Below are positions 1-51,249 of a stretch of DNA of 51,249 nucleotides, piece after piece. Position numbers and translations under genes: made by a program. Under the pieces are notes generated by a model. It did not search any database and was not told the DNA's origin. It saw only the letters and a list, made by a program, of their open reading frames with translations. The DNA is taken from contig JAFXDD010000038.1 of the NCBI GenBank assembly GCA_017516285.1, positions 1 to 51,249 of the forward strand, given 5' to 3'. Positions within the stretch are counted from its first letter, which is position 1. The number at the start of each line of letters is the position of its first letter. The stretch comes from Lachnospiraceae bacterium. GTDB taxonomy: Bacteria > Bacillota_A > Clostridia > Lachnospirales > Lachnospiraceae.

Positions 1-221
1 GGTTTGTATGTCTGCGGCCATCGTAGTACTACAGAAAAGGAAGGTATCACACGCTCGTTTATGGGGCATTGAAAGGCGCCGGTCCTTAGCGAGACGAGGC
101 ATGAATGCCGAAGTCGAGGTTAGTACCGCTGCAGCCTTTCGTTGAGCGGAAGCGTCCCCAAAAATGAGCGTGTGATACCTTCCTTTACTGAAAAACTGGG
201 GTGGCCGCAGCCCGTCAAACC
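1..221. repeat. 221-bp palindromic repeat element, left copy
   Basis: This is an imperfect palindrome with nested arms: GGTTTG (1-6) with CAAACC (216-221), TGCGGCCA (13-20) with TGGCCGCA (202-209), a perfect 20-bp arm at 37-56 with 166-185, and GAAAGGC (71-77) with GCCTTTC (134-140). The centre (81-126) folds into a rod whose helices are separated by facing GA/GA steps. A nearly identical copy lies in opposite orientation at the other end of the window. There is no open reading frame, so it is a MITE-like or structured-RNA repeat, not an insertion sequence. The element begins exactly at base 1, which suggests the contig ends were set by this repeat. Confidence 0.85.
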
Positions 222-226
222 GGAGC

Positions 227-255
227 TTGACATAAGCAATATTTAGGTGTATATT
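227..255 (+). promoter_or_regulatory. sigma-A type promoter of thiT
   Basis: A -35 box TTGACA (227-232) and a -10 box TATATT (250-255) are separated by 17 nt. They lie just outside the left repeat copy and about 30 nt upstream of the riboswitch core, the right place to start the thiT leader. Confidence 0.7.
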
Positions 256-286
256 AGCAGTGGTACAAGTTACCAAACTACATATA

Positions 287-370
287 TGCTAGGGGAGCAA
301 TTGCTGAGATTGAGTGCCCATCACTCTAACCCTCATAACTTGAACCGGTTAATACCGGCGTAAGGAAGCA
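287..370 (+). promoter_or_regulatory. TPP riboswitch (THI element)
   Basis: The conserved TPP aptamer core is readable: AGGGGAGC at 291-298, the GCTGAGA box, ACCCT, then CTTGAACCGGTTAATACCGG and a closing CGTAAGGAAGCA. It binds thiamine pyrophosphate and shuts down the downstream gene. The gene behind it is a thiamine transporter, as expected. The expression platform is the hairpins at 376-402, 412-447 and 459-478. Confidence 0.95.
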
Positions 371-458
371 GATTTATAACAGCTACAGTACTTGGCTGTT
401 ATACAATACAAAACAGATTTATTAAGTGCACGTAATAACTCTGTTTGCTTTATTGCTT

Positions 459-485
459 CCTCCTAGAAACCAAGGAGGATTTTTT
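459..485 (+). terminator. riboswitch expression platform that sequesters the thiT ribosome site
   Basis: CCTCCT (459-464) pairs with AGGAGG (473-478), and six T (480-485) follow directly before the ATG at 486. The same hairpin therefore hides the Shine-Dalgarno sequence and looks like an intrinsic terminator. Upstream, a long A/T-rich hairpin (about 412-447, arms beginning AAACAG and ending CTGTTT) and ATAACAGC/GCTGTTAT (376-402) could form alternative structures. Whether control is by transcription, translation or both cannot be read from sequence alone. Confidence 0.7.
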
Positions 486-1154
486 ATGTTAGAAATTTTT
501 GCAAAGGAAATTGTTGACCCGGAATGGGGCAACTACTATGAATTGACTATCTGGGGCTACATGGCTCTCATCGTCATTATGTTATGCATGCTTTTGGCTG
601 CGGCATTTTTTACCAAGTCACGCAAACTTGCCACCAAACATTTGGTTTTCTGCGCCATGAGCATGGCATTGGGTGTGTTAACGTCCAATTTAAAAATCTG
701 GCGTATGCCAATGGGGGGCTCTGTAACACTGATGAGTATGTTATTTATTAGTTTAATTGGTTATTGGTATGGGCTTCGCACCGGTATCTTAACTGCTATT
801 GCTTACGGACTGCTGCAATTAATTATTGACCCATATGTAATCAGTTTACCGCAGTTATTTATCGATTACATCTTCGCCTTTGGTGCGTTGGGATTATCCG
901 GAATGTTTGCAAACAGCAAATATGGCTTATATAAAGGATATGCTATAAGTATTCTTGGTCGTTTTATATTCGCTTTTATCTCCGGGGTTGCTTTCTTTGG
1001 AAGCAGTGCTGCAGGATATGGCATGTCAGTACCTATTTATTCTATTTGCTACAATGGTGCTTATATTTTTACAGAGGCCGTTATCACTTTCATCGTGATT
1101 ACACTGCCACCGGTTAAAGAAGCCCTGACAAGAATTAAGACATTAGCAAATTAA
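486..1154 (+). CDS. thiT: energy-coupled thiamine transporter ThiT (ECF S component)
   Basis: This is the membrane substrate-binding S component that captures thiamine and works with the shared ECF energising module, which is not in this window. The protein has 222 residues. The ATG at 486 is chosen because AGGAGG lies 7 nt upstream; an in-frame ATG at 426 lies inside the riboswitch leader. The ThiT core, with the GGSVTLMSMLFISLIGYWYG segment and a conserved LLQ, begins near residue 75. An extra hydrophobic segment (about residues 17-41) precedes the usual six-helix core, so the protein is longer than the ~190-residue typical form. The upstream TPP riboswitch independently supports the function. 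Confidence 0.93.
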   Translation: MLEIFAKEIVDPEWGNYYELTIWGYMALIVIMLCMLLAAAFFTKSRKLATKHLVFCAMSMALGVLTSNLKIWRMPMGGSVTLMSMLFISLIGYWYGLRTGILTAIAYGLLQLIIDPYVISLPQLFIDYIFAFGALGLSGMFANSKYGLYKGYAISILGRFIFAFISGVAFFGSSAAGYGMSVPIYSICYNGAYIFTEAVITFIVITLPPVKEALTRIKTLAN

Positions 1155-1196
1155 CTGCACTTAAGCAATTAAAATTAAAATTTTGACAAATAATCT

Positions 1197-1236
1197 ACAG
1201 GGGTATGCGACTTTTATTATGTCACAATACCCCTGT
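1197..1236. terminator. hairpin between convergent thiT and addA
   Basis: A perfect 10-bp inverted repeat (ACAGGGGTAT at 1197-1206, ATACCCCTGT at 1227-1236) sits between the 3' ends of thiT and addA. There is no clear T run on either side, so it may be a weak bidirectional terminator or just an mRNA end structure. Confidence 0.45.
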
Positions 1237-1251
1237 ACTCATCTGTCCATC

Positions 1252-4200
1252 TTAAGCTTCCAGCTTGACTTCCTCCCCAAGCGACATCGAATACAAAATC
1301 ACTTCCTTAACCTTCTTATCCAATGTCTGCACCAATGCCTTCGTGTAGTACAGCATCTGTGTTTGATACTTCTCCACTAGCTCCTGACCGTTTGTTACGC
1401 TGTCTGTTTTGTAGTCAACCAGCACCAACTCGCCATCCTCTTCAAAGTAAACATCTATGATTCCCTGTATCAGCATTAATTCTTTTGCTGGGAAGCTTGC
1501 ATTTACCTGGTTAGCCGGCACGCCCAAATAGAAGGACTGTTCTTTGTGTAAAAGCCCACTTTCTGCAGCCTTTCGCATGCGCCTTGCAATGTCAGACGTC
1601 ATAAACTTACATAATATAGGAATATAAATACACTCCTTCTGCCTTTCTGACAGTCTGCCGGTTTTTACCATTTCCTCTAAGCTCTGCTGCCATTCCTCAT
1701 ATTTTGCAGGGGGCTTCCTGAAGTCCACAAGCTCCATCACCCTATGATAAGCAGTACCACGCTCCGCACCGCTCATCTCCACTTTTTGCTGCATAAAAGG
1801 AGGAATATATGGAAACAATTCTTTCTCCCTTTCCTTTTCAAATATATCATGTACATCAGCCTGCTCTTCTTTTATGGCAGCCTTTTTCAATTCTGACACA
1901 CTGGTGGCAGTGTACAAGTCCTTCAAGTCATCATATGGATACTTAAACGCAAAGTGTTCCATGCAAGTCTGATATAATTGATGTTCATCAGCCTGCATAT
2001 CACTCACGGATGTACTGCCCTGCTTAAGCCTCGTAAGCAGCCATTCCTTGCGTTCGTCCCGGCTCACAGTCTCCGTTATTTCCTTCACAACATAGTCCTC
2101 CATAGTCATCTCTCTGATAACAATCGGACTATGTTCATGGCGAGCCAAAAGGCATAAATCCAAATAAGACTTGGCCATAAGCACATCTGAAAGCATACAG
2201 GTGCCCTTTGCCAAATTAAGAGTAAGCTCAAAATCCTGCATCTGTGGTCCTTCAAATTTGGCCTTATATCCAACCATAATCAACTTTTCCTTGGCTCTGG
2301 TCATTGCCACATACAAGATGCGCTGCTCCTCTGCCAGAATTTCCTGCTCCATTTTCAATGCAATCACATTCTTGCGTAAGGTTTTATTTTTGCTGCGCAG
2401 AAGAGGATTTACATAATCCATCCCCACGCCCATGTCATTGTCAATTAAAATCATCTGCTGCTTGTCACGCATTTGATAATTCTGACCCATACCACATACA
2501 ATAGCAACCGGAAATTCCAGCCCCTTACTTTTATGGATACTCATGACACGAACTGCATCCGTGTGCTCCACCATTCCGGCCTCACCATAATCAATAGACT
2601 GCTTATGCAACTGGTTTATGTAGGAAGTAAAAGCAAACAGTCCCCGGTAGCTTCCTGCTCCAAAGGTAGTGGCCTTCTCTAACAACAAAGCTACATTGGC
2701 AAGCCTTTTTTCTCCGTCAGGCAACACACTGATATATTCGCGATAATGAAAATCCCGCAAAATTTGATATAAAAGCTCCGCAACCGTCAGATACTCCATT
2801 TGCTCGCGATATTTTTGTAACTTCTCTTGTAACTGCTTAATGATTACTGTAATCTCATCCTCCGGAAAATCCCTTGCATACAGACAAAGCATATCATATA
2901 GACATTGTTCTGATTTTTTGATGTCTCTGCCATGAAGAGCTTCTTTATAGTGTACCTTTACCTTAGCCAACTGACTCTCATTCATACCACCAAAAACAGA
3001 AGTACATACACCAAAGAAAGGAATGTCCAGGCGTGGATTTTCAATTGCCTGTAAAAGCTTTACCAGATTTTGTATCTCCACCGCATCAAAATAACCACTT
3101 CCTGAGGTCATAAATATAGGAATTTGCTGCTCCTCGAAAACCTTTTTGTATGCTTCCTCAAAGCTGGTTGGGGAACGGAACAACAATACAATGTCCCCAT
3201 AAGTAACCTGACGCAAACCATTGCCGCTTTCATCCAAAATACGTCCTTCACGAATCAGCTCCTTAATACGTCCGGCAACACAATATGCCTCCCATTCCTT
3301 CGCATCATAATGTTCCGGCCTATCCTCTGTAACAACCAAAAGCTCGGCCTCCATACCGGGTGCTTCTATGTAATGCGCCCCGGGATAAAGTGCCGCATGT
3401 TCATCATAAGCAATACCTCCCAGTTCCGGCAGCATCACCTTTTCGAACACGCTGTTTGTAGCCTCCAGCACTTCCTTTCTGCTGCGGAAATTCTGCTTTA
3501 AATCTATGCGGATATTTTTGTCAGTATCCTTCCCGGCATACAAATGATACTTTTCCATAAAAAGCTCCGGTCTGGCTAATCGAAATTTGTAAATGCTCTG
3601 CTTCACATCTCCTACCATAAATCGATTACTTTTGGCTATATCTGACACAGCTGTCACAAGGAATTCCTGCACCATGTTACTGTCCTGATACTCATCCACC
3701 ATAACCTCTTCAAAAAACTCCCGATAACTGCAGGCAATTTCTGTAGGTTCAAAGCCATCCGCTGTTTCACGCAGCAATATTTCCAACGCCATATGCTCCA
3801 TATCATGAAAATCGATTAAGCCTCGACGCCTTTTTTCCGCTGTCAGCCGCTCCATATAAGTAAGGGTTATCTGAATCAATGCCTCCGTTACTCTTTTGCA
3901 GGCAGCGTTCTCCACCTCTATACTTTGAGGCCCTTTTCCGAAAAATTGTGCCCCAAGCTCTTGAATAGCCTTTTTGTAAGCAGAACGTTTATTTTTAACC
4001 CATTCTTTTTTTGCAGCATTTACACTGTCATCCTTTTTTGCCGGAAGCCTGCCAAAGTCCATGGTCGGTAAGAACCTGCTGATATCCTCCAGACTTTCCA
4101 GTTTCAGCATTCTCTGCAGATACTGCTGCTCTGCTTCCAAAAGGTCTGCGTACATATACGGCCCGTCCGGCTGTGTGGCAATCCTATACAACTGCCCGTA

Positions 4201-4890
4201 AGCCTCCTCATAGCTTTTTAAAAGCCCATGAATATGAAGGTATAAGTATTTACCGGCATCTGTGTCTGTAAAGTCCTTAAGATTCTGAAAATCATAGTCC
4301 TTTTTCCGCTCCATGAGCCAGCTTTTAGGAAAAGGCATACTCATAGCTCTGGCATAGAGCTGGTCCATATATTCCTCTAAACTGCTCTCTTTGCCATTGT
4401 GGCAGATAAACTCTACCATATACAAAAAATCCGCATTGGCTTCTGCAAAGGCCTCTTCTAATACCTGCTCCTTGATTTCTCCGGCCAATAACCTCACACT
4501 GGCTTCATCAGCCACTGTAAAATCAGGCGTGAGACCAATGGCTTCAAAATGGTTTTTGATTAAATACAAGCAAAAGCTGTGTATGGTTGTAATCTGTGCC
4601 TGATGCACAAGAATGGCCTGTCTTTGCAAATGGGTATTTTCCGGTTCCATGGCAAGGCGCGCCTGAATAGCATTACTGATACGCTCCTTCATGCTGGCTG
4701 CAGCGGCATTGGTAAAAGTTACCACTAACATCTTGTCTATGTCAACGGGCTCTTTAGGGTCCATAATACGCCTGATGATACGCTCCACAAGTACGGCTGT
4801 TTTTCCACTACCTGCAGCTGCTGATACCAATATATTTTTGTTTCTCGTATCAATAACTCGTTGCTGATCTAAAGTAAATGTTACTGCCAT
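1252..4890 (-). CDS. addA: ATP-dependent helicase/nuclease subunit AddA
   Basis: This is the helicase and nuclease subunit of the AddAB complex, which processes DNA double-strand ends up to Chi sites for RecA-dependent repair. The protein has 1212 residues, typical for AddA. It shows an N-terminal Walker A (SAAAGSGKTAV), helicase motif II (MVDEYQDSN), the VGDVKQSIYKFRLA segment, and a C-terminal RecB-type nuclease domain with GIIDVYFEEDGE and VDYKTD. The start at 4890 (MAVTFTLDQQ) is preferred over 4908 because AGGAGG precedes it. addB ends 8 nt upstream on the same strand, so the two are co-transcribed and probably translationally coupled. Confidence 0.97.
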   Translation of the reverse strand: MAVTFTLDQQRVIDTRNKNILVSAAAGSGKTAVLVERIIRRIMDPKEPVDIDKMLVVTFTNAAAASMKERISNAIQARLAMEPENTHLQRQAILVHQAQITTIHSFCLYLIKNHFEAIGLTPDFTVADEASVRLLAGEIKEQVLEEAFAEANADFLYMVEFICHNGKESSLEEYMDQLYARAMSMPFPKSWLMERKKDYDFQNLKDFTDTDAGKYLYLHIHGLLKSYEEAYGQLYRIATQPDGPYMYADLLEAEQQYLQRMLKLESLEDISRFLPTMDFGRLPAKKDDSVNAAKKEWVKNKRSAYKKAIQELGAQFFGKGPQSIEVENAACKRVTEALIQITLTYMERLTAEKRRRGLIDFHDMEHMALEILLRETADGFEPTEIACSYREFFEEVMVDEYQDSNMVQEFLVTAVSDIAKSNRFMVGDVKQSIYKFRLARPELFMEKYHLYAGKDTDKNIRIDLKQNFRSRKEVLEATNSVFEKVMLPELGGIAYDEHAALYPGAHYIEAPGMEAELLVVTEDRPEHYDAKEWEAYCVAGRIKELIREGRILDESGNGLRQVTYGDIVLLFRSPTSFEEAYKKVFEEQQIPIFMTSGSGYFDAVEIQNLVKLLQAIENPRLDIPFFGVCTSVFGGMNESQLAKVKVHYKEALHGRDIKKSEQCLYDMLCLYARDFPEDEITVIIKQLQEKLQKYREQMEYLTVAELLYQILRDFHYREYISVLPDGEKRLANVALLLEKATTFGAGSYRGLFAFTSYINQLHKQSIDYGEAGMVEHTDAVRVMSIHKSKGLEFPVAIVCGMGQNYQMRDKQQMILIDNDMGVGMDYVNPLLRSKNKTLRKNVIALKMEQEILAEEQRILYVAMTRAKEKLIMVGYKAKFEGPQMQDFELTLNLAKGTCMLSDVLMAKSYLDLCLLARHEHSPIVIREMTMEDYVVKEITETVSRDERKEWLLTRLKQGSTSVSDMQADEHQLYQTCMEHFAFKYPYDDLKDLYTATSVSELKKAAIKEEQADVHDIFEKEREKELFPYIPPFMQQKVEMSGAERGTAYHRVMELVDFRKPPAKYEEWQQSLEEMVKTGRLSERQKECIYIPILCKFMTSDIARRMRKAAESGLLHKEQSFYLGVPANQVNASFPAKELMLIQGIIDVYFEEDGELVLVDYKTDSVTNGQELVEKYQTQMLYYTKALVQTLDKKVKEVILYSMSLGEEVKLEA

Positions 4891-4898
4891 ACTTCCTC

Positions 4899-7800
4899 CT
4901 ACTGACACTTTTCCTGCATTTTAGTCCAAACCTCTTCGTCTGACAATGCTTCTATACGGCGTTTTTCGTAGCCATATTGCTTTTCATCAAAACCGCATAC
5001 GCCCTTATATGGACAATAGGTGCAGCCTTCCTCCTGCCTGCTGCGCATATAAGGCTTTTTTTCTATATGTCCGGAGACAATTTCACTGCCCATTTCATAA
5101 AGCTTACGATGAATAAACTGCCTCATGATTTCAAACTGCTCTTCGCTGCAGACTCCACTTCCTCTTGCCGGCGTACCATCCTTTTTTAAAGTTAAAGGTA
5201 TCACCTGGGAGCTGGACTCCATCTCACTGTCCAGCAAATGCACTACCCTATCATCACTATTTAATAAACCGCGACTACGCTGCTCCTTTAAAAGTGCCGT
5301 TGGTAATTCTTCAAAATTCTCTGCACCATCCACACTGACAACAGGATCTGCCACCCTATAATAAAACATGGCTGCAGGATGTACATTCTTCCCCGGATAA
5401 CGTTCCTTAAGCATTTTGGCAGCACTGTCCAGATATACGATTAACTGCATTTGCAACCCGGCATACATACAATCCAGCTCTAACTGTTTATTACCGGACT
5501 TGTAATCAATGACCTTCACATACATGTCATCCTCCACCACAGCTACATCCAGCCTGTCAATGCGCCCCTTAAGACGCATCATCAATTCTCTGGTGGCATT
5601 CCATTCACAGGACACATCGAAATCTATTTCCAAACCATATGTACTGAAAGAACCTGCCTGCATATGCCGCTTAAGCACCCTTAAGCTGCGCTTTAAAATG
5701 CGCTCTGCCCGAGACAAAGCATAACCATTACGAGCCTTGTCCAGTAACAATTCGTCTCCATACTGCTCCTTAATCATTGCCAGCCTCTCAGCTATACTGG
5801 CATCTCCAAACTCCTCCGGAAAGTCCTTCCACGTATATCCTGCCTGTTCTAAATCCTTACCAAACCCGGCCAATACATCATGAAAAATATTCCCCAAGTC
5901 TGCCGATTCCAGAACATACTCCTTAGGCTCCCTGAGCCCCAGACCAAATTTAAGAAAATGCCCATACGGACAAGCGGCATATTGCTCCAGACGACTGATG
6001 CTGCCATACAACACACTACCATACAAGGCTCTTGCAACCTCACTGTCAAGTCGCTCCTGTCCGCCTGTTAGAAAGGCCTGCTCCACAAGCCTTGACACAT
6101 GCTCTAAAGCCCCTTGTTTCTTAAGAACATGTAATATGGTACAAAGCTGCCCAAATTGTTCTCCCGGCAGACTGCCCTCTGCATACCTTCTAAGCATTGC
6201 TGCAGCTTGTGTAAACAGTTCTGATACATGCTCCGGAACAACGTACGTACCAATACGCTGTACATAAACCATCGGGAAAAGCTTTTTTACCGTACCGATA
6301 AAATAAGACGGTCGCAGCTCCTTTTCTGCATTATCTACAAGCGCATAGGATAAATACAATCTTTCAGAAGCCCCTGTCAGCTGTTGATACAGATAAAACC
6401 TCTGCCTAAACTGAAGCTGTCTTTTGGTTGGAGCCATGGCAATGCCTATATCCTGCAAATATTCCCGGTCCATATCGGAAATCATACCACCCTTGGCATG
6501 GCTCCCCGGAATATTTACATCATTAACCCCAATCACAAAAAGCACCTTTACCTGCCCAAGTCTGGTACGTTCCATATCACCAATTATTACCTGGTCAGCT
6601 TTGGCAGGAAGTACACCGGCTTCTAATGCCTCAAAACCGGCTTTTAATATTTCACTAAAATTCTCAAAGGAAAGAGTCTCTTCTCCCATCAACACTACCA
6701 TTTGATTAAACAAATCCATAATCTTACGATAAATTTGGCGATATTCTCTGGATTTGGCGGCGTCTCCCTTACGCTCAAACTGCTCTGCATATTTTTGCAG
6801 CCGATACTCTACATCAAGCCCTTTTAAAAATGTATATAATTGCTCTATATAAAACCGAACAGTTTGTTCCCCCTCAAAAAGACAAGGCTCTAACTCTGTC
6901 AAAAGCTTTTCTCTGTAAGAATTAATTACCTCTAAGGAGAAATCCTTTGCCTTTCTGGTGAAAGGCCGCAAAAAAGCCTTACGCCCCCTGATACCGGTTT
7001 CCATAAAATATACTTCTAATGAGTCCACCTCTTGTGGGGTAAGGCTACTAAAGCCGCTGCGCAAATAACGCATCACACCGGCATAAGAAAAATCCCTGTC
7101 TAAAAGCTCTAAAAGACCCTGTAAAAGCTCCATGGCAGGATTATGCAAAATCTTGCTGACTGCATCTACGAAATATGGCACTTCCATTTGCGAAAATGCT
7201 TCCTGCAAATGATATCGATACGTATCCATACTGCCACAAATCACTGCAATGTCTCTGTATAAATACCCTTTCTCACGTATCAGGCGCTTTATCTCTCCGG
7301 CAAGCCACATACTCTCCTGCCGTGGATTTGCCATCTGCCATATCTGCACAGCTTCCGTCTCCTCTTTATAAGAAGCGGATACTGTTCGAAATAAATTCCT
7401 TTCAAAATGAACCAAGGCCGGCTCATTGCCAAAACGTCTCTGTTCCCTTTGCCATATATAAGGCTTAACCGGAACGCGAGCCTCCTCTGCCAGCTTCTCC
7501 AGCTCACGGATACTTTGGGCACTTGTGAAAAATAACTGCTCATCTGCTGTTACCCCGGCAGGGTCTTCATCGATACTTATCGCTACATACGTCTCCTTAG
7601 CCAGAACCATCATTTCCTGAACCAAGTGAAGCTGTACAGGTGTAAAGCCGGTAAAACCATCCAAAAACACAATACTGTCCCGAAAAAAATGCGACTCCTT
7701 CAGCCTCTTGGTCAAGATTGGGTACATAGACTCACTGGTACGATAGCTTCCCTGCTGATAATTTACATACGCTTCATATAGCTTCTGTACATCCTGAAGC

Positions 7801-8264
7801 CTTGCCTGCAGCCCTCTCCTGTCGGCACTTCCTTTAATCAGCCGGGTCATCTCCTCCGGTGTAATCCCATATTGCTGCATTTCTGAAATAATGGCCTTTA
7901 CCTCAGAAACATAGCCACTCCTGTCCATAAGCTTACCTAAAACCGGAAGCTCATCCTTTATGCTTCCTGCCAGCTTACGCAATATTAAATTCTTGCCGGT
8001 ATCATCCAAAGGAGTCAGGGTATCACCGCCCAATTCCTCCATCACCTTATGATAGAGTCGGTTGAAATTCAGCACATCAATATTTAAAATGGCATGCCTC
8101 GGGTGCAATTTCACTACCTGCCTTTGAATCTGCAGATTGTACTGGTCCGGAACCAATATAATGTACTGCCTTTCAGGTGCTTTCAGTGCCTCATCGATTA
8201 TCCACTTATACGTACTATAACTCTTTCCTGAGCCGCTGCCTCCCAGCACGAAATGTAAACTCAT
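4899..8264 (-). CDS. addB: ATP-dependent helicase/nuclease subunit AddB
   Basis: This is the partner of AddA: it supplies the second nuclease and Chi recognition. It has 1121 residues, near the family norm. The N-terminus has a Walker A (GGSGSGKS), and the C-terminal nuclease domain has VIDYKSG. Four cysteines expected to hold an iron-sulfur cluster are present: one in YAACPYGHF and three in the C-terminal CTYCPYKGVC. The start codon abuts the stop codon of the upstream dipeptidase gene, with a GAGG site inside that gene's end, so addB is coupled to it. Confidence 0.97.
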   Translation of the reverse strand: MSLHFVLGGSGSGKSYSTYKWIIDEALKAPERQYIILVPDQYNLQIQRQVVKLHPRHAILNIDVLNFNRLYHKVMEELGGDTLTPLDDTGKNLILRKLAGSIKDELPVLGKLMDRSGYVSEVKAIISEMQQYGITPEEMTRLIKGSADRRGLQARLQDVQKLYEAYVNYQQGSYRTSESMYPILTKRLKESHFFRDSIVFLDGFTGFTPVQLHLVQEMMVLAKETYVAISIDEDPAGVTADEQLFFTSAQSIRELEKLAEEARVPVKPYIWQREQRRFGNEPALVHFERNLFRTVSASYKEETEAVQIWQMANPRQESMWLAGEIKRLIREKGYLYRDIAVICGSMDTYRYHLQEAFSQMEVPYFVDAVSKILHNPAMELLQGLLELLDRDFSYAGVMRYLRSGFSSLTPQEVDSLEVYFMETGIRGRKAFLRPFTRKAKDFSLEVINSYREKLLTELEPCLFEGEQTVRFYIEQLYTFLKGLDVEYRLQKYAEQFERKGDAAKSREYRQIYRKIMDLFNQMVVLMGEETLSFENFSEILKAGFEALEAGVLPAKADQVIIGDMERTRLGQVKVLFVIGVNDVNIPGSHAKGGMISDMDREYLQDIGIAMAPTKRQLQFRQRFYLYQQLTGASERLYLSYALVDNAEKELRPSYFIGTVKKLFPMVYVQRIGTYVVPEHVSELFTQAAAMLRRYAEGSLPGEQFGQLCTILHVLKKQGALEHVSRLVEQAFLTGGQERLDSEVARALYGSVLYGSISRLEQYAACPYGHFLKFGLGLREPKEYVLESADLGNIFHDVLAGFGKDLEQAGYTWKDFPEEFGDASIAERLAMIKEQYGDELLLDKARNGYALSRAERILKRSLRVLKRHMQAGSFSTYGLEIDFDVSCEWNATRELMMRLKGRIDRLDVAVVEDDMYVKVIDYKSGNKQLELDCMYAGLQMQLIVYLDSAAKMLKERYPGKNVHPAAMFYYRVADPVVSVDGAENFEELPTALLKEQRSRGLLNSDDRVVHLLDSEMESSSQVIPLTLKKDGTPARGSGVCSEEQFEIMRQFIHRKLYEMGSEIVSGHIEKKPYMRSRQEEGCTYCPYKGVCGFDEKQYGYEKRRIEALSDEEVWTKMQEKCQ

Positions 8265-9257
8265 TTATCTCAAAACCTCTTTCAACATACGAAGGGCATT
8301 GTCGCCCTTAACCTTATCAATGACACTTGGTGAGATACCGCTTGCTGCCATTGCATCAAACAACTGTGGCAAAGCACCGGCATGTGGCATGGCAGGATTT
8401 GTATCGATACCATCAAAATCACTGCCCAGAGCCAGTACCTCTGTGCCGCCCACCTGAATAATATGCTTTATCTGCCTGATAAAGCTATCCAAAGATACCT
8501 CTAACCCATTGTTCTCTAAAAAGCCGGCATAAAAATTTAAACCAATCACTCCGCCCCGCTCTGCAATGGTGCGTATCTGCGCATCGGATAGATTCCTCTT
8601 ATGACTGCATATACTTCTGGCATTGGAATGACTTGCCAGAAAAGGCTTCTTGGTAACAGACGCCACATCCCAAAAGCCTGCATCAGACAAATGAGATACA
8701 TCAATAGCAATATTTCTTTCCTCCATGGTCTCAACCATTTCAATGCCACGCTTTGTAAGCCCCGGATATACACCACCAACCTTCCAGTTTACAGGCTTTT
8801 CCGGAACAGGCACCTGCTCCATACAGCCCGGATACCCGATTTCATTTGGATAGTTCCAGGTCAGGGTAATCAAACGCACACCTATCTCATAAAACTCCCT
8901 TAACTTTTCAAGGCTGCCCTCTAAAACACCGCCCTCCTCCAGGGTTAATATGGCAGACATCAGCCCCTGCTTTTTATTGTTCATAATATCCTGAAAATGA
9001 TACACCGGCGCTATATAAGGACTATATTCGGAGCACAGCTGCTTATAAAGCTGGGCCAGCTCCTTACCACGCGCGTAAGGACTCTCTACCTGCTTCCTAT
9101 TTACATATGCTGCAAAACACTGTACCATATACCCACTGCCGGTCATACGTTCTATATCCAAATGCCCGTCTCTTTTGTATAAATTGTAATGCTCGCCCTT
9201 TAATTTCTGCTTTAACAGCTCATGCAACGTATCACAATGTAAATCTACGATATTCAT
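8265..9257 (-). CDS. membrane dipeptidase family (peptidase M19)
   Basis: This is a zinc dipeptidase of the renal dipeptidase family and probably cleaves dipeptides. It has 330 residues. Zinc-site signatures are visible: HCD near the N-terminus (VDLHCDTLHE), an EEGG in the middle, DVSHLSD, ASHSNARSI and GSDFDG. No signal peptide is seen, so it should be cytoplasmic like other Firmicutes members. It sits between azlD (19 nt upstream) and addB (no gap), so it belongs to the five-gene leftward operon. Its link to recombination genes is positional only. Confidence 0.93.
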   Translation of the reverse strand: MNIVDLHCDTLHELLKQKLKGEHYNLYKRDGHLDIERMTGSGYMVQCFAAYVNRKQVESPYARGKELAQLYKQLCSEYSPYIAPVYHFQDIMNNKKQGLMSAILTLEEGGVLEGSLEKLREFYEIGVRLITLTWNYPNEIGYPGCMEQVPVPEKPVNWKVGGVYPGLTKRGIEMVETMEERNIAIDVSHLSDAGFWDVASVTKKPFLASHSNARSICSHKRNLSDAQIRTIAERGGVIGLNFYAGFLENNGLEVSLDSFIRQIKHIIQVGGTEVLALGSDFDGIDTNPAMPHAGALPQLFDAMAASGISPSVIDKVKGDNALRMLKEVLR

Positions 9258-9276
9258 ACCCTACTCCCGAATCAAA

Positions 9277-9603
9277 CTAAAATACCACCTGCGCCAAAAA
9301 CATATAACACACCGTGCCGCCCACGATACTAATCAACGTATTACGCTTCCACAAATGAAGCAATACAACTGCCACACAGGCTATAAATTCCGGCAGCCCG
9401 TATGGAGCTGCGGTAATGGATATGCCCTTTAAACAATACACCACCAACATCCCCATAATAGCATATGGCAGGATACGCCCTAAATATGTAACAAACTCCG
9501 GTGTGCTGTGCTTACCATTAAATATAAGAAATGGTAAGAAACGAAGTCCTATGGTTACAAGACTGATAACTGCTACAATCAAAATCCCATGCATATTAAT
9601 CAT
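9277..9603 (-). CDS. azlD: branched-chain amino acid transport protein AzlD
   Basis: This is the small membrane partner of AzlC. The pair exports branched-chain amino acids and analogues. It has 108 residues, with about four hydrophobic segments and the RFLPF and RILPYAIMGMLVVYCL stretches typical of the family. It overlaps the end of azlC by 8 nt, and its ribosome site (GGGAGGAG) lies inside azlC, a sign of translational coupling. Confidence 0.9.
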   Translation of the reverse strand: MINMHGILIVAVISLVTIGLRFLPFLIFNGKHSTPEFVTYLGRILPYAIMGMLVVYCLKGISITAAPYGLPEFIACVAVVLLHLWKRNTLISIVGGTVCYMFLAQVVF

Positions 9604-10288
9604 GATGATGCTCCTCCCATTTCTTTAACACTGCAACTGCAAAGGTAATCAAACACATGGCAGGAATCAGAAAATTATCCGCCCCGAAAATCAGTACACA
9701 CACCACAGAAACCACCACACCGATAATAGCCGGTGCATGCCTTCTCGTACTCAGCCACTGCTCTACAAATATGGTAATAAACAACGCTGTCAGCGCAAAG
9801 TCAATGCCCTCTACACTAAAAGGAATGACAGCGCCCAATAAAGAACCTATCACACTTCCCGTCACCCAGTATATCTGATTAAAAAGTGAAACCATAAAGA
9901 AATACCTGTGCCGCTCCTTCGTATCCTCTATCTCCTCACTGCACACCAAAGAATAGGTCTCATCCGTCAATGCAAATATCATGTATGGTTTCTTGGCTCC
10001 TGCACCTTTGTACTTGTCAATCATGGAAATACCGTAAAATAGATGTCTGGCATTGACCATTAACGTGGTAATTGCTGTGGCAATGAGGCTGGCTCCACTG
10101 GTAAGCAGGCTCACCGCCAGATACTGCATACTTCCTGCATAAATAAATACACTCATAGCCAGTGCCCACCAGACTCCGTAGCCCTTGGTTTTTAGCAAAA
10201 TACCAAAGCCCATGCCCAGTACAATATAGCCTGTCATAACAGGAAGTGTAGCTAAAAAGGTTTTTTTCATCAATCTCCTCGTACCCAT
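9596..10288 (-). CDS. azlC: branched-chain amino acid transport protein AzlC
   Basis: This is the main membrane subunit of the AzlCD exporter. From the ATG at 10288 it has 230 residues, with about six to seven hydrophobic segments and family stretches such as YAGSMQYLAVSLL and NARHLFYGISM. An AGGTG lies 6 nt before this ATG. A second ATG at 10270 with AGGAG is also possible and would give 224 residues. A TTG at 10318 is rejected because it lies in the terminator/operator palindrome. It is the first gene of the operon azlC-azlD-dipeptidase-addB-addA. Confidence 0.92.
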   Translation of the reverse strand: MGTRRLMKKTFLATLPVMTGYIVLGMGFGILLKTKGYGVWWALAMSVFIYAGSMQYLAVSLLTSGASLIATAITTLMVNARHLFYGISMIDKYKGAGAKKPYMIFALTDETYSLVCSEEIEDTKERHRYFFMVSLFNQIYWVTGSVIGSLLGAVIPFSVEGIDFALTALFITIFVEQWLSTRRHAPAIIGVVVSVVCVLIFGADNFLIPAMCLITFAVAVLKKWEEHHHD

Positions 10289-10315
10289 ACCAAACACCTG
10301 CTTCTCTTTAAAAAA

Positions 10316-10374
10316 CAAAATCCGTTATACGAAAAATTTACTTTCAGTATAACGGATTTTGAATTAAATCACAA
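10316..10374 (-). promoter_or_regulatory. azlC promoter overlapping a 15-bp palindrome and terminator
   Basis: Perfect arms CAAAATCCGTTATAC (10316-10330) and GTATAACGGATTTTG (10347-10361) are separated by 16 nt. On the minus strand the stem is followed by a T run (10310-10315), so it can end transcription of the ATPase gene. The same DNA holds a promoter for azlC: -35 TTGTGA (10369-10374), 17 nt, -10 TATACT (10346-10351). The -10 sits in one arm, so the palindrome could also be an operator. Confidence 0.6.
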
Positions 10375-10412
10375 CCTTAACTTACAATTTTATATATCAT
10401 AACTACAATGCT

Positions 10413-11252
10413 TTACACTACAGCCTCCACCGGGCGGCCCGCTATACGCTCATCCATAAACTTGCAAAGACGTGAAACCAGGTATGGATAGCCGGAAGTA
10501 TAATCGTAGAGAAGATTTGACATCTCATTAATATTCATTCCGGTTCGATTATCCACTTCATATTCTGCAAGCATCCCTGCTATATCACTCACTGAAAAGT
10601 TCATATCTACAAGAAAATCTGCCGCTATATTCCACGGACTATTCATTTTATGATCATCTTCTTGACGTAACTTTCTTCGAATATTACGCACATCATATAA
10701 ACTTGCAAGAATAACTGATTGAAAGGTCTGAACAACATCGCGGTCGAGATAATCTGCTCTCAACTGTGCCAGAAAATCAAGAAACACTTGATTATTCGTA
10801 GCAGTATCTACTTCGTCTATCATCAAGACAATCGGTTTCTCGGATTGCTCGCACCACTCATTAAAACAATCAAACATTTCCGCCATTCTGACATTCCTGT
10901 TTGTACTGTCTGCCAACTTTTTGAGCTTTGATTTCACCTCATCCGGTACTCCCTTCATAACTCGGATTTTCCGGTTGACTTCCCTTGTAACTGCATGAAC
11001 AAACGTACTTCCACTTATAAATTCATCTGCCTCCAGCTTCTGAAAATCAAGGCTGATAACCACATAGTCCTTCTGCAAAAAATCAGCCAGCGCACGCAAT
11101 GTGGTAGTCTTTCCATACTGTCTGGCTTTATTTATGGTAAAATACTGGCCTTCATCTATCATGACTTTGATTTCTTCCAGTCTCTGCTTCAGATCAACCA
11201 TATAATGCCTGTCTGGCATACATGCTCCATTTACATTAAACACCTTCCCCAT
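10413..11252 (-). CDS. AAA-like ATPase, C-terminally truncated
   Basis: This is an ATP-binding protein of the AAA-like family that is multicopy in Lachnospiraceae; the biological role is unclear. It has a Walker A-like ARQYGKTTTL near residue 45 and a Walker B IVLMIDEVD. Family members usually run to roughly 500 residues with a second domain after the GYPYLVSRLCK segment. This one stops about 20 residues beyond that segment, at 279 residues, so it is probably a truncated or degraded copy. The start at 11252 (MGKVFNVNG) is chosen because GGAGG lies 7 nt upstream; an ATG at 11258 and a TTG at 11270 are weaker. The gene is flanked on both sides by a related 15-base sequence. Confidence 0.8.
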   Translation of the reverse strand: MGKVFNVNGACMPDRHYMVDLKQRLEEIKVMIDEGQYFTINKARQYGKTTTLRALADFLQKDYVVISLDFQKLEADEFISGSTFVHAVTREVNRKIRVMKGVPDEVKSKLKKLADSTNRNVRMAEMFDCFNEWCEQSEKPIVLMIDEVDTATNNQVFLDFLAQLRADYLDRDVVQTFQSVILASLYDVRNIRRKLRQEDDHKMNSPWNIAADFLVDMNFSVSDIAGMLAEYEVDNRTGMNINEMSNLLYDYTSGYPYLVSRLCKFMDERIAGRPVEAVV

Positions 11253-11284
11253 CAGCATACCTCCACCCAAAGACTCTTGCCAAC

Positions 11285-11325
11285 ATACTCATTTTGAGTA
11301 TAACTGATTTTTCTCAAAAATACAA
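11285..11325 (-). promoter_or_regulatory. promoter of the AAA-like ATPase gene with palindrome
   Basis: On the minus strand, -35 TTGTAT (11320-11325), 17 nt, and -10 TATACT (11297-11302) form a good promoter. The palindrome ATACTCA/TGAGTAT (11285-11301) overlaps the -10 and could be an operator. The stretch AAAATCAGTTATACT is nearly the same as AAAATCCGTTATACT in the azlC promoter. Confidence 0.5.
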
Positions 11326-11365
11326 TGAAAATCTTTTCGGTATTTTTGTCAAGTAGAGCTCTATC

Positions 11366-12223
11366 TCAGTCAGACTGGATGTTATCATGAATGAAATCGA
11401 TAAATCTTTTTACATTTCCATAAGCGGCTTCTTTTTTATAATAGATGCAAATCGGCTGATATTCTTTAAAATCGACTACGTCTAAAGGAACGACTTCCGG
11501 GATATTACTCACCTTCGTATACATCTCGCCTGCCACACCTATTGCCACTCCGGAACCTATGATACGCATAAAACATGCCGAATCATTTATTTGTGCCACA
11601 AGATTGGGTGAAAAGCCCGCCTTGTGACAAGCATTTAGTAGCATCTGATATTGATTACCATAAAGACTTACGTTTGCAAAATTCTCTTCTGAAAGCTGTT
11701 CCAGTCTAAGCTTGTTTCCGCACAAATGACTTTTGGGCGACGCGTATATCAATATCCTCTGCTTACATAGTTCAAGCCTTTCCCACCCGGCGTAATCCGC
11801 TTTCTCGTTATCAATTATAACGTCATAATTATCATAGTTCTTCTCATCAAAATCGGTACTAAGCCTAAAACGGGTATTCGTATGCTTGTACTTATACTGG
11901 ACTATTTTATCCGTTATCTCAGTCCTCAAAGCTTTAACGAGGATTCTTATCTCTCTCGAATTGTCGGCACTATCCGAAATGGAGCTTACAACACTGTCAA
12001 GCTTCCCAAATACCACCGTCAAAGCTTCAAACAACTTCTTTCCGTTGTCATTTAACAATATCCTGTTCGGCAAACGGTCAAAAAGTTTACATCCAAGTTC
12101 TTTTTCAAGTCTTTTTATGGATACAGATACAGAAGAAGACGGAACCATATACTTCTCTGCCGTCTTTGAAATACTTAAATATCTTGCACTATCATAAAAA
12201 TACCTCAGTTGCAATAACTCCAT
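11366..12223 (-). CDS. LysR-family transcriptional regulator
   Basis: This is a DNA-binding regulator of 285 residues, the usual LysR length. The N-terminal winged helix-turn-helix is clear (LQLRYFYDSARYLSISKTAE and SVSVSIKRLEKELGCKLFDR), followed by an effector-binding domain. It is divergent from the M20 peptidase gene, with 136 nt between starts. By the usual LysR arrangement it likely controls that gene and the CapA-family gene behind it. The ribosome site GGAGG precedes ATG 12223. The effector is unknown. Confidence 0.92.
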   Translation of the reverse strand: MELLQLRYFYDSARYLSISKTAEKYMVPSSSVSVSIKRLEKELGCKLFDRLPNRILLNDNGKKLFEALTVVFGKLDSVVSSISDSADNSREIRILVKALRTEITDKIVQYKYKHTNTRFRLSTDFDEKNYDNYDVIIDNEKADYAGWERLELCKQRILIYASPKSHLCGNKLRLEQLSEENFANVSLYGNQYQMLLNACHKAGFSPNLVAQINDSACFMRIIGSGVAIGVAGEMYTKVSNIPEVVPLDVVDFKEYQPICIYYKKEAAYGNVKRFIDFIHDNIQSD

Positions 12224-12260
12224 TTTCCACGCCCTCCTTCTTTATAAAACACATTGTAGC

Positions 12261-12327
12261 ATATACTCAAAGGCATAGCAAGTGTATATCAAGATATTCT
12301 TTACAACTATGCTGTAAGAATTATAAT
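12261..12327 (+). promoter_or_regulatory. promoter of the peptidase operon with possible LysR site
   Basis: -35 TTTACA (12300-12305), 16 nt, -10 TATAAT (12322-12327) leads into the M20 gene at 12360. Just upstream, ATATAC (12261-12266) and GTATAT (12284-12289) form an interrupted dyad in the position where LysR proteins usually bind. The operator assignment is an inference. Confidence 0.45.
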
Positions 12328-12359
12328 TATAGTAAAATAATTATAATGCAGGTGATGTA

Positions 12360-13505
12360 ATGAATATATGGAAAACATTTGAAAGCATAGAAGCGCAGAA
12401 GGAAAAATACACTGATTTTCTTTGTAAGATATGTGCCTTCGAAGCAAGAGCATATGACAAGGCTGTTATCGACAGTATGAACGATGCCATTACCCTCTTT
12501 GCCAAAAACGAGGGATTTTCCGTAAAGAGAACATTTTTTGAAAAATGCGGTGACTTTCTCACCATAGAAATAAATGAAGGTGCCCCAAAAGGTGGCGTAT
12601 TTTTAGCTCATACCGATACCGTCCACGAAAAAGGTGTATTCGGCAATCAGCCCGTGAAAGATCTGGGAGACAGAATACAGGCTCCGGGAGCAATTGACTG
12701 CAAGGGCGGTATAGCTGTCGCTCTTCTTATGATGAAGTCTTTGAAGGATAATGGTTATGCCAAAAACTTAAGACTTTTACTTACTTCCGACGAAGAAATA
12801 TCCAATGTGCTCGGCGGCAAAGAAGAACTACAGTTTTTTACAGAAAACGTACAAGGTTATCCTTTCGCTTTAAATTGCGAAACTACCGAAAAAGACGAAG
12901 TTGTCGTATCCCGAAAGGGTATACTCCGATACCAAATAGATATAACCGGCGTATCAGGACACTCCGGAATTCACTATTTTGAAAGCAAGAACGCACTTGC
13001 TGAAGCGGCTCACAAAATTGTAGCACTCGAAAATTCCAGCCAGGAAGGCGGAACAACCTACAGCTGCAACAAAATCAATGCAGGAAATGTTCCGAACATT
13101 ATTCCCGAAACCTGCTCGTTTATTGTTGATGTGAGGGTACATACTCAAAGCGCCATGGATACGGCAAAGCAGACCGTTCAAAGCATTGTTGAAAAAAAAT
13201 ATATTGGTGGAACAAGCGCAGTTCTTACTCTGCTCAGTGAAAGACCACCTATGGAAAAAACAAAAGAGACGATGCAGCTTTTTAACAGTATTCTTGCTGT
13301 AACACAAAAATATGGACTCGGCAATCTCACTCCGGTTCAATCGGGTGGCGGCTCTGACAGCTGTTATACACAAAGTGCCGGCGTTACTTCTCTTTGCGGA
13401 CTCGGTCCCAGCGGAGAATTCTGCCATACACCAAAAGAATATGTAAAAAAAGACACCATACCCCTCAGAGCCAAAATCCTTGCTGCTTTTCTGAGTGAAC
13501 AATAA
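12360..13505 (+). CDS. M20-family metallopeptidase
   Basis: This is a zinc or cobalt dependent exopeptidase or deacylase of the M20 family (carboxypeptidase G2 / ArgE / peptidase T group). It has 381 residues. Metal-site signatures are seen: H83-T-D85 (VFLAHTDTVHEKG), IDCKGG, TSDEEI with the catalytic Glu, and a C-terminal GGGSDS. No signal peptide is present. It is the first gene of a two-gene operon with the CapA-family gene 25 nt downstream and is divergent from a LysR gene. The substrate is not evident; a peptide or N-acyl amino acid is likely. Confidence 0.9.
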   Translation: MNIWKTFESIEAQKEKYTDFLCKICAFEARAYDKAVIDSMNDAITLFAKNEGFSVKRTFFEKCGDFLTIEINEGAPKGGVFLAHTDTVHEKGVFGNQPVKDLGDRIQAPGAIDCKGGIAVALLMMKSLKDNGYAKNLRLLLTSDEEISNVLGGKEELQFFTENVQGYPFALNCETTEKDEVVVSRKGILRYQIDITGVSGHSGIHYFESKNALAEAAHKIVALENSSQEGGTTYSCNKINAGNVPNIIPETCSFIVDVRVHTQSAMDTAKQTVQSIVEKKYIGGTSAVLTLLSERPPMEKTKETMQLFNSILAVTQKYGLGNLTPVQSGGGSDSCYTQSAGVTSLCGLGPSGEFCHTPKEYVKKDTIPLRAKILAAFLSEQ

Positions 13506-13530
13506 CAAAATCAAGAGAGGTTTTTGAATT

Positions 13531-14826
13531 ATGAAAATGAAATTTACAGCCGCAGGCGATATGCTTGTTCAAAGACGTATTCCACATGACAGCGAAGGCT
13601 TTACCGAAATTGCAACACAAATAAAAAGAGGAGACGCGCGCTTCCTTAATCTTGAAACCACACTGCACAACGGCGAGCACTCTGCTAATCAATATTCCGG
13701 CGGCAGCTATCTCAGGGCTAATCCCAAGACACTTGAAGACGTAAGAGCGTACGGTTTTAATCTTCTTTCGTTTGCGAACAACCATTCTATGGATTTTGGA
13801 CATGGTGGTCTTCTTTCTACCAAAAAATATATTGACGAAGCAGGTTTTCCGAATACGGGAGCAGGTTCAAATCTCGATGAGGCAGCCGCTCCCGCATATA
13901 TTGATACCAAAAACGGCAGAGCTGCGCTTATCTCAGTCGTTTCAACCATAAACAATGATGCTGCAATCGCAGGAAAACAGTCAAGAAGATATGTCGGCCG
14001 TCCCGGTGTAAACGCTCTTCGTATTTCTTCTCACCTTCAGGTAACGGAAGAGCAATTTCGTATGATTCAGGAAATAAGCAGCGTCAGCAAGATAAACGCG
14101 CAGCGTGATATCGAAAGAGCCGAAGGTTATTTTACTCCTCTTGCCGACGGCATTGCAGCTTTGGGAAGTCTTGAATTCAAGCTCGGAAATGAAACCAAAT
14201 ACGTTACACACCCTCATCCTGAAGATATGGAAAGAGTGGAAAAAGCGATTTATGAAGCTCAAATGATGTCAGATTACATTATTATTTCCGTTCACTCTCA
14301 CGAAATATCAGGAGATAAAAAAGAAAACCCCGCTGATTTTCTTGTTGAATTTGCTCACAAATGCATAGATGCGGGGGCTCATGCAGTTATAGGACACGGT
14401 CCCCACCTTTTGAGACCTGTTGAAATATATAAAGGACAGCCTATTTTTTATTCTCTCGGTGATTTTGTTATACATAACGAATGTATACCATATGCCCCGG
14501 AAGAAATGTTTGCAGAAAAGGGCATGACTTCCGATGTGACCATGCGTGAATTTTTCTGTAGACGTTCCGCAAACTATACACGCGGTCTTATGAGAGATCA
14601 CCGTATGCTCGAATCGGTAATTCCATATTTTGAAATGGAAGACGGAAGACTCACATATCTTGAACTTATGCCTATTGAACTCAATTTTGATAAAAAAGTA
14701 TGGCAAAGCGGCAATCCTCGTTTCTCAAACAAGCACGGCATTATCGAGAGACTTGCCAATATTTCAGCCCCTTATGGCACTGAAATAATCATTGATGAAC
14801 GCGGCTATGGTATTGTGAAATTATAA
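13531..14826 (+). CDS. CapA/PgsA-family metallophosphatase-like protein
   Basis: This 431-residue protein belongs to the family named after poly-gamma-glutamate capsule protein CapA. The calcineurin-like metal motifs are visible: AAGDMLVQRR, FLNLETTL, SFANNHSMDFG, SVHSHE and IGHGPHLLRPVEIYKGQPIFYS in the C-terminal half. It has no signal peptide or membrane anchor, unlike classical CapA, so a cytoplasmic hydrolase role is more likely than capsule synthesis. It follows the M20 peptidase gene closely (GAGAGG site), which hints at breakdown of a glutamyl- or amide-containing compound, but that is an inference. Confidence 0.85.
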   Translation: MKMKFTAAGDMLVQRRIPHDSEGFTEIATQIKRGDARFLNLETTLHNGEHSANQYSGGSYLRANPKTLEDVRAYGFNLLSFANNHSMDFGHGGLLSTKKYIDEAGFPNTGAGSNLDEAAAPAYIDTKNGRAALISVVSTINNDAAIAGKQSRRYVGRPGVNALRISSHLQVTEEQFRMIQEISSVSKINAQRDIERAEGYFTPLADGIAALGSLEFKLGNETKYVTHPHPEDMERVEKAIYEAQMMSDYIIISVHSHEISGDKKENPADFLVEFAHKCIDAGAHAVIGHGPHLLRPVEIYKGQPIFYSLGDFVIHNECIPYAPEEMFAEKGMTSDVTMREFFCRRSANYTRGLMRDHRMLESVIPYFEMEDGRLTYLELMPIELNFDKKVWQSGNPRFSNKHGIIERLANISAPYGTEIIIDERGYGIVKL

Positions 14827-14851
14827 AAACACATTAAATAGACCCCATCCA

Positions 14852-14887
14852 AAAAGCAGACAGCCAATTAAGCTGTCTGCTTTTCGT
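14852..14887. terminator. bidirectional terminator between convergent genes
   Basis: A perfect 13-bp stem (AAAAGCAGACAGC at 14852-14864, GCTGTCTGCTTTT at 14872-14884) with a 7-nt loop lies between the ends of the CapA-family gene and the leftward ceramidase-like gene. A and T tracts flank both sides, so it can stop transcription from both directions. Confidence 0.9.
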
Positions 14888-14895
14888 CATCTATA

Positions 14896-16380
14896 TTACA
14901 TCCACATATCATTAATTTCAGCAACACTCTTTCTCACTAACATATCGCCGCCTTCATGCCCTACATGACCACTGCTGATATACGCGCTGTAATGACTTCC
15001 CCGCTCTGCTTTTACAGTTGGCAGATATCCCATGCTGCCACAAGTCAGTTGACAAAGGAAGGTCTGTTCAGCCTTACTTCTGGCCTTAATTCGGTTGCCA
15101 TAATCCAGAAACAGTTCAAACGGATTGGTTGCAATCGCAATATTTCCAAGCTTCGCAATGTGAATTTCTACCGGTACCGTTTCCTCCGTCTGCTGTCTGC
15201 GATAACGTGCTATGGTGCCTGCAAACACATACATGGCAGCGTTGTCCTCATAATTAAATACTTCCTTGTCCTTATTTTTCTGAACATAGTATTCAATTTC
15301 ACGTACCGCCTGTTCATATTCCGCAGGAGTTACTTTACGGAGCGGCAAATCATATTTTATAACCTTGTGCTTAAATTCAGCCTCATCCTTTGGCTCATCC
15401 AGCGCCTCATACACCGCAATGATTTCATTGGCCACACGTTTACCAATAAGGGTACAACCTTTAATATCAAACATGGACGGGTCTGCCTTACGCTCTATGT
15501 AATGCTCACGTTTTACATGCGGGTCATTAATCGGTGTCTCCGGATTGACCCAACGGATCATGTCACGCGGACACTGGTCACCACCTGCCCCACATAAGGC
15601 AAGCAGGTACAAGTCATCACCAAACTTCTCACGTAAAAACTGTTTTACCTTTCCCCAGTAATCAGAAGAAATAAAGCTTCTGTGCTCCAGCACCTGGGCA
15701 GGGCACGCAATGTTTGCCACTACTCCGGTAAGCTTTCTTTCCTTATTAAAAGTATACAGAAGCTCCACACCGGAGTCATTGCCACCTTCAATCTCCACAA
15801 AGTTGGCACTGTTGGTATCGCCCCACATCTTGGCACTGCCGTCATCATATACCACACGTCTGCAATGACCTACTACGGCACGGCCAAAGGCATTGGCATA
15901 GAATGCCTCTTCTCTGCTTTCCCAGGCTTTTTTAGCAGCTAATGCAATTTTTTCAGCCAAAAATTCCATTGCTTCATCCGGAGTCAATACATCATCACGT
16001 ACGGAAGCAACCAAAGAAGTATACTTTCTATCTTCCGGAAGAAATTCATTTAAAATTTTTTGCGTTGCACTGGTTCCGCTTGCCTGATATCCGATAGAGG
16101 TATGTGAATGGATAGCGCTCACAATGATTTTTTCTGGCGCTACTTCTTTCATCATAGCAGTAAACTTTTGCCTTGCAAGCTTCAACAACTCCTCACTTAC
16201 ACTAACAAGATCCACTGATGCAATAATCATCTGCTCGCCATCTGCTTCCACTGCCATGGCAGTTACAGTGATATCGCTTTCTACATATTCTGAAATTCTT
16301 TCATAAAACTGGCCTGCCAGCATAACCCTTTTCTCAGGTACAATGCTTTCCTCTGCCCATCCGATTAAAATTTTACTCAT
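14896..16380 (-). CDS. neutral/alkaline ceramidase-like domain protein
   Basis: This 494-residue protein shows weak but recognisable features of the neutral/alkaline non-lysosomal ceramidase N-terminal domain: an early GWAEESIVP, a zinc-type HSHTS motif (VSAIHSHTSIG), and CGAGGDQCPRD. There is no signal peptide, so a true ceramide substrate is unlikely. In sugar-use clusters this family probably acts as a metal-dependent hydrolase on another amide or ester. It is the last gene of the long leftward transporter unit, 43 nt after the isomerase-like gene and just before the bidirectional terminator. Confidence 0.75.
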   Translation of the reverse strand: MSKILIGWAEESIVPEKRVMLAGQFYERISEYVESDITVTAMAVEADGEQMIIASVDLVSVSEELLKLARQKFTAMMKEVAPEKIIVSAIHSHTSIGYQASGTSATQKILNEFLPEDRKYTSLVASVRDDVLTPDEAMEFLAEKIALAAKKAWESREEAFYANAFGRAVVGHCRRVVYDDGSAKMWGDTNSANFVEIEGGNDSGVELLYTFNKERKLTGVVANIACPAQVLEHRSFISSDYWGKVKQFLREKFGDDLYLLALCGAGGDQCPRDMIRWVNPETPINDPHVKREHYIERKADPSMFDIKGCTLIGKRVANEIIAVYEALDEPKDEAEFKHKVIKYDLPLRKVTPAEYEQAVREIEYYVQKNKDKEVFNYEDNAAMYVFAGTIARYRRQQTEETVPVEIHIAKLGNIAIATNPFELFLDYGNRIKARSKAEQTFLCQLTCGSMGYLPTVKAERGSHYSAYISSGHVGHEGGDMLVRKSVAEINDMWM

Positions 16381-16423
16381 AGTAGTCTTCCTCTCAAATC
16401 TATATTTCGACTATTTAACCTTC

Positions 16424-17779
16424 TTATGAAATAATCTGAATCCCCAGCATATCACAAAGATTCGTAATCAATTCCGTATTATCCCCATAGGAAATAATAT
16501 AATGCTGGCACATTACATTCTGTGCAAAGCTTTCCACATCATCCAGTAAGATTTCTAAGCCCGGAAGCTGCGGTGCCGGCTGAGTCCAGCCTGCTTCCTC
16601 CCACTTTCCAGGAGTGATGCCTTCACCCACTACCATATGCATGTAATACATGCCATCATCATAGGTAAGACGACACATAGTCACCTTGCCAGGCTTTACC
16701 TTGCTGACATTTAAGATTCCCTCAGACAATTCGCCAAAAGCTGCAGGCATAACTGTCACGTCACCGGCTACAACCTCAGCAGGTACATAGTCCGGCACTC
16801 CGGCTAGTACCCTGTCCTCAAAGAATTCGTAGAATTCCAAGTAGAATGCGCACTGACCGGTCAGGTACTTTACCATGAGCTGGGTAATGCTGCCCAAAGA
16901 GTCATTTTCCGGTATGGTACATAAACCTGCATCATCTGCCAAGAGCATAAAAATTGGCGCCGGTGGAAAGCCCAGCAGCTTCTTCATGCCATCCACATCC
17001 TTTAAGGAGATGGCATCATATCCGCGCTCGTCGCAGATACTCTTTACTGCTAGATAATATCCTGCTGCCTTCTTCATGCTTTCCGGATTTGCTGGCTTTA
17101 CAAAGTGCCACTTACTCATGCACTTGTCAATTACTGCCTGCTTTTCCTCATCGCTGATCTTCCGGTAACGCTGCTCCATCTCAAGCATTTCAAATGTCTC
17201 GATTTCAGGACCGATTTCACGCTTTAAAGACGACCCATCCGCTTGGGTTCCGTACAGGTTCATGTCACGATAGCCTGCCATACCTGCTCTGGCATGACGT
17301 AATTTTGCTGCTGCCGCAGCAGCCACTGCATAGTTATATACCTTCTTTGATTTAGAAGGCAGACCAATAATATCATATACATACTTAAATGTGTAACCCA
17401 AATCATAGAAGGTCTTGCGGATAGCTGTGGTACCTGCCTGATCTGCCGTAGTAACCAAACGTCCTTCCTCCATCCAGCCGCAAAGTCCCCAGAGCACCAT
17501 TGGTTTATGTCTGAAATGCTCCGTTACCTTTACCACAGCATGGGTCGGTATCCAGCCTGCGATACATACTACCAGTACATCAAAGCTTTTGTTTTCCAGT
17601 GCCGCAATCGCTTTTTTAATATCCTTTTCCTCGTAATCGTCCGTTACCGGATAGACACTGATTAAATCCAGGCCCTCTTTGATTAAAGACACTTCTGCAT
17701 CTTTACATTTCTTTACAATAATCTCGGCCGGCGTATTTACTTCACCAAAGCCTACAAATGCTGCTTTTATCTTCTTCAT
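16424..17779 (-). CDS. L-fucose/L-arabinose isomerase-like protein
   Basis: This 451-residue cytoplasmic protein resembles the FucI/AraA isomerase superfamily, which turns aldoses into ketoses at a metal site. The N-terminal part has VGFGEVNTPAE and the FDVLVVCIAGWIPTHAV segment, then VLWGLCGW, GTTAIRKTFYDLGY and a C-terminal half with VAGDVTVMP. Overall it is a distant family member, so the sugar is not certain. It lies 8 nt after the polysaccharide deacetylase gene in the transporter unit, consistent with handling an imported sugar such as a deoxy or acidic sugar. Confidence 0.75.
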   Translation of the reverse strand: MKKIKAAFVGFGEVNTPAEIIVKKCKDAEVSLIKEGLDLISVYPVTDDYEEKDIKKAIAALENKSFDVLVVCIAGWIPTHAVVKVTEHFRHKPMVLWGLCGWMEEGRLVTTADQAGTTAIRKTFYDLGYTFKYVYDIIGLPSKSKKVYNYAVAAAAAAKLRHARAGMAGYRDMNLYGTQADGSSLKREIGPEIETFEMLEMEQRYRKISDEEKQAVIDKCMSKWHFVKPANPESMKKAAGYYLAVKSICDERGYDAISLKDVDGMKKLLGFPPAPIFMLLADDAGLCTIPENDSLGSITQLMVKYLTGQCAFYLEFYEFFEDRVLAGVPDYVPAEVVAGDVTVMPAAFGELSEGILNVSKVKPGKVTMCRLTYDDGMYYMHMVVGEGITPGKWEEAGWTQPAPQLPGLEILLDDVESFAQNVMCQHYIISYGDNTELITNLCDMLGIQIIS

Positions 17780-17787
17780 AAAGTCTC

Positions 17788-18585
17788 CTATCTTACTGTT
17801 ATGGTCTTTCCCGCAGGTACACAGATCATCTCTTTTTTATCCTTTTCCACCCATACATGTATCGAAGTAGGATTATAAAGTCTGGTTTCATCAGCGGAAA
17901 TCATAAGTGCTCTCTGAGCAGTCATATACTGATATATCTCAAAATTTGTCGCGTACCATATCTTGTCTGTTTCTGCCAGCTTACAAAGCAATTGTTCCAT
18001 CATGGTCCAGTCTTCTTCTGTTTTAAATTCCTTACTATGGCCCCATATGTAAAAAAGCGGACCATGCCAGTAGGAATTTATATTTTCCATAAACTTTTCT
18101 GCCATTTCCAGAGCATTTTTATGATGACAGGTCGGATGCCACTCCAAAAAATCGTCCGGCAACTGAAAATCCATGGTACTTTTCGTTGTTCTGGAATATA
18201 CAATACCGCACATTTTCATAGCCAGCTTCACATCCGCATTATATGCAGCAAAACTGCTCGGATAAGACATTCCGACTACCGGATACTCTGCAGCCTTTTC
18301 CAGAAAAATCCTGTTGGAAAGTGTTTCCTCTACAACAGACTGATACGGCATTCTGGAAGGCCAGCCATGCTTTGCGGTATGACAGGATATCTCATGTCCA
18401 TGATAACGCTCCCGAAGCGCAGAGACATCCCTTCCGTCCTCCAGGCTGCCATTTAAATGAAATGTTCCCTTTGCACCATACTGATCCAATAACTTTATCA
18501 GACGCTCATCATTCAAATGACCATCGTCATAACTGAAAGTTACAACTCTCTTTTTCCCTCCAGGAAATACATGAAACTCTATCAT
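17788..18585 (-). CDS. polysaccharide deacetylase family protein (NodB fold, CE4-like)
   Basis: This 265-residue protein has NodB-domain motifs: FSYDDGH (catalytic Asp pair) near residue 18 and HTAKH, the H-[ST]-x-x-H zinc motif, near residue 90. It should remove acetyl groups from a sugar. There is no signal peptide, so it probably acts on imported oligosaccharides in the cytoplasm, unlike cell-wall CE4 enzymes. It sits between the TIM-barrel gene (15 nt upstream) and the isomerase-like gene (8 nt downstream). Confidence 0.85.
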   Translation of the reverse strand: MIEFHVFPGGKKRVVTFSYDDGHLNDERLIKLLDQYGAKGTFHLNGSLEDGRDVSALRERYHGHEISCHTAKHGWPSRMPYQSVVEETLSNRIFLEKAAEYPVVGMSYPSSFAAYNADVKLAMKMCGIVYSRTTKSTMDFQLPDDFLEWHPTCHHKNALEMAEKFMENINSYWHGPLFYIWGHSKEFKTEEDWTMMEQLLCKLAETDKIWYATNFEIYQYMTAQRALMISADETRLYNPTSIHVWVEKDKKEMICVPAGKTITVR

Positions 18586-18600
18586 ATTGTTCTTTTCCTC

Positions 18601-20571
18601 TTAAACCAATATCGTCTTCACTCGCCACGGATTCAGCTTGTCAATGGTTACTGTATATTTCCCGTTCTTCTTAATCAAGGCAACCCTTTTATCATCCGCA
18701 TAAGGATCCACAATCGTGCAATATTCCATATTTACCGGATTCTCAATCACGATTTCCATATCCTCTCCATCTGAAATAGATACGTTCATTAACGTTACAG
18801 ACACGGTCTTTCCTTCTTCGTTCACTCTCGGTACCACCAGTATCTGTTCCGGAGAATTTACGTATGCCGGAAGCGGTTTTTCTGCTATGTAATTCATGGC
18901 GTTGAGAATCTGATTACGTCTGGTAAAGCTGATAACGCCATTTCCCATGTTTGCACTTCGTACCAGCCACTTAGCCCCATACGCTGTGGTAATTACCGCA
19001 ATGGCTCCTCCGATTACTTCACCATTCTTGCAGTAATTGGAAATCACTTCCATATTATCGCCTTCCAGAATATATTTTTCTTCTTTGCAATAATAATAAC
19101 TGTCTGACCACGTTCTGGCTGTAAACCCATCATTCACGCTGTGGTCTGTCATAACTTCTACTGTATTATCCAGTTGACCTTCATTTTTAATCACATTCAG
19201 GCCAATAGCCTCGCCAAAGCCCATATGGATTAAGTGCTGAATACTTGCAGCATCCGTCATAACCGGCTGCTTTAGCAAAAATTCCACATCCTCCTTCAAC
19301 AGGTACTGACTGGCCTTTTGGGATAAATAGTACACATTACCCTTCTTACCTGCATGAACAGGAATACCACATCTTAATAATCCATCTGCTTCATGTAATG
19401 ACGTCTGACACCAACTCGCTTCATACTCTTCTCCCAGACATGCCAGATGTGCATTCGGAGACTGATACACCGTTAAGCCTTCTGTCATGGTCCCCTCATT
19501 ATGACGAATTGTTTTCTCAAAATATGGTCTGTACTTTGCCAGCTTTTGAAAGGATTTCTGATGAAAAGAAAGCGGTTCATTCTGACGCATAAGTGTCACG
19601 CTGGCCATATTGCATCCATAAGCCATATATGTTGCCGCTTCTATACAGGTTCCTTCCACAGACTCTCCATAGGCCACAAACGGAAGATTTTCAATTTCAC
19701 AGGTTCTCATTGTTGCATATTCCGGCATTCTGGAATGCATGTGATTTATTGTGATTGCCTTATATATAATCCGTCTCGGGTCATGGTCATCATAAACTCC
19801 GCCACCCGCGCGAAATCCCACGGTACGTCCACTTACCTCTTGCATTTCCTTTAAAAAAGCATTCATACCATCTGACACAAATTCCCGACCGTTATTTCCA
19901 CCCTGCAATGCCATATGGGCATTCGGTGCTGACTCCTGTACTGCTTTGGCAATCATACCTGTAAAATCTACCATACACTTCGTCTGAAACTCTATATATT
20001 CTTTTCGTATCTTTTTGCTTTGCAGGAAATCCTTTCGCAAACTTTCTCTATTATAAGTGTGACCGTTGCACTCATTAAACAACTGAATACAGTTATCACA
20101 AAAACATAACGCCGTCAATCCGTTTGCCCCGGCAGTGATGAGTCTTAAATCATCATCTACCCAGACCACTTCCGGATTCATAGCTGCATATATTCCGGTA
20201 CTTTCAAAGATATACTTTCTTAAATGTTCGTTATTCCAACAAAGCCTTCCCGGACTCACATTGCCATTAATAAATACCAAGCGGTTCATTACGGAATTAT
20301 CTATGGTATCACCCTTCAATAAACCTGGAGCATGTCCAATCGTACGGCTGAGCTGTAAAGACGGTGTTATTCCTATTGCCCTAAATTTTTCGGCAGTAAG
20401 CTTCATATTCTTTACGATTTCATTACTTTCTTCCAATGGTACAAAGCTGTATGGCGTAGCAATCCACACTTCGTCAAACGGTTTTCCACTTTCTGCAATT
20501 GTTTTTATAAGTCTGTCTATGTAAGCCTGATCCATATGGTCTTTGTCGCCCAATCTCAATGATAAAATCAT
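18601..20571 (-). CDS. unrecognised TIM-barrel-like hydrolase, hypothetical
   Basis: This 656-residue protein is not assigned to a named family here. It looks like a glycosidase-type TIM barrel with C-terminal beta domains. The N-terminal half has ATPYSFVPLEES, VWVDDDLRL (an acidic cluster that may be catalytic) and CFCDNCI (possible metal or structural cysteines). The C-terminal part is beta-rich. No signal peptide is seen. The start at 20571 (MILSLRLGDK) is chosen because AAGGAGG lies 8 nt upstream; the ATG at 20589 has no good site. Its neighbours are sugar deacetylases, so a cytoplasmic glycosidase role is likely but unproven. Confidence 0.7.
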   Translation of the reverse strand: MILSLRLGDKDHMDQAYIDRLIKTIAESGKPFDEVWIATPYSFVPLEESNEIVKNMKLTAEKFRAIGITPSLQLSRTIGHAPGLLKGDTIDNSVMNRLVFINGNVSPGRLCWNNEHLRKYIFESTGIYAAMNPEVVWVDDDLRLITAGANGLTALCFCDNCIQLFNECNGHTYNRESLRKDFLQSKKIRKEYIEFQTKCMVDFTGMIAKAVQESAPNAHMALQGGNNGREFVSDGMNAFLKEMQEVSGRTVGFRAGGGVYDDHDPRRIIYKAITINHMHSRMPEYATMRTCEIENLPFVAYGESVEGTCIEAATYMAYGCNMASVTLMRQNEPLSFHQKSFQKLAKYRPYFEKTIRHNEGTMTEGLTVYQSPNAHLACLGEEYEASWCQTSLHEADGLLRCGIPVHAGKKGNVYYLSQKASQYLLKEDVEFLLKQPVMTDAASIQHLIHMGFGEAIGLNVIKNEGQLDNTVEVMTDHSVNDGFTARTWSDSYYYCKEEKYILEGDNMEVISNYCKNGEVIGGAIAVITTAYGAKWLVRSANMGNGVISFTRRNQILNAMNYIAEKPLPAYVNSPEQILVVPRVNEEGKTVSVTLMNVSISDGEDMEIVIENPVNMEYCTIVDPYADDKRVALIKKNGKYTVTIDKLNPWRVKTILV

Positions 20572-20606
20572 ATTTTCCGCCTCCTTCATTGTGCTTCTTT
20601 TTATCT

Positions 20607-21311
20607 CTATGGTAAAACCCTATACGTACGTAAACGCTGGCTTGCTAAAAGCTGGGTAAAACCCTCTGCATACTTGGCCTTACACTGGCTTCCTCTGTCT
20701 GCTGCACGTGCTCTCTGCACCGCTATAATATCTATTCCATCATGATCCTTAAGCCATTTCAGCTGACTCTCATGACATGCCAACATCTGCTCCTTTAATT
20801 CCATTTCCTCCGTAATATCCACATATTCCGTAGGAATAAAGTTAACACTTCTGCTGGTATCAGAATAATATAACGGTGTAACCGGTGTTGCCGCACCAAG
20901 CTCCGGTAAAAAATGTGGACAGGACGCATCAAAAGAAGCCTTAAAAACAAGTTTTGACAGTTCCACATGATCCGAACAATAATCGTATGGCGCATGGGTA
21001 ATGATTACATCCGGTCTGGCATATCGAATGATGCGTATTAATTTCTTCAACTGCTCCTCATTGGCACTGTTAATTGTCAAATCATTAAAATCAGCGGTCA
21101 AAATCTCAAATCCCGCCATGGCCGCAGCCTTCTGCGCCTCCTTAATTCTTATTTCTCGTAATTCATCCGGCATAATGACTACGTGGCCCATGTTACCATT
21201 AGCGGCATGACAGGCAATAACATCATGCCCTTGCTTTTTATATTTAATCAGTGTGCCACTGCAGCTAAGCTCCATATCGTCCGGGTGGCACATAATTGCT
21301 AATACTCTCAT
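20607..21311 (-). CDS. PIG-L family deacetylase
   Basis: This 234-residue zinc-dependent N-deacetylase is of the LmbE/PIG-L type. The signature CHPDDMEL lies near the N-terminus and a second metal-site segment, HAPYDYCSDHVEL, in the middle. Such enzymes remove N-acetyl groups from GlcNAc-like sugars. The start overlaps the stop of the DUF4838 gene by 4 nt (ATGA), so the two are translationally coupled. This suggests one pathway: DUF4838 hydrolysis and PIG-L deacetylation of the same imported glycan. Confidence 0.92.
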   Translation of the reverse strand: MRVLAIMCHPDDMELSCSGTLIKYKKQGHDVIACHAANGNMGHVVIMPDELREIRIKEAQKAAAMAGFEILTADFNDLTINSANEEQLKKLIRIIRYARPDVIITHAPYDYCSDHVELSKLVFKASFDASCPHFLPELGAATPVTPLYYSDTSRSVNFIPTEYVDITEEMELKEQMLACHESQLKWLKDHDGIDIIAVQRARAADRGSQCKAKYAEGFTQLLASQRLRTYRVLP

Positions 21312-23269
21312 GTAAAACTCCTCCTAACAACATCAAGTTTTCTTACCTTGAAAAGGTAAAAGTCAAAGAACTGACCGATAACCTCTTCGGTTGTTGACAA
21401 CCAGTCAATCAAATCGTTATATACCGCATCTGTTTTTTCCTTATCACGTTCTGAAACAGCCAGATAAAATGCGGCAAGTTTTTTGCAGTATGTTCCGTGA
21501 TACGAAAGAAGTTCCCAGGACTTTTTGTGGCAAACGTTATCCAAATTCAAGTTGTTGGAAACGACCGCCGCGAACCCATCCACAACAGAAGCAATTTCTC
21601 TAAAATCAGCCTGTGCTTCCGGGTTCCCAATATACGTAGCGGGATTATATTCGGCTTTTCCCGTACCTGTATCCAGGTTTACGATAGAACCACCTATCGC
21701 AAGTCTTGCAGGGTTAAAAAGTTTTGTTATCGTTTCAAGATAGTCAACGGCTTTTTGGTAGTCATCGCCAAAGGCTGCACGGAAAAACTTTTCCGTATAT
21801 TCTTCATATACAATGCCGGGGTCAACCAGCATTTCGCCCATAAGCGCTACCGGCAGAGCGGTCGGAAAGCCGATACGCTGTGTCTGGCAGCTTCTGATAC
21901 CCGAAAAACCTTCCGTTTCGCTAAGTGTTTTTATATCCTCGGAAGTGCGTTTTGCAAAAAGCTGCAGTCCGGGGTCAGAATAATGGATTGCGTAACTGTC
22001 ATAGGCGGTTGTTACAAACGCCCCTGCATAAATATCTTTCCATTGTTCAAGGAATGCAAGTGAAAAATCTGCATCGGACGGAACACTCGATGCATTTAGT
22101 TCAAATGCAGGTATTTCCACTTTCTTACGTTCTTTCGGGAGCGGATTATGGAAACTTCTTGAAAGGCCGATGCTTACCATAAGCTTTTCAGGATGATTGA
22201 ATTTTTCATATTTCGGTGCCCACAAAGTATTCACATAAAGGCTGAAGCAAATTCTTATATCCAGTCCATTACGGGCGAACGCCTCGTCAATTTCGTTAAT
22301 AAGCATAACATACCAGTCAGAAGGCATTTTTTTGCGACACTCGTCACATTCGCAGTAGTTTCCCGCTGCATCCGCAAGACCAACCTGAATCAGCTCAGGT
22401 TTTCGCTCCTTGGCAAAAGAAACCAGATAGTCCGCACAGTCTTTACGCACCTGTGGGTTTGAAAAACAAAGCTGCGTGTAGTTGATGGAGTTTCCATAAA
22501 CATCTCTTTTGCCTTTCACCTGCGCCGCATATTTTTTGTATTTTTCAGGAATTTCATGTTTAATTCCGGTAACAGCGGGAGCACCATAGTATCTTACACC
22601 GTAAGGTTCAAAAAGATAGCCATGCCCCATAGATAAGAGGAGGAGACCGCACTTTTTGAGGAGTCTTTCTGCGCTGTGTACATATTCCTCAATCTGTTCG
22701 TATGTAATATCTTCAGGCAATCGGGCGGTATTACCCTCATGACGGTACCATCTGAGAAAAAAGGCATATGGATACACAAACTGCATAAAGAACATATTGT
22801 AGCCGACTTTGGGCATCCATGTTATAAAATCCATAAGGTATTCATATTTCAGCGCACCTTCACTCATCTGGCAGCGGAATTTTGAGCTTGCCTTTTTTCT
22901 TTGACAAAAACTATGTTTTAAAACATCGTATTCAGGGATGTATTCGCCGTCTTTCCCGGGGCGGAGCCACATACAGCCACAGGATTTTAAAAAGGTGTAA
23001 ACACCAAAAAGAACACTTCTCGGATTGCTTCCTGCAATAAAACCTTTTCCGTTTTCTACATTAATTTCATAAATATCATCCAAAAGTACATCTTCAATGC
23101 CTTCGGTAGAAAGACCGAAATCTTCTAAAAGGCCTAGTTTGATGCCATCTTCCGAGTCACCTTCCATAATGGTTACATCAACGGCAGGACACATCATCAC
23201 GACATACTTTTTGAGTTCTTCTGCCGCATAAACAACCGTTTCGTTTACGCTTTGATAAAAAATTTTCAT
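21308..23269 (-). CDS. DUF4838 domain protein, alpha-glucuronidase/GH20-like
   Basis: This 653-residue protein has an N-terminal domain like the alpha-beta domain of GH67/GH20 glycosidases (YAAEELKKYV, then FLKSCGCMWLRPG), followed by a barrel-like region with a Cys-pair motif CECDECRKK and a DUF4838-type middle. Its most likely role is as a glycoside hydrolase acting on an amino sugar or uronic acid. The start at 23269 is preferred to 23311, which would overlap the AraC gene. There is no signal peptide. It begins 22 nt after the regulator's stop codon. Confidence 0.82.
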   Translation of the reverse strand: MKIFYQSVNETVVYAAEELKKYVVMMCPAVDVTIMEGDSEDGIKLGLLEDFGLSTEGIEDVLLDDIYEINVENGKGFIAGSNPRSVLFGVYTFLKSCGCMWLRPGKDGEYIPEYDVLKHSFCQRKKASSKFRCQMSEGALKYEYLMDFITWMPKVGYNMFFMQFVYPYAFFLRWYRHEGNTARLPEDITYEQIEEYVHSAERLLKKCGLLLLSMGHGYLFEPYGVRYYGAPAVTGIKHEIPEKYKKYAAQVKGKRDVYGNSINYTQLCFSNPQVRKDCADYLVSFAKERKPELIQVGLADAAGNYCECDECRKKMPSDWYVMLINEIDEAFARNGLDIRICFSLYVNTLWAPKYEKFNHPEKLMVSIGLSRSFHNPLPKERKKVEIPAFELNASSVPSDADFSLAFLEQWKDIYAGAFVTTAYDSYAIHYSDPGLQLFAKRTSEDIKTLSETEGFSGIRSCQTQRIGFPTALPVALMGEMLVDPGIVYEEYTEKFFRAAFGDDYQKAVDYLETITKLFNPARLAIGGSIVNLDTGTGKAEYNPATYIGNPEAQADFREIASVVDGFAAVVSNNLNLDNVCHKKSWELLSYHGTYCKKLAAFYLAVSERDKEKTDAVYNDLIDWLSTTEEVIGQFFDFYLFKVRKLDVVRRSFT

Positions 23270-23291
23270 AAATATACTCTTCCCTCTCCTC

Positions 23292-25460
23292 TCACTGTTT
23301 TCTGTATTCATCCGGTGTCATTTCCATCACCTGTTTAAATACACGATAAAAGCTGGCGACCTCATAACACCCAACTTCTTTGGAAATTTTTTGAATAGTC
23401 CAATCTGTCTTTTCAAGTAATTCGCAGGCTTTTTTCACACGAACCGCATTTAAGTATTCCTTATAGGTTTGACCAATTTCTCTTTTCATAATTCGTCTGA
23501 TTGTTCGTACGTTGGAACCAAGATGTTCCGCCATCATTTCCTGACTGATTTCCGTATTGGTATATTGTTCTTCAATAAATGCCAAAATTTCAGAAATATC
23601 TACACTTTTTTCTTTTGCCGGAACAAAGCTCTTTGCAATTACATCACTTACCTCTATTTCGAAAGTTTCGCTTTCCAGGTTATTCAGATTAATCATATCG
23701 CGTATCTGAGTATCCGAGATTCCTTTTTCCGTTGCAGCTTCCATTAATATGGAAATTACCTTGTAACGTATATAAATAATCAAATCCTCAGCCATAGTTT
23801 TAGGTGGTGCCATTAAAGCAGCAAGCACACTTCGTGCATCCTCCACGTCATTTTTTAAGAGTTTCTCGCGAAACTGCTCCAACAAATCGGCAGTAATATG
23901 AGGTACTCTCTTGGTCATATGTGCTCTTTCATCAAAAAAGAGTACTTCCTTGCCATTTTTCCATAAAGATTCGTCTTGAATTAATGTCAGAGACTCTTGT
24001 TGAGAAGAATGAATTTCCCGCAGACTTCCATAAACCAACCCACTTGCAACTTTCTTACAATAAACTCCTTTTGAAAAGAGCTCATTACGAATACTACGAA
24101 TAATCCGAGTTCGTTCTGCATGGTCATCATCTCTGCTTTCCAAAGAAATTGCCGCTATATACATCTTGCCGGTACCAATACAGGTTGTGTACTGTATAAG
24201 AATTTCCGGATGTGTTAAAGATAAATCTATATCTCCAGACACCTCTGTACCTTCCAGTATAAACTCTAACACACTGTAATACGGACCTCCTTCCGGAATA
24301 TCATAGGTGTCCATAAGACTTTCCAGTTCGAGCTCACTTGGCGGTGTACTGTTTAAAAGTAACCATGTAAGCTGCTTCTTCGCTTCACTTTTAAATAAGC
24401 TAAAAACCTCATCTTTCCTGTTCAGTTTTTCTAAATCTTTTTCCAATACTTTCCGAATAACACTATATTCACTCTCTTTGGTATCTCCCTTTAATTCAGG
24501 ATGATGACTAACAGCAAACTGTTTGATTTCATTAAGCATTTTGTATCGATACTTTCCATAACTCCACAAAAAGACACTCATAATAAGAAACACAAAAACA
24601 CCTATCAAGGCCATTTTAATTTCTTCCCGCATGAGTTCTGCTTTCATCTCTCCACTGTTAACTGCCATCTGCATAGACAAATCCAGATACTGTGTCTCAA
24701 TATATATGGTTGAAAAGCCTTTAATTTCTTCTCCATCTTTTAATTGCACCAGCATTTCTTGCAGCGTATCGTCATCCACTTTTTCAGACAAACAATTTAC
24801 TGATGTTATCAACTGGTCATTTATCTGCATAACTGCAAGACTGTTTATTCCTATAAGAATCTGTTCGAGTTCTGTATTCAGCTGGCCTACATCAAGTAAA
24901 AATCCAATTCTCTGTTCTTCTAAGTGTATTCCTTCCGGAAAATAGTACAAAAACAACAAATAGCTTTCTCCGTCTTTTCTCTGGAGGACTCCGCTTATAA
25001 AAGACTCCTCCTGTTCCAGCATATTATAAAACTGTTCTTCCCCGACATTACTTAATTGCAGCTGGTTCCTGATAAATACCTCCATATCACTGATACCCAC
25101 TTCGGTTATCACACGTTCCGGTTGGTAATTCAAAAAGAGCGTATTGCACATTTTCATTCTGGCTTTGTACGTCAACATTTTTGAAATGCCTGCGACAGTA
25201 TTTGCATCATTGCTCTCCATATTCTTTCGGCGCAAAGCAGAATCAATGCACATATCCTTTGCAATGTCCATACTATAGGCTAGACTCTCTTCCATATCAT
25301 CCAATACATTCTGCATCTGCTCCTTCATAATAGACATATTCTGTTCCTGAAGCATCACAAAAGAATGGTGCAGAAAAAACACTGCCACCATAGCCATAAT
25401 TACAAACGGTATGAAATACATAATGACATTTCGAACAACTGCCTTACTGTCTTTCCACAT
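23292..25460 (-). CDS. membrane-bound AraC-family sensor/regulator
   Basis: This 722-residue one-protein sensor and regulator has a first membrane helix (about 12-32), an extracellular sensing region (about 33-282), a second membrane helix (about 283-302), a linker with coiled-coil character, a middle regulatory region and a C-terminal AraC DNA-binding domain (about 625-722) with two helix-turn-helix units ending ASFYRVFKQVMEMTPDEYRK. This layout is typical of regulators placed beside Lpl/Ytc-type ABC transporters. It lies between the solute-binding protein and the catabolic genes and is the obvious candidate to control the three polysaccharide units. Confidence 0.92.
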   Translation of the reverse strand: MWKDSKAVVRNVIMYFIPFVIMAMVAVFFLHHSFVMLQEQNMSIMKEQMQNVLDDMEESLAYSMDIAKDMCIDSALRRKNMESNDANTVAGISKMLTYKARMKMCNTLFLNYQPERVITEVGISDMEVFIRNQLQLSNVGEEQFYNMLEQEESFISGVLQRKDGESYLLFLYYFPEGIHLEEQRIGFLLDVGQLNTELEQILIGINSLAVMQINDQLITSVNCLSEKVDDDTLQEMLVQLKDGEEIKGFSTIYIETQYLDLSMQMAVNSGEMKAELMREEIKMALIGVFVFLIMSVFLWSYGKYRYKMLNEIKQFAVSHHPELKGDTKESEYSVIRKVLEKDLEKLNRKDEVFSLFKSEAKKQLTWLLLNSTPPSELELESLMDTYDIPEGGPYYSVLEFILEGTEVSGDIDLSLTHPEILIQYTTCIGTGKMYIAAISLESRDDDHAERTRIIRSIRNELFSKGVYCKKVASGLVYGSLREIHSSQQESLTLIQDESLWKNGKEVLFFDERAHMTKRVPHITADLLEQFREKLLKNDVEDARSVLAALMAPPKTMAEDLIIYIRYKVISILMEAATEKGISDTQIRDMINLNNLESETFEIEVSDVIAKSFVPAKEKSVDISEILAFIEEQYTNTEISQEMMAEHLGSNVRTIRRIMKREIGQTYKEYLNAVRVKKACELLEKTDWTIQKISKEVGCYEVASFYRVFKQVMEMTPDEYRKQ

Positions 25461-25496
25461 ACACTGCCTCCATACAACTTTTTCACCCTCTATTAT

Positions 25497-25522
25497 AAAG
25501 AAAGGTGGCAGTAAAAACCACC
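25497..25522 (-). terminator. terminator after the solute-binding protein gene
   Basis: On the minus strand, GGTGG (25518-25522) and CCACC (25504-25508) form a short stem with a 9-nt loop, followed by TTTCTTT (25497-25503). It lies between the end of the binding-protein gene and the AraC gene. It should lower read-through so that binding protein mRNA exceeds that of the genes behind it. Confidence 0.6.
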
Positions 25523-25547
25523 ACCCTTCAAATATTGTTAAAATTTA

Positions 25548-27185
25548 CTATTTTAAGCCATAGAATACATTGTAAGCATCCTGATATATTTCAGTAATTT
25601 TATCAAGCTGCATGCCTTCACATTTCTTTACATATTCATCCCATGTCTTTTCCAGATCATAGTTTCCGGTAATAACGCCTACAAAGTAATCATCACAGTA
25701 CAAACCAAGGTCAGCTGTTAAGGTGGCAAGGGTTGCAGACTGTTCATCCGTAAACTTCAAATAATTCTGGAATGCAAAGGCAGAATAATCAGTACAATAC
25801 TCGGTTCTTCTCTGTGCTAAAGTTGTACCTTTTGCTGCAGAAGGCTTTGCATCAGCTTTCATCCAGTAATTAACATAAAATGTGGTAGGACCGCTTTGGT
25901 ATACCCAAGAATCACTTGCGGTCACTCCAAAACCATTTTCATCAAGCTTATAATCCACGCCTTCCAAACCATAAACAGCAGTCTTAGATGCTTCAGCACT
26001 GTAGATATAATCTAACACCAGCATACATACCTCAGGATATTCCGTATAAGCGGAAATTGCTGCGATATCCGGATTGTATAGTGCAGAAGTCGCAACAAGC
26101 GGCTTATCACTAACGGCACTTGTCAGAGGCGCATCCAAGAAAAAGGCACCGCTTCTTCCTGCATAGTTTGACTTTTCAGGATCGTCATAAGTATGATTCA
26201 TAAATACTAAATCAGCTTTATTCTTTGCATTTCTCTGCTCAGAGGTCTGAGTAAAGAGCTCTTGATCCAACATGCCTTCTTCATAGAATTTGTGCAGCCA
26301 GGATAAGAGATACTTATATTCCTCACTGGTCGGAACAAAAAATACTTCGTCATTTTTCTGATCAAAGACACAACCGCTAACCGGCCAATAGCAGGCAATA
26401 CCTACCATAGAAAGCGCGCCTCTATAAAAATCTTTTGTCGTGGAAGACCAGCAAATTTCATTTCCTACAATGCCGTCGCCATTTGCGTCCGCCTTCTGAA
26501 TTGCCTTGAAAACCTCATACAGTTCTTCAATGGTCTTAGGAGCATCCTTCTCCGCATCCAAACCGGCATTTTCCATAAAACGACTGTTTAATACATAAAT
26601 ACTAGCAGACCTAGAGTCGCTGATGGAAGGAATGCTATAAATATGACCATCTGCACTCTTCGCGCCACCCTCTGCAGCTTCAACGGTAGCGAAGGCTTCC
26701 TTAATATTAGTGCTATACTGTTCAATATATTCATCCAACATTAATAAATGGCCACTTGCACCATACTGCTGTACCTTTGTTGAATCAAAACCTACATTAA
26801 AAAAGATATCCGGCATTTCATCCGGTGTAGCCATAATAAGAGCAAGCTTGCTTGCTAATTCTTCCTTTGCGTAGGACTCTACTTCAAAATGGATACCGGT
26901 TTGTTCTTCTAACCATGCCCAATAACCGGACTTATCTGCAGTTTCATATGCTTTTCCGGTAGCATCTTGAGTAAGCACCTTCAGGGTAATCTTTTCGTTT
27001 ACGATAGGGAGAGAACCCACATTGTAAAGCGGTGTTTCTTCCACTACCTGTGTTTCGCTTTCAGAGGTTACTGTCTCTGATGTCTCATTTTTACCGGATG
27101 TTTGTTCATTACCACAACCGGTAGCACATGCTGTCAGCATAGACACTGCTAACAACAAGGATAAAAGTTTTTTACATTTTTTCAT
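25548..27185 (-). CDS. extracellular solute-binding lipoprotein of sugar ABC transporter (LplA/YtcQ-like)
   Basis: This 545-residue protein binds oligosaccharides outside the membrane and delivers them to the two permeases. It has a lipoprotein signal peptide with lipobox L-T-A-C20, followed by an acidic and Ser/Thr-rich linker, then a solute-binding fold. The start at 27185 has a strong AGGAGG site; an ATG at 27254 lies upstream in the leader. Length and sequence style match the LplA/YtcQ group that imports pectin-derived oligosaccharides. It has its own promoter and a terminator, which fits the high amount normally made. Confidence 0.9.
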   Translation of the reverse strand: MKKCKKLLSLLLAVSMLTACATGCGNEQTSGKNETSETVTSESETQVVEETPLYNVGSLPIVNEKITLKVLTQDATGKAYETADKSGYWAWLEEQTGIHFEVESYAKEELASKLALIMATPDEMPDIFFNVGFDSTKVQQYGASGHLLMLDEYIEQYSTNIKEAFATVEAAEGGAKSADGHIYSIPSISDSRSASIYVLNSRFMENAGLDAEKDAPKTIEELYEVFKAIQKADANGDGIVGNEICWSSTTKDFYRGALSMVGIACYWPVSGCVFDQKNDEVFFVPTSEEYKYLLSWLHKFYEEGMLDQELFTQTSEQRNAKNKADLVFMNHTYDDPEKSNYAGRSGAFFLDAPLTSAVSDKPLVATSALYNPDIAAISAYTEYPEVCMLVLDYIYSAEASKTAVYGLEGVDYKLDENGFGVTASDSWVYQSGPTTFYVNYWMKADAKPSAAKGTTLAQRRTEYCTDYSAFAFQNYLKFTDEQSATLATLTADLGLYCDDYFVGVITGNYDLEKTWDEYVKKCEGMQLDKITEIYQDAYNVFYGLK

Positions 27186-27269
27186 TGTTTTCCTCCTAAT
27201 TAAGAATACATTTATCTCAATGCTGTATACGTATAATTTTCTGTCATTGCGCACTAACTTACTAATTAT

Positions 27270-27299
27270 ATTATACAGCTTTCGATCTTAAGATTGCAA
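27270..27299 (-). promoter_or_regulatory. candidate internal promoter of the binding-protein gene
   Basis: On the minus strand, TTGCAA (27294-27299), 18 nt, TATAAT (27270-27275) forms a plausible promoter in the 130-nt gap before the binding-protein gene. A perfect ATCTTAAGAT palindrome (27284-27293) lies in the spacer. TGTCA/TGACA (27315-27329) lies just upstream. Confidence 0.5.
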
Positions 27300-27315
27300 T
27301 ATTTTCGTGATTTTG

Positions 27316-28224
27316 TCAGCCTTTGACAGACCCTATCATTACACCCTTAGCAAAGTATTTCTGTAAATACGGATATATAAGCATCATCGGCAATGTAGAA
27401 ACCACAATCAGACAATATTGCATAATCGTAGCAATTCGTATATTTGCCATTGCATCCGCAGCATCTATCGCCCCTTCATCAATCATATTTTGCATTGCCT
27501 TTACAGACCAAAGCAATCTTCGAAGCACCAGTGTTAAAGGACTTAATTCCTTGTCACGCAGATAAATCATCTCGGTAAAATAGCTATTCCAACGTGCCAC
27601 ACCATTATACAATGCAATTACAGCAATAACCGGCTTTGACAATGGCAAAACTATCTTTGTAAAATATCTGCCATTTCCACATCCATCTATTTTGGCTGAG
27701 TCAAACAATTCATGCGGTATAGAAGATGCAAAAAAGGTTCTGGCTATAATCAAGTGTGAAGCTGTACATAAGCTTTGAAGGATAATGGCCCATCTGCTGT
27801 TCATTAAACCAAGGTTATAAATATTCAGATATCCCGGAACCATACCACCGCCTATGTACATTGTTACCAAAATCACCGTAAGAAACAGCTGTCTTCCCAC
27901 AAAATCTTTTCTGGACAAGGCATATGCACACGGTAATGTTACACAAAGACTACATACTACATCTAAAACAGTATTAATAATAGTATTGGCATATCCGGTC
28001 CACACATCCTCTTTCTGTAAAATCATCTTATACCCTTCTACAGTAAAACCGTTCGGCCAGAAAACCGTACCTATGATCTCACTACTGAATGAAATAATCA
28101 CAACATAATATAATGGGTAAAGGCATACTATAAAAAATAAAAATATTAATGTATAATTTACTATATCAAAGACTTTATTTGATAAGCTTTGAGCTTTCCA
28201 TTTTGTCCATTTTGTATGTTTCAT
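27316..28224 (-). CDS. carbohydrate ABC transporter permease (LplC/YtcP-like)
   Basis: This 302-residue inner-membrane permease has about six membrane segments and the binding-protein-dependent transport signature in HELFDSAKIDGCGNGRYFTK, which docks the ATPase. The ATPase itself is not encoded here, as is usual for this group, which shares an MsmK-type subunit. The start at 28224 is chosen because AAGGAG lies 7 nt upstream; an ATG at 28254 would overlap the previous gene. The paired permease ends 10 nt upstream. Confidence 0.93.
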   Translation of the reverse strand: MKHTKWTKWKAQSLSNKVFDIVNYTLIFLFFIVCLYPLYYVVIISFSSEIIGTVFWPNGFTVEGYKMILQKEDVWTGYANTIINTVLDVVCSLCVTLPCAYALSRKDFVGRQLFLTVILVTMYIGGGMVPGYLNIYNLGLMNSRWAIILQSLCTASHLIIARTFFASSIPHELFDSAKIDGCGNGRYFTKIVLPLSKPVIAVIALYNGVARWNSYFTEMIYLRDKELSPLTLVLRRLLWSVKAMQNMIDEGAIDAADAMANIRIATIMQYCLIVVSTLPMMLIYPYLQKYFAKGVMIGSVKG

Positions 28225-28234
28225 CTGTCTCTCC

Positions 28235-29209
28235 TTACCATAAACTGTTTTCATTGCTTATCTTACGTATAATTGTATTTACCAGCACTAACATCGTTAC
28301 ATTAACAAGTGAGTTAAATAAACTTACAGCAGTAGAAAAACTATACTGTGCTCCCATTAAACCTACACGATATACATAAGTAGAAATTACCTCAGATGAC
28401 ATTAAAATTGTATCATTGGATAATAAATATACCTTTTCGTATCCGACGCTTAAAATTCTTCCGCATTGTAAAATCAATTGAATTATAATGGTAGGAATAA
28501 TGGACGGTATATGAATATGTATAATGCACTGCAGCCTGTTTGCACCATCTACCTCAGCAGCTTCCACTAACTGGGTATCTACACCGGAAAGTGCTGCAAA
28601 ATAGATTACAGATCCCCATCCGACATTTTGCCATGTACCGGACAATACATAAATCCACTTAAATGCCGAACCTATGGTAGACAGATTAATGGGATTTAAT
28701 CCCATACTCTCCCTTATATTATTTACTGTCATACCCAGCAAACCGGTAGACGGACTTAAAAACATAGTGATTGCACCACAAAGAACAACCGTAGAAATAA
28801 AATGCGGTGCATACGTTACCGTCTGAACAACTTTACGAAGCTTGAGATTTTTCACTTCGTTTAACATCAGCGCCAGAATAATAGGCAATGGGAAATTGAC
28901 TGCTAACGAAAGAATACTAAGCGTCATCGTATTTTTCATAACCGTACCGAACCATGCTGAGTTAAAAAAACGAATAAAGTGTTCAAAACCAACCCACTCA
29001 CTTTGTCCAAATACCTCTCCTACTTTATAGTTCTGAAATGCTATCTGAATACCATAAATTGGTCTGTAATGAAATATAATATAAAATAACATTGCAGGAA
29101 GAACAAATAAATATAATAGCCAATTCCTACGAATGCTTAATAATTTCATCTTGCGTGCTCTTTGTTGCACTTCCCGTGAAACAGTTGTTTTATTTTTGTT
29201 AAAACGCAT
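28235..29209 (-). CDS. sugar ABC transporter permease (LplB/YteP-like)
   Basis: This 324-residue permease has about six membrane helices and the EAA-type docking motif in QLVEAAEVDGANRLQCIIHI. It pairs with the LplC-like permease to form the channel for oligosaccharides brought by the binding lipoprotein. It is the first gene of the third polysaccharide transcription unit, directly behind a hairpin-promoter module. The ribosome site is GAGAGG, with ATG at 29209. Confidence 0.93.
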   Translation of the reverse strand: MRFNKNKTTVSREVQQRARKMKLLSIRRNWLLYLFVLPAMLFYIIFHYRPIYGIQIAFQNYKVGEVFGQSEWVGFEHFIRFFNSAWFGTVMKNTMTLSILSLAVNFPLPIILALMLNEVKNLKLRKVVQTVTYAPHFISTVVLCGAITMFLSPSTGLLGMTVNNIRESMGLNPINLSTIGSAFKWIYVLSGTWQNVGWGSVIYFAALSGVDTQLVEAAEVDGANRLQCIIHIHIPSIIPTIIIQLILQCGRILSVGYEKVYLLSNDTILMSSEVISTYVYRVGLMGAQYSFSTAVSLFNSLVNVTMLVLVNTIIRKISNENSLW

Positions 29210-29245
29210 TTATTTATGTACCTCTCTTCTTGTTTGTTTATTAAG

Positions 29246-29345
29246 ATTTTATATATTTTTATTTATATTTTCAATTATTAAAAAGGGACACCAACTCTAA
29301 ATCTACGATTTTATGGAAACTCTCTTGTTTTGGTGTCCTTTTTTT
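29246..29345 (-). promoter_or_regulatory. hairpin-promoter module 1, start of the transporter unit
   Basis: Complementary ends AAAAAGGGACACC (from 29280) and GGTGTCC plus T run (to 29345) enclose a 66-bp hairpin. Reading leftward, the T run is followed by 5 nt and the -35 TTGAAA (29269-29274), 17 nt, then -10 TAAAAT (29246-29251). The hairpin can end the SGNH hydrolase transcript, and its fixed distance to the promoter suggests a regulatory role as well. Modules 2 and 3 share this layout. Confidence 0.7.
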
Positions 29346-29371
29346 ATACAAGATAATGCAGATATTCCCTA

Positions 29372-30100
29372 TCAAGAAACAAATACCACATCCCTGACAC
29401 ATTCCTTCGCCAACAGCATCGTTTCCGCATCTATCGGCTCATCCAAATCATCAAATGGATTATCCATAATATCCTTTCCGGTCAATTTTGCAAACCAGGT
29501 TAGTCCCAACGCATATCTGCCCAGTCCCAGACTGACATGGGTGCCATCTCTATAAATCTCGCCTGCCCCTCGTTTAAACAATTCATACATTACTTCTCCG
29601 GAAGGTATGATACCATCTGCCTTAATATCCTCCGCCGCTTTATGATAGGCTGTCCTGACGTCTGCCAACATATCTTCTGTTTTATTATATTTCATTGTCT
29701 CACACAAGCGCTTGCAGCCATCTTCATATGCCCATGTCTCCTGCAAGTACAGCTTTGCCTTAGGTGCGTACTGTCTGATATAATCCGCCATATACTGCAA
29801 ATATGGCTGGTATGTATCATAATTTATACTTAATACACTGGCCTGCTGAATAGTAACCACATCCCATTCATCACTTAACAACGCTTCACGGATGGATACC
29901 TTGAAACCGGATGTCATGCCGTTAATCTGCATACCATATGCACGATTATTTTCTACAGAATTGACATAATGTAATCTTAAAGGACATCCGCCAATAACCA
30001 GGTTCACTATCTTTAATTTTACCTGTGCAGCCTTCGCTATCTGATACAAATACGTTGTACCGTCTTCAGAAAAACTATTTCCTATTGCTAAAATTTTCAT
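29372..30100 (-). CDS. DUF4886 SGNH-type esterase
   Basis: This 242-residue SGNH-like hydrolase has the nucleophile block IGNSFSEDG directly at the N-terminus (Ser of GNS), VTIQQASV in the middle, and DGTHVSLGLGRYALG at the end (Asp and His of the triad). It likely removes acetyl esters from pectic sugars. The start at 30100 (MKILAIGNS) has GGAGG upstream; an upstream start at 30163 is unsupported and overlaps the previous gene. No signal peptide is seen, so it probably works inside. It is the last gene of unit B. Confidence 0.88.
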   Translation of the reverse strand: MKILAIGNSFSEDGTTYLYQIAKAAQVKLKIVNLVIGGCPLRLHYVNSVENNRAYGMQINGMTSGFKVSIREALLSDEWDVVTIQQASVLSINYDTYQPYLQYMADYIRQYAPKAKLYLQETWAYEDGCKRLCETMKYNKTEDMLADVRTAYHKAAEDIKADGIIPSGEVMYELFKRGAGEIYRDGTHVSLGLGRYALGLTWFAKLTGKDIMDNPFDDLDEPIDAETMLLAKECVRDVVFVS

Positions 30101-30125
30101 TTCCTTCCTCCAAAATCCACAAAAC

Positions 30126-31469
30126 TCACACCGGTAACAAATCCGTCTCACAACCTTGTACATAATAAGGCTCTGACATTTCTGCCCGCATTACCTCATC
30201 TGCCTCTACAGAAAACCCTCTGAATTTTACTTCCGAAGCATTTACTGCATATACCGCATACAAATTATCGGTAATAACCTCCTGCTTATAGGTAGGTCTG
30301 AGATCATGATAATCTCTCTTCCAATTAGTTTTTGCTTCAAGCTTTAAGCTGACATTCTCAAAAGTAATATTTTGTATCCTGTCCGGTGTATCTCCATAAA
30401 GCAAAATACCATTTTCGCTGCAGCAGTTTATATTTGTAAACCGGACATTTTTTATGTGACCCAGTGTGGTACTTTCCTTTCTTGGAAGTGCCGTAACCGC
30501 AATAGGCTCCGCACCACCCCACCAATGCTCTCCGGAAAAGTGTCTGGTATCGATATTAATATTGCTAAACAGCGCATTTTCAATACTTCCCTTATCCCTA
30601 AGCTGTAAAGAAATTCCGCGATTGGTCTTGTTGATATTGCAATTCTGTACTACAATATTTTTAAACAAAGCCTCACTCTCGGTACCAATCTTGATAGCCG
30701 CGCTGGTAGACATCAGCGTACAGTTTGCAATCACGATATTTTCACAGTTTCCGTTCTCCATGGCGCCTTCTGTATTTTTCAGCACGATACAGTCATCTGC
30801 ACACTCTATATGGCAATTGACAATTCGCACATTCTGACAATGATCCGGGTCAATACCGTCACTACTGCCCATGCGCAGGTTATTGAGGATACGAATCCCA
30901 TCTATCAACACATCCTGACATCCTACCATATGTACCGTCCAAAAAGCACTGTTTGTCAGCGTTACCTGTTGGATGGTCAAATGGGAAATATGCTCCAGAA
31001 AAAGCATCGGCATGCGCGGATAAAATGCTCCGTCGATATGCCATGGTGTCACTTTTCCGTAAAAAATTTCTTCATTGCCGTCAATCTTGCCAAAACCCGT
31101 AATAGATACGTATTCACAGTCCTTTGCATAGATAAAATAGTATGCCGGTCTGCCACTGTAATCGCTATTGGCATAGGACGGTTTTGTACTCTCTTTTTCC
31201 GGTTCTTGCTTGTTCTTTGCAAACAGTCTGAAATCCTCAAGCTCATCGCTGGCCTTCAGCACTGCCCCCATCTCCAAATGGAGTTCCACATAGGATTTTA
31301 AAACAATACTTCCTGACCGGTAGGTTCTTCCGCCCGGTATCAGAACACGACCGCCGCCTTGTGCATGACAGGTATCGATTGCTTTTTGTATAGCCCCAGT
31401 ATCCATGCTGCTTCCGTCACCGACTGCACCATAATCCAGTATGTTGTGTATCGTACTTCTACTAATCAT
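30126..31469 (-). CDS. glycoside hydrolase family 28, rhamnogalacturonan/polygalacturonase-like
   Basis: This 447-residue right-handed beta-helix enzyme cleaves galacturonic-acid-type linkages. The N-terminal DYGAVGDG signature and the acidic pairs of GH28 are present: SDGIDPD and ADDCI. The usual GHG histidine and RIK motif are replaced by KIGTES and ISLQLRD, so the specificity may differ from normal polygalacturonase. There is no signal peptide, so it is likely cytoplasmic. It overlaps the GH36 gene end by 8 nt with its own GGAG site, so it is coupled to it. Confidence 0.88.
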   Translation of the reverse strand: MISRSTIHNILDYGAVGDGSSMDTGAIQKAIDTCHAQGGGRVLIPGGRTYRSGSIVLKSYVELHLEMGAVLKASDELEDFRLFAKNKQEPEKESTKPSYANSDYSGRPAYYFIYAKDCEYVSITGFGKIDGNEEIFYGKVTPWHIDGAFYPRMPMLFLEHISHLTIQQVTLTNSAFWTVHMVGCQDVLIDGIRILNNLRMGSSDGIDPDHCQNVRIVNCHIECADDCIVLKNTEGAMENGNCENIVIANCTLMSTSAAIKIGTESEALFKNIVVQNCNINKTNRGISLQLRDKGSIENALFSNINIDTRHFSGEHWWGGAEPIAVTALPRKESTTLGHIKNVRFTNINCCSENGILLYGDTPDRIQNITFENVSLKLEAKTNWKRDYHDLRPTYKQEVITDNLYAVYAVNASEVKFRGFSVEADEVMRAEMSEPYYVQGCETDLLPV

Positions 31470-33303
31470 CCAGTATTTCTCCTTTCACAAGCATTACTTC
31501 CTGTGGTATTCTCAAAGACTCTTCCAAAGAAACATCAGCCCTTTCCTCCAACAGATTACCGGTATAGTCATAAAAACGCATGCGATACCTTTTATTACCT
31601 GTTCCATGTAAAAGGAGTTGTTTTTTAACAGAAGCATTTAAAAGCTGGAAATTACCGGACTCAATCATAAATTCCTCCGCAGAATTAACTGCAAAATACA
31701 GATTTTCGCATTCTCCCTCAATCACCCATTTTTCCAGCATTTCATCCAATGCTCTGCGTTTGTAATTTTCTCTTTCTACAATGTTTTCAATATACCAATT
31801 GTTCAAAAACCTAATCTGCTGTTTTTTATCTTCATTCAACGCCACCAAATCCATGGAATAGGTAGGAATACCTACCGCCAACATCTTGATAATCACTCTT
31901 GCAGATGAGGCTAAGGTATCGTAATTCGTAATTGTTTGATAATCATTGACTGCATATGGTGTATAACTCTGTATATATGCTGTTCTAAGGAAATTTCCTT
32001 CCGGACAGTATGGGGTATCACCGGATCTCATCATGGTGCCATAGGTTGCCAGCCTGCTACCGCCGTAATTCTGCTTCAGCTCCACCATATAATCCGGCTT
32101 TTCCGCTCTCACCTTTTTCCAGATTAATTCCATAGTCTTCTCAAGTCCCACCATCATGGAATCCGTATCATGAGAATGTTCCTTGCAACAGCATTCTATC
32201 TCCGGTACACAATTAAACAAATCATACTTTGCTCCGTCCGTATCGTAATCTCTTGCCAGATGTACACAAATATCCGCCATAATTTCTCTTGCTTTTGGAC
32301 TTCTCATACACAGTATGTTAAATCCATTTCTGGTATAAACAAGCTTATCTTCGGCATCCCTCACCAGATACTTTTCTCTTGCCGATCTCATTTTGGCAAT
32401 ATCACCTACCGCATGTGGTGCACACCATATTACGGATTGGCCGCCTTTTTGGCGAATTTTTTCAGTAAGCTTACGTAAATCAGGGAACTTGGATAAATCA
32501 CTTTCCCAATCACCAATGTCCAGCTTCTCGCTCATATCGCAGTCCAAGCCTTTGCCAAACCAGCCATCATCCAGAATATAATTCTGAATGCCCAACTTTA
32601 CCCCCTCTTCTACATTATCTAAAACAATCTGCTCGTTTACATCTGCGGAATCCCAGTCAGTCCAGCTGCACCACAAGGGATACATACTCTTTTGAGTGTA
32701 TGGAAATACAATTTCTTCCCATTTCTGTCGAATTTCATGAAACTCTCGAAGTGCTTCCGTCCATGGAATGCCCGTATCGAGTGTCTCATCCATCAAATAA
32801 ACACCCTCTTTGTAAACATCCTCCCGGTATTCCTCTGGTATTTCCCCTGTAATCTGCAATGTAAGGGTTCTTCCGTATAAAGAAAGTGCCCTGGCGCCGT
32901 GTGGCTCTAAGCTATTGAAGTCACGCTCATAATCCTTACCAATCACCCCAAAGCAAAGACTCGCACAATTGTCCTGACCACACAAAATATATAGCGGACT
33001 TTTTACATCATACACTCTGGAAGCAAAGTTTTTCGTCCAGAAATAAACCGGCTGAATCGTGTGGAAATAATCCCTTCCGCTGTCCGGTGCAATCACATTA
33101 TTAAAATTACGCAAAGCAGTGGAATAAGTATGAGATACGCTTCTTACTCTGTCTTCTTCCACATGTACTGAAATCTTGGAACATCTCCCTTCTTTTTTTA
33201 CACATACCAATATCTGCTCCTGTTGATATTCCCCACTTTCCAGAGACATATTGTTAAAGCAATATTCCTTATTTTTTTCTGTAACAATTTTTAATGAATA
33301 CAT
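31462..33303 (-). CDS. glycoside hydrolase family 36 alpha-galactosidase-like
   Basis: This 613-residue enzyme shows the GH36/melibiase layout: an N-terminal beta domain, then the barrel with YILDDGWFG, the nucleophile Asp in GAKYDLFN, and the acid/base Asp in MRSGDTPY. It should remove alpha-galactose or a related residue from imported oligosaccharides. It has no signal peptide. The start at 33303 is selected by AAGGAG. It is the first gene of unit B and lies behind hairpin-promoter module 2. The exact sugar is uncertain because GH36 includes several specificities. Confidence 0.88.
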   Translation of the reverse strand: MYSLKIVTEKNKEYCFNNMSLESGEYQQEQILVCVKKEGRCSKISVHVEEDRVRSVSHTYSTALRNFNNVIAPDSGRDYFHTIQPVYFWTKNFASRVYDVKSPLYILCGQDNCASLCFGVIGKDYERDFNSLEPHGARALSLYGRTLTLQITGEIPEEYREDVYKEGVYLMDETLDTGIPWTEALREFHEIRQKWEEIVFPYTQKSMYPLWCSWTDWDSADVNEQIVLDNVEEGVKLGIQNYILDDGWFGKGLDCDMSEKLDIGDWESDLSKFPDLRKLTEKIRQKGGQSVIWCAPHAVGDIAKMRSAREKYLVRDAEDKLVYTRNGFNILCMRSPKAREIMADICVHLARDYDTDGAKYDLFNCVPEIECCCKEHSHDTDSMMVGLEKTMELIWKKVRAEKPDYMVELKQNYGGSRLATYGTMMRSGDTPYCPEGNFLRTAYIQSYTPYAVNDYQTITNYDTLASSARVIIKMLAVGIPTYSMDLVALNEDKKQQIRFLNNWYIENIVERENYKRRALDEMLEKWVIEGECENLYFAVNSAEEFMIESGNFQLLNASVKKQLLLHGTGNKRYRMRFYDYTGNLLEERADVSLEESLRIPQEVMLVKGEILDD

Positions 33304-33383
33304 AATTTTTCTCCTTCGCTCTTCTCTAAAATACATTAATCATCAATTTCTCTCCTTGATCACGTCTTGTTATTTGCACTTTA

Positions 33384-33482
33384 ACTCTAAAAGAAAAATG
33401 CATGTTAATCAATCCACAAAAAAGGACACCTGAAAAAAAACTTAGCTTCCAGGCTGTTTTAAGCACGTCTTGTCCCTTTTTT
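33384..33482 (-). promoter_or_regulatory. hairpin-promoter module 2, start of the GH36 unit
   Basis: Ends AAAAAAGGACACC and TGTCCCTTTTTT (33418-33482, plus-strand reading) enclose a 65-bp hairpin element. Leftward, it is followed by 5 nt, the -35 TTGATT (33407-33412), 17 nt, and the -10 TAGAGT (33384-33389). It sits 33 nt after the stop of the anchor-protein gene, so it also serves as that operon's terminator. CACGTCTTGT occurs twice here (33361-33370 and 33464-33473). Confidence 0.68.
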
Positions 33483-33515
33483 ATACCAAAATAAGGTGAC
33501 AAAAAGGAGAGTTTT

Positions 33516-34424
33516 TCACTCTCCCTTTGTCCAATAGTATTTCTTATAATTCCTAAGCAAAAACGCACCAAGAATAATAAGTAATATTATTATCCACCAT
33601 AGCCAGTTTCCTTGGATTCCATCGGAAGTCTGCTCGATGTATGATTCGGTTGCTTCCACCCACTTTGCATACAGGCTCATATTGCCTTCCACCGTGTCCT
33701 CGTCAAAGTCCCATTCCTCAGTCAGGTGGATATCCGTGTACCACCCTTCCAGTTCATAGCCTTCTCTCTCCGGTTCCTCCGGGAGTGGTATCTTTTCACC
33801 GAATTGTACTGTGATATCTTCCAGTTCACTGCCACCATTGGTCCGGAAGGTTACCACACAGTCCGTGGTCAGAATAATGGTCAGTTCATTAGCTTCGCAT
33901 GGATAACTGCCGCTTCCGTCTTTGTATGACACCAGATAATCCTCACTGGTAATCTTCGTCACACCACTGTCTCCCGTGACCTTTAACTGGAAGCTTCCGA
34001 TCAGGGTGTCCGCATTCCACTTCTCTCCGCCTCCCATGGACAGGTAGTTCATATAAAATTCCCGGTACCGGTCCACCATGGCAATATCCGTGGATGCAAT
34101 ACCATTTCCAAGCATGGCACTGCCTTCCACCAGTTCTAAGAAAGTACTGTCATAGCGGATCTCATCCTGCATGGCATACATGGTATATGCTTCGCCTGCA
34201 TCGGTTCTTTTCAGTCTGAGAACCACCGTAATCACATCCCCGGGCTCCACTTCCTTCGTATCCTTTCCGTCTACGGAAAGCTCAAACTGAAATTTTTCTT
34301 CTGCCGCCTGTACCGGCAGAACTACATGAGGGAGCAAAATACCGGCCAGGATCACTGCCAGCAATGTTCTTACTATGTTTCCCATCTCTCCACTCCTCTG
34401 TCTTCCTATTCGCTTTACAGGCAT
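33516..34424 (-). CDS. membrane-anchored cohesin-like protein (anchoring scaffoldin candidate)
   Basis: This 302-residue surface protein has a signal peptide (about 1-40, ending VQAAEE), one cohesin-like beta domain (about 42-190; pattern VEPGDVITVVLRL, then EIRYDSTFLELVEG), one Listeria-Bacteroides type repeat (about 190-250, with GYELEGWYTD and LYAKW), and a C-terminal membrane helix followed by a short basic tail. No sortase motif is seen. It likely holds dockerin-bearing proteins on the cell. An internal ATG at 34382 with GAGGAG is an alternative start; the start codon at 34424 lies in a hairpin. The cohesin call rests on visual pattern only. Confidence 0.72.
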   Translation of the reverse strand: MPVKRIGRQRSGEMGNIVRTLLAVILAGILLPHVVLPVQAAEEKFQFELSVDGKDTKEVEPGDVITVVLRLKRTDAGEAYTMYAMQDEIRYDSTFLELVEGSAMLGNGIASTDIAMVDRYREFYMNYLSMGGGEKWNADTLIGSFQLKVTGDSGVTKITSEDYLVSYKDGSGSYPCEANELTIILTTDCVVTFRTNGGSELEDITVQFGEKIPLPEEPEREGYELEGWYTDIHLTEEWDFDEDTVEGNMSLYAKWVEATESYIEQTSDGIQGNWLWWIIILLIILGAFLLRNYKKYYWTKGE

Positions 34425-34454
34425 CCCACCTCCCTGATGAAAGATGAGATGCCT
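34419..34454 (-). promoter_or_regulatory. intercistronic hairpin over the anchor gene's start codon
   Basis: AGGCATC (34448-34454 on the minus strand) pairs with GATGCCT (34419-34425), closing over the GGAGG site and containing the ATG at 34424. It could reduce translation of the anchor protein or mark an RNA processing site between the adaptor and anchor genes. Confidence 0.5.
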
Positions 34455-34467
34455 TACCTTATCCTGC

Positions 34468-36588
34468 TTATTCGGTTACGATTCCTAATATCTCATTTAC
34501 GATATATGCTGCATCCGTAGTATCAATCTTATAGTCTGCATTTCGGTCTGCCTTGATAAACTCGATCATGGTCACCTCTTCCGTAAATGCGGAATACTGT
34601 GCATTATACATATTCCATACATACTGTGCATCGCTTGCATCCAGCTTTCCGCTGCCGTTTACATCGCTGCTGTCTGCAACCGTTACCGGGGTACCTTCCG
34701 TAATACCGATCACTGCTTTTGCAGCATCTTCGCTCAGGGTACCTGCGATCGTGAGGTAAATGTATGCCTGATGGTTTTCTGACCAGTACATCGGATTTCC
34801 ATCATAGGTAGGTACTCGGTTATCTGCCAGTTTTGTCGCATAACTTACGGCATAAACCGTTCCGCCACTGACATTAACTTTATCGTTAACCATAACGCTT
34901 CCGGTATCTACCATTCGGTCGATAGTAAATACGATATTTCCGGTAACCGCAGGTGTGGTATAGGCAGTTCCGTCTGCATTTTTCGTCAGTTCAACTGCTT
35001 CACCACCCATGGTTGCCGTAATGGTATAGATGTATCCGGCTTCCGGTGCCACCGTAAGCACATATGCCTTGCCTGCTTCTGCACCGGTTTCATATCCGGC
35101 TGCAATGCCTGCGCCCTCACCGGTCACAGATACCGTAGCCTCTGCAAACGTTTTTTCTACGGTAACCACTACTGCTCCGGTAATGTCACCACCCGGAATG
35201 GTATATACGTTACCTTCTGTGGATACGGTATAGCCCGTGTAAGCTTCTCCGTTCATGGTCATGCTTACCTTGTATCCATAGCCTTCTACCATGTTTATCT
35301 TAAATACATATGGTGTATTATAGGTTGCGTTTTCACCGGCTGCTGCACTTCCATCTTCGTTGGTCACATCCGCTGCACCGGTTCCTTCGATGGTCACGGC
35401 ATAGCTCTTCGGAGTCTTTTCTTTCAGTGTGATTACCAGGTCAGCCGTCACTTCCTCTACTGTAAAGGTTACACCGTCCTCACTGGTAACCGTTACATCC
35501 TGACCGCCCATAACTGCACTAAATTCATAGGTATAATTGGTATCCAATATCTTAAACTCATATGCAGAACCTGCGGTTACGGATGTGGCACCTTCCACCA
35601 GCCCTGTCAGTTCGGAAGGAAGGGTCACCTCAAACTGTTCTTCATTGATCGTCAGGTTTACCGTACCCGGGTTGATCACAGCTGCCACCAGATCGCTCTG
35701 GCTTGCTCCGGCTTTGTCGATAAAAGCTGCGGAGTCCAGAGTTACCGCTGCAGAACCTGTTGCAATGGCCTCAAATACCAAAGTATAAATGTTGCCAAAC
35801 TCTCTGTCATCACCGTAATTTGCGATCTGCAGCTTGCCATTTTCCGCATCCACGGTTATTTCTGCACCGTTTAATGTAGATGCATCTTCTGCCCAGGTAA
35901 GCTTGCTCTTGTCATAGGATACCGTAAGCTCATCTGCATTAAACTTGGTCTGTGTTGCATGACCTGCAGAAACCTTGATACTTACCGTCTCTCCCTTTTC
36001 TACGGTAACGCTTTCTGCGGAAATACCTGCAGTATATCCTTCTGCTGCATCTGCGGCTTCCACAGTCAGGGTAGCCATTGCGGATGCTGCATCTTCCCAG
36101 GTAATTAAATTATATTGGGTTCCCTCAGCCTCTACCTCTGTCAATTCCAGATTCTCAAAGCCTACGGTGTAAGAACCTGCCGGAGTATTTGCCGGAACAG
36201 TAAAAGTGATCACGGCCAGTTCGGTAACACCTTCCACGTTTACGGAAGCATCCGCAGAACCCCATGCGGCTTTGCCATTAGCCGTATTGGTTCCTGATGC
36301 ATCATAGGCACCGATTTTCTCCCCACCGGTAATTCCGGCAATGCTTAATCCATCCGCCCATACAACATCAAAACCAATACCATTTACGGTAACTGCCTGG
36401 TTAGCCCTGATCCGCATCACAACCGTCTGGTCGGTATCACTTACCTTTACGGACGGAGTATCCAGCTCCGCCGTAAAGGTAATCCCACGTTCATTGTTTT
36501 CGTTTGCGGCACTTACTGCCACCATATTCCCCATACACATCGTCAGGCACAATACAAAAGTCACAAACTGTTTCAAATACCTTTTCAT
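34468..36588 (-). CDS. cohesin-like plus dockerin adaptor protein (adaptor scaffoldin candidate)
   Basis: This 706-residue secreted protein has a signal peptide (about 1-28, ending VSAANE), a cohesin-like domain 1 (about 33-175), a cohesin-like domain 2 (about 180-320), three related beta repeats (about 325-600), and a C-terminal dockerin (about 640-706). The dockerin's calcium loops read DVNGSGKLDASD and DRNADYKIDTTD. Residues 10-11 of the loops are AS and TT, unlike the NA pairs of the large enzyme, so it should bind a different cohesin. The start at 36588 is chosen for the AAGGAAAGG site and the signal peptide. It probably links the dockerin enzyme to the anchor. Confidence 0.75.
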   Translation of the reverse strand: MKRYLKQFVTFVLCLTMCMGNMVAVSAANENNERGITFTAELDTPSVKVSDTDQTVVMRIRANQAVTVNGIGFDVVWADGLSIAGITGGEKIGAYDASGTNTANGKAAWGSADASVNVEGVTELAVITFTVPANTPAGSYTVGFENLELTEVEAEGTQYNLITWEDAASAMATLTVEAADAAEGYTAGISAESVTVEKGETVSIKVSAGHATQTKFNADELTVSYDKSKLTWAEDASTLNGAEITVDAENGKLQIANYGDDREFGNIYTLVFEAIATGSAAVTLDSAAFIDKAGASQSDLVAAVINPGTVNLTINEEQFEVTLPSELTGLVEGATSVTAGSAYEFKILDTNYTYEFSAVMGGQDVTVTSEDGVTFTVEEVTADLVITLKEKTPKSYAVTIEGTGAADVTNEDGSAAAGENATYNTPYVFKINMVEGYGYKVSMTMNGEAYTGYTVSTEGNVYTIPGGDITGAVVVTVEKTFAEATVSVTGEGAGIAAGYETGAEAGKAYVLTVAPEAGYIYTITATMGGEAVELTKNADGTAYTTPAVTGNIVFTIDRMVDTGSVMVNDKVNVSGGTVYAVSYATKLADNRVPTYDGNPMYWSENHQAYIYLTIAGTLSEDAAKAVIGITEGTPVTVADSSDVNGSGKLDASDAQYVWNMYNAQYSAFTEEVTMIEFIKADRNADYKIDTTDAAYIVNEILGIVTE

Positions 36589-36603
36589 TTTTCTGCCTTT
36601 CCT

Positions 36604-36626
36604 TATATGCCACATCCGGGCATATA
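36604..36626 (-). promoter_or_regulatory. intercistronic hairpin between dockerin giant and adaptor genes
   Basis: TATATGCC (36604-36611) and GGCATATA (36619-36626) form an 8-bp stem with a 7-nt loop in the 46-nt gap. There is no T run, so it looks like an RNA stabiliser or processing site and not a terminator. Confidence 0.5.
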
Positions 36627-36634
36627 ATCCAATA

Positions 36635-39600
36635 TTACCAAATAAGTTCACTTTTTCCTGCATATGCCAAACGGAGCTTTGTTATATCCGCATTGGTGAT
36701 GGAATTACTTCCGTTCACATCCGCAAGTATTTCCTGTACCGCATCCAATTCCGTTTTCTGGGCATATGCCAGACGAAGCTTTGTTATATCTGCGTTGGAT
36801 ATCTTACCATCCCCATTCACGTCACCGGCTACCGCCACAGTAATCTGTGTATCTGCAGTCACGTTCTCTGCGGTAAAGCGGTAGCTGTTTTCCGCATCAT
36901 CGTCAGCCTTAGTCGCTGCAAGGCGTTCATAGGTCACACCACCGTCATAGCTTACCAGTACTACACTTGCTTTTTCAGAAGTAACGGTAAAGGTGTTGGT
37001 TCCTTCTGTCCAGCCGTCTGCAGGGGCAGTAATCAACGCAACGTTCTCTCCAATACCTGTGTTATTATTTATTTGTATTTCTATCTCGCTACCTACAGTC
37101 TTTTTCTCTAACGCATTAAAAGCAATTTGTAGTTCATATACTAACTCGTTAACAATCATCTGATCATAACTCGTTAGTTCCTTCGTTATTACTTCTGCGA
37201 TATCTACTACCTGCTGATATGCTGCCCAGGACTCTTCCGTATAATCGCCTTCTGTCAGTGTCTCTTCCTTCGCAAGTTCCGTTTCCAAAGCAGTGTAATC
37301 TGCCTTTTCTGCTTCGGTCAAATCTGCCAGCTTTAAGTGTGCTACACCATTTGTTGCCAATTTCTGAATAACTACACCAAAGCCATTATCTCCGATAACC
37401 GGATTCTCAGTATCCAGATAATCAATGATTACATTACCATCTACCTTAAATAAGATACGTACAGAACCATCCGCATTCTGCAAAGCGCCTAACTGAATGC
37501 TATAAGTTTGACCACTTGCAAACATCTTATCCTCACCGGTGTTTGTAATCTTAAGAAGATCAGCACCGGTAACCTTTTTTCCATCAATATACTTCTGCAA
37601 CTGAATTTCGTCACCGCTGAAGCATACAAAATAACCAGTTGAATTCGTAATAAACTTACCTCTATCACTCTGACCTATAGCAAAGCCATGCCAGTTGTTC
37701 TGCTGATCCAATGCAAAGTCAAAGCAAAGAATTTCTCTGCTGCCAATCAACTTGTCGTATACCACCTCTGTACGACTGCCTGTTTGGAAGGAAAGCTGAA
37801 GCTCATCTCCGGAAACCGCTGCCTGACCGCGTGCTGCACTCGGGTCAGACCACTCAGATGCATTCAGTTCTTCAAAGGTCACATACGTAACTGCTTTGCT
37901 TGCCCTTGCAGTTAAAATTGCACTTTCCAGCGCGGACACTGCTACATTCACGCCTGTCTGTTCTTGTCTTACTCCGGCATCCACTACTGCCTGAGCAATG
38001 GCAATCGCTGTCTGAAGACTTTCTTTGCTGCCGTCATAGTAAAGGCCGCCTTCAGAAATTTCTGTCATCTGAGCCATCACTGTATTGGCCTCCTGGATTA
38101 CCTCCGTAAGCTCGGTTAAATCTGCTGAATTGTATTGGTAATAAATGTCCTCTGTCATCGTCTTGAAGGAACTTACTGTACTGCTTACCGGAGTTGCAAC
38201 CCTGGACTCAGCCGTAGTATTCGCAGTTACCTTCCAGTAACAGGTCTGACCAAAGCCAAAGTACTCATCATGATCCATGTAAAGACAGGTATCTTCTACC
38301 GTAAATTCTTTTACGTTTTCTGTAAGTGCTTCATTGGATGCTATCGTCACCCGGTAGGTATCTGCGCCTCCTGCAAGGGTCCACTTTAACAATACGTTAA
38401 ACGGATCCACTTCTTCAAATGCTGCTGCCGGAGCATATAAGCTAAATGCCTCAATTCCCTTCTTTTCGCAAAGTACGCCGACTCTGGACATATTTAACGG
38501 AGCATATGTAAATGATGTTTCTACGCCGCTCTTTAATGCATAATCGTGATTTGCAGCATCCGCGAACGGATCTTCCGTAAATACGTCGTTATCGATTACC
38601 ACATGTTCTCTTCCGGCAAAATCCACTCCACCAAAGCCTACAAGGATATTATTCTTTGCATAATTGCCTTCTGCCATATACAAACCTACACCGGTATCTG
38701 TGCTTCCACCGGCTGCTGCAATGGCTGCTGCTATCTTTTCATAAAGATCTGCATATCCCGGATATCTTTGCTTAAATACTAACTTGTCTGCCTCACTGTA
38801 AGAAGCCCACAATTCGTACATTTGCTTTGGTGTAGAAGATCTTTCCCAACGTTCTGCAATCGTCTTATCCGCCATCTTTTCATTACCGAAAATACCGGCT
38901 TCATTTCTGCCCTCTCTAAAACTCATTACCACATTGTCCACAACTACATTGTCGCTGCCAAAATGAAGATAGACTCCATTCTGTACATTTGTCATAACAT
39001 TACCGTAAACAAAATTGCCCCTTGCTCCTTCATCCAGATAAATGCTGTGCGGATTACCCTGCTTACTGAAACGTGCTGTGTCATGTATATAATTGTAACG
39101 GATATGATTTCCGGTCTGGCCACCTGCAGGCGACGCATAAATAGAACCGTAGTCGTAGGTACCATCCGGTCCGCCCACAATTTCATTATATTCTACGATA
39201 CATTCCGCTGCTGCATAAAGATAAATACTCACCGCATAGGTGCCCTGAATCAAGTTATGAGATACTACATTCTGTACACCTTCAACATAAATCGGCGTGT
39301 TGGAGATTCCAACCATACCGGTACTATAAATATAGCAATTTTGTACAAAATTGTGTTCCGGTTCATCATATTTGTGCGTACTGCATGGCCAACCAACTTG
39401 CACCGGTCTTTCACTTATTTCATAAATTTCAGAATAAATAATACCGCTATTTTTACCATATACTTTGGCACCGGTATGCACCTTACGAATTACGCAATTC
39501 TGGACCAAAATATTTTGACTGCCGCTGCTGATATTAATACCTGTTCCGCCGCTATTTTCAATTGTAATTCCATTCAGTACAATATTGGAAGCTCCGCTTA

Positions 39601-42040
39601 TGCTAAACAAATCGCTGGCATTCGCAGTAAAAGAGACGGTCGCAGTACTCATATCCCCTATCGGATAAATATATAATTTGCCTGTAGCATGATCCAGGTA
39701 GAATTCACCCGGTACGTTCAATTCCTCTAATACATTATAGTAGTAATAGGTGTGACTCTTAGCGCTGACTGCACCTTCTACTACACCACCCTCCAGTTTA
39801 ATAGATGATGTCGCTGTACGAATTTCCGCTACACGGCTATGTCTCTTTGCCCATTCTACTGCAAGATTTCCGTAAAGCCAGATATTACCGTCATTTTCCC
39901 ACATAGTAGGACGTAAATCCTGCATTACAAATTCTGTACCGGTAGAGTCAGAATTGTATCCATTATTAAAGTTACCGGAGCCTGACGTAACCGGTCCTAC
40001 ATCCAATACTTCTCCCAATGGCAGATTGGTTGCATCCGGATACCTTGCTAATGTCAGCTTTTCGCCGTTCATTTCTACAGAATAGTTTGGTCCGCCGTAC
40101 CTTCCGGAAACAATACTGCCAAATTCAGAAATTCCTAATTCCTTCAGATCCACCACCATGATCTGATCTCTTATGGATTCCTGTAACCTGTTCAATACCG
40201 TTTCATCCGTTACCTTGGTAAAGCTTGTACCTGCTATGTCCGTTCCTCCGGTCACAACTACTTCGTCATCCCCATAGGCACTGATAATTACCGGAATACC
40301 ATTTGTTCCGGAATGTTTCTCGTTTAATACAATAGAATCCGATGCTACATAGATACCCTCATGTAAATAAATAACAATACCCTTTACATCTAAATTCTCC
40401 AAAGCTTCTACATAGCTGAGTGCTTTGGTAATGGTTTTAAATGGTGAAGCCATACTTCCGTTATTATCATCATTTCCCTGTGGAGAAACATGCAACTCCA
40501 CTTCTCCTTGAACCGTTACCGGCTCAATTACCTTTACTTCTGTAGCTGCTTCGCCCAAATCGGCTACTTTTTGTTGATATACTTCATAAGCATCTGCATC
40601 CGCATCAATTGGAGTAAAGTTACCATTCGGAAGCCCCAAATCCAGATTTAATGCTGTGCCTGGAGTACCGGATTCTCCGATAGATATGGATGCTTTTTCC
40701 ATAGTCCAATAAGTACCGTTTGCATCACCGGTACATGCCAGCTGATAATCCATAGGGTCCATTAAGTTAAAAATGTCCGCTGCTGTGCTGCTTGGCGCCT
40801 GAATTAAAGGATTTGTGGTCTGCCACTCAGCGCCTGACTTAAAAGCAACTACTTCTATCTTTTCTGTCGGTGCAAATTCAAACTTTAACAAACTATTGTC
40901 TGTCATCTTAACCCCGGTCATACCATCCCATGCCGCTGCTATCTGTACGGTACTGTTGGTCAATCCCAGATAATCGAAACCGGATATGATTCCCGGTATT
41001 GCCGTGGATAAGTCATATCCAACCAGATTCAATGTTGCCGGTCCGTTCAGTTTTGCAACATAATTTTTATCTGTATTCGCAGGTTCTACTGCAGACACGG
41101 TACCAACCGTTGCATCTTTCTTTATGGTAATGGTGACACCATCGCCGCCAACATTTGCCTGGTTGCAAACTCCATAACATTTATTTACGTTTCCTCCATT
41201 GATGGTAATCTCTACCTTGGACTGCACGCTTGAGTTAATGTTTGAAGTTCCGTAAAGGGTATCGATAACACCACCATTCACGGTAACAGACATGTTGGAA
41301 TAAGTAGAAGTCCATGAACAGGTTCCCGCATAGAACTTTTGAAGCTTGCCGCTGTTCATAACAAACGCACTGGCTTTATTATTATCATTATTGTAACTTA
41401 AACCTGTCTTGGCACGCTTAAATCCTAAATATACTGTTTGGGCAGGATAATAGCTTAAATTGGAATCTCCTGTAATCCCGTCTCCTAATGTCAGGTTGTA
41501 AAAGCCTGCATACAGCTCCTTTGCATAAGACGATATGTTAATATTTTCAAAGGTCGTGGCTCCCTGCAGCATATATTGCTTATCCTTACCGCTGCCGAAG
41601 CTTAAAGATGCTGCCTGTGTATAATCTTCTGCACCTATCTTAGAGGTGAGCACAACTTCTCCGCTGTGAGCAGGGAACATTAAAGTATTCTTGTACTTAT
41701 CAGCGTTTTCAATTGTAAGATAACTGATTAAACCACTATCGGATGCGTCTACATTTCCGCAAATCACGATATAGGTTTTCTCATTACCTTCTCCAATCAA
41801 GGCATAGGCCTCCGCCAAAGTCTTAACTGCTGTGTCCTTAGTCAATCCGTCCGCTGTATCACTTCCCACACCGTCAACATAAATTTTGTTTACCGTTGTG
41901 GTTGTTACCTCCCCGGAGCCACTTCCCTCCGTCTCTTGCGCCGAAACTGTCAGCTTCATAGCCGGCAGATACGGCAGGATACTTCCTGCTATCAGGCAAA
42001 TAACCAACAGCAGATGTAACCATTTTCTTTGTTTTTTCAT
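36635..42040 (-). CDS. secreted multidomain beta-helix protein with C-terminal dockerin
   Basis: This 1801-residue extracellular enzyme candidate has a signal peptide (about 1-35), a first repeat-rich beta-helix region (about 45-430), and a second right-handed beta-helix (about 510-1180). The second opens with a VSPQGNDDNNGS segment and includes LARYPD, resembling GH141-type glycosidases. A fibronectin-type domain, two FIVAR-like helical segments around a ConA-like lectin domain, and a type I dockerin (about 1740-1801) follow. Both dockerin calcium loops begin DVNG and carry the pair NA at positions 10-11, followed by ITKLRLAYA. The likely target is pectin or rhamnogalacturonan, with the dockerin fixing it to a cohesin partner. 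The GH family assignment is inference. Confidence 0.82.
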   Translation of the reverse strand: MKKQRKWLHLLLVICLIAGSILPYLPAMKLTVSAQETEGSGSGEVTTTTVNKIYVDGVGSDTADGLTKDTAVKTLAEAYALIGEGNEKTYIVICGNVDASDSGLISYLTIENADKYKNTLMFPAHSGEVVLTSKIGAEDYTQAASLSFGSGKDKQYMLQGATTFENINISSYAKELYAGFYNLTLGDGITGDSNLSYYPAQTVYLGFKRAKTGLSYNNDNNKASAFVMNSGKLQKFYAGTCSWTSTYSNMSVTVNGGVIDTLYGTSNINSSVQSKVEITINGGNVNKCYGVCNQANVGGDGVTITIKKDATVGTVSAVEPANTDKNYVAKLNGPATLNLVGYDLSTAIPGIISGFDYLGLTNSTVQIAAAWDGMTGVKMTDNSLLKFEFAPTEKIEVVAFKSGAEWQTTNPLIQAPSSTAADIFNLMDPMDYQLACTGDANGTYWTMEKASISIGESGTPGTALNLDLGLPNGNFTPIDADADAYEVYQQKVADLGEAATEVKVIEPVTVQGEVELHVSPQGNDDNNGSMASPFKTITKALSYVEALENLDVKGIVIYLHEGIYVASDSIVLNEKHSGTNGIPVIISAYGDDEVVVTGGTDIAGTSFTKVTDETVLNRLQESIRDQIMVVDLKELGISEFGSIVSGRYGGPNYSVEMNGEKLTLARYPDATNLPLGEVLDVGPVTSGSGNFNNGYNSDSTGTEFVMQDLRPTMWENDGNIWLYGNLAVEWAKRHSRVAEIRTATSSIKLEGGVVEGAVSAKSHTYYYYNVLEELNVPGEFYLDHATGKLYIYPIGDMSTATVSFTANASDLFSISGASNIVLNGITIENSGGTGINISSGSQNILVQNCVIRKVHTGAKVYGKNSGIIYSEIYEISERPVQVGWPCSTHKYDEPEHNFVQNCYIYSTGMVGISNTPIYVEGVQNVVSHNLIQGTYAVSIYLYAAAECIVEYNEIVGGPDGTYDYGSIYASPAGGQTGNHIRYNYIHDTARFSKQGNPHSIYLDEGARGNFVYGNVMTNVQNGVYLHFGSDNVVVDNVVMSFREGRNEAGIFGNEKMADKTIAERWERSSTPKQMYELWASYSEADKLVFKQRYPGYADLYEKIAAAIAAAGGSTDTGVGLYMAEGNYAKNNILVGFGGVDFAGREHVVIDNDVFTEDPFADAANHDYALKSGVETSFTYAPLNMSRVGVLCEKKGIEAFSLYAPAAAFEEVDPFNVLLKWTLAGGADTYRVTIASNEALTENVKEFTVEDTCLYMDHDEYFGFGQTCYWKVTANTTAESRVATPVSSTVSSFKTMTEDIYYQYNSADLTELTEVIQEANTVMAQMTEISEGGLYYDGSKESLQTAIAIAQAVVDAGVRQEQTGVNVAVSALESAILTARASKAVTYVTFEELNASEWSDPSAARGQAAVSGDELQLSFQTGSRTEVVYDKLIGSREILCFDFALDQQNNWHGFAIGQSDRGKFITNSTGYFVCFSGDEIQLQKYIDGKKVTGADLLKITNTGEDKMFASGQTYSIQLGALQNADGSVRILFKVDGNVIIDYLDTENPVIGDNGFGVVIQKLATNGVAHLKLADLTEAEKADYTALETELAKEETLTEGDYTEESWAAYQQVVDIAEVITKELTSYDQMIVNELVYELQIAFNALEKKTVGSEIEIQINNNTGIGENVALITAPADGWTEGTNTFTVTSEKASVVLVSYDGGVTYERLAATKADDDAENSYRFTAENVTADTQITVAVAGDVNGDGKISNADITKLRLAYAQKTELDAVQEILADVNGSNSITNADITKLRLAYAGKSELIW

Positions 42041-42060
42041 GTTTTAAACCTCCTTATCTT

Positions 42061-42079
42061 TAATGCAATTCTAGCATTA
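42061..42079 (-). promoter_or_regulatory. intercistronic hairpin between GH28 and dockerin giant
   Basis: TAATGC (42061-42066) and GCATTA (42074-42079) form a 6-bp stem with a 7-nt loop at the GH28 stop codon, just before the AAGGAGG site of the dockerin gene. It is one of a series of small hairpins at successive junctions of this operon. Confidence 0.45.
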
Positions 42080-43594
42080 TAAACAACTTATTCTTTCAAA
42101 TGTAATGTTCTCACATAAACGTAAGGATAATGTTTGCTCTTTGGGTAATTTATCCGAACCAATTTTTATATCACGGAATGTAATATCCTTAATTTCATGA
42201 CCCGGTTCATCAAATCCGCAAAGCTCAATTGCCGAACACTCACACCATTCTCTTTGTTTGCTAAAATATGCTCCACTGAGAGATAATCTTTCAAAGATAC
42301 ATTTTTCAAAAATCGGAGCAACACCGGCAGAAATTCCGTCATCATTGTATCCTACAGAATGGAACATGACTCTTGGAAGTTTACAATCCTTTACATTAAC
42401 ATTCCTCACGTAACCGCCACGCTTCTTTGTAGCTTTTATTTCAAGACCAAACCAAGAGTTCTCAAAGTCACAATCCCATATTTTAACATCATTGATACCA
42501 CCAGACATTTCACTACCCACAGTAACTCCATGTCCAAACTTACTAACACAGTCAAAGACTCTAATATGTTCACAAGGACGATTGATAATGTTACCTTCCG
42601 GATTTTTTCCGGATTTTATGGCAATAGAATCATCCCCGGTATAGAATGTTGTGGCAAAAATCGTACAGTTTGTAGAAGAGTCTGGATCCCATCCATCTCC
42701 ATTCCAAACTTCTTCGGAAGTAAACACACAATTATGAGTCACGATATTATCTGAATAAATCATATGTACATTCCAACTTGCACCATTTGAAAACGTTAAT
42801 CCGGATAAAATTACATTCTGGCAATTACTCATATTAACAAGTCGCGGTCTTACTCTGCCCGGAATGGTACGTGAATTTTGATACTCTTTAATTTTATCTC
42901 CTAACTCTTCTAAATAGTCTTTCAAACGTTCACGTTCCGACTCTATCACTGCAAGTGCCAATTCCTTTCCACCACTGGCAATAGTTCCTTTTCCATGAAT
43001 AAAAATGTTCTTACAGTTATATCCACCAGCATGGTCTAAATCCCCCATGTTCAATACACTACTATAGCAGGATAATTCTGTACCTTCAAAACGACTGGGT
43101 ATCCTTGGCAAATAATCTTCTACACAAGACGTTCCCTGTAATACAGCACCTTCTTCTAAATAAATTTCCATGTCACTATGCAACTTTAATGCACCGGTCT
43201 TAAAAATACCTGCCGGAATATACAACACATCTTCAATGGTACAATCATCTATTGCCTGCTGTAAAACCTTTGTATTCAAAGTCACACCATTACCAACTGC
43301 ATTGTAAGGAGCTTTAGTAATATCTTTTCTATTCTTCTTTTGAGCTGTACCTATAACACCATACTCAAGACTTGATATGTATTCTCCTGCCTCCACTATA
43401 TCCACTTTTACACAATACTCATGACTATCATTCAAATTATCAATAGTACAGTGTGTTTTATTTGTTTCCAATACAAGCTCACCATCTATATATACCTTAT
43501 AGATGATATTTTTTGATGCATTATCTGGCTTGTCCCAATATAGGGTAATCGACTTATCCGTTACAAAATATTTATAATAATTAATATTATACAT
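42077..43594 (-). CDS. glycoside hydrolase family 28 polygalacturonase with N-terminal FN3-like domain
   Basis: This 505-residue enzyme has a fibronectin-like beta domain (about 1-90) followed by the GH28 beta-helix. All GH28 signatures are here: NGDGWDPDSS, TGDDSIAIKSG, GHGVTVGSEMSGG and EIKATKKRGG. It cuts homogalacturonan or oligogalacturonides, possibly as an exo-enzyme. No signal peptide is apparent, in contrast to the dockerin giant behind it, so it may act inside on imported fragments. It follows the serine hydrolase gene by 22 nt. Confidence 0.92.
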   Translation of the reverse strand: MYNINYYKYFVTDKSITLYWDKPDNASKNIIYKVYIDGELVLETNKTHCTIDNLNDSHEYCVKVDIVEAGEYISSLEYGVIGTAQKKNRKDITKAPYNAVGNGVTLNTKVLQQAIDDCTIEDVLYIPAGIFKTGALKLHSDMEIYLEEGAVLQGTSCVEDYLPRIPSRFEGTELSCYSSVLNMGDLDHAGGYNCKNIFIHGKGTIASGGKELALAVIESERERLKDYLEELGDKIKEYQNSRTIPGRVRPRLVNMSNCQNVILSGLTFSNGASWNVHMIYSDNIVTHNCVFTSEEVWNGDGWDPDSSTNCTIFATTFYTGDDSIAIKSGKNPEGNIINRPCEHIRVFDCVSKFGHGVTVGSEMSGGINDVKIWDCDFENSWFGLEIKATKKRGGYVRNVNVKDCKLPRVMFHSVGYNDDGISAGVAPIFEKCIFERLSLSGAYFSKQREWCECSAIELCGFDEPGHEIKDITFRDIKIGSDKLPKEQTLSLRLCENITFERISCL

Positions 43595-43616
43595 ACTATT
43601 AACCTCTTCTTCTTCC

Positions 43617-44792
43617 CTATAAACAGGAATACACTACATTTCTCAATCGTGGCTGATAAATCTCTTCTCTCGGGTTCAAGGTATGCTGCACATAAAATAC
43701 TGCCAGATTTGCCTTTGTATCTATGATGGCTGACGCACCTGCTGCGCCACCCCAACCAAACTCACCCGCATTACTTATTAAACCGCTTTCTGCCGGAGAT
43801 ATATGAGTACGTACACCTAAGCCATAACCGCAACCGGCTAATTGCTTCCAGTTAAAATCCTTTTGCAACTCAGGCGTCAAACGATTTGTTTTCAACAATT
43901 CCACGGAATGCTTAGACAATATCCTCTCTCCTGTAAGACCGGCTCCATAATTTGCCAGAGCAACAAGAAGTTTATTATAATCGGACAAAGAAGTAATAAT
44001 TCCAGCCCCACCGCTGTCATATTCTTCGCCCAGAATATATTTATTTGCTTTGCTAATTTTCTCAAATACTCCCAACTTTTCCCTTCCACTCTTCTGAGCT
44101 TCTACGATATCCTGCACCTTACCTGAGTCTGGAACAAAGGTATATTGACTGGCCATTCTTTCCAATATTTTTTCCGTCTGGTGGTATGCACTTTCTATCA
44201 TATTTAAAGGTTCAAAGATATTGTCTTTTACGTAATCTCTAAATTTCTGTCCTGAAATCACACTTATCAAGGCCGCCAGCACATCATGACAAATACTGTA
44301 TTGCCAACGAGTACCCGGCTCAAAGCAAATCGGATCAGCAGCTATACATCTTATAGTTTCCACCGTATCCATTTTTCCCTTTGAAATCTCTCTTGCCTTT
44401 TTGAAACCTTCTGTATTAAAATTGTAAGTGAACCCTGCCGTCATTGAAAACAAATCCCCAATAGTAATTGAATTCTGTGCCTTTTTTAAATTTCCCTCCG
44501 GAGTTTTAACGTACATTTCTTTAAACTCCGGAATATACTCATACAACGGGTCACCTAAAAGAATTTTTCCTTGCTCCAACAGCTGAAGTCCCGCAGTCAC
44601 AGTTGTTATCTTAGAGCAAGAATAAATATAGAACAGTTCATCACCGGTCATAGGTGTCTGTGTCTCTAAATCTGAGTATCCGCTTGCATATCGGAAAACC
44701 TGCTTGCCATCGACAAAAACCTCTACTGCATTCCCCGGTGTATGCTCGGCAGCCATCCAATCCATAAAATTCTTTAAATTTGTAAAATTCAT
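43617..44792 (-). CDS. serine hydrolase, beta-lactamase/family VIII esterase type
   Basis: This 391-residue protein has the SxxK nucleophile motif S58-C-S-K61 and a second-site Tyr in WQYSICHDVL, as in class C beta-lactamase-like esterases. It probably acts as a deacetylase or esterase on pectic sugars; a resistance role is unlikely given the polysaccharide context. The start at 44792 is chosen for GGAG 9 nt upstream; an ATG at 44822 has no site. No signal peptide is seen. It is the first gene of unit A. Confidence 0.87.
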   Translation of the reverse strand: MNFTNLKNFMDWMAAEHTPGNAVEVFVDGKQVFRYASGYSDLETQTPMTGDELFYIYSCSKITTVTAGLQLLEQGKILLGDPLYEYIPEFKEMYVKTPEGNLKKAQNSITIGDLFSMTAGFTYNFNTEGFKKAREISKGKMDTVETIRCIAADPICFEPGTRWQYSICHDVLAALISVISGQKFRDYVKDNIFEPLNMIESAYHQTEKILERMASQYTFVPDSGKVQDIVEAQKSGREKLGVFEKISKANKYILGEEYDSGGAGIITSLSDYNKLLVALANYGAGLTGERILSKHSVELLKTNRLTPELQKDFNWKQLAGCGYGLGVRTHISPAESGLISNAGEFGWGGAAGASAIIDTKANLAVFYVQHTLNPREEIYQPRLRNVVYSCL

Positions 44793-44826
44793 TTTAAACA
44801 CTCCGTTTCTTACAACAGCCATATCT

Positions 44827-44860
44827 CAAATAATCTCTCAAAATTCCGAGAGATTATTTG
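44827..44860 (-). promoter_or_regulatory. 13-bp hairpin in the leader of unit A
   Basis: Perfect arms CAAATAATCTCTC (44827-44839) and GAGAGATTATTTG (44848-44860) with an 8-nt loop lie in the leader between the module 3 promoter and the serine hydrolase start. There is no T run. It may be an mRNA-stabilising 5' hairpin or an operator. Confidence 0.55.
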
Positions 44861-44900
44861 ATTTTATTTGCATTTTTTGATATAAATCCTTCATGATTTT

Positions 44901-45001
44901 ACTTTAAAGGATAAACCGTATTATTTTCAACTACGAAAAAAGGACACCTGCCTTGGAAATTTCGCTTTTACGCATTTTCCTAAAGTAACTGTCCCTTTTT
45001 T
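44901..45001 (-). promoter_or_regulatory. hairpin-promoter module 3, start of unit A
   Basis: Ends AAAAAAGGACACC and TGTCCCTTTTTT (44936-45001, plus-strand reading) enclose 66 bp, with an inner stem around GGAAAT/ATTTTCC. Leftward, 5 nt later, comes the -35 TTGAAA (44925-44930), with a -10 near TAAAGT (44901-44906). It also lies 45 nt behind the Rpn gene stop and can terminate that gene. Confidence 0.65.
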
Positions 45002-45046
45002 ACATAGTCTAAATAAATTGTATTCCCCTAATACTTTTATTACCGC

Positions 45047-46030
45047 TTACATAATTTCTTCCGCCGCAAGAGCCCTAACTTCCTCCAAAGTCATCCCCGT
45101 CATTTTCGCTATAATCTCCATTGAAAAACTTCCCTCCTTAAGCATTCTGCAAGCCATCGCAGCGCGCTCACTCTGTATTCCCTGCTGCATTCCCTCATTT
45201 GTTGCATCTTCCATCATTTCCTTAAGTGCCTGGCACATATCTACTTTGTCCTCCCCATAATCTCTTTCAATTTCCACCCCGGTTACCGTACTGATAACTG
45301 TAGCAGCTTTTCTGTCCATGTTCCTGAAACGTTCATCTTTCTGTACCATCTCATTCAATTTAGCCTTGTCCTTTGAGTACTTGATAAAAAGCATCACCTC
45401 ACGCAGATTGCTCTGAAACTGGTCAATTTCTTCGTCCGTCATCCTTCCCGGAGCAATCAAGTTGAGCTTATAATCCGATACATAGGATAAAATCTCCGGG
45501 TTCTGTACGGACAGCATTTCATGAAGGCTCATAGGGCCATCCCACTCTCCGGCTCCGAAATATACTACCAAAGTAATTACCGGAATCAGACGATCCTCCC
45601 TGTAAAATCCGGACAGATATTCCCCGGCATCCGGTTTCTTTGCCATTTCCTTTGGTTCCTTTGCCTTTCTGGCCACTTTGTGAGAGCGTGCGGCCGCTTC
45701 CACCTGTGCTGCATATTGCAGCGCATCATAGACCATATTTTTCACCGGCATGGCATGATGCACCTCGCTTTGAGCCTCTACGCCTAAAAGAAGATATATC
45801 GCATTTTCATCCTCCATGGCTGTGACACTTTTTAAAATGTCTCGATATCTCTGTGTAGGAACTCCTGCTCCATCTGCACCATAAGGTATCCCTGTTAGCA
45901 CAGAATCCAGTCTCCTTAACTTCTCAGGCTTTATTACCTGCTTTCCCTTATAAATGTGCTTATTGAAGGCATCTGCAACGACAATGTTGTCCTGCGCGTA
46001 ATCTTTTGTAACGATGTCTTTTACACCCAT
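45047..46030 (-). CDS. Rpn-family recombination-promoting nuclease/putative transposase
   Basis: This 327-residue protein has the PD-(D/E)xK nuclease pattern of the Rpn family (YRDILK, then YLLLGVEAQSEV with ExQ). Families like this are common and mobile in Lachnospiraceae. The C-terminal third is helical and ends with EIIAKMTGMTLEEVRAL, a typical tail. No inverted repeats or target duplication are evident around it. GGAGG precedes ATG 46030. It borders the polysaccharide region. Confidence 0.88.
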   Translation of the reverse strand: MGVKDIVTKDYAQDNIVVADAFNKHIYKGKQVIKPEKLRRLDSVLTGIPYGADGAGVPTQRYRDILKSVTAMEDENAIYLLLGVEAQSEVHHAMPVKNMVYDALQYAAQVEAAARSHKVARKAKEPKEMAKKPDAGEYLSGFYREDRLIPVITLVVYFGAGEWDGPMSLHEMLSVQNPEILSYVSDYKLNLIAPGRMTDEEIDQFQSNLREVMLFIKYSKDKAKLNEMVQKDERFRNMDRKAATVISTVTGVEIERDYGEDKVDMCQALKEMMEDATNEGMQQGIQSERAAMACRMLKEGSFSMEIIAKMTGMTLEEVRALAAEEIM

Positions 46031-46197
46031 ATGTACAACCTCCTGTCATCCAAGTTGATTGGTGTACCTGATTATATTTTACCACTATCTTATCGCATAA
46101 TCAAGTATTTTTCAACTCGTATTTTATTTGCAACTCAATCCAAATCCATCCACACATAAACCCGGAGCAGTTACAATCATCTTTTTACATTTTTATA

Positions 46198-46226
46198 TTT
46201 ACACCGAACTGACGTTCTGTTATAAT
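46198..46226 (+). promoter_or_regulatory. LexA-controlled dinB promoter
   Basis: -35 TTTACA (46198-46203), 17 nt, -10 TATAAT (46221-46226). The spacer contains CGAAC-TGAC-GTTCT (46205-46218), a near-perfect Gram-positive LexA/SOS box. A repressor bound here would block polymerase until DNA damage. Confidence 0.82.
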
Positions 46227-46258
46227 ATCACTAACCAACCTATTTCGGAGGAATAATT

Positions 46259-47524
46259 ATGGCCAATTCTCCTATCATCTTTCATATCGATGTCAACAGT
46301 GCTTTCCTTTCCTGGGAGGCGTCTTATCGTATGCAAGTCTTAGGGGAAGAGGTGGATATCCGTACGATTCCGGCGGTTATCGGTGGTTCTGAGGCAGAGC
46401 GTCATGGCATTGTGCTGGCCAAGTCTACGCCTGCCAAGCGGTATGGCATCCAGACCGGGGAGCCCCTTGCTCATGCGCGCAGGAAGTGTCCGAATCTAGT
46501 CATTGTACCGCCCAGTTATTCCGTATATGTGGAGGCTTCCGGGCGTTTTGTAGAGTATTTAAAGCAGTATACGCCGGACGTAGAGTCCTACAGTATTGAC
46601 GAGGTTTTCTGTGATTTTACAGGCACGGAGCATCTGTATGGCCCTCCTGAGATTTGGGCCAGGAAGTTAGCGGACGGCATCCGTGAGGAGCTGGGGTTTA
46701 CGGTCAATATCGGGATCTCTACCAATCGTCTGCTTGCCAAGATGGCTTCCGATTTCGAGAAGCCGGATAAGGTACATACCCTTTTCCCTGAGGAGATTCC
46801 GGTCAAGATGTGGCCGTTAGATATCAGAGATTTGTTTTTTGTGGGGAAGTCTTCTGAGCAAAAGCTTCGCACTCTTGGCATTCACACCATAGGGGACCTG
46901 GCACGTACCGACAGAGAGCTCGTTATTTATCATTTAAAAAAGCACGGTGAGACGCTCTGGGACTTTGCTCACGGCATCGATCATGGTTCCATTACCAAAG
47001 ACACCGCTCCTGCCAACAAAGGCTACGGTAATTCCGTGACTCTTTCTCAGGATGTAACGGATCCGGATGCTGCACGCACCATTTTGCTCAGCCTTTGTGA
47101 GACCGTAGGCGCCCGCATTCGTGCAGATCATGCTTATGTCAGTGTGGTAGGGGTGACCATTACCGACTGTGATTTTCACCATGCCTCTCATCAGCGTGCA
47201 TTAAGCTCCGGCACGGATGTTACCTACCGGATTTACGAGACAGCCTGTGCGCTTTTTGATGAGTTATGGCAGGGTGCACCTATCCGGCTTTTGGGTGTAT
47301 TTACGTCCAGGGCTACGGAGGAGCAAAGCTTTCAGTACGATCTTTTTGATTCGGACAAATATGAGCGTTTAGCCAAATTAGACAAAGCTATTGATGCCAT
47401 TCGCGGCAAATATGGCGAGGACTCCGTCCAAAGAGCACGCTTTGTGGGTAGCAAACAAACCCACATGTCCCGCGGAATGAATAAAGCCAAGCGCGACAGA
47501 AAGGAGTACACTAATGGAAAATAA
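46259..47524 (+). CDS. dinB: DNA polymerase IV / Y-family polymerase
   Basis: This 421-residue translesion DNA polymerase has active-site acidic residues at D11 (IDVNSAF) and D114-E115 (SIDEVF), and a C-terminal beta-clamp motif of the QYDLF type. The promoter carries a LexA box, consistent with SOS induction. AGGA upstream gives the start at 46259. The gene looks somewhat richer in G and C than its neighbours, which may mean a different history, but this was judged by eye. It overlaps the downstream AraC gene by 11 nt. Confidence 0.95.
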   Translation: MANSPIIFHIDVNSAFLSWEASYRMQVLGEEVDIRTIPAVIGGSEAERHGIVLAKSTPAKRYGIQTGEPLAHARRKCPNLVIVPPSYSVYVEASGRFVEYLKQYTPDVESYSIDEVFCDFTGTEHLYGPPEIWARKLADGIREELGFTVNIGISTNRLLAKMASDFEKPDKVHTLFPEEIPVKMWPLDIRDLFFVGKSSEQKLRTLGIHTIGDLARTDRELVIYHLKKHGETLWDFAHGIDHGSITKDTAPANKGYGNSVTLSQDVTDPDAARTILLSLCETVGARIRADHAYVSVVGVTITDCDFHHASHQRALSSGTDVTYRIYETACALFDELWQGAPIRLLGVFTSRATEEQSFQYDLFDSDKYERLAKLDKAIDAIRGKYGEDSVQRARFVGSKQTHMSRGMNKAKRDRKEYTNGK

Positions 47525-48356
47525 AATCTGGCTGGCATATCCCGTCAAAGAACAAATACATATATCTGACATGTATTCCCTTTTTACAATACACCATCCC
47601 AAGAACTTTACCTTCCCCGGTGAAACACACAATTTTTGGGAGTGCGTTTACATACTTGAAGGAGAACTATGTGTTTCTGCAGATGAAAAGATTTATAATG
47701 TTGGTTGTGGTGAGCTTATTTTTCACAAACCTCTGGAGCTGCACAAATTTACTGCAACAGGTAATGACGGTGCCACGCTGCTTATTTTCTCCTTCTCTGC
47801 GGAAGGTCCTCTGACAAGCTGGCTTCGTGACAAGGTATTTACCCTTTCTTCCAAACAAAAAGATCTGGTAAATGCTCTTTTAACTTACCTGCAGGAGAAA
47901 ACCCGGGAATTCTCCCTGTCTGCCACCGAAGAGTACTTCCTTTTCCCTTTTGAACATATGCCTTATTATAGCCAGATGGTTGCTACCTATCTTTATCAGT
48001 TGTTTTTATCCCTTCCTGAGGAAGGAACGGTTGCCAGGGTCTCCTCTGCGCCGGATGCTGTCACCTTCCGCAATGCCATCAGCTACTTGAATTCTAATTT
48101 GCACAGGCAGCCTTCTGTGGCAGAAATTGCCCGTTTCAGCGCGGTCAGCGAAGCCAGCCTGAAGCGTATTTTTGATAAATATACCGGAATCAGTGTCCAC
48201 AAATATCTCCTGCGCCTAAAAATCAAGGCAGCCACAGAGCTGTTAAAGGATGGAGAAAGTGTTTCAAACGTGGCATTTCGGCTTGGCTTCAATAGTCAAA
48301 GCTATTTTTCCAAGGCCTTTAAACGTGAAACCGGTATCAGCCCATCTGACATCTAA
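47514..48356 (+). CDS. AraC-family transcriptional regulator (cupin sensor)
   Basis: This 280-residue regulator has an N-terminal cupin-type sensing domain (about 20-95) and a C-terminal AraC double helix-turn-helix (about 185-280) ending FNSQSYFSKAFKRETGISPSDI. The start lies inside the end of dinB, with an AAGGAG site 7 nt upstream, so the gene is likely translated from the same mRNA and would rise under SOS conditions unless it has an extra promoter. Its target is not known; the nucleotidyltransferase-kinase operon next door is one possibility. Confidence 0.9.
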   Translation: MENKIWLAYPVKEQIHISDMYSLFTIHHPKNFTFPGETHNFWECVYILEGELCVSADEKIYNVGCGELIFHKPLELHKFTATGNDGATLLIFSFSAEGPLTSWLRDKVFTLSSKQKDLVNALLTYLQEKTREFSLSATEEYFLFPFEHMPYYSQMVATYLYQLFLSLPEEGTVARVSSAPDAVTFRNAISYLNSNLHRQPSVAEIARFSAVSEASLKRIFDKYTGISVHKYLLRLKIKAATELLKDGESVSNVAFRLGFNSQSYFSKAFKRETGISPSDI

Positions 48357-48441
48357 GAATATGAGCTAAAATTACACATAACATATCGTTTTGTTTATGG
48401 ATTTATACTTTTTTGTCGTATATATTAGATTTAGAACCTAA

Positions 48442-48465
48442 CAAGAAAGACGCAATACTTTCTTG
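48442..48465 (+). promoter_or_regulatory. dyad before the nucleotidyltransferase gene
   Basis: CAAGAAAG (48442-48449) and CTTTCTTG (48458-48465) form an 8-bp inverted repeat 26 nt before the ATG. It could be an operator for the adjacent AraC regulator. I could not define a clear promoter in this gap (48357-48491). Confidence 0.4.
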
Positions 48466-48491
48466 AATAATATCATACGAAAGGAAATACC

Positions 48492-49325
48492 ATGAACACA
48501 GAATTATTAATTATGGCAGCCGGAATGGGAAGTCGTTTCGGTGGCCTGAAACAAATCGAGCCTATTGGTCCTGATGGTGAAATCATTTTGGACTTTTCCG
48601 TTTATGATGCGGTACAGGCCGGCTTCAACAAAGCAGTGATTATTATTAAAAAGGAAATCGAAAAGGAATTCCGAATCGCCTGCGGCAAGCGTATTGAAAA
48701 AATGATTGACGTAGAATATGTTTTCCAGGAACTGGACAAACTGCCTGCCGGTTACGAAGTTCCGGCTGACAGAACCAAGCCTTGGGGCACCGGACATGCT
48801 GTTTTGTGCGCACAGGACAAAATTACTGCTCCTTTTACTGTTATTAACGCAGATGACTTCTATGGTCAAAGCTCCTATCAGATGATTCATGACTGGCTGG
48901 TAACAAGCGAGGAAATGTGTATGGTAGGCTACAAGCTGGGCAACACTCTTACAGAGAACGGCAAGGTTTCCCGCGGTGTCTGCGAGATTAAGGATGGTTA
49001 CTTAACCAGCGTTACCGAGCACACTGCACTGGACAAAAATTCCGGCATCCCATTAGATACCATTGTTTCCATGAATATGTGGGGACTCAGACCGGACTTT
49101 TTCCCTTATCTTGAAAAAGAATTTGATTTATTTTTAAAGAACAGCCTGACAGTTCCAAAGTCTGAATTTTTCTTGCCTAGTGCTGTCAGCAAGCGCATTC
49201 AGGAAGAGAACAAGCCTGTCAGAGTGTTAGAAACTAACGAACGTTGGTATGGTGTAACCTATCGTGAGGATACCCCTCAGGTCAGAAAAGCAATGTGCGA
49301 CATTCTCGCACAGAGAAACAAATAG
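48492..49325 (+). CDS. sugar-1-phosphate nucleotidyltransferase
   Basis: This 277-residue cytoplasmic enzyme transfers a nucleotide to a sugar 1-phosphate to make an NDP-sugar. The N-terminal MAAGMGSRFGGLKQIEP motif binds the nucleotide and a central NADDFYG is typical of the active site. Its partner gene 13 nt downstream encodes a kinase that makes sugar 1-phosphates, so the two enzymes form a salvage route to a nucleotide sugar. The nucleotide and sugar are not certain; UDP-HexNAc is likely from the kinase type. AAAGGAAAT precedes the ATG. Confidence 0.88.
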   Translation: MNTELLIMAAGMGSRFGGLKQIEPIGPDGEIILDFSVYDAVQAGFNKAVIIIKKEIEKEFRIACGKRIEKMIDVEYVFQELDKLPAGYEVPADRTKPWGTGHAVLCAQDKITAPFTVINADDFYGQSSYQMIHDWLVTSEEMCMVGYKLGNTLTENGKVSRGVCEIKDGYLTSVTEHTALDKNSGIPLDTIVSMNMWGLRPDFFPYLEKEFDLFLKNSLTVPKSEFFLPSAVSKRIQEENKPVRVLETNERWYGVTYREDTPQVRKAMCDILAQRNK

Positions 49326-49338
49326 GAGGCTGCACAAA

Positions 49339-50412
49339 ATGAACCAGATGAATCTTAATGATATTTTAAGACAGTTTGATGTCCGCTTAAATATTGACCC
49401 ATACGGAAATGGCCATATTAATGATACTTTCTGTGTGGATGGCCCAAAATATATTTTACAGAGAATTAACACCTCCATTTTTACCGATCCGGATGCTTTA
49501 ATGGAAAATATCGAGAATGTTACTGCTTTCCTGCGCGAAAAAATCGTTGCTGCCGGCGGTAATCCCGACAGAGAAACCCTGACCGTTATCCGCACCAGAG
49601 ATGGCCAGAAATATTACAAATTAGATGACAAGAACGTTTTCCGTGTATACATATTTATTGCCGATACCAAGTCCATTGAAAACAGTAAGACACCGGCAGA
49701 CTTACACGAAGCAGGCAAGGGCTTTGGCCGTTTCCAGAGACTTTTAGCAGATTTCCCTGTAGAAAAGCTTCACGAAACTATTAAGGATTTTCATCATACA
49801 CCAAAGCGTATCGAAGCCTTAAAAACTGCCATCCGTGAGGATAAGGCAGGTCGTGCTGCCAGCGTCCAGGCTGAAATCGATTTTGCTCTGGCACAGACTG
49901 AATGGGCAGGCACCGTTGTAAAAGGCATTGAAGCCGGTGATATTCCGGTACGTGTTACACATAACGACACCAAAATCAATAACATTCTCTTTGACGAAAA
50001 AACAAGTGAAGCAGTGTGTGTTATTGACTTAGATACCGTAATGCCTGGCAGTATGCTCTATGACTTTGGCGATGCTTTACGTATGGGTGGCTCTACCGCT
50101 GCCGAGGATGAAACTGACCTTGACAAGGTATGGTTTGACGAGGCCTGCTACGAAGCCTTCGCAAAAGGCTACTTAAGCGAGGTAAAGGATTCCCTCACCC
50201 CTGCTGAATTAGCACTATTGCCACTTTCCGTAAAGCTTATGACCTACGAATGCGGTATCCGTTTCCTGACAGACTACTTAAACGGAGATACATACTTTAA
50301 AATTCATCGTGAGCACCACAATCTGGACAGAGCACGCAATCAGTTTAAGCTGGTAGCGGATCTTACCAATAAAGAAGCAATGCTTAACGAAATTACCAAA
50401 GGACTTGCCTAA
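49339..50412 (+). CDS. NahK-like N-acetylhexosamine 1-kinase (phosphotransferase family)
   Basis: This 357-residue sugar kinase has the APH fold and phosphorylates the anomeric carbon. Catalytic motif H208-N-D210-T-K-I-N (VTHNDTKINN) and the metal motif VIDLDT (D230, D232) match N-acetylhexosamine 1-kinases that act on GlcNAc, GalNAc or related sugars. The start at 49339 (MNQMNLNDI) has an AGGAGG site; an earlier ATG at 49264 overlaps the upstream gene and has no site. With the nucleotidyltransferase it could make UDP-HexNAc from free sugar. Confidence 0.88.
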   Translation: MNQMNLNDILRQFDVRLNIDPYGNGHINDTFCVDGPKYILQRINTSIFTDPDALMENIENVTAFLREKIVAAGGNPDRETLTVIRTRDGQKYYKLDDKNVFRVYIFIADTKSIENSKTPADLHEAGKGFGRFQRLLADFPVEKLHETIKDFHHTPKRIEALKTAIREDKAGRAASVQAEIDFALAQTEWAGTVVKGIEAGDIPVRVTHNDTKINNILFDEKTSEAVCVIDLDTVMPGSMLYDFGDALRMGGSTAAEDETDLDKVWFDEACYEAFAKGYLSEVKDSLTPAELALLPLSVKLMTYECGIRFLTDYLNGDTYFKIHREHHNLDRARNQFKLVADLTNKEAMLNEITKGLA

Positions 50413-50424
50413 GCAGGTCCTTTT
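50399..50424 (+). terminator. terminator of the kinase operon
   Basis: AAGGACTTGC (50399-50408) pairs with GCAGGTCCTT (50413-50422), with TTT continuing. The kinase stop codon lies in the loop. This ends the operon. Confidence 0.75.
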
Positions 50425-50477
50425 ATATTACATTTAAAACAGTCCGCCATGAAGTATCGTTTAATAATTTTTCCTAC

Positions 50478-50542
50478 ACCTGCACATCCTATATTGTAAC
50501 TTGCAGGAGACCCACTTGCTTAAGAATGTAAACTTCGCAGGT
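50478..50542 (+). other. possible structured intergenic RNA
   Basis: Within the 179-nt gap, ACCTGC (50478-50483) can pair with GCAGGT (50537-50542), or CCTGCA with TGCAGG (50502-50507) as a competing hairpin. No known RNA family could be assigned; 6S RNA was considered and rejected. The region may be the leader of the small Cys-repeat gene. Confidence 0.25.
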
Positions 50543-50591
50543 TAACTACAAATCATACAATTTTAGAGTCATAAAGGGAGAGAGGTGCAAT

Positions 50592-50783
50592 ATGGAAAAT
50601 TACAGAAATATGAATAATTGCAAAGATACTGACAACTGCAGAAACACCAAAAACTGTAATGACACCGCAAAGAAAACAAACGTATATGACGATGGCAATA
50701 TCCCCAAAGTCGACTTACCACAGGATGTAATTCCGGATGAGGTTCCCCGAAAAGATGGTCCCGGTGGAGAAAGTGGCAGATAG
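50592..50783 (+). CDS. small Cys-repeat hypothetical protein
   Basis: This 63-residue protein has three successive six-residue repeats of the form x-N-C-x-[DN]-T, with Cys at 10, 16 and 22, then a charged and Pro-rich tail. No signal peptide or membrane segment is seen. A ribosome site (GAGAGG) precedes the ATG, and a two-stem terminator begins at its 3' end, so it is likely a true gene. Function unknown; evenly spaced Cys could bind metal or form links. Confidence 0.7.
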   Translation: MENYRNMNNCKDTDNCRNTKNCNDTAKKTNVYDDGNIPKVDLPQDVIPDEVPRKDGPGGESGR

Positions 50784-50811
50784 CCACTTCCCCCCTGCTC
50801 CTCCACTTTTT
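50764..50811 (+). terminator. terminator of the small Cys-repeat gene
   Basis: An outer stem GTGGAG (50764-50769) with CTCCAC (50801-50806) encloses an inner stem AAGTGGC (50771-50777) with GCCACTT (50783-50789), followed by TTTTT (50807-50811). The gene's stop codon is in the inner loop. Confidence 0.7.
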
Positions 50812-50857
50812 ACATAAAACGACATAAAAGGTTTTTACATAATTTTTTAAAAAATGC

Positions 50858-50886
50858 TTGCATTTTCCTACAGAATTTGCTATACT
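50858..50886 (+). promoter_or_regulatory. tRNA-Trp promoter
   Basis: -35 TTGCAT (50858-50863), 17 nt, -10 TATACT (50881-50886) lie 27 nt before the tRNA gene. Confidence 0.65.
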
Positions 50887-50913
50887 AGCAAATGTGGTTA
50901 TTTTACAACACCT

Positions 50914-50984
50914 AGGGGAATCATCCAACGGCAGGATTCCGGTCTCCAAAACCGTCCATGGGGGTTCGAATCCCTCTTCCCCTG
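50914..50984 (+). tRNA. tRNA-Trp (anticodon CCA)
   Basis: This is a 71-nt cloverleaf: acceptor AGGGGAA (50914-50920) with TTCCCCT (50977-50983), discriminator G (50984), D stem ATCC/GGAT, anticodon loop CTCCAAA with anticodon CCA (50946-50948), and T loop TTCGAAT. There is one mismatch at the top of the anticodon stem. CCA is not encoded at the 3' end. G73 fits tryptophan identity. Confidence 0.93.
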
Positions 50985-50994
50985 CTACAAAAAG

Positions 50995-51025
50995 AAAAAA
51001 GCCTGAATTTTCAGGCTTTTTTCTT
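50995..51025 (+). terminator. terminator after tRNA-Trp
   Basis: A stem AAAAAAGCCTGAA (50995-51007) with TTCAGGCTTTTTT (51010-51022) and a T-rich tail is a strong intrinsic terminator just before the right repeat copy. Confidence 0.85.
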
Positions 51026-51037
51026 TTTATAAATTCT

Positions 51038-51249
51038 GGTTTGTGGGGTGCGGCCACCCCAGTTTTTCAATAAAGGAAGGTATCACACGCTCATTTTTTG
51101 GGACGTTCCCACTCAACGAAAGGCTGCAGCGGTACTAAGCTCGACTTCGGCATTCATGCCTCGTCTCGCTAAGGACCGGCGCCTTTCAATGCCCCATAAA
51201 CGAGCGTGTGATACCTTCCTTTTCTGTAGTACTACGATGGCCGCAGACA
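51038..51249. repeat. 221-bp palindromic repeat element, right copy, inverted and cut off
   Basis: This is the reverse complement of the left element with only a few differences: one base in the central rod, several in the 141-160 counterpart, and one near the outer stem. Its 20-bp arms lie at 51073-51092 and 51202-51221. It begins GGTTTG at 51038 and stops at the window edge about 8-9 bases before the expected CAAACC. It follows the tRNA-Trp terminator. Confidence 0.85.

Follow-up and report, generated by a model that had tools for sequence, protein, structure and literature searches.

Do three neighbouring genes of an uncultured Lachnospiraceae bacterium encode a complete cellulosome-like chain, and is that chain made for pectin? 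The genes lie in a 51,249-nucleotide stretch of DNA (contig JAFXDD010000038.1 of assembly GCA_017516285.1; hereafter the window) and encode an enzyme with a dockerin, an adaptor with two cohesins and a dockerin, and an anchor with one cohesin (Table 1). The original prediction saw in them a pectin-dedicated system of three proteins, and all three reading frames sit where it placed them, including the adaptor start at 36588, which has a purine-rich stretch just before it. We consider it probable that the operon encodes a minimal docking platform of cellulosome-like type, anchored in the membrane and with cargo that can be exchanged, its binding steps being predicted from sequence. It is best read as a variant, not before described, of a known cellulosome-type kind.

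Table 1. Positions in the window of the docking genes, their domains and the neighbouring carbohydrate genes.
Feature	Position	Strand	Evidence
Three-gene operon, predicted docking system	33516-42040	-	
GH28, no evident signal peptide, 36 bp upstream of the enzyme gene	42077..43594	-	Pfam E 2.3e-24
GH141-like beta-helix enzyme (cargo), 1801 aa, C-terminal dockerin	36635..42040	-	Pfam Beta_helix, FIVAR, Dockerin_1
GH141-like catalytic beta-helix, about aa 514-1045	38906..40501	-	profile A7
Codon of D963, aligned with essential D523 of BT_1002	39152..39154	-	A7 alignment
Codon of D1003, aligned with essential D564 of BT_1002	39032..39034	-	A7 alignment
FIVAR module, aa 1581-1644	37109..37300	-	Pfam 32.8 bits, two stretches in protein
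Cargo dockerin, symmetric, aa 1739-1791, positions 10-11 NA/NA	36668..36826	-	Pfam Dockerin_1 27.3 bits
Secreted adaptor: two cohesins, middle modules, X-like region and dockerin	34468..36588 (longer ORF from 36663)	-	ORF, Pfam
Adaptor cohesin 1	36052..36501	-	profile A2 matches 5n5p E 8e-7, also 5m2o, 5aoz
Adaptor cohesin 2	35644..36045	-	Pfam Cohesin 29.1 bits; profile A5
X-like region and asymmetric dockerin (XDoc)	34486..34896	-	Pfam Dockerin_1 25.4 bits; profile A4
Adaptor dockerin proper, positions 10-11 AS/TT	34486-34668	-	Pfam Dockerin_1
Anchor: cohesin, B-repeat, membrane helix	33516..34424	-	302 aa ORF, Pfam, hydropathy
Anchor cohesin, strongly conserved	33855..34301	-	Pfam Cohesin 27.0 bits, E 5.7e-6 (domain alone)
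InlB-type B-repeat (Flg_new / List_Bact_rpt)	33657..33857	-	Pfam E 2.3e-19; profile A1 resembles InlB B-repeat chains
C-terminal membrane helix, aa 272-290, basic tail	33555..33611	-	hydropathy scan, LPxTG test
Melibiase-like glycosidase, no evident signal peptide	31462..33336	-	Pfam PF02065 E 1.3e-14
Second GH28, no evident signal peptide, downstream	30126..31469	-	Pfam E 1.1e-19
Sugar-type ABC importer: binding protein and two permeases	25548..29209	-	

The enzyme has a hydrophobic N-terminal stretch and is called secreted. Its catalytic profile A7, built from 19 homologues, matches BT_1002 (5mqp; E 1.1e-64) and 9rx2 (E 2e-68), and the single sequence matches BT_1002 at E 5.5e-10; the Pfam GH141_M match is weak (15.4 bits, cut-off 27). 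BT_1002, a GH141 enzyme, has two essential aspartates, D523 and D564 (excerpt of PMC12786026). Their counterparts in the window enzyme, located through an inferred chain-number offset of 5, are aspartate in all 19 rows of A7. Judged by sequence, the enzyme is GH141-like with both essential aspartates kept, and activity on a glycan is predicted. Like cellulosomal cargo, it is a predicted-secreted enzyme whose dockerin has paired calcium loops. Two other GH141-type proteins, P0268 and P0269, have C-terminal cassettes 94% and 78% identical to that of the enzyme, so further clients for the docking chain are likely. Both are encoded on contigs other than that of the window and score below the Pfam cut-off for dockerins; the window itself holds one dockerin enzyme. 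The count of three proteins is hence probably too low, and we rejected it as the sole reading.

The link to pectin is partly upheld. It fits the window locus, with its two GH28 genes, but among 13 cargo proteins beside other adaptors only that of the related locus L001 shows a beta-helix. The seven neighbouring reading frames scanned beside the L001 chain include no pectin gene. Dedication to pectin does not extend to the family, a claim we rejected because cargo differs between loci: relatives carry leucine-rich repeat (LRR), Big/GLUG or unrecognised proteins.

Comparison of 22 loci (the window, 20 loci found with the anchor, and L061, with L007/L008 and L011/L012 as near-duplicates) bore out the predicted enzyme-adaptor-anchor order, which lies on one strand with tight spacing and recurs across the set. 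An adaptor-type Coh-XDoc gene stands upstream of the anchor gene on the same strand in 20 of the 22 (L013 counted by the cut end of such a gene only). In L019 the two are fused, with cohesin, XDoc and anchor-type cohesin in one protein, and in L014 the adaptor gene is absent; for the interrupted anchors of L014 and G291, no adaptor was found within the 30-40 kb examined. A dockerin gene immediately precedes the adaptor block in 15/22 loci, at gaps of -29 to 219 bp, and is missing from L003, L013 (cut), L014, L016, L017, L019 and L061. The anchor is rare in the families of genomes G001 and G002, since it occurs in 2/299 and 3/297 genomes, respectively (centres included), one of these matches (G425) being weak and of different architecture.

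The cargo is varied. Sixteen dockerin proteins were scanned, 13 beside adaptors and three elsewhere in the genomes, with L005, L006 and L010 cut by contig or locus ends. Outside L001, recognised domains were BspA-LRR (L002), Big_2/GLUG (L018), GLUG (L009, L011), Big_9 (L015), Fn3_assoc (L020), Big_2 (L010), FIVAR (L007) and, not beside an adaptor, PQQ/cadherin-like (L065); the dockerin was the sole recognised domain in L004, L006, L060, L069 and L015:3231. Cargo dockerin frames number 0 to 6 per genome, mostly one to three, in a tally of genomes that may be incomplete. Across related gut Clostridia, adaptor and anchor persist while cargo is exchanged. The same cargo list, with its single beta-helix, would suit a general surface-display or adhesion platform, in which the chain is real and mainly holds large binding or adhesive proteins, the enzyme being one cargo. 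We regard this alternative, which overlaps with the preferred reading and is not exclusive of it, as possible though rather unlikely: the window cargo keeps both GH141 aspartates and sits among GH28 genes, and unrecognised cargo may consist of undescribed enzymes.

How might the parts of a docking platform bind one another? The residues at positions 10-11 of the dockerin loops are those originally predicted, and they define two dockerin classes that would suit two binding steps, although by themselves they are no proof of binding preference. Two steps would also predict a symmetric enzyme dockerin and an asymmetric adaptor dockerin, as found. The two repeats of the enzyme dockerin share an identity of 0.77, and mean repeat identity is 0.57 in 39 cargo-type dockerins vs. 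0.31 in 14 adaptor dockerins (17 scored, three badly paired ones dropped; p 3.5e-5); in 15 of the 39, including the adaptor-adjacent ones of L007 and L008, symmetry does not exceed that of the most symmetric adaptor dockerin. Over 14 loci, mean pairwise identity is 0.59 for the anchor cohesin, 0.43 for XDoc, 0.35 for the cargo dockerin and 0.33 for adaptor cohesin 2. In another wiring, XDoc would bind adaptor cohesins, giving chains of adaptors, and the cargo dockerin would go straight to the anchor cohesin. The two or three tandem Coh-XDoc genes of L006, L009, L011 and L012 would allow such chains. Moreover, mirror-tree comparisons across 14 loci lend no support to the preferred pairs, with no correlation between anchor cohesin and XDoc (r 0.08, Mantel p 0.25) or between adaptor cohesin 2 and cargo dockerin (r 0.09, p 0.17); the only correlations were those of XDoc with cohesin 2 of the same protein (r 0.73) and of anchor with cohesin 2 (r 0.25, p 0.0075). 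This wiring nevertheless seems improbable, given that the anchor cohesin is strongly conserved against diverse cargo dockerins and that the asymmetric, better conserved dockerin is encoded by the gene adjoining the anchor. Furthermore, three enzyme-adaptor fusions (P0252, P0259, P0260), each a beta-helix enzyme of the window-enzyme family continued by adaptor cohesin 2 and XDoc, terminate in XDoc, which remains as the free docking end.

Both wirings presuppose that the cohesins are cohesins, an identity first assigned by pattern. A profile check found Pfam matches for anchor and adaptor, and matches to solved cohesins for the adaptor only. Pfam scores in the window are close to the cut-offs: in whole-protein scans, Cohesin scored 24.4 bits in the anchor and 25.6 bits, over two stretches, in the adaptor (cut-off 24.1), and Dockerin_1 scored 25.4 bits in the adaptor (cut-off 22.9). 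NCBIfam gave no cohesin or dockerin match for any of the three proteins. Among relatives, Pfam Cohesin is found at E <= 0.01 in 21/22 anchor cohesins and 19/23 adaptor cohesin-2 domains, and no non-cohesin family matches more than one member of these sets. The adaptor, with a hydrophobic N-terminus, presents its cohesins as cellulosomes do, on a predicted-secreted, non-catalytic scaffoldin. Profile A5 (adaptor cohesin 2) matches 3l8q (scaffoldin adaptor B; E 1.4e-9) and the NagJ cohesin 2jh2 (E 4.9e-5). Among solved dockerins, profile A4 matches 4uyq (E 0.014) and 8ajy (E 0.019), and the adjoining X-like region is taken for an X module from its position and conservation. Searched against solved structures, the anchor-cohesin profile gave a chance match only, with no cohesin at E <= 10; its profile-profile probability is 52.8% against adaptor cohesin 2 and 12.0% against cohesin 1. 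That the "cohesins" are other beta-sandwich spacers and the dockerin-like units calcium-stabilised caps, with no assembly, would fit the near-cut-off scores and the anchor profile's lack of a solved cohesin but is highly implausible, as A3 (anchor cohesin) members match no Pfam family but Cohesin, which also predominates in A5, adaptor profiles match several solved cellulosomal cohesins, and of the 20 genomes bearing the anchor, Pfam dockerins occur in 19 and Pfam cohesins also in 19.

The preferred docking scheme would run as follows. The secreted GH141-like enzyme would attach by its symmetric dockerin to a cohesin of the adaptor, and other GH141-type enzymes encoded elsewhere would probably do so by theirs. 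The asymmetric X-like/dockerin unit of the adaptor would then bind the single conserved anchor cohesin, and the one C-terminal helix of the anchor is predicted to fix the chain to the membrane, with the B-repeat as a spacer. The enzyme would cut a pectic polymer, its putative substrate, at the cell surface; the ABC importer would take in the fragments, and the GH28s and the melibiase-like enzyme, placed inside the cell because they have no evident signal peptide, would complete the breakdown. A broader proposal is more tentative, with a chance somewhat short of even: the near-fixed anchor cohesin and adaptor X-dockerin may form a universal membrane-anchored surface clip in gut Clostridia, a distinct platform class marked by swapping of the outer cohesin-dockerin pair and its cargo (enzymes, LRR proteins and giant proteins of unknown type), by movement of the cassette between families and, in some lineages, by fusion of parts. 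The L019 protein could then polymerise, since XDoc and its presumed cohesin partner share one chain.

A cellulosome with eight dockerin enzymes has been called the smallest known (excerpt of PMC7157769). Whole-looking chains with so few cargo dockerins per genome make it possible to test the purpose of a scaffold that has almost nothing to carry. Moreover, with its conserved anchor and its diverse cargo, the system is a source of two candidate orthogonal binding pairs and of a ready-made module for surface display. The findings also suggest that cohesin-dockerin docking operates within a pectin-type locus, and for cargo not recognisably enzymatic.

No description of the anchor-adaptor family was found among the open-licence PMC papers that the searches listed. 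Its parts can be compared with known systems, as these appear in excerpts of the papers cited. Both GH141 BT1002 and the window enzyme have a beta-helix and the two essential aspartates (PMC12786026), and a dockerin-bearing GH141 is already known in Xyn141E of C. thermocellum (PMC5593877). In Clostridium perfringens (2jh2, 2ozn), the NagJ cohesin, one of the X82 cohesins (PMC12997984), is matched by adaptor cohesin 2, and dockerin enzymes likewise combine FIVAR with a dockerin (A7 weakly matches 2jnk). There, however, each cohesin protein combines a GH domain with a single cohesin, and there is no multi-cohesin scaffold (PMC12997984). The mucinolysome of Limousia, described in a paper that also names the amylosome, is likewise a cellulosome-like system of the gut that acts on something other than cellulose, and the C-terminal dockerins of its scaffoldins are predicted partners of a separate anchoring cohesin, cSca5 (PMC12997984). 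It differs in the LPxTG anchor of cSca5, in its 26 scaffoldin and dockerin-CAZyme genes in ET540, and in its mucin substrate (PMC12997984).

The minimalistic cellulosome of Clostridium saccharoperbutylacetonicum also has a two-cohesin scaffoldin and few dockerin enzymes, eight compared with the cargo dockerin frames tallied here (PMC7157769). Its scaffoldin carries three X2 modules and two CBMs (PMC7157769), whereas Pfam found no CBM in the adaptor, and the separate membrane anchor sets our system apart from it. In Ruminococcus flavefaciens, the gene order is scaC, scaA, scaB, scaE, with an XDoc on ScaB and ScaE as the anchoring scaffoldin (PMC4081043). As there, the anchoring scaffoldin adjoins a scaffoldin with a C-terminal X-dockerin, the adaptor, like ScaC, has both cohesin and dockerin, and dockerins occur on leucine-rich-repeat proteins too (PMC4081043). 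Additionally, adaptor cohesin 1 resembles PDB chains titled "putative cellulosomal scaffoldin protein". Conversely, dockerins per genome are far fewer here, the anchor cohesin matches no solved cohesin by sequence, and, unlike sortase-attached ScaE (PMC4081043), the anchors have a membrane helix in the C-terminal half in 116/120 homologues and LPxTG in 0/120, among the matches listed of 976 found. The ScaE/XDoc-type arrangement itself, a single-cohesin anchor beside an X-dockerin scaffoldin, is present in all but one of the 22 loci, with the L019 fusion included.

The enzyme, adaptor and anchor genes of the window, a contig of 51,249 bases, lie within a compact series (see table), the gaps from GH28 through enzyme, adaptor and anchor to the melibiase-like gene being 36, 46, 82 and 179 bp when measured from inner start codons. 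Among 18 window genes inspected, leaving aside permeases and the membrane-bound regulator, only the enzyme, adaptor, anchor and ABC binding protein carry a secretion-type hydrophobic N-terminus. A Rpn/YhgA-like putative transposase or nuclease is encoded just upstream of the operon.

Coordinates of the features discussed (window positions unless a related locus, L, is named)
Feature	Coordinates	Strand	Remark
GH28 gene	42077-43594	minus	first in transcription order
1801-aa enzyme gene	36635-42040	minus	after GH28
Adaptor gene	34468-36588 or 36663	minus	after enzyme
Anchor gene	33516-34385 or 34424	minus	after adaptor
Melibiase-like gene, second GH28, DUF4886, ABC importer, membrane-bound AraC-type regulator		minus	downstream of anchor, in this order
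DUF4886 gene	29372-30163	minus	third gene past anchor
DUF4886 gene of L001	L001:9707-10429		next gene after anchor
Rpn/YhgA-like gene	45047-46030
AddB gene	4899-8264
Interrupted anchor gene, genome G291	L088:9927-10556		no adaptor nearby
Interrupted anchor gene, L014	L014:9869-10642		no adaptor nearby
Anchor with second B-repeat	L006:10001-11065
941-aa fusion chain	L019:7928-10753
581-aa protein, genome G425	L090:8658-10403

Because the window cohesins and dockerins score near Pfam cut-offs, families were tested instead, sampled from the 20 loci found by searching with the anchor plus L061. With near-duplicates excluded (leaving 22 of 24 available anchor cohesins and 23 of 25 adaptor cohesin-2 domains), the Pfam Cohesin family was matched at E <= 0.01 by 21/22 and 19/23, respectively. 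Against the PDB, the adaptor cohesin 1 profile matched chains named "putative cellulosomal scaffoldin protein" (E 8e-7), presumably from R. flavefaciens, while the cohesin 2 profile matched scaffoldin adaptor B cohesins (1.4e-9) and the NagJ cohesin (4.9e-5). The anchor-cohesin profile matched no cohesin among solved structures, and in profile-profile comparisons it was weakly similar to adaptor cohesin 2 (52.8% probability) and cohesin 1 (12.0%), as against 72.2% between the two adaptor cohesins. Thus, the cohesin-like domains originally recognized by pattern held up in the adaptor by both routes, and the anchor domain is a divergent cohesin, identified by Pfam alone. The adaptor's X-like/dockerin end (XDoc; profile of 23 of 26 available sequences) gave weak matches to dockerins of solved structure (E 0.014 and 0.019), and parvalbumin EF-hands followed at 0.21. 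The modules that make up the adaptor middle (aa about 341-590) are conserved but match no Pfam family.

The original reading of the calcium-loop pairs, NA/NA in the enzyme and AS/TT in the adaptor, was correct, and the dockerins fall into two classes. Mean identity between the two repeats was 57% in 39 cargo-type dockerins vs 30% in the 17 of 26 adaptor dockerins that could be scored. Dropping three that the script paired badly (L011:3795, L012:3389 and L061) gave an adaptor mean of 31% (n = 14; p 3.5e-5 vs cargo-type, only a guide since the sequences are related), and removing near-duplicates and proteins <=260 aa gave 61% (n = 30) vs 31% (n = 13). The most symmetric adaptor dockerin scored 0.41, a value not exceeded by 15/39 cargo-type dockerins. 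Of the 15 dockerins directly before an adaptor block, 13 scored >=0.55, the others being L007 (0.28) and L008 (0.32); in the window the enzyme dockerin scored 0.77 and the adaptor dockerin 0.36. Symmetry is typical of those enzyme dockerins that have two binding modes, and asymmetry of dockerins used for anchoring. Counting against the proposed pairs (cargo dockerin with adaptor cohesin 2, XDoc with anchor cohesin), pairwise distances did not co-vary for either across 14 loci.

The gene order is conserved. In 20/22 loci the anchor has an adaptor-type (Coh-XDoc) gene upstream of it on its own strand (counting L013, where only a cut XDoc end is visible), and a dockerin gene immediately precedes the adaptor block in 15/22, although L007/L008 and L011/L012 are near-duplicates and independent loci are therefore fewer. 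In L006, L009, L011 and L012 the two genes are separated by one for a dockerin protein of 229-250 aa in which Pfam also recognises a cohesin. Coh-XDoc is absent from L014. In this locus and in G291, where the 30-40 kb inspected contain an anchor but no adaptor, both anchor genes are interrupted, the G291 one beside a reading frame that we take to be transposase-like. Ruminant gut is named as source in 10/20 loci records, and the rest give no host. Identity to the window was 42% (G010), 41% (G001) and 27% (G002) for AddB, and 60% (L010), 82% (L001) and 70% (L002) in the same genomes for the anchor cohesin; the rank orders differ, a hint that the anchor has moved horizontally or is under unusual constraint.

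Fusions also join the components. In L019, Coh-XDoc and anchor are fused in one chain (cohesin 2, XDoc, anchor-type cohesin and second dockerin) with no B-repeat or C-terminal membrane helix. This chain could be self-chaining, and no other genome in the set has as many dockerin matches as the one that encodes it. Among 33 proteins found by searching with the enzyme, the window's own included, eight end in a cargo-type dockerin and three (P0252, P0259, P0260) are extended by adaptor cohesin 2 plus XDoc; the other 22, some possibly incomplete, show neither. Such architectures mark a functional link between partners, short of proof that they bind. Separately, the G425 protein, presumably PHP-like, has a dockerin at its C-terminus and, in the same chain, a region that weakly matches cohesin.

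The enzyme-family profile (19 homologues) matched BT_1002 (E 1.1e-64) and 9rx2 (2e-68). BT_1002 is a GH141 alpha-L-fucosidase requiring D523 and D564 (PMC12786026), with which window D963 and D1003 align, aspartate occupying both positions in 19/19 profile rows; if the construct is offset by 5, the two BT_1002 residues would be chain positions 528 and 569, with which their spacing of 41 agrees. Pectin, xylan or fucoidan is the substrate of GH141 members (PMC12786026), so the family does not settle the window enzyme's substrate; its GH28 neighbours favour pectin. The combination with a dockerin is not new, since it occurs in Xyn141E of C. thermocellum, a GH141 enzyme (PMC5593877).

Cargo is varied. 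Two further GH141_M-bearing proteins, P0268 (2000 aa) and P0269 (1844 aa), share the enzyme's C-terminal cassette (94% identity over 7% and 78% over 8% of its length), and since their dockerins (19.6 and 18.3) fall below the Pfam cut-off of 22.9, such clients are missed in Pfam counts. The cargo-dockerin search found matches in 20/21 genomes. Excluding adaptor frames, the L019 fusion and 229-256-aa proteins, cargo frames numbered zero in four of the 21 genomes (which may be incomplete), one in six, two in six, three in four and six in one. Among 16 cargo proteins scanned (13 beside adaptors, three elsewhere; three cut), the window enzyme shares its beta-helix only with L001 (50% identity), and no pectin gene occurs among seven ORFs beside the L001 chain. 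The link to pectin thus looks local, and the platform general.

In 33 of the 120 listed anchor homologues (P0121-P0240) a second B-repeat lies beyond the membrane helix and would be cytoplasmic by simple topology.

Judged from sequence, the enzyme-adaptor-anchor system is cellulosome-like, not a proven cellulosome, and it probably works as the anchoring end does in the cellulosome of R. flavefaciens. It differs in that its anchors carry a membrane helix (116/120 listed homologues) and LPxTG in 0/120, that cargo proteins are few, and that the window system is placed inside a sugar-uptake locus.
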